From contig NC_060023.1 of NCBI RefSeq assembly GCF_021134715.1, positions 1,364,001 through 1,428,000 of the forward strand: a DNA stretch of 64,000 nt, in the 5' to 3' direction. The translations under genes and the position numbers were made by a program. Every line of letters begins with the position of its first letter. The stretch's first letter is position 1. Positions 1 to 64,000 of this stretch are shown here, in pieces. The notes beneath the pieces are model-generated. The model saw nothing but the letters and a program-made list of their open reading frames with translations, searched no databases and was not told the origin of the DNA. This stretch comes from Daphnia pulex. Taxonomy: Eukaryota > Arthropoda > Branchiopoda > Diplostraca > Daphniidae.

Positions 1-1825
1 TTATTTGTTGTAAATAATATCCAGATACTTTTGACATGAAACTGATTCAATCTCAAATACATTTTGCTACAACTTGTACATGACAAATAAAGTTCACTTG
101 GATTTTTCATCTTGTTAAAAGTTGTACGGTGACTGCACACAACTCTGAACGAACTTTTCTATACTCTTGGATTTTAAGATAAACTTCCGACACTGCCAAC
201 TTTTTCAATACGATTTGAGGCTGGAATTGTTGTAAACTTTTAACATTTTTTCTGTTTTTTTTTTGTTGTTTGTTCACCTGAACACGCGCCCGGCCACCAT
301 ATTTTCGGACTTGTGTGTGACGCAGTTACTCCAGAAAAACAACTCAGCTGTGGGTTATACTATGTACACGCCCTGTTGATTCAGATCCAAAGGCCCGTAG
401 AAAATCGACCGCAATTCAACTAGAATAATCGGCCTAGCGTCAATAATCTTGCCGTTGGCTTGGCTGCACGTATATTACATCGACGCTGGAAGCGTATTAG
501 ATCACAATTTCCCAATGCTGCCACAACAACGCATATTGCACAATATTTTTTCTTGAAACGTTAATCATCTTTATCGACGTCGAGGATATTAGAATAGCGC
601 CAAGGACTTTCGCCAAGGTGGATTTTATTGCAACACTGCGGCGGGAAATTCAAAAAAGTGATGAGCTTAAAAGGCTACATAACGTTCGTGTGGGTGGATG
701 TATAGACGCCAGTTACTTGTGACATTCACGATAAGTGCAGCGCTACTAATCAATGCGGATTTGCCTTCACACACGCAGTATACAACAGCCGCTGGCTCTA
801 ATAAAAGTCACGGCAAACGGATCAACTGCATCCTAACTATTTGATGGATGCCGGAAGACATAAAGGAAGAAAAAAAAAACGGATTTGACACGCGACGATC
901 GTAATAATAAAAATAATAAAAACAAGTTCCGTTGAACTGATGGGCACGTGTCGTGGATTCCCAAACACTTTCTTTTTTCGTTATGAAAAGTTGAGAATAT
1001 TTACGCATCGGTAGACTTATTTTGCTGGTATAGTATACCCAGATTTAAATAAATCACGTCGACTTTGTTTGGCATGTAGAATGTGTACGGAGCTATATGC
1101 GTTCTTATCGATCGGAGGATATTATATAGACGGCAGCAGACATATTCGGATGGAGAAAAGTATTCGGGGAAATCACGTCGTCATGTTCGTCGTCTGGCCA
1201 CTTTTGGCAATCTGCCGAGATCGGAGTGAAAGGCCCCCGGGACAATGGAAGAATAGACTCGTGTCGGATATATGGAAGGAAATGAATTCATATCTTTTTC
1301 TATCACATTCACAGCGAACCAGATAGCAAATTAATTACTTATTTCATCAAAAATATTTCGACAGTTTATTTAACGGTATCGATTTTGTCGCCATTTTTTG
1401 TTTTCCTATTTTAAATCGTGAAAATATTTATAAGCGGAACAATTTATTGCAGTTCATGTTGCGATTTAGACGGACGAGCTGGCGACTTGGCGTGTTCCAT
1501 TGAGCGCGTCCGGATTGTATGTTACGATCCAGCGGATGGAAACGTCGGCGGGAGTGCTGTTATGTCATCCAGGAAACTTTCGGAAACTTTATCATGGACG
1601 GTTTTTTTTTTTCAATTCTTTTTATTGGCGAGAGAAAGCGTTTCCAGTTGCTTTTGCACCATCAATTTGAAAGGGGAAAATCCTTTTTCATCGGGTTGAT
1701 GGGCTCTACATCTTCTGTATTTGAGTTCAATCTTTCCGAGAAATGTATGCAAATGTTTGTATTCAAGCAGGAGAATGTTTTCGGTTTTGCATTTTATAGC
1801 GACATCGGATAGCAGAGACTAGACG
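1..1825. other. No gene recognised
   Basis: About 1.8 kb in which no coding region, RNA gene or repeat family could be supported. Short open frames near 1,069-1,326 and 1,418-1,812 lack splice context and recognisable domains, so they look like chance frames. Low-complexity A/T tracts occur near 250-270 and 870-880. Confidence 0.5.
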
Positions 1826-1827
1826 AT

Positions 1828-2000
1828 GTGGTTTGTGGACTTGTGGTGACCCAGGTGACGCAGGCTACAAGCACTCATCTTAAAAGGAGTTTTATACTAG
1901 GAAATATTGTTCTGTTGGGTTATTCAGTTTATCAAAGTGATTTTTAGTTATCATACTCTGACTGATATAAAACGAGTGGAAAGATAAAGATTTAAGAGTT
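1828..2000 (+). repeat. Local repeat module, copy 1 of 3
   Basis: This stretch (GACGCAGGCTACAAGCACTC onwards, including TCTGACTGATATAA) recurs with small changes at about 3,126-3,260 and 7,465-7,605. In the two later copies it lies just downstream of the C1q-like genes (on their strand), so this copy probably marks the edge of a third, otherwise lost, duplication unit. It has no coding potential that I can see. Confidence 0.6.
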
Positions 2001-2166
2001 AAAAAAAAAGAAATTGAATTGATGAATTCCCAAAAGAGTAAAGAAGAGGGTTTACGGCCCGGATTACTTTTGTTTAGTCTGCACTCTGTTGTTACACCAC
2101 GCTCTTGAATTCTTCTTTCCTCGCAGTGTTTTTATTATAAATGTGTTCAGTGGTTTTTTAAATACG

Positions 2167-2940
2167 ATGTCGATCGAAGTTGATAAAAAGAAAACGGCGA
2201 TGTTTACTTGTGTCTGATGGTATTTTCGAACAAAGAAATGAGTGAGACCTGAGAGGCTGAGATGTTCGAGCCCATGAAACAACTCATTTATCTTTTTCAT
2301 TTAACGTTTCATTTGCTCGCGGCTTCCAGTTCAATTGTGTTAAACTTTAAGCTGCTTTAAGTCTTAAACAATGTTTATATCGAGCTGCGCATGTCGCTGA
2401 TCACATTTCCCACCAACACTTTTAGTTTCTGTGGTGAAAAAGACACTGTCTGTTTGGGTTGACTGTGGAATCAGATGAGTGTTGTACTTATGAATGTAGG
2501 CAAATTTTTGAGTTTTTGGCAACTCAACCTTCCACATTTGGTTGCAGTCCTATAACCAAGGGTAGTCCAGCAAAAGCAACATAAAACATCTGATCAGTGC
2601 TCAAACACTGTTACCCGATGATAAAGAAAAGGTGAAAATATCTAAGGTAACAAAACAATTGTAATTTAAGTTTAAAAATGAGCTTTGGTACTCTTTGATT
2701 GAACATTACAATGTTTATTTTTTCGATCCAGTAGCAAGATGATTGTGCTCAAGAAACTGGAGAAAGCGTTGGTGGAGCAAACAAACTATAGTCTCCATGG
2801 CTATCCTATCTGCCGATCAGGTGGTTCTTACGACGTCGGTGTGCGGGTACGTGGGTCGGTGTGCTCGCAGCGAACGAGTGACCAGCACAGCCGCCGTCTA
2901 CCCAAACATCAAGTCTACCTTCATCGATGGCTAACTCCAA
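2167..2940 (+). pseudogene. MATH-BTB pseudogene A
   Basis: This is a decayed copy of the intact MATH-BTB gene at 12,469-13,623. The start region (ATGTCGATCGAAGTTGATAA) matches the intact gene almost base for base, as do its upstream flank, the end of the MATH exon (GGTGAAAATATCTAAGGTAA, including the splice donor) and the start of the BTB exon (CTGGAGAAAGCGTTGGTGGA). The reading frame is interrupted by stop codons within the first twenty codons, several indels, and loss of most of the BTB coding sequence after about 2,810. It cannot make the parental protein. The similarity was recognised by eye; an alignment would fix the exact ends. Confidence 0.75.
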
Positions 2941-3265
2941 GATTTCTTACTTTCCATGCATCTCCGGTAATTAGTTCAACGATTGATTTCGATTCTCTAT
3001 TTCTCTCTTCCTCCTTTTTTTGTCTTTGACCAGTTGTACTTGTAACAACTTAAAAGCGGAAGTGGTTCTGAGGCACTTTCTCCTCCACCTTTTCTTGCAA
3101 CAACACAAATTTATTACCTATCTATTGACGCATGTTACTAGGACTCACTTAAACGGAGTTCTATGTAAAGAAATATTGTTTTTTCTGGGCTATGCAGATT
3201 ATCAAAATGATTTTTTGCATTATAGTTCTCTGAGAGCTATATAACAAGAGTGGGGAAAAAGTTTT
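2940..3265. repeat. Duplicated intergenic spacer, unit 1
   Basis: The segment between the BTB remnant and the C1q gene is almost identical to 7,265-7,610 (for example TCTTTGACCAGTTGTACTTG followed by AACAACTTAAAAGCGGAAGT). It shows that the whole block, pseudogene + spacer + C1q gene, was duplicated as a unit. Confidence 0.75.
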
Positions 3266-3358
3266 TCGGGATACTTGGTCGATACCAGTGGGCGACGATA
3301 AATACCAAGTTATTCACTATTCAACATAAGTTTAAAAAAGAGGTAAAATAACCAATTA

Positions 3359-3364
3359 TTTATT
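3359..3364 (-). terminator. Poly(A) signal of C1q-like gene 1
   Basis: AATAAA on the minus strand, about 80 bp downstream of the stop codon of the first C1q-like gene. Confidence 0.5.
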
Positions 3365-3445
3365 GGGTTTAACTCTAAAAGAAACTCACGTGAATTAGAG
3401 AATTTCTGTGATTGGCAAAAAAAAAAGTTTACTTTCACGGACTTT

Positions 3446-5221
3446 TTACAACGATTGGGAAAGATTTTCTTGTAAAAGCCAGCCGTTAAATGCTGGCACT
3501 TGGTACAGGATCACTCCGGTTGAAAGACGATCAATCTGCAACCAGACCTGATCTCCCGCTTGCAAATTTACCGTCGATTGTAGAACTAACGGCACTTCTT
3601 GCGTAACAACTGTGTTCGCCTCATCACTCCAACTATATCCGATTGGAATGCCATTCAGATAAATTCCTATCCCTAAAACCATCACAGAAGAAGATAAAGT
3701 TGGGTAGCCAATCATTCCGGTAAAGGAGAAGAAATAAGTTCCCGTTCGGGGCGCAGTAAATTTTCCCGATGACAAATCCATGGCCCCTCCAATGTTCAGT
3801 TTTGCTGTCGAGAAAGGAATAGGAATGTTTGTTGAATTGAATTCTTCTGAGTTTTTTGTAACCAAGAAATAGGTTGGTACTGATTGGACATCAGCGAATC
3901 CCATCCATTTTTCGAAACCTACGTATATTAAATTGTTTAATCAGTATTCAATGGTTCAATTAAATATTTTAAATTATTCATTTACAGTTAACCCAACATT
4001 CAGTTGTACGTACCCGCATCGCTGGGAAGTTTAGTAAAGTCACAGTAGACATTTTCCACCATAGCCCTTCCCATGACTGAATATAATCCAGTTAAAGTGT
4101 GTCCAATCCACCACAAATCTTCGCAGGACTTGGGCATTCCGGTGACGGCCACGTGTCCGCTACATTCTAACCTTCCCAGCGTGTATTGTCCGGAAGAGAC
4201 ATCCAATATGGTACGACCGAAGTTCAAGCGAGTGATTGGAAGCAAATTCTTGACGGCGATAACTCCTGCAAGGTGATATGTTTTTAACTAAAATAACAGC
4301 GGGAAAGAAATAACACTTACCATTATCAGCTAACAGTGTAGGTAGACCTGAATCGCAGTTACACTTCACGGCAGGTGATTCGACACAATTTCGGTCGATT
4401 CCGCACTGGCAGGTGTGGACGCTGGAGTTACTTCCTGACCAAAAGTATTGTGGGTTTCCATTCCTATCGTTCCACCAGGAATATGTGATGCCATTAATCT
4501 CCAACGGAGCGCTGATGCAATCATACTAACAAATTTTAATCAAAATTAAATTACTAAATTGTGCTATTATTCAAATTTAGAAGCTGGACGTACTCTAATC
4601 GATTGATGGCATTCGTTAGATAACTCTGCTAATGCCATAATCTGTCTCATAGTTGCGTTATAGTTTATGGCTTTTGAATAACAACCAGGATCAGCGCAAT
4701 TTCCCACGTCAGTCTTCGATTCGGTGTCGTGTAAAATCTCTGTTGATCCTGAGGCCATGTTACAATAGACGTAAATAGGATCGTCGCCCACACCTTGGCC
4801 GTCCGGATCGATCCAGTACATTCCGGAACCTAAAGAAGGATCAGCTGCTCGGGTCTCTCTGCAGGTCCTGAGGACGTAAATTTTCCCAGAAGGTTGACCA
4901 ATAGCAGAAACAGATTTGCTGCTGATTGGTTGTTGACTCTGTAAAGCAATTAGAAGGGATTCTTGATGCTGGACTTTTTCTTCCAGTTGGACGACTTTGG
5001 CCTCCAGTTGAACCACCTTTGACCCTAAATTATTCTTGAGTTCCACCTTTCAAAAAATCAGAGGTGAGATAATTTGATTTAACGAGAAAAATAATCTTTT
5101 CTTTTCTTACATAATTCTCTCGCAGCTGGTGCAGTTGTTCCTCGACAGAGAAGCCTGCTGTCAAACATGTCGAGCAAACGAAAAGTAAAAAACTCAAATG
5201 GATTCGTGAGAAACGAAACAT
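3446..5221 (-). CDS. Secreted coiled-coil / Caspr-type fibrinogen-like / C1q protein, gene 1
   Basis: Five coding exons on the minus strand: 5221-5111, 5046-4594, 4525-4321, 4265-4014 and 3918-3446, all with GT-AG introns, giving 497 residues. Order of parts: a hydrophobic signal peptide (residues 1 to about 23, core LSFLLFVCSTCLTAGF); a heptad-patterned coiled coil (about 40-75, VVQLEAKVVQLEEKV); a fibrinogen-like region of the type found in neurexin IV/Caspr (about 95-340), with the typical SGMYWIDPDG and the cysteine cluster CQCGIDRNC...CNCD; and a C1q/TNF-like domain (about 360-495, FTAPRTGTYFFSFTG). The combination predicts a secreted oligomer, with the coiled coil trimerising C1q heads, perhaps in recognition or matrix roles. 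The function is inferred from domains only. It is a tandem duplicate of the gene at 7,756-9,571. Confidence 0.88.
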
Positions 5222-5292
5222 TTTTCTCGACTCGTGAAAGTCGCGATTTTACAGGAATTAATGCAGGTATAGTGGCTCTAGGCGGATCGCCG

Positions 5293-5305
5293 TCTTATTT
5301 ATACG
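5293..5305 (-). promoter_or_regulatory. TATA box of C1q-like gene 1
   Basis: TATAAATAAGA on the minus strand, about 75-80 bp upstream of the start codon. The same element is found at the equivalent position in the duplicate gene, which supports it as the core promoter. Confidence 0.6.
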
Positions 5306-5690
5306 AATGTAACAGCTTAAAATGCATGTTTCCTTGCGCAATCACATGATTTTACGTCCCCATGGTCTTGTGAAATATTCATGATAACATCTGTAGTAAA
5401 CAAGGGGAATATCTGATTATTTTGTTTGGTTCATTTTGTTTACCTAACCCATTTTGATTGTTTAGTTTATTAATACTTGGACTTTAAGATCAATTGACTG
5501 GGAGTTTTATTCAATGCCCTTTATCGGATAAAACGTTCTAAAGTTTGATTTTGTTTCGCGCGTTTTGTAAGTAAGTCGATCAGAAAACTAAAAAGCGCTC
5601 AATTTTCCCCTTATTTTAAGTTCTAATGCATCAATCTATTTAGGATTAACCGGGATTAACTTTCTGTCGGCTGTTGGAATCACTAAAATG
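5306..5690. other. Intergenic, nothing recognised
   Basis: AT-rich spacer upstream of C1q-like gene 1 with weak similarity to 9,665-10,010. No gene seen. Confidence 0.4.
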
Positions 5691-5695
5691 TTACA

Positions 5696-6110
5696 ATCGC
5701 TGGTAGAGGGCTCACTGTTTTTCAAATGTCACTTTCAGAAAACTTAACACTCCATTGCCATTCACCAATCCATCTGTTGCTTCCACCTTTACAGACCTGT
5801 GCTGTGCAATTGACATCTTATCAGCACTCAACAAACGAAATCCAAATTGGCGAATTGACAATGAAGAAGTATTACGACGTTGAGAATATATGGTGAACTT
5901 TTCAATTTTCAAACCTGTTGAACTGAAAATAGCTACTGATCTATATCCTATTGAAAATTGAAAATAAAACCACTTTTGGTTAGGTTCTTGTGCAGAAAAA
6001 AGAAAATAACAACGAGGGTTGACGACTTCTTTTCGCTTGGGAAATGGAAGCCTGCTGGGAAAGGATAGCCCTTGATACCTGTTTAGGAGCTTTGGAAGGT
6101 AAATAAAAAG
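5696..6110. repeat. Duplicated intergenic block, unit 1
   Basis: Matches 10,015-10,395 closely (for example CTGATCTATATCCTATTGAA and AATAAAACCACTTTTGGTTA). It is the far end of the duplicated unit carrying the C1q gene. Nothing coding is visible. Confidence 0.7.
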
Positions 6111-7020
6111 TACTCATGGCACATTATTATCAGTAATCTCAGCACTCGCAATTAAACTCACTTTGAGATAATCCTCAAAGGAATCTGCGTTTGAAATTGT
6201 ATAAATTGATTGATCGCAGGAATGAAAACAAATATCTTTTTGATTATTTAGTAAATTTGACTATTGTTTTACATAATTGAAATCCTGCTGAGACTCATCA
6301 TTCTTAGAAATGTAGTCAACTGCCTGTTTTGTTTAAACCCAAATCAACAAGAAATTGATAATTTTATTGTTTGCTTTTTTTTTATTAATTTTTTGTTTTA
6401 GTTCCTGGGCGACTCTTATGGACGATCTATACTTTATTAGGTTATTGGGATGACGCAAGTGCACAGAAATGCCTCCTTAAAGATTCCGGTGAGAGGTGCA
6501 ATTCCAAATCCTTAACATAATCACAACGAGATTATAAATGATATCTTGTTTAAGACGTTGGCAGTCCTTTCGTGACGTGTTGTCCATTCATGATGCAGTC
6601 CCGGTCTACCTCCAAGATGAAATTTCGATTGTGTCCGACAGATGACAGGTACAAACAACAAACATCAACCGCCGTGTAACGTTTCGTTTTAACCGGGAAT
6701 CCTTTTTCATTAACGGTTGCGTGTTGTTCCGATATTTATAGACATGCAAATGCTGTCGTACATTGAACTGGGATTCAAAGCACGTGCCATGCCAGTCGGC
6801 ACGTTATAAATAGATGTTATTGTTGTGGGATTCTAACCGCTGGACGTGCTACTGCAGCTCAATTTGCGCCTGAATGGGTAAACACGAACACATAGCATTG
6901 TCGTTAACACATGTTCCAATTGATCGCCTCAAACGAGAAAATGTGAATTTAAATAAAGTGTTTGCGTTCACGATAGCTCATTTACCGTTCCTGTAGTAAC
7001 GAATGCGCATATGCAGTAAC
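6111..7020. other. Intergenic, nothing recognised
   Basis: No open frame of note, no RNA gene, and no clear repeat partner elsewhere in the window. Confidence 0.4.
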
Positions 7021-7024
7021 GACT

Positions 7025-7265
7025 CCTTTGTTTGTTTGTGTCATACGCTCACGAATTTCTTTTCGGTGTCAGAATTCTTAGATTCAACACGATCAACGAC
7101 AAGCAGTATCTTCTTATGAACTCTCACACTACGAGGAAAGAACCAGTTTTGCCAATGTCGGACCATGGAAGCCTCCGTCAAAGACATCCGGCTACAGACA
7201 TGGCCGAACTGTGGCGCCTTTAACGGATGTCTCCGCCCAACCCCTTTAACTTCATCGATGATGGC
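7025..7265 (+). pseudogene. MATH-BTB pseudogene B (BTB fragment)
   Basis: A short relic of the BTB exon. CAAAGACATCCGGCTACAGA and GGCGCCTTTAACGGATGTC match the intact gene (CCAAGACATCCGGCCACAGA, GGCTCCTTTGACGGACGTC near 13,266-13,350). The MATH exon is gone and the frame is broken. It precedes the duplicated spacer and C1q gene 2, as pseudogene A precedes gene 1. Confidence 0.65.
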
Positions 7266-7610
7266 CGACTCCAAGATTTCTTACTTTCCAAATTCGTCTC
7301 CGGTAAGTAGTTCAACGATTGATTTCGCTTCCCTATTTCTTTTCCCCTCCTTTATTTTGTCTTTGACCAGTTGTACTTGTAACAACTTAAAAGCGGAAGT
7401 GCTTCTGAGGCACTTTCTCCTCCACCTTTTCTTTCATCAACACAAATTTATTACCTATCTATTGACACAGCTGACGCAAGCTACTAGCACTCATTAATAC
7501 GGAGTTCTGTGTTTAGAAATATTGTACTGAAGGGTTATGCAGTTTATCAAAATGATTATTAGTTATTATAGTCTGACTGATATAACAAGAGTAGGGAAAA
7601 TGTTTTTCGT
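7265..7610. repeat. Duplicated intergenic spacer, unit 2
   Basis: Second copy of the spacer at 2,940-3,265, including the TCTGACTGATATAACAAGAG module. Nothing coding is supported. Confidence 0.75.
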
Positions 7611-7694
7611 AAAAACTGAATGATCGATGATAATAATCGTTTATTTTGCAAGGGATCCACTAGAATTTGAAACGGAGGGTAAATGAATTATTAC

Positions 7695-7700
7695 TTTATT
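7695..7700 (-). terminator. Poly(A) signal of C1q-like gene 2
   Basis: AATAAA on the minus strand about 55 bp downstream of the stop codon. Confidence 0.5.
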
Positions 7701-7755
7701 GGATTGAATATAGGGGGTGTAGATCAGGAAACACATTAACTTTAAATCTGACTTT

Positions 7756-9571
7756 CTACAGCGATTGGGAAAGATTTTCTTGTAGAAGCCAACCGGTAAA
7801 CGATCGCACAGAATGCATGGCCACTCCTGCTGTAATCCCAGTAATCTGCAACCAGATCTGATCTCCCTCTTGCAAATTAACCGTAGATTGTACAACTACC
7901 GGAACTTCTTGCGAAGCAACTGTGTTGGCCTCATCATCCCAACTATTTCCGATTTCGACGCCGTTCAAAAAAATGCCTACTACTAAATAAGACACAGAGG
8001 AAGATAAAGTTGGGAAGCCAATCATTCCGGTAAAGGAGAAGAAATAAGTCCCCGTTCGGGGTGCAGTAAATTTTCCCGATGACAAATCCATGGCCCCTCC
8101 AATGTTCAATTTCTCAGTCGTGTAGGAGATCGACATATTTAATGAATTGAATGTTTCATTCTTCGTAACCAAGAAGTAGGTTGGTACTGTTTGGACGTCA
8201 ACGAATCCCATCTTTTTTTCGAAACCTTCGTATATTGAATTGTTGAAATTATTATGATGATGTTTCATTAGAATATTAATTGGTTCAATCGAACAGTGAG
8301 TTACTACTGTACACACCTGCTTCGCTGGGAAGTTTAGTAAAGTCACAGTAGACATTTTCCACCATAGCTGTGCCCATGACTGAATATAATCCAGTTAAAG
8401 TGTGTCCGATCCACCACAAATCTTCGCAGGACTTGGCCATTCCGGTGACGGCCATCTGTCCGCTACATTCTAACCTTCCCAGCGTATATTGGCCGGAAGA
8501 TCCCTCCAATATGGTACGTCCGAAGTTCAAGCGCGTGATTGGTAATACATTCTTGTCGCTGATGACTCCTTCAAGGTTAAACATTTAATAATAAAATTAC
8601 TAAAATAACAGCGAAAAATAATTAACACCGTTTAATTTAACACTCACCGCTATCAGATAAAAGTGTAGGTAAACTGGAATCGCAGTTACACGTCACGGCA
8701 GGTGATTCAACACAATTTCCATCCAATCCGCACTGGCAGACGTGGACGCTGGAGTTACTTCCTGACCAAAAGTATTGCGGATTTTCATTCCTATCGTCCC
8801 ACCAGGAATATGTGATGCCATTAATCTCCAACGGTGCGCTGATGCAATCGTACTAACACATTTTTATCACAATTAAATAAGAATTATGTAATTATTCAAA
8901 TTTAGAAACTGAACTAACTCTAATCGATTGATGACATTCGTTAGATAACTCAGCTAATGCCACAATCTGTCTCATAGTTGCGTTGTACTTGATGGCTTTT
9001 GTATAACAACCAGGATCAGCGCAATTTCCCACGTCGGTCTTCGATTCGGTGTCGTGTAAAATCTCTGTTGTTCCTGTGGCCATGTTACAAAAGACGTAAA
9101 TAGAATCGTCTCCTACACCTTGGCCGTCCGGATCGATCCAGTACATTCCGGAACCTAAAGAAGGATCGGCTGCTCGGGTCTCTCTGCAGGTCCTTAGGAC
9201 GTAAATTTTCCCAGAAGGTTGAGTGGTAGCAGAAACAGATTTGCTTTTGATTGGTTGTTGACTCTGTAAAGCAATTAGGAGCGATTCTTGATGCTGGACT
9301 TTTTCTTCCAGTTGAACGACTTTGGCCTCCAGTTGAACCACCTTTGACTCTAAATTATTTTTGAGCTCCATCTTTCACAAAATCAGAGGTGAGATAATTA
9401 GAATTAACGAGATAAATATCTTATTTAGTAATAATGTAATAACTATAATATTAAATTTCTTACATAATTCTCTCTCAGCTGGTTCAGTTGTTCCTCGACC
9501 GGGAAGCCTGCGGACAAACATGTCGAGCAAACGAAAAGTAAAAAACTCAAATGGTAACGTGAGAGAGACAT
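7756..9571 (-). CDS. Secreted coiled-coil / Caspr-type fibrinogen-like / C1q protein, gene 2
   Basis: Five coding exons on the minus strand: 9571-9464, 9371-8919, 8852-8648, 8568-8317 and 8225-7756. Intron positions and phases match gene 1 exactly, and the product is 495 residues. The signal peptide (LSFLLFVCSTCLSAGF), coiled coil (VVQLEAKVVQLEEKVQHQES), Caspr-like fibrinogen region (GSGMYWIDPDGQGVGDD, CQCGLDGNC) and C1q domain (FTAPRTGTYFFSFTGMIGFP) are all intact. The donor of intron 4 reads GTGTGT, weaker than in gene 1. Differences from gene 1 concentrate in the C1q head (GVEIGNSWDDEAN versus GIPIGYSWSDEAN, and the last 30 residues), as expected if ligand binding diverges. Both copies keep open frames, so both are probably functional. 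Confidence 0.88.
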
Positions 9572-9650
9572 TTTGTTTGTCTCAAGTCGTAATTTTACTC
9601 GCAAGTACTATTTTACGGAGGAATTAGTGTGCACTCTGGACGAGTTACCT

Positions 9651-9662
9651 TTCTTATTTATA
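9651..9662 (-). promoter_or_regulatory. TATA box of C1q-like gene 2
   Basis: TATAAATAAGAA on the minus strand about 80 bp upstream of the start codon, at the same place as in gene 1. Confidence 0.6.
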
Positions 9663-10014
9663 GGGAAAAGCATGCCGTGCACGTACTCGTGATGCGCAAT
9701 TGTTTGATTAGACGTTCCATATTGATTTTTACGATAAAATCTATTGTAAGCAAGGGGAATTTTTGTATAATGAGTTTCTTTAGTTTACTCTATCCTATTT
9801 TATTTGCTTCGTGTCAAGTTGAGCTTAAGAGTTATTGAAAGGGAATTTTTTTTAGTCTTTTATCGATCGAAAGCTTAAGTAAATCATGAGTCAAATCGAT
9901 AAGCAGTCAAGAAAGTACACAGCGCTGATTTTTTAAATTTTATGAGTTTTCTAATGCGAAAAGCTATTTAGGTTTAACCTGTATTAATTTTCTCGTTGAT
10001 TGTTTAGATTATGA

Positions 10015-10395
10015 AATTTTTACAACCGCCGGTAGAGGAAGGGCTTACTGTTGTCCAGATGTCAGTTTCAGAGTTTAGACGGTTTCAGAAAACCTAACAC
10101 TTTTGTGAGACCCGTGCTGTGCAATTGACATCTTATCAGCACTCACCCAACGAAATCCAAATTGACATTGAAGAAGTATAACGACGTTGAGAATATATGG
10201 TAAACTTTTCAAACCTCTTGAACTGAAAATAGCTACTGATCTATATCCTATTGAAAATTGAAAATAAAACCACTTTTGGTTAGGTTCTTATGCAGAAAAA
10301 AAAAATAACGACGACGGTTGACTCGAACTTCTTTTCGCTTGGGGAATGGAAGCCTGCTAGGAAGGATTTACCCTTGATACCTGAATAGACACTTG
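10015..10395. repeat. Duplicated intergenic block, unit 2
   Basis: Second copy of 5,696-6,110, slightly shortened. Nothing coding is visible. Confidence 0.7.
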
Positions 10396-10409
10396 TAAGT
10401 AACGACTCT

Positions 10410-10710
10410 TTTGTTTGTTCATGCTGCCTTAAACTCACGAATTTCTTTTTTGGTCTCAAAATTCTTAGATTCAACACGAGCAACGACAACCAGTATTTTC
10501 TTGTGAACTCTCACACTACAAGAAAAGGAACAGTTTTGCCAATGTCGGAACTTGGAAGCCTCCGTCAAAGACATCCGGCTACAGACATGGCCGAACTTTG
10601 GCGCCTTTGACGGATGTTCCCGCTCAACCCCGATTCGTAGTTTCAGAATAATACGGTATGGGGGACCTTACTGTGGAGTACGTCAGTCATCTGCTCTAAA
10701 ATCGCAAGGT
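10410..10710 (+). pseudogene. MATH-BTB pseudogene C (BTB fragment)
   Basis: A further BTB relic. GGCGCCTTTGACGGATGTTC and CGATTCGTAGTTTCAGA match GGCTCCTTTGACGGACGTC and CTGTTCGTAGTTTCAGA of the intact gene near 13,330-13,375. No continuous frame remains. It resembles pseudogene B over its 5' part, so the two share a common decayed ancestor. Confidence 0.65.
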
Positions 10711-12230
10711 AAGCCGTAAATAAGCTATTGATTTCGCTTCTTTATTCCTACGTCTTAACTTTTCTCCCCAAATTTACCTTTAGTTGTCAACTCATTGAAC
10801 GTAACGTAGAGGAACAGATGTGATCTAGAAATGTTATCATTTAGAACTGATAGCTATTTTAGCTATTTTAGACGACTTGGCAATTTTTGAAGTAACGTTC
10901 GGTCTTAACCCACGATCGGCGCCCGTAATTAAAGAAAGCTCAATTCCTTCGAGACTGTCATCAGCATTATATCATACGATTTTTAATTACCGATGGGCCT
11001 TTATAGTCACCTCTTTTGCCTGTGCTACAACACTCTGTATTTGTACCATTCTCGATCTTCATAATACTACGACTAGTGGACTCGGAAGGAATTCGCTTGT
11101 ATTCGTAGTGCTAGTATACGTGAAACTGCGACGGTACTTTCTTTTATCTTGCTCAGCTTGAATCCGTAATTTCTAAATCGTTGCCGGAATGACCACAACA
11201 TCAGTGATCCAGCTGTGATGATGCTTAAAATCAGAAAAATTGATATGTAGCATTACTTAATAAAATGCAATTTTTTAAAATATATTGTGAGTCTCCATAG
11301 CGTAGTGGTTAAGGCACTAGGCATATGTACTGACCAATGAAAACTGAATACAAAACTATCATAATTGAGGTTTGGTTACGTTAACCGAAAGTAGTGGCTC
11401 ACAGATGCCGAGATGGTTCCAATCGAAAAATCGAAAATCGAAAATTCGAAATATGGTTAGTAAATTGGTTGCAATTAGGTAGCTGCCTTGACTATACTGA
11501 TTGATTATATTAGTCAGATTATTACGAAAATCCGGACGATAACCTCACTGAAATAAAAGGTTCAAATTCTTGAACATGCAAAACTTTTTTGAATCCTAAT
11601 AATTATTTAATACATTTTTTTTCGATGGTTTCTATGTTTTATAATTTTAAAATATGTATTTCGGTTACTTCCTGGATTAAGTTTAACAAAAATTATTCCG
11701 TTTTCGGAATACCGGTTTCAGCAGCAGGTGTTCTACTTGGATTAGCGAATCACCGCCCTCTGCTGTGTCGGGCAGGTACACGTCGCTTCCAACACGATGT
11801 CTGTCGACGTGGACGAGTATTTGTTGGATAACAAAAAACACAGATCTATTTTGGAAAACACTCGACAAAGTAATCGTTACCATTTTTCCTGTTCGGGATA
11901 TAATCGCGAACCTTCCAGGCTTCCATGTGTATTAATAGTGGACTCTATTTGAATAATAAGACATTAAAAGGGAAAGTTAACCTAATAAACATATTGAAAC
12001 AAAACTGCTTTATTAAAAAGAAATGTGTGATTTCTATTCAAATTTTGGTGCCCAAACCGCCCAAACGGAAATAGATTTTGTAATCGATAGTTAATTAAAC
12101 TTGTATAAGATCTTAGAGATATTTGATTCATTTCCAAATTTTGAAGGGAATCTATTTTTAGTCCTTGTTCTAATTTTAACTTTTCTAGTGTTATACTGCC
12201 ATCAAGTCCTTTTATTTATTTTCAAAAAGA
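10711..12230. other. Intergenic, no gene recognised
   Basis: A 94-codon open frame at 10,877-11,161 has no start context or domain that I recognise. The only notable item is a tRNA-like stretch at 11,287-11,325, listed separately. Confidence 0.4.
11287..11325 (+). repeat. tRNA-like 5' half (possible SINE or tRNA relic)
   Basis: CATAGCGTAGTGGTTAAGGC fits the D-arm and internal A-box consensus of a tRNA gene. The expected 3' half and a B box at the normal spacing are missing; the nearest B-box-like sequences (GGTTCCAATCG at 11,415 and GGTTCAAATTC at 11,550) are far away. It is more likely a tRNA-derived repeat fragment than a working tRNA gene. Confidence 0.3.
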
Positions 12231-12468
12231 AAATTCCCAAAGGGGCGAAGAAGAGGGTTTACCATTACCCGTATTACTTTGGCTTTTGTTTTCAACGGTA
12301 GTCTGCTGCTGCACGGAGTGCACGCTGTTGTTATTTGTTAACTTATCATGCCATGAGGAGAACAGAAATCTTATCTTGCTGATCATTTCTTGTTTTCGAA
12401 TTCTAAAATCAAGTACTTGTTTTCTCGTAGCATTGTTTTTTTGGTTGCGTTCATTTCTTTTTTAAACG

Positions 12469-13623
12469 ATGTCGATCGAAGTTGAAAAAAAGAAAGACGG
12501 TGTTACTTATTGTGTGACATGGAAAACATTAAAAAGCCTCCTATTTTCGAACAGAGAAATCGATGAAATGTTCGAATTGAACACCCCAGGAAGCAACTTT
12601 TCATTTAAAGTCTCATTTACTCATGGTTTTCAGTTCAATTTTTTAAGTTTTAACACTGTTTGCATCGAACTGCGTTTGTCGCTAATCAAATGCTCGAGCA
12701 ACATTTCTAGTCTGTGTGGAGGAAAAGACGCCATCTTTAATTGTGACCATAATCTGCCTTGCTGTGTTTGGGTTACAATCAACGATGAAGAGGAAAGAAG
12801 AATAAATCTGGAAAAAGCTGTTGGATTAGATGAGTGGACTTCAGGAAAATTTAGTATTAAAACTTTTGGCAACCCCACCTTCCACCTTTGGTTGCAGTTT
12901 GCAAAACAGCTGACGGACACCCAGAAAACACCATTAGCCGAAGATAAGGACAATGTGAAAGTTCCCAAGGTAAAAAATATTGTAATTCAAGTGTGAATAG
13001 TGTTTGCTTCAATCCCGTTTTAATGTTGCAATGTATTTACTAATAATTTATATCTATAGTCCAAGGAGTTCTGTCGTGGCAAGCTGATTGCACTCGAGCA
13101 ACTGGAGAAAGTGTTTGTCGAGCAAACGAACTGCGATGTCGAATTCTTGTTCGAAGACGAGGAGAAAATCGGTGGCCATATTTCCATCTTGGCTGCCAGA
13201 AGTCCCGTTTTCTCTGCCATGTTTTACCACAACCTTCGAGAGTCCGAGACGGGCAAAGTCTTCGTCCAAGACATCCGGCCACAGATTTTCAAGGAGATGC
13301 TACATTACATTTACTCCGGCCAGACTTTGGCTCCTTTGACGGACGTCATTGCTCAACCCCTGTTCGTAGTTTCAGACAAATACGATATCGAGGACCTGAA
13401 GGAGAAGTGCGTTCGTTATCTGCTGAGAAGCGTTCGGAAGAGTAATGCCGTTGACTTGTTGGTCTGGGCAAATCTTCATTCGGTGGAGAAAATCGAAGAA
13501 GCAGCTCTTGACTTTGTGGCCAGAAATTTCAAAATCATTTGTCACTCGAATGAATGGGAGAACCTGATGAAGAACTATCCGGAGCTTGGATTCCTGGTGA
13601 CTCGACGCTATGCTTCTGTTTAA
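12469..13623 (+). CDS. MATH-BTB domain protein
   Basis: Two coding exons, 12,469-12,969 and 13,060-13,623, joined in phase 0 by a 90-bp GT-AG intron, giving 354 residues. The N-terminal exon is a MATH-like domain (residues about 8-155, with YCVTWKTLKSLLF at the start and a conserved VWVTI strand), normally the substrate-binding part. The second exon carries a BTB/POZ domain (about 180-290, with ISILAARSPVFSAMF and VFVQDIRPQIFKEMLHYIYSG) and the start of a BACK-like helical tail (to 354). This is the layout of SPOP-type adaptors, which bridge substrates to Cullin-3 ubiquitin ligases; the role here is inferred. It is the only intact member among at least four local copies. Confidence 0.88.
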
Positions 13624-13716
13624 GAAATACGCCAGCCGAAGAGTTTTGTATAACTTTAAATGGTCAGACATTTGTCGTTTATTTGTGTACTTTTAAATGT
13701 TTGAAGCTTCATCGAT

Positions 13717-13722
13717 AATAAA
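13717..13722 (+). terminator. Poly(A) signal of MATH-BTB gene
   Basis: AATAAA about 95 bp after the stop codon of the MATH-BTB gene. Confidence 0.5.
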
Positions 13723-13723
13723 T

Positions 13724-14560
13724 ACGATTTCTTTTTTACTTAAATTATGTGCTTTCCAGCGGTTCCAGCGTCACCACCAAAATCCACATGTGTTCACGAT
13801 CCTCGCAATAACAACACGTACAGCATGATACTGGACACTTAAGCAAGGTATTGGTCTGACTCTGAATTATTAGATTTCTAAGGTAATTAGAAATCCGATT
13901 AAATGTTTATTCTTCCACGGTTGATTGCTTCGTGCAGATTTGCTTTTTATCGCACGGTCAGCTAGTATGGCATCCGCATCCCTGAATAGTGAGTTTCACG
14001 AAATCTTTTCTTTTGGTGGTTGTTATTGCCAATCGATAATACGACGCGCTGTAAGTTAATCACATTTAATTCTTGAGAAATTAACAGTATCCTTTGTACG
14101 AAAGTGTGATGGTAACCAGTGACGTAGTTGTCCATTTAGTCCAGTGTTAACATTTTGAGAACTTATTGGCCTAGAAAAGAGAAATATTTAAAAAATAGCC
14201 GACTGTCCTTCAAACGGTTCGAAATGGAAAATTTATTCATTCACCGAAGAAACGAGTCAAATGACTCTGATGTCAATTGGTGTAAAGTGAGTTTTAAGCC
14301 CCGTAACCATTTGGTATTCATTTTGATGTATTCATTTTGATGTATTCATTTTGATATTGGTTTTTTTTTGTAGACCCATCCCCAGCGACGTCAACCTGCA
14401 GAAGGAAAGGCCAGTTTTCCTTCAATCGAAGGTCATGGAGATCATTACGTGTCATGCAATGGTGAAGAGGTTGGGTAAGAACCGGTGAAAACGACACGTG
14501 TTGCACCATTATCAAGCAGGTGCAATAGCCGCAAGGCTTAGGGGGTGAGGGTGAGAAAAA
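13724..14560. other. Intergenic, no gene recognised
   Basis: Contains a small direct repeat (TATTCATTTTGATG three times at about 14,316-14,356). The 61-codon open frame at 14,155-14,340 is unsupported. No RNA gene seen. Confidence 0.4.
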
Positions 14561-14563
14561 AAT

Positions 14564-14573
14564 CGTATAAAAG
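14564..14573 (+). promoter_or_regulatory. TATA box upstream of YYTTEAP gene remnant 1
   Basis: CGTATAAAAGG, followed about 30-40 bp later by the repeated exon-1-like sequence (GTCGAGTGAGGATCTCCGAC). It is well placed for a core promoter, although the downstream gene is broken. Confidence 0.5.
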
Positions 14574-14597
14574 GAGAGAGAAAATGCCATAGAAAGC

Positions 14598-14905
14598 AGT
14601 CGAGTGAGGATCTCCGACACGGCAACAACTGCTCTCTTCGTCGTAATATCAGTTCGCCATCATTGGTAAGGATTCAATTTTATATCGAGTCGTGAATCAA
14701 TTATATTTTGTTGTTAGTTGAATATGACCAGTTATATTTGAAAACTAATTTACAAATCGTTTATTGTTTAGTTGATAATGGCGTTGTGTTGCTGTTGGGT
14801 GTTGTATCGTTGATGTCGACCATGAGAGAGATAAGGCGATAAATCGACAGATTATCTCCAACACGACAACAATTGCCTTCTTCGTGGTATTACCAGTTTT
14901 CAATC
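14598..14905 (+). repeat. Duplicated 5' exon / intron module of YYTTEAP genes
   Basis: Two adjacent copies of one exon-like sequence: CAACAACTGCTCTCTTCGTC at 14,622 and CAACAATTGCCTTCTTCGTG near 14,866, each followed by a GGTAA(G/A) donor-like site. A third copy lies at about 16,530-16,590 after the AIF remnant. They look like serial duplications of a 5' exon and intron 1. Between the first two lies a signal-peptide-like frame (VVLLLGVVSLMST), which has lost an in-frame start. Confidence 0.5.
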
Positions 14906-14999
14906 ACGGGTAAATATTTTGTATTTTTACATAGTTTTGTATCAATTTATTCTATTTCTATGTGACAATATGCTCTTTATAATTGAACATTGTCTAGTA

Positions 15000-15330
15000 A
15001 ACTATGCCGTCGTGCTGCACTACACACATCAACTTATGCTGCTCCGAGCTACTACACCGAAGCCTCGTTGAAGTATTATCCTTCCCCGAGCTACGCTACC
15101 AAAGCGCATGTGTACACCACCGAGGCTCCCGAGTACTACACCACCGAGGCTCCCGAGTACTACACCACCGAGGCTCCCGAGTGCTACGCAACTACGTATG
15201 CTGCCCATCCTACTTCACCGAGACTCCTAAGTACTATTCTGCTCCCAGCTACTGCTTTGAGGCTCCAGCTTAGTACACCACCAAAGCGATCGAATATTAC
15301 ACAGAAGCGCCCAAGTACGATAGAAATCAG
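15000..15330 (+). pseudogene. YYTTEAP-repeat secreted protein, broken copy 1
   Basis: A Tyr/Thr/Glu/Ala/Pro repeat protein of the type common in Daphnia (units such as SYYTEA and EYYTTEAP). The repeat EYYTTEAP is encoded by a 24-bp unit repeated three times in near-identical form at 15,122-15,190. The frame reads TYAAPSYYTEASLKYYPSPS up to about 15,205, where a one-base deletion shifts it. In the restored register the repeat continues to about 15,270 and meets a TAG. A secreted, possibly cuticle- or shell-associated structural protein is the likely ancestral role. The 3' end fades into another copy of the 5' module (15,320-15,380). Confidence 0.6.
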
Positions 15331-15496
15331 TCGAGTGAGTATCTTCGACACACAACACGGCAGCCCCGAAGTTTCGTATTAACTTCGTTTCAAACAGTGG
15401 AACAGCAAAGAGCGAAGGTGAGCTCTTTATTATTGCAATTTTGTGGAACATGTACTAATGACATGTTTTTCTTCCTATGCTCTCTTTCGAACAAGA

Positions 15497-16520
15497 CGAA
15501 TTCTATTGCAATCCCGTTGAATTGAACGGCAAAGATAAAGGTGGCGTAGCAGTCGTACGTGGACACCGACATTGTCGGTCGGAGAGCCGAACTTGACGAT
15601 GGCCGTACCATCACCTACGACAAGTGCCTTATTGCCACAGGTAAACATTTTATGCCAAACGAAGTTCATCTTTAAAAGTCTCAACGATTACTCCTTTATG
15701 GAATGTTGAACAACTTTGATAATCTACGCAACTTATTCTCTCTATGCAATTTATTTCTTTGGTTACGAATCGCTCAAAAATGGCCTTTATTTTCTTGTAG
15801 GTGGTAAACGAAAATCTTTTCCAATCCCTGAATGGTGCCCTCAAAGATGCCCTCGAGCACGTAACGCTGTTCCGCAACATCGATGGCGGTAACATAGGCC
15901 GAGTCCTCCCTAAATATTTGAGCCAATGGACAACCGAGAAGGTGAAAACGGAAAGTGTTTGTGTTGCTCAAAGCTAATGTTGAGGGTGCAATTTTGTTAG
16001 ACTACAAGGTTGCATTGACCTTAAATGATGGTCAAAAGGTAAACAGTTATTTCAGTACATGTTTTAGCGATGTTAATTAAAATCTGGAATTCATTTCAGC
16101 AGATTTAAACTGACCAGTCGTCGCTGTTGTCGGTTGGGACGCAAACACGGATTTGGCTGTCGCTTCTGGTTTGGAAATAGATTCCAATTTTGGTGGTTAT
16201 CGAGTCAATACCGGGCTTGAAGCACGATCGAACGTCTGGTAGGTAAGAATCCTTGAACATTTATTTCATATAAATTGTAATACTTTTGACTAAAACTTAA
16301 CCAACATTGACTGCTCTGATGTTGTTGTTAGATGGTATATGAAGTTCTTGTTAAATTAGATTCTAACTATTATGTATGGACTTTATTTTTTATTAGGCTG
16401 GAGATGTTGCGTTCTTTTGTGATATCAAATTGCGGAATTGGGTCGTCGTCGTATGGAACATCATCACTATGCTGTTGTATCAGGGCGATTGGCTGGAGAG
16501 AACAACACTGTCAACGGAAC
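15497..16520 (+). pseudogene. Apoptosis-inducing factor (AIFM1-like) pseudogene with introns
   Basis: Four exon-like blocks match consecutive parts of mitochondrial AIF, an FAD/NADH oxidoreductase. Block 1 (15,497-15,640): NPVELNGKDKGGVAVV, then after a frame break DDGRTITYDKCLIATG, an oxidoreductase core strand. Block 2 (about 15,800-16,038): KYLSQWTTEKVKTESV with a stop just after it, then VALTLNDGQKV. Block 3 (about 16,105-16,258): [20 protein letters not shown] then [12 protein letters not shown]. Block 4 (about 16,397-16,515): AGDVAFFCDIKL, frame break, GRRRMEHHHYAVVSGRLAGE, the conserved C-terminal FAD region. Splice-like GT/AG sites between blocks show this was a genomic duplication, not a retrocopy. 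Part of the second dinucleotide-binding fold is missing between blocks 1 and 2. Frameshifts and stops rule out a normal product. Confidence 0.8.
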
Positions 16521-16733
16521 ATGGATGAACAATTGCAGTACACTGTCACCAAGTGCATTCTTCGTCCTATTATCAGTACGTAATCGGGTAAATATTCTGT
16601 TTCATGGAGTTTGTATCAATTATTTGTTTTTATCTGTTAATGTACCGTATTGAATATTAATGTTCAAATCATTTACCGCCTATTTGATTGTAATGTCGTG
16701 CTGTTGCCGTTTGTCGTATCGTTGAAGGTCGGG

Positions 16734-17470
16734 TCGATCACTGGTGTAACCATGTCTCCTAGGTATGGCGTATACCAAAGCACCACGCCGCCGCCTTGCT
16801 ACACAACAACATTCGCACCAACCGGTTACTACACTGAGGACCATAATTACTACACCACCAAGGCTCCAGAGTATTACACCATCACCTAAGATTCTGAGTA
16901 CTACACCGAGGCTTCCAAACACTACACCACCAAGTCACCGGAGTACTACACGTATGTTGCCACAGCTTATACACCGAGGCTCCCAAGTATTACTCAGTTC
17001 CTAGCTACTACACTGAGGCTCCAACTAATTACACCACCAAAGCGGCTGAACCGAGCCGTCCAAGTACTACACCACCAAGGCTCCAGAGTATTACACCACA
17101 ACTTATGCTTCCCCGAGCCACTACACCGAAGCCCCGAAGTATTACTCTGCCCCAAGCTACACAACTACAACTGAGGTGGCCAAGTATTACGCAGCCCCGA
17201 CTTACTACACACCGGCTGCTCCTTCGTACTACGTTGAACAGGAATACTACACCGAGGCTCCAGTTTACTACACCGCAACCCACGCTACACCTAGTTACCA
17301 CACCGAGGCCCCTTAGTACTACGCTACCAATGCATCTGAGTATTATACCACTACTTACGCTGCTCCGAACTATTACTCTATCCCGAGTTACTACACCACT
17401 AAGGTACCTGAATATTTCACCACACCCTACGCTTCTCCAACTTACTACAGAGACGTTTCTAAATACTAGA
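16734..17470 (+). pseudogene. YYTTEAP-repeat secreted protein, broken copy 2
   Basis: A second, longer copy. A hydrophobic leader-like frame (VVLLPFVVSLKVGSITGV) runs into GYYTEDHNYYTTKAPEYYT, then a TAA stop at about 16,887. The repeats continue downstream in other frames (YYTEASKHYTTKSPEYYT; later SYYTTKVPEYFTTPYAS) to about 17,465, with at least two frame changes and one more stop (CCTTAGTAC near 17,310). The protein family is recognised from its periodicity (Tyr-Tyr-Thr every 8-12 residues). A multi-exon functional gene is not excluded but no consistent splice model restores it. Confidence 0.6.
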
Positions 17471-17474
17471 GTCG

Positions 17475-17836
17475 AATTTTCAATTTTCAATCATGTTCAA
17501 ATTTGTCGGTCATATCTTGATAGTTACTAGTCACTGGGAATTGTTGATCTTTAATGAGAAAATAAATTTTATTAACCTGGGTAATCATTTTGAATGACTT
17601 CTCTTGCCACCTAAAAGCCTTTTGACATTGCGACGTTTTCTGAATTTTGTTGGATCTTTACTATTTCGCATGTTGGAGTGGAGAAGACTATTGCCCTAGT
17701 CACTCTGCCTTCGGACGTATTCTGGTGCTTGGCCAAACTTCATTTAGTGGGCAATTTAAGAAAGAAATATACTGTGGTGTTAACTAAAAAATTTTGATAA
17801 CAGCTCTGTTTTTAACTTTAGTTGGCGTAACAATTA
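17475..17836. other. Intergenic, nothing recognised
   Basis: Spacer between the broken YYTTEAP gene and the palindrome. No gene or repeat partner found. Confidence 0.4.
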
Positions 17837-18083
17837 AGTTGCAGATAATGTTTGGTTTCTCATAGAAGTTTATTTGAGGAGTTTGGAGTTTATCAGTCAC
17901 TTGCCTTTAACTTATGTAAAACTTCAAAGTTGTAAAATATACAAGTCGTGAACTAAACTTTTTTTATTATAAGTTATGAGACACAACAAACAAAAACATT
18001 AAAAGGAATTGCTTTATTGTCCCACCTCCACCCACAATTCCACCACATTTTACAATCACATACATACATACATACACTTATAA

Positions 18084-18335
18084 GTTAACCCGTTGGCTGC
18101 CACGCCATACAACCCTTAGGTTGCTCTCTACTACTCTACGCGCCACGTCTGAAGGATCCGTGACCAAAGTGGGACTTGCCATTGCTGACAAGTCCGGGCT
18201 GACACGGTGACAGGAGAATCCATCACCGCATCGACAAGGGGGAAGTCCCTATAGTGCATTGCCAAACAGGCGCCTATCGGCGCGGCCCATGCTAAGGAGC
18301 GGGGAGAACAAAGGCGTGGCAGACAACGGGTTAAC
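18084..18335 (+). mobile_element. MITE-like element A, left arm
   Basis: 252 bp with terminal inverted repeats GTTAACCCGTTGGCTGCCAC / GTGGCAGACAACGGGTTAAC and a 3-bp TAA on both sides. TAA would fit the TWA target preference of PIF/Harbinger elements; the family is inference. No coding sequence. Confidence 0.6.
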
Positions 18336-18594
18336 TAACACAAACACAAACATATTACCAACAACAAATGATGATCCGCGCTGACACTTTGGAGATACCG
18401 GCGACGTTATGGTGTCCATCTTCTCGAAATTTCCTCTGCATTACCTTAATAAAGAGACAACAGTTCTTATTTACTGACATGCCAAGTTACATAATACAGA
18501 AAGAAACAATAATCAGGTTTTTTAGCTCAAAGATTTTAAATATGCAATTTTTTAAAGTTTAAATCAAGCTTGCAATGTTGAGAACTGTTAACAG

Positions 18595-18981
18595 AACAAA
18601 GCTCACTTGCTAGTCTTTTTAAAAAAATTCCGGAAGTATACCGGAAGTAACCACAGCGCCTCAACCATTGAGCTGTCGTCAAAATAAATCACATATTCGT
18701 GATCCCCATGAAATTTGGGGTCGATTAGGTGGGATTTAAACGAAATCCAAAATTTGGCCAAAATCGAGAATTTTCCTGAACATAGTTCAGGAAAATTTTC
18801 GAAACCGGAAGTACGCAAACGTAAAAAACAGAACATGAACTTTACCACAAATTTGACGGGGATCACGAATATCTGGTTCTTTCGTACGTCAGATGAATAT
18901 TTACTAAACTACTGACAGAAATGAGAAAACCGGAAGTAGAAAAAAAACTCATTTTTAAAAATCTAACAAGTGAGCTTTGTT
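18595..18981 (+). mobile_element. MITE-like element B, left arm
   Basis: 387 bp with terminal inverted repeats AACAAAGCTCACTTGCTAG and its complement CTAACAAGTGAGCTTTGTT. It is rich in CCGGAAGT motifs, non-coding, and also present in the right arm, so it was in place before the inverted duplication. Confidence 0.65.
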
Positions 18982-20128
18982 GGGGGAATAGTTATCGTCA
19001 ATTATTACTACAAAATTACCACAAAAAACGGTCGATAAACTTTTAAAGAGATGTGCAAAGTTACTGAAACTGACTGTTTTGACAGCTGCAAATGATCGAA
19101 AAGCCATCTAGCGTTAGAAAAAAGAAACGTCTAAGTAAAACACTTCGTTTGCGCGTAAGAAGGGCCCGATTTAGAAATTATTACACAGACACAGAGTTTA
19201 AAGCAAGTAGAATATTAGTAGATAATCTACGAAAATAAGTAAATTGTCGGGTACCTGGGCATAATCCCGTGGTGAGTGACTGCAGGTGTGTAACAGCAAA
19301 GGGTAGCGACCACTGAAGTGTTCCAACTCGTCGGTGAAGTAAGACAAGTTGTACCAGCAAAAGCAGTGAAGCTAGATGAGCGTACGTCGGGAAGATAAGG
19401 ATGGAGCAGAACGTTGCTGGATGTCTTTCTTCCTTCATGAAGGTCAGCATTGGCTTTAGGATTTATAACGTGCTCTGTAAAAAAATGTATTGCATTAATG
19501 AATTGAAAATATAACAGTTAATAAAGCATTTCAATCTTTACCTACACTAAGAAGCTCACTGAAGTTTTCGTGATAAAAAACCGCAAAAATGGAAATCACA
19601 GCAACCATCAGCCTTACTCCTTAGGTTGAGGTAAATTTCCTGATGATAAAAAATGGCATGAAGTATTGCAGTAGCGTGGTGATGGGTTATATTGATGCCT
19701 ACCTTGATCATATGGGCGAATGGTGCTGAATTTGGCATTTGACGTGGTGTGGTAGCAGTAATGGGGAAATACCTTGTCTCCACACATTTTTATTCCACAA
19801 TATGTGAGCTTCCAACATGAGTTTTAGGCTTTTGAGTTTTGACAACATGATGGGCCTATTGGATGGAAAGTGACTGAGGGCTAAGTCAACTTGTTGGAAC
19901 AACTGACAGCATGCATCTAGAATTTCAAAGAAATAAGTTGTTACAATATAAAAATAAGGAAATTAGGTCAAGATAAACCTTCATATGATACGAAGTTCAA
20001 TTTGGTATATGAAATCACAGGATTATAAGTATTAATTAGCATCCAACTGTTTCGTTCGTTATTATGCCTCGTTTACGATGTAATAACAACAATGGCGACA
20101 CTAGCGACATCTGGTAATGAGTTTGGAA

Positions 20129-20310
20129 TCCTAAGTTGGTTGCAATATTATTTTTTTTAAACCCGACAATAGCACTCCACCGAAAATAAAAACCCAATAT
20201 TTTATTTAAAAAATACCCGACAAACGACAATAGAACTCCAGTGCTCGACAGTAGAACTCCCCATGCGACAATAGAACTCCGATAATTTGAGCTTCGACTG
20301 TGCAACAAAC
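20129..20310. repeat. Palindrome spacer with GACAATAGAACTCC repeats
   Basis: A 182-bp unpaired centre containing the motif CGACAATAGAACTCC or close variants at least four times. The same motif in the opposite orientation clusters at 24,015-24,125. Confidence 0.65.
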
Positions 20311-21465
20311 TTCAAAACTCATTACCAGATGTCGCTAGTGTCGCCCTTGTTGTTTTTACATCGTAAACGAGGCTAAATGGGCGAAACAATTTGATGCTAA
20401 TTAATACTTATATTCCTTTGATTTCATATACCAAATTGAACTTCGTATCATACGTAGGTTTATCTTGACCCAATTTTCTTATTTTTATACTGTACTAACT
20501 TATTTCTTCAAATTTTAGATGCATGCTGTCCAGTCATTCCAAATAGTTGACTTAGCGCTCAGTCACTTTCCCTCCAATAGACCCATCATGTTGTCAAAAG
20601 CCTAAAACTCATGTTGGAAGCTCACATATCGTGGAATACAAATGTGTGGAGACAAGGTATTTCTCCATTACTGCTACCACACCAACCACGTCAAATGCCT
20701 TACTAAATTCAGCAACATTCACCCATATGATAAAGGTAAGCATCAATGTAACCTATCACCTCGCTACTGCAATACTTCATGACACTTTCTTTAGCATCAG
20801 GAAATTTACCTCAACCTAAGGAGTAAGGCTGTTGGTTGCTGTGATTTCTATTTTTGCGGTTTTTTATCATGAAAACTTCAGTGTGCTTGTTAGTATAGGT
20901 AAAGATTGAAATGCTTTAGTAACTGTTATATTTTCAATTCATTAATGCAATACATTTTTTTTTACATAGCACATAATAGATCCTTAAGCCAATGCTGACC
21001 TTTGTCCATGAAGGAAGAGGGACATCCAGCAACGTTCTGCTCCATCCTTATCTTCGCGACGTACGCTCATCTAGCTTCACTGCTTTTGCTGCTACAACTT
21101 GTCTTACTTCACCGACGAGTTATTGGAACACTTCAGTGGTCGCTACCTCCTTTGCTGTTACACACCTGCAGTTACTCACCACGGGATTACGCCCAGGTAC
21201 CCAACAATTGACTTACTTTCGTAGGTTATCTACCAATAGTCTAGTTGCGTTAAATTCTGTCTGTGTAATAGTTTCCAAAATCAGGCCCTTCTTACGCGCA
21301 AACAAAGTTTTACTTTGACGTTTCTTTTTTCTAACGCTAGATGGCTTTTTGAAAATTTGCAGCTGTCAAAACAGTCAGTTTCATTACTTTGAACATCTTT
21401 TAAAACATTTATTGGCAGTTATTTTGTTGAAGTATTTAGTGATAACTAACGATAACTATTCCCCC

Positions 21466-21836
21466 AACAAAGCTCACTTGTTAGGTTTTCGATATTTGAT
21501 TTTTTATTTCTACTTCCGGTTTATTCATTTCAGTCTGTAGTTTAGTAAATATTCATCTGACGTACGAAAGAACCACATATTCGTGATCCCCGTCAAATTT
21601 GTGGTAAAGTTCATGTTCTGTTTTTTACGTTTGCGTACTTCCGGTTTCGAAAATTTTCCTGAACTATATTTTGGCCAAATTTTGGATTTCGTTTAAATCC
21701 CACCTAATCGACCCCAAATTTCATGGGGATCACGAATATGTGATTTATTTTGACGACAGCTCGATGGTTGAGGCGCTGTGGTTACTTCCGGTATACTTCC
21801 GGAATTTTTTTTTAAGACTAGCAAGTGAGCTTTGTT
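21466..21836 (-). mobile_element. MITE-like element B, right arm
   Basis: Copy of the element at 18,595-18,981 within the inverted arm, 371 bp, with termini AACAAAGCTCACTTGTTAG and CTAGCAAGTGAGCTTTGTT. Confidence 0.65.
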
Positions 21837-22100
21837 ATGTTTACAGTTCTCAACATTGCAAGCTTGATTTAAACTTTAAAAAATTGCATATTTAAATATT
21901 TGAGCTAAAAAACCCTGATTATTTTTTCTATCTGTATTATGTAACTTTTATTGGCATGTCACTAAATAAGATTTGTTTTCTCTTTAATCAGGTAATGCAG
22001 AAGAGACGTCGAGAAGATGGACACCAAAACAACGCCGGTATCTCTAAAATGTCAGCGTGGATCATCATTTGTTGTTAGTAACATGTTTGTGTTTGTGTAA

Positions 22101-22419
22101 GTTAACCCGTTGTCTGCCACGCCTTTGTTCTCCCCTAGCTCCTTTGCACGGGCTGCGTGCGCTGTTCGGTCTCGTGGTTTTCATGCCGCGGGGTTGGAAA
22201 GTCGCACCAGCCCAAAACTTGCCGCAAGGCGCCTGTTAAGGCAATGCACTATAGGGACTTCCCCCTTGTCGATGCGGTGATGGATTCTCCTGTCACCGTG
22301 TCAGCCCGGACTTGTCAGCAATGGCAAGTCCCACTTTGGTCACGGATCCTTCAGACGTGGCGCGTAGTGTAGTAGAGAGCAACCTACGGGTTGTATGGCG
22401 TGGCAGCCAACGGGTTAAC
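22101..22419 (-). mobile_element. MITE-like element A, right arm
   Basis: 319-bp copy of the element at 18,084-18,335; it retains the central segment that the left copy has lost, so it is closer to the full-length form. Terminal repeats GTTAACCCGTTGTCTGCCAC / GTGGCAGCCAACGGGTTAAC. Confidence 0.65.
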
Positions 22420-22667
22420 TTATAAGTGTATGTATGTATGTATGTGATTGTAAAATGTGGTGGAATTGTGGGTGGAGGTGGGACAATAAAGCAATTCCTT
22501 TTAATGTTTTTGTTTGTTGTGTCTCATAACTTATAATAAAAAAAGTTTAGTTCACGACTTGTATATTTTTTACAACTTTGAAGTTTTACACAAGTTATAG
22601 GCAGAAGTGGCTGATCTCCAGACTCTTTAAGTAAACTTCTATGAGGAACCAAACACTATCTGCAACT

Positions 22668-24010
22668 CCTGTGGCACAGCAATTTCAGGAGAACACCAGC
22701 ACAGCTACTTAAGTTCTTTTTCTTCAATCCTGTACCAGCTTCATAATCACCTCTCTCAACTGGAAACAGGCTGCAAAACCACTGCACATTGAACAGCACA
22801 GGAATAGTTTAAGTATCACCAAGTCCTATGGGGAAAAAGGAATATCATTTTCCATGATCAAACTTAAGATGCAAAAGAAATTGTGTAAAACAAATGACAT
22901 CAGACATTTTTCCAAGATTCCATTGGCAAATGAAATTTTAAATGAAGATTAAGTATCAGGAAAAGAGAATTCTGTACATCTAATTCTTAAGTGTTAGAAA
23001 AAGTTTGCAATAGAGAGTAGAAATTTTTGTTCTAGTTTATCAGAAGAAAGTTGTTAACTCAAAGGAAGCTGATCGCTATCTGATATCTTTTATGAAAACT
23101 ATTATTTGGAAGCAAGAAATCACACCACTTATTGTCTACATCAGATCTTACTTTACTTGCCAGTTGAATTTTAAATTAAAAAAGACGCAAGACTTTTCAA
23201 GTGACAACCAATCAATTCAATCAACTTACCATTTCAAAAAGTCTTCCTGCAATGACACTTCCAGATAACACCAGCTCGATAAACTGCATGCAGCAGCTGC
23301 AGCTCAACTTGACTCAATCTCGCCTTTCACCAGCTGGCTGCAACAACACCACTGTGGCCATGATGCCAGCCATTGAGCTTAGAATTTTCGAGTTCTCACA
23401 TTCTGCACAGCTAAGCAACAGGATCTCCAACCTGAACACCAACTAATAAAATCTATAGCATCATTGCAGGGATATTGATCAACAAAATTTCTCTACTACC
23501 TCTGTAGTGTTTCTGCGTGAGATGAGACGTACATCCGAACAGTTACAGCTAACAACGGACGACATTTCGGCAAAATGGAAAGCAGTTTCAGTCCACGTGA
23601 GACGTGACCGATTATTCGGCCAAGTGGAAATTATATGCCAGATTGCCTGTAAATTCACACAGCAACGTCTAGGATTAATTACATTTGAGAAATACAAACT
23701 AGAATTTACCATTAAATTTCAATGCTGAAAATGTAGATCGACACCGCAATTCCGTAACGTATTTGGAATACCTTTTCACTTGGCGTTTCGGAACAAAATG
23801 GAGCAAATGTCGTCCTCTCAAAGACACTTGCGTCATCTGGCGGCTGGGGGACAACTTGATTTTAGCCACCTACTGACGGAACCAAAAGATTCCTCCACGA
23901 TTACCACGTTTGACTGTACGGGAAAGGAATCAAGGATGGATGGATTGTCGGACATTTGAAATATAAAATTCAATGTAGTACTACTGTTGATCATAAAAAT
24001 AATTAAAGAT
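22668..24010. other. Sequence beyond palindrome, no gene recognised
   Basis: Contains an 81-codon plus-strand frame (23,201-23,446, Gln/Asn/Ser-rich) and a 73-codon frame (23,507-23,728). Neither has recognisable domains or splice support. The stretch may be part of the same repeat landscape as the palindrome. Confidence 0.35.
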
Positions 24011-24200
24011 TTTATTGGAGTTCTATTTTCGCGTAGTGCAGTTCTACTGTCGTGCTGGAATTCTTTTGTCAGGTATTTTTAATAATATTTATAAAAGGAG
24101 TTCTTATGTCTTTGGAGTTCTACTGTCGCATACAAAGAATTTTTTTTTTACATTAGCTTTTTTAAATATTATTAAAAATACCCGACAATAGAACTCTAAT
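24010..24200. repeat. GGAGTTCTAYTGTCG motif cluster (MITE-like)
   Basis: Motifs GGAGTTCTATTTTCG, CAGTTCTACTGTCG and GGAGTTCTACTGTCG lie on the plus strand, with CCGACAATAGAACTCTA in inverse orientation at 24,181. They give the stretch inverted ends resembling a small non-autonomous element related to the palindrome spacer. Confidence 0.5.
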
Positions 24201-24249
24201 AAATTCTTGAATACATTCTTTATTTAAAAAACCTAACGTCAGTCACTAA

Positions 24250-24335
24250 TAAGTAAATTGTCGGGTACCTGGGCATAGTCCGTGGTGAGTGACTGCAGGT
24301 GTGTAACAGCGGCACGGAAGCGACCACTATTATAT
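24250..24335 (+). repeat. Third copy fragment of palindrome arm interior
   Basis: GTCGGGTACCTGGGCATAGT and GAGTGACTGCAGGTGTGTAA match the left arm at 19,247-19,320 in the same orientation. The homology stops near GCGACCACT. Confidence 0.7.
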
Positions 24336-24339
24336 CAAG

Positions 24340-25260
24340 ATTCAAATGGTCAACTATGCGAATGAAAGGTGTTGACAGTTGAGTAGAAGCGTAGTGAGGG
24401 AATCGGAATGAAGAGAGATAAACTAGGGTAGTAAAAAAACGGATATTAAATCTTACGGTACAAGTTAGTAGCGCTTTTAGATATAAAATATCTCAAGACT
24501 GTTAAAATATAGGTACTTCATAAACCTATCACAGCATAACTATATTATTCTCTGTGAAGCTGAGCGGCAATGAAATGATTCCGTATTCCTGTATATACGC
24601 CATTGCGTGTGAGACTTGGTGGGACTTGATGGCAGTGACAAAGCGTATGCATGTGTCAAACATGTGCATTCGTTTGTAAGATCACTGAGTAGTGGCATTG
24701 AAAACCAACACATGCCACCGGGGCAAGTTAATATCTTATACAGGGGAAAATATCAAAAAAATATTCTGCTCCGAACGGGAAAGAAAGCCCTTCACTCCGC
24801 ATCTTGTTATGGGTTATATCATTGGCTCAGATGAGAGTGGCGTTAAAATTCGATGGTAAAAGTAAGTACAAAAGGTAGTTGCAGTACTAACCTGATTAAT
24901 GCTTTGTTCTGTTTTTAATTTCAGATTAGGAAATGTGAGTGTGAATAATTTCGCACTTTGCTTATGATAAGTGGATCGGACAAACTTCAGTTTTTCTCCT
25001 GTAGTTCTAAAAATATAAATTCAGATAAGAGAAACAATCACGTAATTTTGATTGTGACATACCAAGAAAATCGAAAAGGATGACTTCTTGTAATTCGGGC
25101 GGAAGCGACGATGGCTGCCAAACTATCGATTTTCGCGAAAGACTCGTCAAAGTCGACCAGTTTTTTTTTCGGGCGAGTTCTAGTGAAGGGCTTTGGTATC
25201 CTATAACATGGTAAGGGCAATCGATCTGCAAAGATTCTTCTAACGTAGGTCCAGAAGAAA
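24340..25260. other. Intergenic, no gene recognised
   Basis: No supported feature; a 72-codon frame at 24,616-24,834 has no recognisable content. The minus-strand coding-like segment that begins inside this stretch is listed separately. Confidence 0.35.
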
Positions 25261-25409
25261 GTTTCATCTTTCAGCAGGGATTAATGGAAGGCTTTTGACG
25301 GTCCAGCAATGTTATCAAATTCGAAATCAAGATTCGTCTGAATTAGCAGTCGGGATAAACCATTTTCAAAATCGTCTCTCGCCTGAGGTCCTTTTGCGTT
25401 GTCGTCCAT
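25039..25409 (-). pseudogene. Coding-like minus-strand segment with one in-frame stop, unrecognised
   Basis: From an ATG at 25,409 the minus strand reads MDDNAKGPQARDDFENGLSR and continues to a TAA (25,281-25,283). The same frame then stays open for about 80 further codons (SLLKDETFFWTYVRRIF ... KKKLVDFDESFAKIDSLAAI) to a TGA near 25,039. A long frame interrupted by a single stop suggests a recently disabled gene or an unrecognised short intron. I do not recognise the family. Confidence 0.3.
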
Positions 25410-25736
25410 TTTTTATAAAAAACGAGTCGTCAATCTAATCCAGCAATTTGTGTCGATTCGTGTCACGTGAAATCAATGGGGTGATGCGTGATGCCAATAA
25501 ATAGAGGACCTGGATCTCTTGTTCTTCTGCCGTCAGGGGATGAGTGCAACACTATCAACGTCCTACACCAGCAGCATTTTTCTTCTACCGTCGTAGAGCT
25601 AGACCAATAAGTCACGGTAGGCACCAAGCAATGAGATCTCTACTCCAGTAATGACCCATTGGATTTTTCGTGTTTCAGCTCTTTCTCAAACGTTTTGAAT
25701 TTTCTTTATTCAAATCTATTGAAATCCCTTTCAAAC

Positions 25737-25945
25737 TTGGTTACCGAAGCCCAACAGTTGCTTGAAATTGCAAGTGTAAAATTCTGTGTCATTTAGATCT
25801 TCGGACAACTTTTCTTCAACTATTGCCACTGCATGAGAATGAGAAATTCTTTCTCTGGTTTTACAACTTGGGTGGAGTCAACACAATGTCCATGAGCTGC
25901 AATTTGTGGAAGCTTGATTTGACTTTCAATGAAGACGAACTTGTC
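25737..25945 (-). pseudogene. Coding-like minus-strand remnant, unrecognised
   Basis: Two partly overlapping frames on the minus strand look like one interrupted coding region: KLPQIAAHGHCVDSTQVVKP in one frame, then AVAIVEEKLSEDLNDTEFYT in another. It lies upstream of the segment at 25,039-25,409 on the same strand and may belong to the same lost gene. No family recognised. Confidence 0.25.
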
Positions 25946-26159
25946 TAAAGCTGTCTAGTTACAACTTTGGCTGCAAACAGAAATATATCATGAAATCAGG
26001 GGAAAATATTTAACTAAAATCATAATTTTATTACTTGGTTTGGATACACCATGTTACGATCAATTCTCTTGAATCACATTATATACTGCTGATTGCTTTG
26101 GTCAACACCAATCTTGTATTTCATCTTTAGCCTGTATCCCACAAGCTCTTTCTTCCTTC

Positions 26160-26930
26160 CTCCCATGTGATCATTAAAGAAATTTTAATAAGCATTGAGG
26201 AAAATTTGAATGTGAAGGCTGGTAAATATTACCTAGTTAAATTTAAACTTGAGGATCTTCATGTGTCCATTTCTGAACCAGATTCAAACTGCAATTTTAT
26301 CACTTTTTACTTTCTTGCTGCATTACCTACACACAAATGTTTATTTTTTAAATGATTAATTGCCTTCTATTATCAACTCAGCGTGATCACTCACTCTTCC
26401 CAGTTGTTGTTGTAAGAAACCATACTAACAGACCAGATCAGACCAAACCACGCCACAGCAGACGAAATGACGAATGATGCGAACAGCCGAACATGCGAAT
26501 GATGCGATCAATTTGTATGACGTTGCGAAACAAAAATACTTCAGATATGTGAAATATTATGATAATCAGAATTCAGATTCGAGATATGTGTCATTCAAGA
26601 TTTCGGAAAACAGAAAAAAACAAAAAAAAAAAAAAAAAAGACTAACACAGCTCAGCGAAAAAAGTAAGCGCAGTAGTCGATATTGCCTCAATGTTCCCTC
26701 TGGTTAATCAAAGTTATCAAACAACGAAGTAACGAACATAAACGCCGATGAATCTTGAATGGCCTTGCCAGAATTTACACCAAGAGGAAAAACGTGGAAT
26801 GTATAGCAATTTCCACTTTTAATAACGGCACCATATTATTATATTTATAATGATAAGGTAAAACCAAACTACATTAACAACTACCTAGATGGTAACCAAT
26901 TATCCAATTATCTGTAATAAAACTAAACCA
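26160..26930. other. Intergenic, nothing recognised
   Basis: Includes an A-rich tract (26,617-26,639). The 62-codon frame at 26,167-26,355 is unsupported. Confidence 0.35.
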
Positions 26931-26933
26931 GAC

Positions 26934-27105
26934 TAAAGTACTCAACAAACTAAACTAAACTAAACTTGAACTAAAACTAAACTAAAGCTAAATTAAAACT
27001 AAACTAAAACACTTATCCACCGTCTAGAACACTAAAAAACTAAACTAAAACTAAACTTATATTACACTAAAACTATAACTAAACTAAATCTAGACCAGAA
27101 AAACT
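26934..27105. repeat. AACTAAAC low-complexity tract
   Basis: Irregular repeats of CTAAA/AACTAAAC run up to the left side of the 296-bp array. A TTAAC/CTTAG-rich tract occurs at the other side (29,990-30,095). Confidence 0.6.
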
Positions 27106-27323
27106 AAATTTTTATCTTGGCTAACCAAAAGAGTGATGTGAATGGAAAATAGGATTATGGTATTGGAGTGACTACTATTTCTAGACCATAATGATATACC
27201 GTAAATGTGAAGGTAAGGTTATATTGGATAGGGAATAAACAACAAATGTATACTTACACACACACATTTAACACGATAAAACACTCACACAACCTTAGAC
27301 AAGAAATAGTTATACCGTACCAT

Positions 27324-27404
27324 TTAAAGATCTTCGAAGTCCTTTGCTGCGGCGGGGACGATCTTGTAGTGGCGGGGGCGATCCTCCTTGGTCCTGGGTT
27401 CCAT
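27324..27404 (-). other. Distal terminal exon-like unit of the tandem array
   Basis: The last unit on the minus strand starts with the same acceptor and exon start (TACTCTAG then ATGGAACCCAGGACC) but diverges into a unique end. In the frame of its ATG it encodes MEPRTKEDRPRHYKIVPAAA and six more residues before TAA. All other copies have a stop in this frame after 19 codons. This looks like a 3' terminal exon; coding status is uncertain. Confidence 0.4.
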
Positions 27405-29768
27405 CTAGAGTACATAAAAAAAAGGGATGATTAGACACTTAGAATTAAAAAATATACCTGAGATCCATTGGCGGAGGTCCTAGCGTGCGGCGATCTTGAA
27501 GCGGCTCCGGTGGTGGTGGCGGCGGCGGCGGCGGTGGTGATCCTCTTCAGTGTAAAGAAAATCCAAAAAACATTAACAAAATGAGTTTAAGGCATTCAGA
27601 ATCAAATAAAATGTACCTTCGACCCGTGGGCCAGGGTCCTATCTTGAAGCGACGATCTTGTAGTGGCGGCGGCGATCCTCCTTGGTCCTGGGTTCCATCT
27701 AGAGTACATAAAAAAAAGGGATGATTAGACACTTAGAATTAAAAAATATACCTGAGATCCATTGGCGAAGGTCCTAGCGTGCGGCGATCTTGAAGCGGCT
27801 CCGGTGGTGGTGGTGGCGGCGGCGGCGGCGGTGGTGATCCTCTTCAGTCTAAAGAAAATCCAAAAACATTAGTAAAAGAAGTCTAAGGCATTCAGAATCA
27901 AATAAAATGTACCTTCGACCCGTGGGCCAGGGTCCTATCTTGAAGCGACGATCTTGTAGTGGCGGCGGCGATCCTCCTTGGTCCTGGGTTCCATCTAGAG
28001 TACATAAAAAAAAGGGATGATTAGGCACTTAGAATTAAAAAATATACCTGAGATCCATTGGCGAAGGTCCTAGCGTGCGGCGATCTTGAAGCGGCTCCGG
28101 TGGTGGTGGTGGCGGCGGCGGCGGCGGTGGTGATCCTCTTCAGTCTAAAGAAAATCCAAAAACATTAGTAAAAGAAGTCTAAGGCATTCAGAATCAAATA
28201 AAATGTACCTTCGACCCGTGGGCCAGGGTCCTATCTTGAAGCGACGATCTTGTAGTGGCGGCGGCGATCCTCCTTGGTCCTGGGTTCCATCTAGAGTACA
28301 TAAAAAAAAGGGATGATTAGACACTTAGAATTAAAAAATATACCTGAGATCCATTGGCGAAGGTCCTAGCGTGCGGCGATCTTGAAGCGGCTCCGGTGGT
28401 GGTGGTGGCGGCGGCGGCGGCGGTGGTGATCCTCTTCAGTCTAAAGAAAATCCAAAAACATTAGTAAAAGAAGTCTAAGGCATTCAGAATCAAATAAAAT
28501 GTACCTTCGACCCGTGGGCCAGGGTCCTATCTTGAAGCGACGATCTTGTAGTGGCGGCGGCGATCCTCCTTGGTCCTGGGTTCCATCTAGAGTACATAAA
28601 AAAAAGGGATGATTAGACACTTAGAATTAAAAAATATACCTGAGATCCATTGGCGAAGGTCCTAGCGTGCGGCGATCTTGAAGCGGCTCCGGTGGTGGCG
28701 GCGGCGGCGGCGGCGGCGGTGGTGATCCTCTTCAGTCTAAAGAAAATCCAAAAACATTAGTAAAAGAAGTCTAAGGCATTCAGAATCAAATAAAATGTAC
28801 CTTCGACCCGTGGGCCAGGGTCCTATCTTGAAGCGACGATCTTGTAGTGGCGGCGGCGATCCTCCTTGGTCCTGGGTTCCATCTAGAGTACATAAAAAAA
28901 AGGGATGATTAGACACTTAGAATTAAAAAATATACCTGAGATCCATTGGCGAAGGTCCTAGCGTGCGGCGATCTTGAAGCGGCTCCGGTGGTGGCGGCGG
29001 CGGCGTTGGCGGCGATCCTCTTCAGTCTAAAGAAAATCCAAAAACATTAGTAAAAGAAGTCTAAGGCATTCAGAATCAAATAAAATGTACCTTCGACCCG
29101 TGGGCCAGGGTCCTATCTTGAAGCGACGATCTTGTAGTGGCGGCGGCGATCCTCCTTAGTCCTGGGTTCCATCTAGAGTACATAAAAAAAAGGGATGATT
29201 AGACACTTAGAATTAAAAAATATACCTGAGATCCATTGGCGAAGGTCCTAGCGTGCGGCGATCTTGAAGCGGCTCCGGTGGTGGTGGTGGCGGCGGCGGC
29301 GGCGGTGGTGATCCTCTTCAGTCTAAAGAAAATCCAAAAACATTAGTAAAAGAAGTCTAAGGCATTCAGAATCAAATAAAATGTACCTTCGACCCGTGGG
29401 CCAGGGTCCTATCTTGAAGCGACGATCTTGTAGTGGCGGCGGCGATCCTCCTTGGTCCTGGGTTCCATCTAGAGTACATAAAAAAAGGGATGATTAGGCA
29501 CTTAGAATTAAAAAATATACCTGAGATCCATTGGCGAAGGTCCTAGCGTGCGGCGATCTTGAAGCGGCTCCGGTGGTGGTGGTGGCGGCGGCGAGGGCGG
29601 CGGCGGCGAGGGCTGCGACGAGGGCGACGGCGATCCTCTCCAGTCTAAAGAAAATCCAAAAACATTAATAAAAGAAGTTGAAGGCATTTAAAATCAAATG
29701 AAATGTACCTTTGACCCGTGGGCCAGGGTCCTATCTTGTAGTGGCGGCGGCGATCCTCTCCGGTCCAT
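27345..29768 (-). repeat. 296-bp tandem array of paired exon-intron modules
   Basis: Eight full units plus a partial one. The anchor GATCCTCCTTGGTCCTGGGT recurs every 294-296 bp (once 290, and 307 at the 29.7-kb end). On the minus strand each unit reads: exon A (82 bp, starts ATGGAACCCAGGACC), intron (64 bp, GTACATTTTA ... TTTCTTTAG), exon B (97 bp, GCC/ACC-rich), intron (53 bp, GTATATTTTT ... TACTCTAG). Both introns have canonical ends, pyrimidine tracts and CTAAT-like branch sites, and intron sequence is as conserved as exon sequence. Exons A and B resemble each other, so a simpler unit was probably doubled first. Both exon lengths are 3n+1, so no single frame runs through the array. Unit length varies in the GGC/GGT tract. 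Confidence 0.9.
29543..29768 (-). CDS. Possible two-exon Arg-rich micro-ORF at the 5' end of the array
   Basis: At the 29.7-kb edge the first exon-like unit begins with ATG and reads MDRRGSPPPLQDRTLAHGSK (29,768-29,709). A 64-bp GT-AG intron (29,708-29,645) joins it in phase 0 to TGEDRRRPRRSPRRRRPRRR, four His and RSRFKIAAR, ending at a TAG (29,543-29,545), 53 residues in all. The Arg/Pro/Ser tract recalls RS-type or nucleic-acid-binding segments. The expanded tract is special to this unit. Coding status is speculative: it depends on the splice sites being used. Confidence 0.3.
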
Positions 29769-29769
29769 G

Positions 29770-30840
29770 ATCCTATTTACATCAACGACAAATTATGGAT
29801 AAACTTTATAGTTTTTTAAAACCATAATCAATTAAGCAAAAATAGAATATATACAGCTAAAACATTGAATTTAGATTGCAATTTCCTGAAAGAAAAAAGG
29901 TTATTAGTTGACACGTTAGGGTTGGGGATTGCTAAAGACGAATTTTCTACACCACAGAGCCATCACAGTAAATTGGCAACTAACTCTATCGTGAACTTAA
30001 ACCTTAACTTAGCTTAACCTACAATAGCCTTAGCTTAGCTTAACGGCTTAACCTACAATATCCTTAACTTATACTTAACTTTAACCTTATCTAGATTGGC
30101 TTACTCTAATTAAGTAGCTACTGGTGTGGACAACAAAGAAGGTGAGTCAATCTACAAACACTACAAGACTATTACAGTGCAGATGCAATTGTGCTGATAT
30201 AGTGATGAGATAGTAAAACGAAATCTACGACCATCAACGACACAAAACACTACAGAGAAACCACGAAAAACTGTGTAGGCAATGCATAAAACGAAATTAA
30301 TCCAAGTGCAAAGGCGTGAAGATGCAAAACTACAGCAGCAAACTAGAGACAAGTGCACACCGTGCGAATACGTGGACTACTGAGCATTTTTTGGTCTCTG
30401 GAATGCCCATCGGCACGCCGATTTCCCGCAGCAAAAACCCTGGAGGTATTTTTCAGTATTCGAGGTCAGATGAAAATGGAGCAATTGAAGGGAGGAGTAA
30501 CCTTTATTGACCCAATTTGAACTCAACATCGTTTGGTAGCGAACAGCCTTGAAACAGTTATTTTGTCTCTCCTCCCCTTTAATCCTTGTGATGACGCTGG
30601 CTTGACAACATCATCTCACATTTCTGCAAGTCAACTCATGTAACTAAGTGTAAGTGTTAATTTCAAATTTTGCTTCATGCATGCTGAGGGGGGGGGATCT
30701 AATGCCAACATCTTGACCTAATTAGGTTATTTGAAGATAACGTAGATAATACTTAACTGACTTATTCGTTATCACAAAAGATAGTTTTATTAGCTTAAAA
30801 ATTTGCACAAATAATATTACCTAGCTAGAATACAGTCAGT
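29770..30840. other. Intergenic, low-complexity and no gene recognised
   Basis: TTAAC/CTTAG-type low complexity at 29,990-30,095. A 64-codon frame at 30,316-30,510 is unsupported. Confidence 0.4.
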
Positions 30841-30969
30841 CATGTTCCAACAATTTCACGAATGGCGTCACGAATGAAAGGGTGTGCAATATTGGCATCT
30901 GAATAAAGAGGAGAATGAAAGACAATTTTGTTTTGTTTTTGAAATGTGTCCACGGTTCCATGTGATTAC

Positions 30970-31655
30970 TTATTCTTTTACATGAACTTTGCGGAATTTT
31001 TTAATCTTGAACGAAGAATAACTAAGAAAAACTTCGTAATCCAAGGACCATTCGGCAGCTGCTGTTGAATTGAAGATCACTTCTAAAGACCGGGCCGATG
31101 TTACTGCACCTTGTTGTCGCTCCTGATTGACGATGACTTGAATATAGGCAGTCAACTGGGGAAATTTAGGATCATCTGTTTTTTTATTCCTTTACTCTCG
31201 ACTGTAATTGCACAAGCACTGATTCTCCATCTGGTCTATGATTAATAAAAACAAGTTTAAAAGAAATTTTGAATGTGATGGCTGTTTCATCTTCTTCATG
31301 GTTTACCTCAACTTCCAACTACTAATTTTAACTAACCCTAATACCAATGTGATTATTGGTACTTGGGCTGAAGATGTTTTTTAACTTCGTAGAGTTCTAA
31401 CCTCAAAGTACTGCTGGTGCTGGTCATCATATTGGTCATAGAAAGAGTGGCAGCTTTTAAAACAATGTAAATAAGAATTTAGGTCTAACAAATATTTCAA
31501 GCATTGCATAAATAGGCTTACTAATTTCTTTTGAAAGAAGAAAAGGTTTGAAGATTTGAGTCAAAAGTTTCCTCTTGCAAACGGAACTATCGTTGATAGT
31601 GTACACTTGAGAGATGGCACTCAGACCTACAAGAAAGGTAGCTTTAAGCTCCACA
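30970..31655 (-). other. Possible multi-exon coding remnant, unrecognised
   Basis: Several minus-strand stretches look coding: IVNQERQQGAVTSARSLEVI within a frame ending at a TAA near 30,970; a 52-bp exon-like piece at 31,402-31,453 with good acceptor and donor; and INDSSVCKRKLLTQIFKPFL (31,500-31,600) followed by a GTAAG donor. I could not join them into one open frame, and no family was recognised. It could be a gene with more exons upstream or a decayed copy. Confidence 0.25.
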
Positions 31656-31659
31656 GTGA

Positions 31660-33240
31660 AGTAATGAAAATTATGATAAGCAGTAAAATAGTGTGACCTC
31701 TTTGGTTAGAATAAAACGTATGCATTGCAGCATTCAGGACTTTCAATAGTTAGCCCAATTCAACATCCTGTTTTGAAATATTTCCATGCATGTGTGCATT
31801 TCATATTTAATGCCCCTTGCTAATCTGTTAAAATAAGTGAAAAATTTAGTGAGGGTTAAAAAAACAGAAAATTTTGCAATAATTATGATATAGCTCATTG
31901 CTCACTTTATATGAAGCATTGCATGTGCACAGGAAAACATTGATTCTATCATGCAGATTTTAGTGATTGAAAATGGTAATAGTTGCAACAGGCCCTCAGT
32001 TTCTTACACAGAAACTTTTTTAAAAAATGTGTTGATGCTTTATGCAGCTTTGTGTCCCAAATCAACAGAATTTAGTCTTAAACAATAAAATTACTGTTTG
32101 CCTAGATTCTTTCCATATTACGTGGTCTTAAAAACAAAATTCTATAAAATAATTATGAGAAGATCAAAGTAATCTCAGTTATATTTTTAAAATATAAATA
32201 TAATTTCTTTTCTTCGGTGTTCGGTGACTTCCCGGTCTAACAATTCGCCACGTGGACCAGACGACAACAAGCAATCATGCATGATTCGATAGAGCAGTTC
32301 AAAATTCCTCTACTAGGTGGCCATAAAGAATAATTATTGCGGGTTTTTCAAAATGGTGTTAATCGTTATTTTATAATGACAAAATCAGGCAACTTCATTT
32401 AAGTTTAAAATTTAGCCGTCAGTAAGTAAAAATTCCCCTCAAAATAAATAAAGAACACACTTTTTTAGAAACTTGTTTATTTACAATTAACTAAGAAGAA
32501 GAGGGCTATTTTCTGGGCATTTCCACAGATTTCAGAATTACTAGCAATAATACCAACGCCCGGGCTGGTGAAAATCACAAATGTAACCAAATCAAAGAAA
32601 GTGTGTACTGTGTAGGGAAAGTACTGGCGCTACCAGAGGCCCGGGGGGAACTGGTAACCTGGTGACGTAAGTCGCATAGCACAATAACCCTTACGTTAGA
32701 TCAATAGTTATCATGCTAGAGACTCAGTTCTAAACCGGAAGTAAGAAAAAAAATAAATCGTTTGGCGAAAAGGAATCGAATTTCACAATTTTGAAAGATG
32801 AGCTCTGTTTCTAAAATTATAAGCTTTTGACTACAACATTATCCTTCCTTAAAACATTATCCTCCCTTAAAGAAATTCTTGCGGAAGCTGGATGCAGTCT
32901 GTTCTTTTCAAAATTCAAAAAAAACTGATGTCAACAGCATCTGGTGGCCAATTGCAGAAAGGATGTTTTCGTCTGTTTCTTGGAAATGGAATTTTTGTAA
33001 TTCCAAGTATTCCAAGTACATTTACCTTTTGTTGAGATCTCCAGATGACTGCGGCATCCGCATCGATAAAACTGTTCAATCGGAAAAGTGTGGGTAATTT
33101 CCTTTTTCTCCTCCTGCTGCATTTTAACATTTTCACACTACATATCCTTCAAATTGCCCATTTTCCTTTGTGGTTTACACGAGGTTGTTTGAGTATCGGT
33201 AGTAAAAACGCGCGTCTTTCCTTATTCCGCTCGGTTACAA
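31660..33240. other. Intergenic, nothing recognised
   Basis: AT-rich. Contains CCGGAAGT and GAGCTCTGTTTC near 32,740-32,810, loosely recalling the MITE-B ends, but no clear inverted repeat. Frames at 32,879-33,248 are unsupported. Confidence 0.35.
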
Positions 33241-33279
33241 GACGCTGAACGTGGACCCAAACGTACTCAATAATCAGGA

Positions 33280-33285
33280 TTTATT
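33280..33285 (-). terminator. Poly(A) signal of the 404-residue membrane protein gene
   Basis: AATAAA on the minus strand, about 130 bp downstream of the stop codon at 33,415. Confidence 0.5.
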
Positions 33286-33414
33286 AGAATGATATGATAC
33301 ACCAACCAACCCGTACACACGCGACAAGTTAACGAACATTACAACGTAACAGAACTCGAACGGTGTGTTTATGCGAACCGAAATACCTCCACCGTTATAG
33401 TATCCCTCCGAATT

Positions 33415-34823
33415 TTAGTTGGAACCAGACGTGGTCGTCGCTAGACGGACCAGGTAATTTACGGCATCATCCGCTTTACAACTTTCACAAAAAAAAAGAA
33501 AAGATCAGATTTATGTCACGAGAAAATGCTTATTTATATACCTTGGGAATATTTTATTGCAGTCGATTCCATTCCAGTCAAAAGGGGCGCGAATCAATTT
33601 GATCATAGCGGTAGATGGACTCAGCCAGCCAGTCGCCATTTTCAACACTACAGCGTTCATCTTTGCTATTGTTCCTGTTACTCCTGTCAATAAAATTCCC
33701 ACATTCTCAGTGCTACGACCAATGGAAGAAATTAATTTCACTTGACAAATATACCTTCCAGAGATGCCCGGCTGTTGATTTCCGTGCAATAAGCAGACCA
33801 AATACAGTCTAAACCTTCGCCATTTGAATCCTTGGAAGCTTTCAGGATATTGTGAGCAGCCCAGAGGTAATCATCGGCCGAATCTTCACCGGCCGCGTTG
33901 TTGACTACATTTTCCACGTCCGTGTTGTTACTGGGTTCGGTGAAAAGCAAGTTCAAACTATTGTAAGTCCAGGGTTGTAGTGCGCTGCTCATGCTTCGGC
34001 CTCTTTCTTCCATCAGGAGCGGATCGACGGGCTCCGATTGCAATTTCAAGAGTCGATCCATTTGGCGAAGAAGAAAGATGCTGAGACTCAAATAACTCAG
34101 CGTCACCCACGAAGAACGATCGGCGCTAATGGCATTCTCGTTGGCTTTCACGTGAGGATCTTCTTCTTGCAAGTCGACGCCAAAGATGCGGCTGACAGTG
34201 TTGAGTAGTTTGCTCATGTTGAAAGAATCGTGATCCCAGTTTCTGATAGACTCATCGACCGGCTGGTAAAAAAGATCCGAGCGTTCGTTGTTTCGATTCG
34301 CCGTTCGGCTCTGCTGCTGCACCAAGGCAGGGCCCCAAACTCGGGAGTCGGGTAGGTCGAAAAAGGATTTGGGCGTCGGGGTTAAATGCTGGCGTTGAGC
34401 CCACTGGCTAGATCCTTCGTTGGCTAAAGTCGCCATAGTTTCAGAACGCTGAACTTTAGCCAAATGGTCCCCGGAAGATGAAGAAACATTGGGGTGAGTG
34501 ATGGGCACAGGTTTTGACGTAGCGACACTGGCAATAATTCGAACAGTTTCCGGATGATCAGACGATCGACTGAAAATGAATCCTCTTCTATCTTTAATCG
34601 ACATCACTGGTTCCGACGTCTCCTGAGTAAGCCAAACAACAAATTAAGTATCAAATGATGAAATAGAAAATTCGATTCAACTTACATTTTTTTTTTGGGA
34701 ATGACTGAACCTGTCGAAAAATCCGCCGACGCCTGCCCAGATGCAGAATGCAATCAATGCAATCGAGGTAACCAGACCAGCCACCACGTAGGAAATTTGT
34801 TTCTTGTTCATAGTAGAAGTCAT
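33415..34823 (-). CDS. Predicted single-pass membrane protein, family not recognised
   Basis: Four coding exons on the minus strand (34,823-34,686; 34,622-33,755; 33,683-33,542; 33,481-33,415), phases 0, 1 and 2, giving 404 residues. A short charged N-terminus precedes a transmembrane segment (about 11-34, ISYVVAGLVTSIALIAFCIW), followed by a long Ser-rich linker and a C-terminal region with conserved-looking cysteines (LDCIWSAYC, NGIDCNKIFPSC). The layout suggests a type II membrane protein or uncleaved signal anchor with an extracytoplasmic C-terminal domain, as in several arthropod proteins of unknown function. The start ATG is preceded by CAT and an upstream frame that ends 17 bases before it. 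Confidence 0.75.
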
Positions 34824-34841
34824 GATGTTTTCTTTTTAACG

Positions 34842-35035
34842 ATTTTTCCGCGAGAACTTGTCGATTAAACGTCTGGCCAGTGGTCCGGCCGTAGAATAAC
34901 TGAAAAATTCTCTTTCATCCTCTTCCGTTCCTACTTTTCCGGCTTCGTTTTTTTCTCTACCACTAGCCGGCAAGGTGTTGTGGCGAACGTTGTCTCTAAT
35001 GGGTGTAATGACTGGTCTTCTGCTGCTTGGTTACG
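34842..35035 (-). other. Open frame ending just upstream of the membrane protein gene
   Basis: The minus strand reads RPVITPIRDNVRHNTLPASG, continues through EREFFSYSTAGPLARRLIDK and ends in FSRKNR and a TAA that lies 17 bases before the next gene's ATG. The composition looks coding. No ATG opens the frame, so it would need an upstream exon; acceptor-like AG sites lie near 35,030. It could be the last exon of a separate gene, an upstream frame in the 5' leader, or part of a two-frame transcript. Confidence 0.35.
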
Positions 35036-35318
35036 AACGGGAAATCAAGCGTGAACATAACAGGTTTCGCTGTCGACGACAACCGCAAAACGTCGTCAGC
35101 CTATAACATCCCCATCTCACGGAGAAAAGAACTAGTCGCCATCATCTGACACTTGCCTATACATAGAAAAAGAGTCCGCCACTCAATTAGCAAAAAAAGC
35201 GATTAGCAATCAAACTTGAGGAAACTTTACAGTTAAAACTTTTGGTGCATTAGAAAAACTAAAAATACATAACGGTCATTTCTCATTTACAGCTATAAAT
35301 CTATCAAAGTTCTACTTA

Positions 35319-35565
35319 CCTGGCTAGCACAAACGACGATCGCCCATAAACAATTGCGTTGCGGGCGGAACAACACGTCCGCGTAACAAAATGGTTTCGG
35401 GGGGGCTCGTAAAAGGTTCAGTTTGATGCATAACAAATAAACGCGTATGAGACAATAGAGCTCTTTAACGATGGATGTAATCCGGTTGAGGAGCCAACCC
35501 GATCGGGCGTCGATTCTTGGCGCAGATAGTGCAAAGACCTCTCGTAAAACGTACCTACCTAGCAA
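35319..35565 (-). other. Exon-like segment with strong splice donor
   Basis: An open minus-strand frame (LREVFALSAPRIDARSGWLL ...) ends at GCTAGCCAG followed by GTAAGTAGAA, a near-perfect donor. It may be a 5' non-coding or coding exon belonging to the transcript of the next gene downstream on this strand. Its frame does not fit directly with the segment at 34,842-35,035. Confidence 0.3.
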
Positions 35566-35842
35566 CGGGCTGCGAGTCTTACCTTAACTTGTCGACATTG
35601 TGGTCGATATGCGGGGGAAAACAAGACGTTCCATAACGCATAACTCGACGCTTGGATGATTTCATCTTACTTCACCGACCAAAGATGGGAACTCCTCCGA
35701 AACAAAAAACCGCCAATCGTGGAATCGGGGGGGATTATTGAACCCTTGTCCGCCTAGGAATACACAACTGCAATATAATTTTCGTTAATGGATGTATTGG
35801 TATTCCCGATGTGGTTGAACAAAATAACAAGAACTCTGGCTA

Positions 35843-38912
<3,070 letters not shown>

Positions 38913-38939
38913 GTCAAAGTGTTTGCCCGAAAGTGTGCG

Positions 38940-40330
38940 GAACTCTACGACGGCAGCTCAATTTCCCACAATGAAAACAATTTGAATCGACAAGAATTTA
39001 ATAAATCATGATTCACACTATCCCAAAAAAGTAGTCAAAATTTGAATTAAAAAATAGAAAAATTGGAAACTTGTTTGATTTGTCAAGAACAAGACAACTG
39101 CACTCGTTGTCGATTCGTGCTAGTTCGTCTGCTAGGAAATAACGTGGGGGTAATTTGCTGCATTGCACAATTTCCAATAAAAGTCCACTCATCGTCAATT
39201 TCTTTTTACAAAAAAAGAAATAATGCTTGATTGGCTTTTGTTAGTCTTCCCGAATTACCTATTTACGTATTCATCCGTTACGATGCCGGCCATTTCTCCA
39301 GTTGAGCATTCCAAAACGTGCCACTTGCCCAACAATGGAAAGAATTTCCCCCGAGTGCGGTGTTTTTCTAAAATAGAAGAGACTAAAGATATGTATTTCC
39401 ACCCATCAGAAAAAAGACGTTATTATCGGCAACTGAAAAAAAAACCGCTCCTTCACGTTTTCTGACAATAGTCTACGCCATAATAACGGCCTGCTAGACG
39501 TATTGATATAACGATTGTCATCTCGACAAACTGTGAAAAACTCGAAGCATGTGCCGACAAGAGAACTTCTTAGCTTTCCCCCCTCCAAAACAACAGCAGG
39601 TAGACTGTTGAAACTTGAAAATAACTCCATCCACAACTGAACCGTTTAAATTATAATTCAAACGGAAGAGAGATGTGTCTAAAAGATATTACAGCGGAGG
39701 AGGGGGGAAGAAGTTAAGACTCTCAAAACAAACGGGACATTTTGACGAAAGCGGGTTCTTCTTTTCTCTCGTCTTTTGTACTACGGTAATGGACGCGACC
39801 GTTATGTGTGCACGTCCAGCAGTTGATGACTCTATAAACATTTTCTGTGCATTTTTTAAAACAAATTTTTCTCCCCCCTCGTCTTCCTGTTTGGTTTGAC
39901 CCTGGTCATAATCTTTCAGTTCTTTTAAACAAGAAACACCACAGCTGTTTTTTAAACAAATGTTTTATTTCTTTAGTTGCAGATGATACGTGTGTAAATG
40001 CCCTGCACTCTTGAATGGGTTCCAGTATGTACACAAAAGACGTGCAACCTGTCGGAACTAAAGACCGCATCCGCTGTTGCATATAGAGCTTCGCGCCCAG
40101 CTGATGTTGTTGTTTCTTTCGGTTCTTCCACTTTCTGACGCAACCGTACAAAACATGTACCTACCTGTAGATGATTACCCTGACGGGGGAGGGGGGTTGC
40201 TCTTCGCCGCGGGACTCGGTCGTCCGTCTCTTTGAGCGATGGGCCAAACACACCGGCAGGCACGCTGTTCCGCCCATTTGACCGCCAGCGACGGAATGAC
40301 GAGTTATTTTGTTTTTACCCTCTTCTTCGG
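38940..40330. other. Intergenic, no gene recognised
   Basis: Spacer between the divergent DHX33 and the Thr-rich cluster. Frames at 39,013-39,198 and 39,223-39,465 are unsupported. Regulatory DNA for both neighbours is expected here. Confidence 0.4.
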
Positions 40331-40480
40331 CTTCTTCGCTGGCATGTTACCTGCACTAGGATATCCTTACATATATGACAGTAGCTCCGGCCTGGGAATC
40401 GCATCAGTTTATTGGGTGCTCGTAGACAAGTTGGACGAGTGGCAAGTCACAAATAAAGAGAAAACCTAAAAAAGACGAAA

Positions 40481-41753
40481 ATGAAATTTCTGTTTATCGT
40501 CGTGTTGGCCAGTGTCCTGATTGTGGATCGCCACTCAACCGAAGCTCAAAACATCTTCTCCAATTTCTTCAACTTGTTCAGCAATTTGGGCAATTTCCAG
40601 CGCGTCAGTCGGCAGCAAACGTCGTCATCCGTGGGCGATGTCGTTGTCACCGTCACCAATGACGCCATCATCGAGACGTCGATTGTCGAGACGACGCTGA
40701 CGGAAACTATGACCATGATCCTGACGGAATGGTCGACTTCGACAGTCAAGGAGGTCCAGTCCGTTCCGGTAGCGCCCATCACTTTCACCGAGTACCAAAT
40801 GGAGACGCAGATCTGCACGACGACGGAATTCAGCATCGAGACCATGTCGGTGACGCTTCCGGCTTCCACAGTGACGACGACGGAGCTGCTGACGTCCATC
40901 GTCACGGAAATCCAGATGGAAACGGTCCAGCTGGAGCCTTCCGTCACGACCGTAACAACGACGGAGGTATCCACCACATCCATGACGACGACAGAGTCTC
41001 CGGTGACCACGACGGAAGTCATCCGCCAAACGGAAACCGTTTCACTTGAGCCAATCACCGTGACGGCGATGGAGACGACAGTCTCGACGGCCACCGTCAC
41101 GGAATCCATGACGGAACTGGTGACATCCGTCGAAACAGCCACCGTTACACTTCCGGAAGTGACTGTGATGTCGACCATGACGGAGGTGGTCACCACTTCG
41201 TCGATGATCACTGAAACCCTGTCCATAACGCTGCCCGTCGAGATTTGCACGTCCACTGTCGAGACCATCACGTTGCCCGTCGAAACGCTTTCCATCACTC
41301 TTCCGGCGGAGGTCAGCACAGTTACCGAAACGGCCACTCTTACGACGACGGAAATTTCCACTCAAATTACAACTGAAATTTCCACTCAAACGACGACTGA
41401 AATTTCCACTCAAACGATCACTGAAATTTCCACGGAGATCGTCCCTACGACGGTGACAGAGACATCAGCTAATACTCAGACAGAGACGGCCGTTCCGGAA
41501 GCGGCTCCAGCCAAACGTCGCCGAAGTGTCCAGCTGGATGATAAAAAAGCCAATCTGAAAATGGCTCCGTAAGTTTATTATTTTCAATCAAAGAATTCAT
41601 TAAATAATTACCAGTAATTTGTTGGCTATTTCCAGGTTAACTCCGTCAGCTGTCACTGCCGTTCCTTACATCATCAAACGATCCATCGACATTGAATCGT
41701 CGTTCATGGAACAGCAGAGCAGACGCTCTCCAATGATCAAGATGGCATCGTAA
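40481..41753 (+). CDS. Secreted Thr/Glu/Val-rich repeat protein 1 (TTE cluster)
   Basis: Two coding exons, 40,481-41,568 and 41,636-41,753, joined by a 67-bp phase-2 intron, giving 401 residues. A signal peptide (1 to about 22, FLFIVVLASVLIV) is followed by a Phe-rich stretch (NIFSNFFNLFSNLGNF) and then a long body of alternating Thr, Val, Glu and Ser (for example TTTEISTQITTEISTQTTTE, an 8-9 residue repeat near the end). A basic KRRR (345-348) resembles a furin-type site. The last exon encodes VPYIIKRSIDIESSF (372 onwards), shared with the other four genes of the cluster. The body should be extended and heavily O-glycosylated, as in mucins or matrix proteins. No known domain is recognised. 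Confidence 0.85.
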
Positions 41754-44700
41754 AACTTCTAAAAATACGCAACAATTCAAACAATTAACACTAACTTATC
41801 TTAATTTCAATTAACTAACACCAATTAATCAGTGTAAATCTCCCTTTAATTTATTCAAAAAACAAACAAACAAAAAATTCAATTCAATATAAAAACTTGA
41901 AAAAAATTTGTCGAAATTCAATTGGCAAAGCTCTGTAACTTATTTTGACTTTCTGACCATTCGCCCTAGAAACAATTCCAGATTGCGCGCGCGCGCGCAT
42001 ATATTATTATCTTTACCTCAAATGTACGGAGAATTGTGCTGATTAGATTTGGATTGAAATTAGGTGAAATAGCGATCGTGGTCACGAAATCGGTCCGGGA
42101 TTTCGGTGGAGAGAGGGGGAGGGTCTCTGTGATATAGTTTCGATAGAATTATTTTTATTATTATTATTATTATTATTTATTATTCCGTAGAAATTCCAGA
42201 ATTATGTAACAAATATTTTATCCCAGTCGGAGAAAAAGCGATTGACCGGCGGCGGAATTTTAAATGGCACGAACTTGTGTGGCGTCTGGGAGAAGCGGGA
42301 GAAAACATGGCGGCGCTTCCGCACTACGGAACGGAATGTAACTGTAAATCGGAAGGTGGCCAGTATTAACGAGAAAGAATAATTATTTTTCCCCTCTTTT
42401 TTTTCCAGGTATTTAAAAACTTTTGGGTAAATAGTTGGTAATTGGGAAACAAGAATGACGCATTTCCTGTCGAAACAAACGTATAGAATAGTTAAACAAA
42501 TTTAATGAGTAACGACCGAGCAATTATTCCGTTAGGAATTTCCAATGGAAGAATCAGCGGAGAAATATTTTTACCAGTGAAAAGAAAAATAGCTAATAAT
42601 ATGCAAAATTGGTGAGCACAACAAATTTATCCCGTCGTCGTGTAAAAAAAGAATGCGCTGGTTCACACAACGGGCGTGCACAGCCATTGTTGAATTATTT
42701 TAGTGGGCGATACGAGTAAAAATACATTTTCTTTTTTCAATAATAATTTGACTGAATTAAGTGTGAGAAAAGATATTTTAAAATGTTTGCATTTTCCCGT
42801 CATCCTGTCCAAATTTTCATTCGACAACATATGGCAAAATCTGTGTCGTCTGCTCGACTGATTAAATTTTAAAAAGGTGCGATAATCAAAAGAATCAAAA
42901 GAAAAAGAGCTGTTATCGGTTAATTTGTTTCACAATTACCAAGTTGAAGATAATGGTGACACGACCGAAATACTTCTGATGCTATCACATCTACTGCTGT
43001 TACATCTAAAGGTAAAATATTAACAAGATTTTGATTTCCTGTACAGGCCATTTGTTCCTTTTGAAATAAATTTTGATTAATCAAAGAAACTCTTACAGGA
43101 CATTTTCAAATTCCTAAATGTTCGTCGACAGTTTCAGCTTTTCTCTTTGAAGACTCAATTCGGGAAAGCAAATGGACCTAAGGTAATATTTCCTAGATCT
43201 TACAAGAGACTCAGTTCTATAAATAACCCATTTAAATAGGCAAACGCTTTTTCGAAAGGGAATTTGCAATGGAATCAGAGATCTGGAAAAAGAAGTTATA
43301 ACGGGATCGCGCTAAATGGACGGAATTCAACGCTGACGTAAGTTCGATTAAATGTCTACCGCAGTAAATGATAATAACGATTTGGGTTCATTAAATTTGA
43401 AACTTATTTCATTTTACGGATCTACTACAGAATCGTTGAGTTATCGGCCAATCGCGAAAAAACTACCCCCAGGAAAAATGTTGAATAAATTTCAAAATTT
43501 GGATACACAAAGAAATTCTTGACCGTTCGTGTAAAATAAGATGAACTCGTTCACACAGGAGATTCGTTGAATTGTTTAGTGTGCGATCTCCGCCCAAAAT
43601 TGATATGAATAAAAATTTTCTTTTTTAGATTTTATTGGACTGTGAATGGGAGAAACTATTAAAGCAAATAGATTGGAAAAGAAAAAGAATCAAAATTCAT
43701 ATATATTTAGAAAGAAAATCTCACGATCGTCGGAGATATACGAGGCGTGACTGAATCACTTGGCCGACATCTTTTTAGCACTTCTTTTTTTTTTTTTTTT
43801 TTAAATGGAGATTATTAAAATGTGCTTGGCTTGCTATACCCCGACACGGCCGGTGACGTGTAAATCTGCTTTGACGGAAGAGCGTTCAACGGCCTGCCGG
43901 TCAAAAGAGCGTGAGTTGTGAGTTTCGAACCGGCCGGCCAGTGCAACTGAGAAGAAGATGAAGAGAGGAAACATAAAGTTGAACGACCGAAAATCTACAC
44001 CTGCGACATACACTACAAGCTATACAACGTATTCTAAATGGGCTGCGCAACACCATGTGGTCCACGCTAACAACAATCAGACACCTGATGAAAATATACT
44101 GATACAACATCCAGTATAAAATGTCCAGATCCCCGCTGCTTTCATTCAAATTTTTACATATTTTTTAACACCAAGTCAATGAAATCCTTTTGTCCATTTC
44201 TTCTTCTTCCGTCATGGAAGATATTCGAATTTTGAAAATGATGGCCGGTGTTCCCGATTTCACAAAAGAGTCTCGGCTCACTAAACTGCGACAGGAGCAA
44301 TAAGAGAAAAGACAATTCCGTGCCGAGTTTGTACATGTCGACGCGAGGGGAAAATTTAGGTTAGCGCCAATATAAGACCAGCGGCCCCGATTAAAAAACC
44401 GAGGGGCTTTCAACCGCAAAACTTTTTGTCTTCACTTTTTGATTCAACAGAATGTAACTCTACTGTACGATACATAGTGTGTAGTTATTAAAAATACTAC
44501 TAGTACCGTATAAATAGGTTGCCGGCCGTTGTGGTGTGACAAGTCAAATTCGCGCGGGAAAGTCGGTCTACTTTGAATTTAATAGGTGGTCCTTTCACCA
44601 AATAAATCGGACGGGGGACTTGGTTAATGCGACACGTGAATAGCACAGCACTGGTATTACAACAGTCAAGCTTTTCAGTTTAATTTGGGGAAAACTGTCA

Positions 44701-46730
44701 AATGAATTATGAACGGTTATATTTTTATAGGCTAATTCATTTTTTGAAAGAATCAAACCAGGTGACCCTAAAAAAAAAAAGAAAATGAGCCGCCAATGAC
44801 CGAGCATAACGCACATACAGGTGTGTATACCGTGAGTGACTTGGTGGAGAAAATGTTTGGCGAATTAAACAAGTTTCCGCTTTCCACAAAAATTTTCTAA
44901 TCGTTTTTCTCTCGATGGAAAACAATTCAAAAAATATTTCTCCCAGCTAAAAACGGACTCCCGAAAATACACGAAATTCCCAGTCCCGTTAGATTAAATA
45001 ACAAGGACTACGGAAAACAAATTAAAAGCAAAATAATACTGTACACACACACAGACAATAACAGTATCACTGTCCGGATGGCTAACATATCCTTACTGCC
45101 CATCTCGAGAGAGCTTTGGCTTATAAAATCTTATTCCCATTCACTTCCCGGTGAAGAAAAAAAAAAAAGATTTTACAACTATCGGATAATCCCGTCGTTT
45201 TCTCCGCTTAATAGAAATATTTTTAATCACTTTCGATTGAAAAATTTAACGGTATAAAATACATTCACGGATGTTGACAAAATTTCCACACGAATCTCTT
45301 TCCCAATCATTACGAATTTGAACAAATATATTGGAATACGACAAACGGTTCAATTTACTCATGTTTTCCTTTTCGATCGGGAGAAAAATCTGCTCTAATC
45401 GAATTAAAGTTAATCGCTAAAATTGATCATCGATTGGCTTTCCAACGAGCGATAAATGGCTCAAAATTCCGGCCACCACTTTAATCTTTTAATAACCTCT
45501 TTTCTCTTTTTTGATCAAAAAAGTTTAAGGGGGGGCCCTTTTTAACTCCAACTGGGAGAAAACCTGCGGTCTCATTTAATTCCTTGTGTAGACGGTTGCT
45601 AGCGTGTCGTGAGCTGTCGTCGCCGGCGTTGCACACAAGAGTCAACAAACTAACAAGCGGCTATTCATCAAAGTCCTTTGGAGCCAAGTTGTTTGCATTT
45701 CGGCGGGAAATTTGAACTTTTTTGAATAGCAAATTAAATTAGTTAACATGTCTTAAATTTTTAGTGGGTCAGTCGCTTAACAAGAAGATGGCCTACAATC
45801 TACAATTCCATTAACTGTTTCTCTACCTGGCTCATACATATCATTTTTTCGACGTCCAGCGTCTCCGCAGGTACCGCAAAAAAATGCCATCCTCCCAGTC
45901 GTGCTGATTGATTTCTAATCAAATAAAAACATGCCCACACACACACCTGGAAGAAATAGAAATAGAATTGACTGGGTTTTTTCTTTTGGCAAATGTCGGA
46001 GGGATTCCAATAACCCAATAAGGCAGTCGAGCGAGATGTAATCCTTATTCTATATAGCGGCCTAAGTTGATAGTCGAGCGCACGGCCATCATTCACTCGG
46101 ACGAGGGAGCCCATCTCATCATCACGTCTGGTCTACATCCACAGCCCGTTGAGAATTGATGATGAGAGAAACATTCCGGGATTCTGATCTACTACGACGA
46201 CGGCCCACTCTGTGTGTGGATAACAATGAGGCCTTCTTTCTTCTCCACAATGAGATAAGAAAAATCGACGCAACGATGAGCTTCTTCTTGCTGCCCAGTC
46301 TAACGGGAAACGGGTACAAGAACATCTGAAAGAAAAGAAACTTTTAACTATTTGATACCGACCGCAGATATAAAGAAGAGAAAGAAGAAAGAGTCGCTAT
46401 TTGTCCCCACAGCAGCAGCAGCAGCCGACCACCACCACCTCCTCCTGGGTTCTGCATCCCAGATCGCGTCCAGATGGCACTTGTTTTTCAATTGGCGGCC
46501 AAGATGAGACCCACACACACATGCAAGAGAGAGATTAGGGAGAAATTGTAGATACTCCGTCCCCATCCAGCAGCAGGAGGGGGGGAGGAATTAAGAGAAA
46601 CACCTTATAAGCATCCGGCCCCTGGGCCCAGCAGCACCGGGTGGGTGTACAGTATACCCAGTAAGATAGGGTGGGGTGGCGGTGGTTGGTTGACGCCTTC
46701 GACTTACTACTACACACACACAGCGGAGCT
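41754..46730. other. Intergenic, no gene recognised
   Basis: About 5 kb with GC/AT dinucleotide repeats (41,985-42,005), a TTA microsatellite (42,152-42,180), a T tract (43,788-43,802) and short unsupported frames. No domain or splice model found. Confidence 0.4.
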
Positions 46731-46742
46731 CAATGGAAGAGA

Positions 46743-46749
46743 TATAAAG
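46743..46749 (+). promoter_or_regulatory. TATA box of TTE gene 2
   Basis: TATAAAG about 170 bp upstream of the start codon. An initiator at the expected distance is not clear. Confidence 0.5.
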
Positions 46750-46915
46750 ATAAGATCCGAGTGCGGCTAGTCAACCAAGTCCATTTGGTGTTGATCAGCC
46801 GTTCAGAGTGGCTCGACTTCGTCTCCGCTGCTGTCCCAACCGATTCCGCCCAGTTTTCCTGCGCAACGTGAACCAATTGTGTGAAATCATTGCTCACCTC
46901 ATCCATCCTTCCATC

Positions 46916-47616
46916 ATGAACAAGTGCTCGTTGTTGATGTTCGTTGTGATTTGCGCCCTGGCCGCACAGAACGCAAGAGTTGCCGATGCCCAGTCGGCCA
47001 ATTTCTTCAGCAATTTCTTCACCATCTTCCGCCGGGCCAGCCGGCCGGGCAGTTCCAAGACCAGCAGCAGTTCCAGCTCCAAGCAGCTCAGCGCCGCTTC
47101 CATCAATCAATGGAGTTCGTTGCCGGAAGTCAAAACCATCACCATGACCATGACGGAAACGGAAACGACAGAGATGATGATCACGTCCACCATGTCGGAA
47201 TTCTTCACCGTCACCGAGACCATCACCGAGCGGCTGATCGCCACTTCGACGCTGACCAGGAAGATGACGGCCACCGCCACTCAGGTCGTCACGTCTTGTC
47301 CCGACCAGGAAATCGGATTGAGGAGGATCAACTGGAAAGAGATCCCAAACAGGATCGAGGAGATTATGAAGCGATCCGGCGTTCCTGCGTGAGTTTTTTT
47401 TTTTAAATTTCTATTTTAGTTTCCTTTTAAATTCATTCATTATAAGACGAATTTGAAAATAGATTGGAATATTCCGCCATTCCGGAAGGCCCTTACATCA
47501 TTAAAGGACGTACTTTTGACATTGAATCGTCCATTGACGGTGACGAACAACAGCAACAGCCCGAGGGTGAATCCAATGAAACGCTAGTTGCTTCCGAAGA
47601 TGAACCATCCGTCTAA
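46916..47616 (+). CDS. Secreted Thr/Glu-rich protein 2 (TTE cluster)
   Basis: Two coding exons, 46,916-47,388 and 47,463-47,616, with a phase-2 intron, giving 208 residues. A signal peptide (1 to about 25, LLMFVVICALAAQNARVADA) is followed by ANFFSNFFTIFRRASRPG, a Ser-rich run, then a Thr/Met/Glu body (TITMTMTETETTEMMITSTM). The final exon carries GPYIIKGRTFDIESS, with a Gly where the other members have an Arg, then an acidic Gln-rich tail unique to this member. It has the same plan as gene 1, so it is a diverged paralogue, probably a secreted structural protein. Confidence 0.85.
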
Positions 47617-49260
47617 ATTTAAATCATTCACAAAATAATTCATTAATTAATTTAATCATACATTTTTTTAAAAAGAGACAAGTCTTAACAAAAATTTAAG
47701 TACATATTTTATAACATTTCAACGTGCTACAAAACTCATCCACCTCCCTCGCTTCATCAGCCGCGGTCGCATTTATTTAAGTATTTGATATTTTTATCCC
47801 TTCTCCCATCCTAAATTAATTATTCGAAGAAAAAGAACGCTAAAAGAAAAATGGACAAAAATTCACGAAGAGATTTTTCGAATTCCCGTTCAATTGTGTG
47901 ACTTTGTGTGTGTGTGTGAATATTATTATAAATATCTATTATATCTACAAGAAAAACCTGTTTTTTTTTTTCGTTTCTGGCTTAGAGACTAGAGAAAAAA
48001 TAGACCCGTTTGACTCTTTACTCGTCCAGGCGGAAAAAAAGTTTGATCGTCAAAATTTTTCTTAATTTTCTTTTTCTTTTTTTCCCAATGGATTCACCAC
48101 CTGTGAGCGGACACTTTCGGGTGAAGGTAAAGTACCTGTTAGTCGGCGGGAAAAAGGGCGGGGTTTGTAATATTATTATTTTTAATTCTTTTCCTTTAAT
48201 CATTGGCAACTACTCCACCTGTTGATTGAGATTCAAACTGTTTCCAACGGACGGCGGTGGAAAGAAGAAATTGGCACCAAATTGGGTCCAGCAGGTGCGT
48301 TGATGCTCCGGGGGTTCGGTTCTTGGGTTTTCTAAATAGCGTCCAAAACAAATGGCGATTGAAGACTGGGCGAGCTATAGAGGAGAGAATAAGAGCACTA
48401 GGCTAGAAAAAAATAATAACGGGGGCGAGTAACACCATTCATCATTCCGGCCGTTGTGTGGTGTGACACGTATAGTAGAAACACACACACAGCCGGCTTT
48501 TATTATTATCCAGTGCGGTCAAAAAGAAATATTTCAGAGAAAATTCACGATAAATTCGGCTATTCTGACACGAAAAACCAAAATTTCTCTCTACACACTA
48601 CATCAGTTGAGAGAAAACCAAAAGGGCTTTAACCCAATGACCTTATATCTATCGACAAAGCTCATAAATCTTGGATAAGGAAATCCAGTTTTCTATTTTG
48701 TTTCGAAAACGTTCAATTTCCTGTTTCATTTGCATTCAGATGGCGAATAATAATAATAAAAGAGAGATCATCAAAATGTACCTTTTAGGGTTCAGCAATC
48801 TATTCCAGATAAATCGCCAGTTTGGTTGTCAACCTCTAACAGGTGGTACGGTCCTGATAAGACAAAAGGTGATGTGACCTACTCCGGGTAAAGAACTTCT
48901 TCTCCATCGTGTATTGACCACACGAGTCCGGATTATTGGCTTCCGTATTCCATTTTCACCTGCAGTTATTTTTTGGGGTACAGGTGAAAAAGAAAACAAA
49001 AATCGTTAATAATAAATAAAAAGAAGAATTTGCGGACCTCAAACCAACCACCTAAAGCGACTCGACCTCTTTTTTCTTTTCTTTACAAGACCTCCCCCCG
49101 TCGATTTTTCTGATGTTTGCCCACCGAAGAAAAAATCGAGAAGAGAAAAAAGTCTGCCGGCCATTTTTTTGAAGGGCCGCAACTCACGAGCTCAAAAAGA
49201 AAAAAAGAAAAGAAAACCCACCTGTGTATATGGACATACCAACCAGCAGCAGTAGACTTG
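47617..49260. other. Intergenic, nothing recognised
   Basis: AT-rich spacer with a GT microsatellite (about 47,905-47,918). No gene seen. Confidence 0.4.
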
Positions 49261-49269
49261 AAGGATACG

Positions 49270-49312
49270 TATAAAAAGGGACGGGCAAGATGTCTACCGG
49301 CACATTCATTCG
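49270..49312 (+). promoter_or_regulatory. Core promoter of TTE gene 3
   Basis: TATAAAAAGG at 49,270 with an initiator-like TCATTC about 37 bp downstream; the start codon is at 49,401. Confidence 0.55.
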
Positions 49313-49400
49313 ACGTCCGTCCTCTGCAACAAGTTTCTCTCCTTCCATCTCGCCAATTCTTTTTCGTGTTCCGTTCGAAATTATTTGTTCAAAAATCAAA

Positions 49401-50093
49401 ATGAAGTTGAGCATCGCCATCCTCATCTGCTGCGCCATGATTGGATCCATCCAGTCGCAGGGTACCGGTAACAGGCCCAGTTTTATTCAAACCATTTTCG
49501 CTCCGCTCGGACAATTCCTCAGCATCTTCAGGAGACCCAGCCGGCCCAGCGTGTCGGCCGCTGCGGCCGCTTCTTCCGGAAACATTGACGCCTCGTCCAT
49601 CTTCACCGATCCTCAGGTCCTCCAGGAATCTTTGAACAGCATCAACCAGGGATCGCAGCAGCAGCAAGTCCAGGCCGAGCCAGTCGTCCAGACACAAATC
49701 GTCACGGAAACGCTGACCGTCTTCTCCACCATTCCGAGCCTGGAACGCGTCACCAGCGTCGAAACGATGGTCGAGATGATGACGGAAACGTTGACGGAAA
49801 CCGTCAAAACCACCCTGACCAAGACGGAACATATCACCATGACCCATAGCACTTGCTCCTCATCCGTGGCTCCTTCAAAGGCTCCAGCGGCCAGCAGCAA
49901 AGTGGCGGAGAAAGTCAGTCCGTCCGCAGTGTCGACGTGAGTTTTGTCCTGAATTCAAACAAATCAGAATAATTAATTTGATTGATTTTGATGTCTTAAT
50001 AGTTCCACTGCGGTCCAACCTACCAAGAAAGCCCGTCTAACGCCATACGTCGTAAAACGGGCCGTGGAAATCGAAGCCTCTTCTTCCCTCTAA
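49401..50093 (+). CDS. Secreted Thr/Glu-rich protein 3 (TTE cluster)
   Basis: Two coding exons, 49,401-49,936 and 50,003-50,093, phase-2 intron, giving 208 residues. A signal peptide (1 to about 20, LSIAILICCAMIGSIQS) is followed by a Phe-containing stretch with FLSIFRRPSRPS, an Ala/Ser run, a Gln-rich segment (SQQQQVQAEP), and a Thr/Glu body (VEMMTETLTETVKTTLTKTE). The last exon gives TPYVVKRAVEIEASSSL, ending at the shared motif. The RR-x-SRP element is shared with gene 2 (RRASRPG), placing these two closest. Confidence 0.85.
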
Positions 50094-52270
50094 AAAAAAC
50101 AAAAAATTCCTTCGTTATTTGAAGCGGTAAATTTGACCGATTCAAAATCAACTTGTTATTAATATTATTATTCAATCCATGATACGTATACATATGTGTG
50201 TCCCTATTTAATTTCCGGACGATTACACACCAAAAGAAACAAGAAATATTGTTAAAAATATGTTAGAATGTTAGAAATATGTTGCAGGTGACGAGAGTTT
50301 TATGTTAAAAACTCTTCCGCCTGTCAGTCCTGTCATAATAAATCGATTTTTAATCTCTACAACCATTTTCTTATTCTGACCCGAATTCCGATCGGAATTG
50401 ACGTCATCGCACACACGTTCGATTGAAGGTGAAAATGTTTCACAGGGTGTTACAAAAAAAAGTGGGGGAATATAAAACCATTTCAAAAAAATTGCGGTCA
50501 CGCCAAAACGGAATAAAAACGGAAGAAAAAGTAAGCCGAATCGACAATTGAATGTTAACTATACCATAACGCCATAAAGTAACGCCGTTCGTATACCTAC
50601 AGTCGATCTAAAAAAATGAAAAGAAAAAAAGGCCAGTCCGTTTCTCTCTTCAATAGTGGACCTGTGATTACACCACAAGAAATTCCCCGAAACCAATCCG
50701 GCGTTTGATACACACGTACCATCTGCGTGTCAAAGAAGTAAATCATTAGCTGTGAAATAGTTATGCATTATACGACTTAATCACAGAGTTCAACTTTCAA
50801 GGCTTTGCAACGTTTAAATTTTGATTCAACTGGCGCCAAAATTGCCAAACAGTCGGGAAATCCTGGACCTTGTACAGTTTCAATTTTTGATTAGGAAATT
50901 CCCGGCAGATTTTTGGTTTTAATTTTCGCGAAAAAGATGGAGGATGAGCGTCACGAACGGTAATTTCAGTGTTTAACTGGCAGTTAAGAGATACGATTCA
51001 GTCGCGCCACATTTTCTGTTTTCTAAATGACCAGCACCTTTTCTCTTCTATCTAAAAGGGAAACACCGTTAACTCTCATTTGCTGCTCTTCAACGCCTCG
51101 AGGCCGTCTCGCAAAAAAATATAATAATAATAATGACCAGATAACCACACACACACACACACTCTGTCCGTCTTGCCCATTTCTCTCTGGCTCAAATTGT
51201 TACTTAACGTTTTTTGGTGGATAACACAAACTGTTAGATTTCCTAATCATTCTGGCCAGCCGCGCTGTCTTGTGTAAGGACGACGACATTCGGCGGACCG
51301 TTAAAAGTGGCTTGCGTGTGTGTACACCATCTCCTTTTTTTCTTGTTGAATGCGTGCGGAAGACACACGCCGGTATACAAGACACTTTTCATTTCGGTGC
51401 CGGAACTTAATTGTTTTTCTTTCTGTTTCGTTTTCCCTTCAAAGTTCAACGGTAAAAGTTGCTTGAATTTCGGTTTTTTTCCCTATCAAAAGTTCAAAAC
51501 TCCAATCCGGCTTGCGTGTAATTTGGGATAAACTAATAAAAAAAAATAAAGTTAAATCGCACAATGACGCGGCACGAAATCTGTAGGAAGAAAAAGATAA
51601 ACAGATGAATAATGCGGTCGCTGGATGAGACTTGTGTTACATTGGTATGACCCTATTAGCCATTTCTGGAAAACCGATTTCAGAATTTCAAATTTGGCGC
51701 CAAAAAAAGAAAAGCGCGAAATTTTCAAAATGTCATCCCGACCTGATTCTAAAATCCTACACACTTTTGACACATTAAAAGAAAAATGTCTTTTAAAAAT
51801 CTTTCCGGTTCATTACTCAATCTTTAATAATCCCCTTATGCTGTCGTAGGATTCAATCCCCTTTAACAACAACAACAAAAAATCACCGAGTAAATAACGG
51901 TTGATCAGGTTGAGACGGCGTGACCAGGAAGAATAAAATGACGTAGGCTTGAACCATAATTTCTTTCTGACTAGAGCAAAAGCCCAGAGAGATTCGCGTC
52001 GCTCTCTTAAGTGTGAAATCTCTTTCTTCCTCCTTAAAAAATTGTTATTTTATTTTATTTTTCACTCGGGTTGTTATTCGTGCGTGTCCACCCGGCCACC
52101 CGGTCGACCTCCTTCCCACAAGAATAAGTGGCGACACGACAGAGAAGAAAAAAAACACATTCGGCTACTTAACTAAAAGACCGTACAGTCCAGTACAGTG
52201 CACATACGTCGCATAAAAAAGAAACGGTAGCCTAACTCAAAACGACGGCCATCAGCCAACAGAAGGTGAG
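50094..52270. other. Intergenic, nothing recognised
   Basis: AT-rich spacer; AC microsatellite near 51,147-51,162. No gene seen. Confidence 0.4.
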
Positions 52271-52278
52271 AGAATATC

Positions 52279-52316
52279 TATAAAGTGGAGCCGAGTGTTT
52301 AGCGGGCGATTCAGTC
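52279..52316 (+). promoter_or_regulatory. Core promoter of TTE gene 4
   Basis: TATAAAG at 52,279 with the arthropod initiator TCAGTC at 52,311, about 31 bp apart, 90 bp before the start codon. The spacing is textbook. Confidence 0.65.
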
Positions 52317-52404
52317 GATAGACCAGCTACCGGGTCCGCCGGATGAGTCTCTCTCGTCCGTTCGTCTTTAAAAATCCCTTCAGACTTACCCGACCAAATT
52401 GAAA

Positions 52405-53626
52405 ATGGATACGCCAACAAAGTGCTTCGTGTTGTTGAGTCTCTTGTGTCTGTTTTGCCAGCCCTGCCGGACTCAGAGCAACGGCGGATTCTTCGCCAAT
52501 TTCGCCCAAATCTTCCAGCGACGCACTTCGACGACGCCCACCGAAACCGTCACCGAGCCCGTCACCGTCTACTTGACCCAATACGAGACGCAAGTCAAGA
52601 CGGAAACGGAGCGGATTACAGAGACGGAAACATCCACCTTGTCCTTGTCTTGGCTCAGGTGAATCAAATTGAATTTTCCTGTTGCGAATTTCAAATAAAC
52701 AAAAATTATGACGCACAGATGGACGACGCAAACTGAGCGGGAATTTCTTACCGAAACCGTGACGGAAACGTCCACGTCGGTCGACGTTTCTCTGCTCGTC
52801 AGTGTGGCCGTCGTGACGCTCACCGAGCGGCTGACGGCCTTCCAGACCGTCACCTCGACGGCCACGTCGTTCTCCACGCTGTCAAAGACGCTCTACTCGG
52901 AGTTTGTCGTGACTGAAATCGCCTCCAAATGTCCGACCTACACCGTCAGCGTCGGCATGTTGCAACGGCACGGGCAAGTCGAGGAATCTCGACGGGCTTC
53001 CGGGGCGGATGTGGCCGCATTAGACGACGAACTTCACTTCTCCGATGAAGAGCTGATAAAAATGGACGAACTGGCCGCTTCCCAGTTGCAGAAGAACATT
53101 TTGAACAATCAAAATGTGCACACTTTCAAGGTGGATGAGTTTGTCCACTTGAAACCGTCGGTGGCTCCTCCGGCTCTGATGCAGGATCCCGTCGACATAG
53201 ACGACATGGACCTGGTGGCCATGCAGCGCAATTTAGAGTTCGGTGACTTGTCGCCGAGTCTTCCGGAAAAGATGCCGCATTACGGGAAAGTGGGTCAAGT
53301 GATGGAGAAACGGACCGGATTGGGATCCCAACAGGACCTGGAAGTGGTTGACATTGGCGATCTTGACCTGGTGGATGGATTCCTCCGTCGAACGGCCGGC
53401 CAGCTGACGTAAGTTGAATTTGAAAATGGTAATTTAAAAAATGACACTTTCGTTAATTATTTGGGATTTCTACCTCAGGGCTGGACCGACGAAATTGGCT
53501 GGCATTCCTCATCTCATTAAACATTCTAGCATCATCGAGTCCTCATTTCCATCTCGACAGCGTCAATTCCAGGTGGCAGAGAATTCGCAGGCCGACATCA
53601 CGGCCAATTTGAAATTCACTAACTAA
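52405..53626 (+). CDS. Secreted Thr/Glu-rich protein 4 (TTE cluster)
   Basis: Three coding exons, 52,405-52,658, 52,719-53,408 and 53,479-53,626, both introns phase 2, giving 363 residues. Signal peptide about 1-24 (CFVLLSLLCLFCQPCRTQS), then GGFFANFAQIFQRRTST, then Thr/Glu/Val repeats (TETVTEPVTVYLTQYETQVK; TLTERLTAFQTVTSTATSFS). Unlike its neighbours it has an acidic, less repetitive middle (DELHFSDEELIKMDELAASQ and an IDDMDL repeat) that looks folded or ligand-binding. The last exon has the variant motif IPHLIKHSSIIESSF. It also has one extra intron in the repeat body. Confidence 0.85.
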
Positions 53627-54990
53627 AAACACAAAAGATTTAAAGCTTTGCGAAACAAATTTGTGTTATGTAACGGGTTCTTACCGGGTTGTTGCCCTTT
53701 TGTCTCTTCTACCGATCCTGGTTTATTGCTGCTGTCTGACGATATCTATTTATTTGAAATGAAAAAAAAAGAAAATGAAGGTGGGAAATTACTATTTAAT
53801 TCGTGTAGGTACAAAATACAACGAAAATATTATTGAAAATTTACTAATAACCTACTTACTACATCGTTCAACCCATTGCGGCTGGATCAACTCCGTTTCT
53901 TTTAATTTCTTGTCGTCGCGGTCGACGAATCTAAAGGAAAAAAATGATTATTTTAAAAATTTGTTTCATTGAATGTGCCAGCGGATACCATTTTTTAAAT
54001 GTTTTACGTGGAGAACTTTTCGGAAAACACCGCCCATTGCCGGGAAAAGGTAGACCTAAAAGACGCATTCAAATATCCCGCGTGAGAAAAGGAGGGGCCG
54101 TATCGAATGTACTAAATTAAATCCAAAAAAACCTGGGAAAGTTCAACCCAAAATAAAAATTTAAACTAAATTATTTGAATTCTTCTGGGAACTGACCGTG
54201 ACGTTTTTTTTTTCTTCTTTTTTTCCATCCCGATCGAATGTTAGTGTATCACATCTCTTCCAACACTCTATAGTGCAACATGTACTCCAGCAGCTGCTGC
54301 AGACAGGTGGCGTCAGGACGATGTGGTTCTCTCCGGATCATCTTCTACGAAAAGAGATGCGGTTAAATTTGGAAAATAATGATCAAATAATATCAAAACC
54401 CCGTGATATAACCCACTAACCTGCTTGCGTGAATGTACTGTTTCATCTTTGTACTATCAAAAGATGAAAAGAAGAAGAAAATAACAATTTCCAGGTCTTC
54501 CAATTTTGTGTGTGTTGGAACCGTTTGAACTTGAGACCCTCGGGGTTTACGACTCTCATTTAGTAAAATAATCTGAAAAAAAAAGAGAAAATTTCAAATC
54601 ATAATTTTGGTCAGACATATCTTTTACGACAAATTTCTTTTCTTGTTTAAACTTTTTTCTCTTTTATAGTCGAGCAATTTGTTGCCGCGACACAAAAGGG
54701 ACGACGAGACGATATCGACAACGACCGTCAAATTTTCTCTGGCAAACAACAAAAGTCTAATCTTATGCAGACCTGCGGCCGTCCTACAATCCTTGATTAC
54801 TACCCGAATGAAACCAAAGTATAACAGACTAGTGGGGAGGGGGGGGGGAGAGATTTTAGAAAAGAAAAAAAAAGAAAACAAGAAACTCAGCCCAGGAAAC
54901 CGCAACAATGAAAAATAAAGCTCGAGAGAATAAATAAAGAATATAAAGAAACATTGTTCTTTCTTTTTTTCCAGCCCAGACTAGTTATTA
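53627..54990. other. Intergenic, nothing recognised
   Basis: Short unsupported frames and A/T tracts, including a G run near 54,835-54,848. Confidence 0.4.
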
Positions 54991-55002
54991 GATAGATATT
55001 CT

Positions 55003-55040
55003 TATAAAAGAGCGGATGGTTAGGTGTCGACAAGCTCAGA
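55003..55040 (+). promoter_or_regulatory. Core promoter of TTE gene 5
   Basis: TATAAAAG at 55,003 with an initiator-like CTCAGA at 55,035; the start codon is at 55,107. Confidence 0.6.
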
Positions 55041-55106
55041 AGGTCTTGGCAGTCGCTAGCGTCCGGTTGATATTTAATAAGAAGAAGAAAGAAGTTGAAG
55101 AATAAA

Positions 55107-56157
55107 ATGAGATTGTTACTAGTGATGTTGCTGGTGAGTGGATTGCTGATTGGCGAGAGCCAGGCCCAACGTCCAATCGGTCTATTCTTCAACGCCCTTT
55201 ACATCAACTTTAGAAACTGGATCGGTCTGGGCGGCGGCCAGTCCGTCAGCACTTCGACCAGCTCCCAGCCAACGGTGACAGTGACGGCGACAGTGACAAC
55301 GACCGTCATTGATTCTCCTCCAAGCGTTCCGGATGACTACGTCGAATTCGCTCCTCCTAATTCAATTGTTCCGGAAGTAATGATCACGGAAGCGGCCAGC
55401 ACCGAGTCGGGGATGTCGACGACGGCCATGGAGGAGGCCAGCACCGAAGGAGCTAGCACCGACAGTCCCTTGATAATCCAGGAGAATCTTCTGGTGGAAT
55501 CATCCACTCCGGCTGAGAACAATCAAGTGGAACTGGAAATCGTCACGGAAGGGCCGGAATTGGATCCCTCGGATGCGTCGGTGATTGAAGCCATGGCGCA
55601 AATTTTACTGGAAATTCCAACCACCACGCCAGACTCGCCTACTACGCAAAGTGTTGAATCTGAGACGGAAGCCATCGTCGTCAAAGACGTTCCACCGGTG
55701 GCTCCTGCTGTTGTTGTTGCTACAACAACAACAACGACGACCAGTTTCCCGAGGGATTCGACAACCTTCGCCACTTTGGCACCGAAGAGGACCATCCATT
55801 TCAACAGGCCCAGCTGGACGCCCACCTTCTTGAAGTTGGCCAACAGGGGATCGACTTCTCGTTACTTTTTCCCGGCCTCGTTCAGACGGCCCAAAGATTC
55901 CGGATTCTTGGAAAAGGAAACCATTTCGTTGAGCCCTTCCAAACCCTTGTCGTAAGTCAACTGGCAATTGAATTGAATTTAAAAAGTTATCTGTGCGTAA
56001 TTTAATAGAATTTGATGATGATTTCAGGGTGGAGAATTCGGTACCTCCTAGGATTCCGTACGTTGTCAAACGTCAGATCGAGATTGAATCTTCGATGACG
56101 GTTTTGAATCAGCAGCAAAGTTCGGTGTTGATCGCCAGAGCCGCTACAGCAGATTGA
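55107..56157 (+). CDS. Secreted Thr/Ser/Pro-rich protein 5 (TTE cluster)
   Basis: Two coding exons, 55,107-55,951 and 56,028-56,157, phase-2 intron, giving 324 residues. Signal peptide about 1-20 (LLLVMLLVSGLLIGESQA), then IGLFFNALYINFRNWIG and a short TVTVTATVTTTV run. The body is less repetitive (Glu/Thr/Ser/Pro, with a TTTTTT tract) and a basic Phe-rich segment (RYFFPASFRRPKDSGF) precedes the intron. The last exon carries IPYVVKRQIEIESSM, the shared C-terminal motif, then a Gln/Ser tail. It is the most diverged member, placed in the family mainly by the last exon and intron phase. Confidence 0.82.
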
Positions 56158-59100
56158 ATTGAATCAACCTAAAACCTGTGCACACAAAACACAAAGAAAT
56201 ATATTTATGAATTGTTGAAACAAAAGTGTAAGGGACGTTTCATGTTGAAACCACCTCGCAATTTCACCCCGTTTATGAAAATTAGTTTGCAAAAATACAA
56301 CAATTTGGTTTTTTTACCTTTTTAACTCAAACATTTTCCAGATTTTTCAATTTCAAACGAACAAAATGCTTGGCATTTTCAATAGAACGCGTTTATACAA
56401 ATAGCCGCCAACGAAACACAACGGGATTTGCTTCGATTAACGTTACGAGGCCAAAATGGCACAAAACGGGAAAGTACATGTAAACGGATAATAACTAAAA
56501 CTGGGATGAGGGTTGAAAAGGCCGGGTCAACATTCTACGACTCTCTACGATTGTTGAAACTCAAAGTTCACACCTGCTGCATGGCAAATTGCTATTACAA
56601 AATCTCAAATTATATCGGTACATATTAATAGAACAGGTAATTAACGAGAACTGAACACGTGGAGATTGAACAAATTGTCTGCTAATGAAAACCTGATTAG
56701 ACAAAGTTACACACACGTACAAAAGAGATTTGAACAATAAGAAAATGTGTAAATTTCACTGCAGAAACTGAATAATGGTTTGTTTTCCAACTACTAGAGT
56801 TTTGGTGGCTACAAATCGTTTAGATAAGAAATGGCCACCGAGTAAATTTGTGAGTAGGTGGACAACCAGCAGCATTGTTTGTTTCCTTTTGATTTTGTGG
56901 GGTCCACAGAAGTAAATAGTTACTAAGAAAGTGGCCGACAACAATGTGTCATAAAGTCGATGCCATTTACCGTTCGAAACCTCCTGCTATAGAAACCACT
57001 AAAAGAAAGTTGCAGAGAGACCCAATAAATTCACAATACCGACTCTCTGATCGTGTGTGAACTAGTTTCAAAATTCTATTTTGCCAATCTTCTTTCCTTG
57101 TATCTTTTCCAATCATGTGCAATCAAGAACACACCAACAAAGTGATTCCATAATTATACCTTTCCTGATAATAATGGCTTACAAGAAACGACACGAAATT
57201 CAGAAATGGGGACTTACGTTTTGCCAATTGATGACTCATTCCCTCGTGTTTGGGAAAGTTGGTTTATTGCAAGTGAATAGCTCGCACTCCGTCAAGCAAA
57301 TCAGACTTGTCCTTCACGACTTTTTGCATGTTTGAAAACGTGGCCGCGGAAGTGCAGAAGAAAAGAGCGCCAAGGAGCTACCGCCACCTAGCGGCCAAAT
57401 TTGAAACTTGGTTCAATTTTTCAAAAACCAAACCAAATTGAAATCGTTTTCGTTTTCCAACGTACCGTACGACACGGACGATTGTTCCCAGCGTTATTTT
57501 TCTTTCTTTCTTTCACGTCAAGAATTTTATCGCTGAATCACGTCCACCCAAGTCAAGGGCGGTGAGAAAGCTCGCGTTGCGTGATGGTCGCCGCGAAGAT
57601 GTTACTGGCGTCAAAAAATCTTCACGGTCATCTTCGAGTGAGACAAAAGAAACAAAAACAGCGGCGCAACTTTTGACGGCGCGGCACACACAAAAAGCCC
57701 CAGCACGAAATATATTTCTTCTTCCGCCGCCGCAACACTTTGCCGGCCTGATGCCGTCTGTTTGCTTTGTGCAATCGCGGCCGCGCGGTTTCACCTATTC
57801 ATCGGCTAATCAAATTATTCTCCTTTATTCATTCGTAACTAAAGTAACGAAATGTTTCGCCAATGGAAATTCTTTCGATTTGATTGCTGTGGTTTTCTTC
57901 CGCCTCCGCATTGTTTCAGCCCGGTTATATCTGAAAGGAATCCGCCCTGTCACTTTGATTTTGATTTTCGAGCGTTTTTGGGCTTGTAGACATTTTTGCG
58001 ACACACGAAAAAAGTCCTGTTGTTTCCCGTACGCTAGACAATGCCTCGGTGAAATCGTGGACTGGCATCAGCACAAGTTGTCCGATTGCTAATCGAAAAT
58101 GCGCAACGATTTTCAAAAAACTTTAAAATTTTTGTTGTTTTTCAATGGCGTTTATTGTACAGTTGGTTCTATTATTATCCGTGGAATAGCTGGCATATTT
58201 TGATCGCAATCGTCTCTCTCCGTATAGAAGCGGATCTGAATGGCATTTGCATTTTAGCGGTGCTGAGCGGTGCTGAGTGTCCAGCGCATTGCGTCATTGA
58301 GAGAAGAGATATGATGGATTCGAATTCGGCTAAACGTGTAGATTTCGAGATAAAAGGCGGTCAACTTTTGATCAGCGTCCGTGCCGGAATGGTATAGTAA
58401 GGAAATGATTTATTCAGATGCTGATGCTGTTGCTGAGCTGAGATCGACGACCTCTTTTATTTATACATTTATATAATGCAATGTTTGGTTGGATGAGTGA
58501 CGGAATTTCGTTATCAAACGCAACGGATTATTAAGCGTTCCTTTTTGGGCCAGCAGCGCACCAGTTGCCGGCTGTTGCAATCAGTTTTCAGTGTAACATT
58601 TGGAATGATCGCAATTTTTCAAAAGTTCACCGCGCTGAATAAATAAGAGTCGGTTGAGACCCATCCTCGCCTTGATGCTGTTGCCTATCTATACGTGGGC
58701 ACCCAGCACGATTTACGTATAAGGTTGCGTAACCTTACATCAAAATTCATTCCCAGATTCCAAATTGGACGATGGCAATCGTATCGTGTAGATATTACTC
58801 ACGTATATAGTACGCGGATGACATTATAGAACATTCAAAAATGGCCCAACAGCCATCAATCGGCCATCAATTCCACCCGAAATTCTATATGCGAAATAAT
58901 TAATATTCGACTGCCAAAAAACAAGCTGGACAAGCATTTTTCATGTGGGCTCTATACTTCAGCATATAGACCCCCTTTAGGCAATATACAACCCTTTCCA
59001 ACTTTTGGTGAATAATTGCGAGAGAGGACGTGAAATATTCAGTTTGGTCAATTCTTTCCCATGTCACAATTCCATCCTGCTGCTCTTATATGTACTATAC

Positions 59101-62100
59101 CTACCAAAACAGTAGGCTAACTGTTAAATAATATATAAGAAAATCCTTTGCGAAGGAAATATGTAGGCCAAAACCCAGAAGCGAAATATGACAATCCTCC
59201 CCTCAGCAGCAGCAGCTATAAGAAAAATATAGTTTTATTTTCATGTGATGTGTTTGCATCGTATTATTTAACTGTTCACCTCAGCGTCTAGTGCCATTTT
59301 TTGGATGTGGCACATATATTCAGACAATACGGCAGTTAATGAAGTCAATTATAATATATACATATACGTTCATCATTCAAGAGCATCATACGGAGCTATG
59401 TAGGGAAAGCCCTGTAAAAAAATCAAGCGTGTACATATATTTCTTTATGGGGAGCGAGTGGGTTTAATGGTCGGGAAAATGAGAGCGAAACAAACAGCAA
59501 GAGCTCACAGACGTACCTCGCCGTCTCATCCTTTTGACTCTATCTATATAATCATTCTTATTCCGTTTTTTGAATGAATGTAGTACAGTATATATAACTC
59601 TGCTGGCCACGTATATAATAAACATCTGCGCATAGGCACAACCAAAAAAGGGTTATAGAACTAAATACAAGTTTTTATAGGTTTATTTTTTAATTTTTGT
59701 TGTCATTTTTTGGGTTGTCGCTTTTATGTAGCCGCAAAAGTAATCGACTGGGTTGAGGAGTCATTACCAAAAATAGAATTAGCCTTTTTATATAATTGCT
59801 GAAAGGAAAAATTAGGTTTAACGGCCGGCGAAATATGCAAAAATTGCTATAGTAGCTTACATTTTAGCGCTCCTTCTCTTTCTGAAAAAAAGCCCCGCGT
59901 TCTTCTATTTATCCGCATTCTTTTATTTATGGACACTGGAGATACGGGAATCCATCAGTCCAACACACATATTGGGTCATCTCGTGCCGACAGAGGTCTA
60001 CTGCCTATAAGCGCTATGACTATATCATTATCAACGCTATAAAACATGAATAATGACGAACATGGAAACAGTTTTACAGCAAAAACCCCAAAAAACATTA
60101 TTATTCGCTGCTGTTTTGTTCAAAAAACGAAATATTTCCCCTCTATATTCTTCGACGGGTGTAAGCAATTTCCCCAGAAAAAAAGAAAAATAATAATGTT
60201 GGGTGGAAGCACAGCTCAAATTTCGCGCTCGCTGAAAGCTATAATAAAAGACAGACCGCGCGGCAGCCGTCTATACACACCTATAGACAGACAGACAGAC
60301 AGACAGACACAAAAACAATTCAATATAACCACCTTTTTGTTTTTGTTTTATTTTCACCATTTCTTTTGTTATGTATTTTATCTTTTTCTCTGCTGAGCGA
60401 TTTCCATTTGAAAAGGGTCGACCATTTTTTTGAAATATTTTGTAGGGTTGAATCATTTCAAACGCAATTAACTTTACTATACATAGCAAAGTTCACCCCC
60501 TTTTTTAACGTTTTAACTTGCCTTTTGACGTTTTAACCTTTTTCTCGTGCTGCTCATTCAGCATTTTCAACTTTTTTTCGAAATATAGGCCTATTAAGTC
60601 TAATAAAATAGATTCAATAACTTGTCAATAACCAACACGTAAGCTTTTCTTTCAGCGAAAATTGATGTTTATAAATAAAGTCGTATATAGAAAAAAACAA
60701 TCATTTAGTAATCAATATAGTCGATTCCCCTTATATAAAAGATGAGTAATGACAAGTGCTATCGAAAAACATTGAGTAATCACCGCTAGTTCTCAGCCGC
60801 GGATGAAATAACAAGCCGAGACATTGACTGACGAGGCCTATTGGAACAGCTTGACACTGACGGAAGATATGAGCCACAGCAGCAGCAGCAGACCGAATGG
60901 GAAAATCTAACCAGCATCAGACAGCATGTATCACTATATATGATTAAACAACTCCATTCGGTGCTATGTGGCCTATCGCCTTTTACAATTCACATATAAG
61001 TGACCCAGACAGCATCAGCATCATCCAGACAAGGTCGTATGCGGTCGACGAACTGTTTGAAATTCGATGTTAGCGTGTGCAATAAATCAACGAGGTATTA
61101 TTTAATAGCGAACTATATACTTATTAGCCAGCGAAGAGAGTAGTATAAAACAATAGCTGAACCGCATATTTTCCATTCATTTATAAGTGGATTCACTGGC
61201 GGACACTACCATTCCGGTTATATCTTATACATTCTTTCCAACCTTTTTATGTTTTAATGGTCCCTTATAGAATCACTTAGCAACATTTTTGACAAGACTC
61301 TCTACTTCGGTATAGTCAGATTTTGACGACAGCATCCCCCCTACACTACACTATACATCAAAGTGTGTCTGTGGTCTTTTATGTATTCCTTTTTCGGGAC
61401 CGTTCGGCACATATAGATTGCCAAACGCACAAAGCCAGCAGCAATCAATTGTCTGTTTTTTTTCCAAACCAACTTATATGAAGTTGCATAATAATATACA
61501 TAATATAATTTTTTGTTTGCATAGGCTACTCGGTAGACATTATAATATATAGCATAACCTGGAACATTTTCTGATGTCCAAATTCCAAATGACCGCCAGC
61601 AATGCACAAGAGGCAATAAATTTTCACATGGGGAAAAATTTGGGCAAACCAAAATGGCGCCCGTCAGCGACGCGCTCCATTTAAAAAAATAATAATTATA
61701 CCGTAGTTAGGCTATATACAATACATTCTCCTTTGAAAGAATCAATATATCATCACGTTTGCCTTTATGATGAGCTCTCCATCAAGTTTTTCGTGTTGCT
61801 GCAGTTGCACCAATGCTGGCCTGCTGGGGCGTGCGGAGAGAGCCTTGCAAAAAAATGGAATTTCTAAGGGATATCAGATAAATCATGTGATTGACGTCCG
61901 TTTGATGATAATATCTTTTAAACACAGCAGGTTATTCCCCCTGGTAACAAAATAACAGCAGTTGGCCAAGACCTATACAAACATTCGTTGAATATCTCAG
62001 TTATACTAAAAAGATCAGAGAAATAAAGAAATCCAACTGCTGATGATATGGCTATACGCTCGGTTTATTTATGCAAAGATAAAAGCAAAGTTGACATTCT

Positions 62101-64000
62101 CGCACTCGTTGAAAAATGTTCCAGGCCGCGGTTTGAGTGATGGGTGTGCCGAAAGAAAACGTCGTCGACAGACGTAATATCAACCAGGAAGTATAAACAT
62201 TCTTTCTATTCCCTCCCACTTTTAAAAACAGCCTAATCACAGAGCGCTAGCAACAGCAGATGCGATTTATTGGACAGCTATAGAATATATAAATGAATAA
62301 CCCATATAGAATAATCATTTCGATGGCCCAGCAGAATATTATTCAGCTTTTCCCAAATTGTGTTGATTATTATGATGATGTTAACGCTTTGTATGCGGAA
62401 TATGAATGACCTTTTCTTTTAGTTATTTGCCAATAGCAGCAGCACTGTTAGATATATTTAATCGCCTATTATATACTGCGCTGATGGCAGCTGCTTTATA
62501 TTACAGAATCTCTCGTCGCGTTGAACAATAAAAGAAAAAGAAAAGATTTTGAAGCGCAGCAGCACGCGTTCAGCATATCTTTAACCAGATGATGGATGGA
62601 AGCACAGCTCAGACATGCAGAGCTGCTCGTTTTTGTTTTCTATACAAGGCCATCATGCTGCTGCTGTGATGGCCAGAAACGAGTCCAAAGAAAGCAGAGC
62701 CGAGACGTGTTGTTTTTAAGGTTTTTTCTTTTATTCTTCTTTGAATGGGCGCGTCATTTTGATGATTCAAAATTGATGACTGGACAGAAAAACCCACCGT
62801 GTGCGCGGAGAGTTTGGGTTTGATTTTTATTAGCCCACATGCATAATATTTAGCTCGGTTAGCCCCTGCATTATATATATATTTTCTGGACGCGGCCATC
62901 ACTTTTAAACCGAGCCACATTTGGAAATCTTCGTGTGCGAGGCCATAGACGCGGTTGTGTGTGATAATATTATGTTTATTTGTTTCCCCCGTTTAAAAAC
63001 CTTATATTTTCTTCCTACTCCGCCCATTCATTGTAAATAGACCATCAACGCAATTGAAGTTGGCGCCTTAGAGTTTCTGGCTATGGGTGCCGCGCTGTCT
63101 AAGCAGCGGGACGGCAATGGCCTCCAATGGCCCCACATCTTACGTAACTTACACTTAGAAAATAAGGCCAGAAAAGGTACCCAGTGCCCTGTCTCAACTG
63201 AACGTCGAAGAAATTCGATTGCTGATATCTTCCGCCAAATCGACGATTCAAACGGATGATAGATGAAACAAAAACAATCAAATGAGCTGAGAATGTTGTT
63301 TTTATATTGGTCGTTATACCGAGAACTTGTTGAATTACCTTTTAAAGGGTTTATTACGCCGATGGTTTCGAACCCTCTATAACCGCACGGGTAAAAAAAT
63401 TAATTTGAAATGAATTTAATCCAATAAAACGACATTTTCAAATCCGCGTTTGGAAATAACCAACAAAAACCTCGCTGATATGGACAGCAGGAGTTGGCGT
63501 TATAAAAATTTTAGCGAAGAATATATATTTCACGAATTTATATTTTTTTCTTATCTGATTGATTCACTCGCCGCGGCCTTGTTCCATGTTAGCAGTTCCG
63601 AGAAAGAGACGACAATAAAAATCCGCCAAATAGTTATAATCCGAAAACTAAAAAATTTCATGAAATTTAATACGCTCGTATTTATGCATAGAAATTCTGG
63701 ACCCGCACCTGTTTGGGCACACCTGATGCAATTGAGTTTCTAAACAGCCGTTTTCTCTCGGTTGTAGACCTTCTGCTGCCGTCTGAAATATTTCAAAGTT
63801 CTCATTCCTTTTTTTTCCAGGCCGAAAGAGGAGTATAGTATATAAATAAATACATCACGTACCTACTTTACACGGCTAATGCACTAAGATATTCATCAAA
63901 ATTTTTAAAGGGGGTTGTTTTTTTCTTTTTAAATTTTATTGCCGTTATATTCTGAAAACTCAAATACCTTCGTGTGGAATATAGGTACGACGACGACGAC
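56158..64000. other. Gene-free region
   Basis: Almost 8 kb in which no coding exon, RNA gene or transposon is supported. Notable: an AGAC microsatellite (60,285-60,309), many TATATA tracts after 58,800, CAG-rich short runs, and an AAAATGGCGCC motif at about 61,652. The 103-codon frame at 58,086-58,397 and the 176-codon frame at 57,562-58,092 lack recognisable domains or splice context. The stretch may be a large intron or a regulatory region of a flanking gene. Confidence 0.4.

Follow-up and report, generated by a model that had tools for sequence, protein, structure and literature searches.

A dispersed family of tandem two-exon arrays in Daphnia pulex: candidate spliced, probably non-coding RNA genes

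The hsr-omega and human satellite III RNAs are repetitive non-coding transcripts that are thought to gather RNA-binding proteins, and their repeats are not known to contain introns. The tandem array of Daphnia pulex considered here resembles them in that its putative product is a repetitive non-coding RNA; unlike theirs, however, its repeats are interrupted by putative introns.

Among the better described systems, as far as the accessible portions of the respective reports go, Firre is a single locus whose RRD repeat occurs in 7 of 13 human exons and 11 of 23 mouse exons and acts at the RNA level, at least 80% of its local repeats being rarely found elsewhere (PMC4820808). Nuclear retention and hnRNPU binding have been reported for the RRD (PMC4820808). 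The kringle IV-2 (KIV-2) region of LPA is a tandem unit of variable copy number, composed of two exons (160 and 182 bp), near-identical between units, and two introns of about 4 and 1.2 kb (PMC11201333). Pirmy and Pirmy-like RNAs are associated with the mouse Y chromosome, and piRNA output has been reported for them (PMC8428117). In the polyubiquitin gene UBC, dual-specific splice sites and stochastic splicing vary the number of ubiquitin monomers; its splicing units coincide with tandem repeat units, as they would in the Daphnia array, although the UBC repeat is coding (PMC10809524). The tandem-repeat survey of D. pulex, as presented in its accessible part, covers units of 1-50 bp (PMC3152781), and no description of the repeat discussed here was found in literature judged by title or abstract start.

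The window analysed is a stretch of 64,000 nucleotides (C7:1364001-1428000), in which the array is read on the minus strand. The sequence comparisons suggest, on a narrow balance of probability, that this array and ten others form a dispersed family of genes for spliced, probably non-coding RNAs, organised as a higher-order exon-intron repeat and held by selection at the level of RNA or splicing. The analysis directly supports 11 loci with one-to-one upstream blocks, kept splice sites, exons that change more slowly than introns, and no sign of protein-level constraint.

Anatomy of the window array and its family

The window array (27324-29768, minus strand) parses as a first exon, a repeated series of intron A, exon 1, intron B and exon 2, and a special last exon. 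The features of the locus are as follows (positions in the window; basis in brackets).

29769-30620, minus strand: conserved upstream block, present once in each locus, a putative promoter with 5' region (multi-locus identity, block search)
29804-29810, minus strand: TATA-like TATAAAG, 36-42 bp upstream of the ATG, of putative function (sequence comparison of loci)
29709-29768, minus strand: first exon, starting at ATGGACCGG, 60 nt in the window (array parse)
27405-29708, minus strand: array of eight introns A, eight exons 1, eight introns B and seven internal exons 2 (array parse)
29645-29708, minus strand: example of intron A, 64 bp (array parse)
29226-29322, minus strand: example of exon 1, 97 nt, with the variable GCC/ACC triplet tract (array parse)
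29173-29225, minus strand: example of intron B, 53 bp (array parse)
29091-29172, minus strand: example of exon 2 (82 nt), best conserved of the parts (array parse, locus consensuses)
27258-27404, minus strand: special last exon, with an exon-2-like start followed by unique sequence with AAGGACTTCGAAGATCTTT; 3' end putative (locus comparison)
27250-27257, minus strand: GTAAGTAT after the last exon (11 of 11 loci)
27190-27249, minus strand: conserved 3' flank, past which similarity drops (identity 0.87-0.94)
23288-32853, no strand assigned: wider duplicated segment, common to L009 and, decayed and in pieces, to other loci (L009 being the one locus fetched well beyond both sides)

TRF reports a period of 296 with 7.6 copies and 97% matches (27357-29600), and eight introns of each type are present, in line with the roughly eight 296-bp units of the original prediction. 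The predicted exons of 82 and 97 nt and introns of 64 and 53 bp are the commonest lengths of the parse, and the first minus-strand intron lies at 29708-29645, exactly where it had been placed. Introns A measure 64 bp in seven cases and 65 bp in the last, introns B 53 bp in seven and 52 bp in the first, and all seven internal exons 2 are 82 nt long. Exon 1 is 97 nt long in five of its eight copies and 124, 91 or 94 nt in one each, variants that are due to the GCC/ACC triplet tract. The rule that both exons are 3n+1 long applies within the window, including all eight exons 1, but not throughout the family, where exon 1 ranges from 79 to 124 nt over the 11 loci and is not 3n+1 in 14 of 123 parsed copies (13 in L014, 1 in L009), while exon 2 measures 80 or 81 nt in 11 of 114 parsed copies. 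Likewise, the GT-AG ends described as intact are present in 15 of 16 window introns but are broken in the last intron A (27616-27552), which ends in AC. The first exon and upstream block, the special last exon, an open reading frame (ORF) of ~53 aa that recurs along the spliced units and ten other loci had been overlooked in that account.

The family was delineated in a genome of 133.19 Mb on 13 contigs. A 401-bp array query located the unit at 11 places on 7 chromosomes (C4, C5, C6, three on C7, two each on C9 and C11, and C12), together with two partial ones, and an upstream-block query returned 11 near-full copies at these same array loci, one per array, as well as one fragment on C9 and a 106-bp piece beside L009. 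All 11 loci share one layout: ~850 bp of upstream block, then the first exon, between 2 and 24 two-exon units and, at the end, the special last exon. The first exon begins with ATGGAC and is 60 nt long, or 74 nt in L014, L016 and L017; the TATA-like TATAAAG is found in 10 of 11 loci and reads TGTAAAG in L013, and the upstream block contains stretches of up to 32 nt that are invariant across loci. At the other end, AAGGACTTCGAAGATCTTT of the last exon is invariant in 11 of 11 loci, and GTAAGTAT is likewise kept in all of them while similarity drops soon downstream. The latter element, at 27250-27257 in the window, strongly resembles a consensus 5' splice site. Counting about 108 nt for the last exon, the spliced length in silico ranges from 438 nt (L019, 2 units) to 4245 nt (L017, 24 units).

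The genomic surroundings of the arrays have several features of their own. The distance from array to chromosome end is 0.94-2.31 Mb in all 11 cases, no array lying closer to an end or in a central position; for this measure, which was picked post hoc, random placement matched the maximum in 0.036% and the mean in 2% of trials. L012 is a nearby inverted duplicate of the window locus, about 96-98% identical where tested, and the segments concerned (window about 21970-34700 and C7:1303719-1318484) are ~83 kb apart and hold two of the 11 arrays. A decayed copy of the upstream segment, L021 (C9:8086000-8095900), adjoins a trace of the unit and is ~10 kb away from the array of L011. Window 21500-24500 contains a repeat whose best ~40 of 946 candidate places lie on C2, C7, C9 and C11, several as inverted pairs ~2-4 kb apart, such as C2:402863-404050 (plus) and C2:406499-407686 (minus); it looks like a palindromic mobile element. 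Elsewhere in the window, 3446-9374 holds two similar minus-strand gene copies, one with an ORF (3446-3940) that matches Pfam C1q and the other judged by sequence only. Plus-strand ORFs rich in YTTEAPEYYTT-like repeats occupy 14987-17530, and others with long Thr/Ser/Val/Glu-rich tracts occupy 40457-55955, three of which gave no Pfam match above the cut-off when scanned.

Conservation and origin of the unit

The core of the locus is more conserved than the DNA around it. With gaps counted as mismatches, identity over the 11 loci is mostly above 0.9 from ~30620 to 27190, and within the upstream block it amounts to 0.75-1.0 per 25 bp, again mostly above 0.9. In the 225 bp just upstream of ~30620 it is 0.64-0.93, and downstream of 27190 it is 0.3-0.9 to about 26440 and 0.05-0.65 further out. 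Because the core is conserved in all 11 loci and the flanks are decayed in most, the gene appears to have been kept across the family while the DNA copied along with it decayed. Long flank pieces that are still ~94-97% alike in the pairs L012/window locus, L015/L019 and L016/L017 imply that some copies are young.

Splice sites are nearly invariant across the family. A strict pattern caught 250 of 254 introns, and the remaining four were inspected and added, three of them being canonical; in total, 254 of 254 introns start with GT and 253 of 254 end with AG, so that 253 of 254 are GT-AG. Deviation from the consensus at the splice dinucleotides is 0.002 for intron A and 0.000 for intron B, against 0.069 and 0.029 inside the respective introns and 0.003 in exon 2.

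Exons and introns diverge to different degrees between loci. On average, loci differ from one another by 0.0086 in exon 2, by 0.0385 in exon 1 (tract excluded), by 0.0594 in intron B and by 0.1018 in intron A, a 12-fold difference between intron A and exon 2; the parsed copies behind these means are 114 of 116 internal exons 2, 123 of 127 exons 1, 124 of 127 introns A and 126 of 127 introns B. The proposal that introns are as conserved as exons is thus valid only inside the young window array, and fails between the 11 loci (0.86% for exon 2, 10.2% for intron A). Across locus pairs, which are not independent of one another, exon 2 is less diverged than intron A in 55 of 55 and than intron B in 50 of 55 (more diverged in none), and exon 1 is less diverged than intron A in 52 of 55. 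Only 2 of 82 sites in exon 2 vary among the 11 locus consensuses. Fisher tests on the variable sites of these consensuses give p = 2e-5 for exon 2 versus intron A, a weak p = 0.028 for exon 2 versus intron B, a non-significant p = 0.079 for exon 1 versus intron A, and p = 0.0018 for all exons versus all introns. These comparisons indicate that the splice sites and exons of the 11 loci are under constraint, two of the tests being weak; the low exon divergence could partly stem from mutation bias, the introns being T-rich.

The two halves of the unit are related to each other. Exon 2 aligns with exon 1 at 57 of 76 positions and intron A with intron B at 41 of 51, in both cases better than the best of 500 shuffles, which indicates that exon 2 plus intron A is a diverged copy of exon 1 plus intron B. 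Units are homogenised within arrays, and the end units are the most different ones in the window. Head-to-tail homogenised units with variable copy number are what defines satellite DNA, but satellite DNA has no gene structure under selection, whereas such a structure is indicated here within the limits given for the constraint tests. The simplest history would be one in which a monomer became a dimer, which was amplified inside each locus and dispersed in larger segments: a single exon-intron monomer would have doubled, its two halves would have diverged, and the dimer would then have been amplified, most likely by unequal exchange.

A relic locus, L020 (C7:4015436), retains a decayed pair of exon 1-intron B monomers, ~145 bp apart, which are arrayed as single monomers with a broken acceptor between them. 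The L020 exon is no closer to the live loci than the L020 intron (0.852 versus 0.892; 0.787 versus 0.815). The two monomers themselves agree better in the exon, where 56 of 61 positions are identical, than in the intron, with 42 of 50, and this counts against the control. Being short (38 exon nt and 51 intron nt in two monomers), the control does no more than tilt the balance away from low exon mutability as the explanation of exon conservation.

Coding potential and competing explanations

The spliced unit of the window comprises 82 + 97 = 179 nt, which is not a multiple of 3 and cannot hold one frame through the array; a long ORF was ruled out where tested, the spliced unit meeting stops. 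A spliced transcript would thus change frame and meet stops, as originally predicted. A shorter ORF recurs along the spliced units; it opens with an ATG in exon 1, crosses exon 2 and closes at a TAG in the following exon 1. An upstream-block ORF of ~50 aa occurs in some loci and is altered or absent in others, and was rejected as a gene product. The Rfam covariance models found no match up to E = 1 in window 23000-33000. A stable RNA structure of the exons was also rejected, since the spliced unit (z +2.89) and four exon RNAs (z +1.14, +3.22, +2.78 and +3.39) all fold worse than shuffles, scores to which the C-rich triplet tract may contribute. Such poor folding would suit an open platform better than a structured RNA. 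Retrocopies were likewise discarded as proof of splicing. The exon 1-exon 2 junction (up to 2 mismatches) matched two places on C5, which are 75% alike over 2.4 kb and unlike the arrays, and are therefore regarded as chance matches in another repeat; the exon 2-exon 1 junction pattern (up to 3 mismatches) had no match in the genome. An exact 41-nt exon 2 motif was absent from the viral contigs searched, a set that may omit near relatives of the genome analysed.

The recurrent ORF raises the alternative of a serial small-protein gene, in which a polycistronic transcript would encode an Arg/His-rich peptide of ~53 aa in each spliced unit, across both introns. Polycistronic small-ORF genes are known as a class, of which tarsal-less is the type. 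An ORF of 49-58 aa is opened by 95 of 127 internal ATGs, and 11 of the 32 misses are the last units of the loci, whose structure cannot give it; moreover, a related first ORF begins in 8 of 11 first exons, and 109 of 123 parsed exons 1 are 3n+1. However, triplet-tract slippage by itself yields multiples of 3, and the ORF is not in frame at all loci: exon 1 of L014 is frame-shifted in 13 of 13 units, with the ORF present in 0 of 13, L017 has it in 16 of 24 units and loses it in 8, and the 74-nt first exons of L014, L016 and L017 shift the first frame. Nor is purifying selection on the peptide apparent, as the 28 exon substitution types in this frame (20 nonsynonymous, 7 synonymous and 1 stop; a small sample from the 103 of 114 exon 2 copies that are 82 nt long, with the triplet tract excluded) are close to the 0.66/0.29/0.04 expected without constraint, the other two frames behaving alike. 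Neutral-like substitution types in three frames, in a sequence that hardly changes, suggest that RNA or DNA letters are constrained, the exon letters being kept but not visibly as protein. Neither the two unit peptides nor the two decayed flank frames that were scanned matched Pfam. Taken together, a serial small-protein gene seems unlikely. About as unlikely is a satellite without function, derived from part of a gene and dispersed through segmental duplications, in which low exon divergence would reflect recency, gene conversion or low exon mutability. The homogenised units with their divergent window end units, the copy number of 2 to 24, the duplicated flanks common to the loci and the smaller exon than intron difference between the L020 monomers are all compatible with it. 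Nevertheless, conversion and recency hit exons and introns alike, yet intron A has 12 times the divergence of exon 2; splice dinucleotides are kept in 253 of 254 introns, the upstream block is kept while the flanks decay, and the L020 exon is no closer to the live loci than its intron. Satellite growth, one of three options offered in the original prediction, thus captures the growth of the array, but its functionless version leaves the persistence of exons and splice sites unexplained; of the three, the best supported is a long RNA that is spliced regularly and is probably non-coding.

Silencing pathways offer a further reading, in which the multicopy, intron-dense repeat transcripts would be precursors of piRNAs or siRNAs, comparable to mouse Pirmy; multicopy spliced non-coding transcripts that yield piRNAs have been reported, as far as the available text describes them (PMC8428117). 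Exon conservation at nearly every site would fit a guide that needs to match its target; however, a search for a target gene resembling the spliced exons (12 first-look candidate regions) placed all matches listed in the 11 arrays and none outside them, and a small-RNA precursor is regarded as improbable. Carriage of the array by a mobile element is more doubtful still. The 11 dispersed copies, the flanks shared out to ~9.6 kb by the window locus and L009, and a main match with the window that starts at base 30854 in 7 of 10 other loci would be expected of an element, but in the nine loci viewed one sequence upstream of 30854 is common to those seven loci and another to the window and L009, so that this edge separates two alternative upstream versions and is more readily seen as a change on a single branch than as an element's terminus. 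The two decayed flank frames without a Pfam match and the lack of a spliced retrocopy junction in the genome also argue against this explanation.

The reading preferred here, a family of spliced and probably non-coding RNA genes, entails transcription, splicing and an RNA-platform function of the 11 loci, all inferred from their sequence. Each member would be expressed under its own conserved upstream block, acting as a putative promoter, and transcription followed by splicing would give an RNA of about 0.4-4.2 kb, repetitive in that a near-invariant 82-nt exon alternates with an exon of 79-124 nt. The product would be a non-coding, poorly folded, multi-site platform that binds one protein or another RNA many times, a role modelled on proposals for Firre or satellite RNAs, with the repeat number setting the number of binding sites. 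A wider and more tentative proposal is that these loci represent a class of RNA genes built on a spliceosome-defined repeat module, which might have been doubled, amplified in a satellite-like manner and placed at 11 loci with their own promoters, and be held by selection on splicing and exonic letters. If so, the repeat number would determine both the binding sites per molecule and the splicing events per transcript, and the function could lie partly in splicing itself, by way of exon-junction complexes or of spliceosomes that stall. Eleven near-identical genes with 2 to 24 copies of one spliced module constitute a natural set in a laboratory model animal, which makes two questions testable: whether repeat number tunes the action of a repetitive RNA, and how a satellite-like array is kept as a spliced gene. 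Loci of this kind may also be mistaken for coding fragments or satellite by gene predictors and repeat maskers.

Comparison with described systems

The statement in the original prediction that no named system is like the array is too strong, since Firre has repeated exons and LPA KIV-2 is a two-exon, two-intron unit. In the open-access literature searched, no system was seen that combines tiny introns in the repeat unit, frame-breaking exons and dispersal over many loci. By likeness, the nearest known systems appear to be Firre, LPA KIV-2 and Pirmy, as far as their available descriptions allow.

Pirmy shares with the array multicopy transcripts (putative in Daphnia) that are spliced, non-coding and composed of exons shared by several loci; unlike the array, Pirmy as described in the accessible part of its report is without a regular tandem exon-intron unit (PMC8428117). 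LPA KIV-2 corresponds in its tandem two-exon, two-intron unit, its varying copy number and the close likeness of its exons from unit to unit, the use of the Daphnia introns being deduced from their conserved splice sites. However, KIV-2, as described, is coding, belongs to one gene and has long introns, whereas the 179-nt spliced unit of the array breaks the frame.

Firre, in the available account, is similar in carrying its repeat in many exons, just as exons 1 and 2 recur here 2-24 times between conserved splice sites in a putative single transcript, and an absence of protein-coding constraint, as in a Firre-type RNA, is seen in the 28 variant types, with three frames near neutral. Unlike the one locus of Firre, to which its repeat is confined, the Daphnia repeat is found at 11 loci, with tiny introns inside a head-to-tail unit. 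Given these 11 loci on 7 chromosomes, the array is not filed as a relative of Firre, but only as one that would work like it.
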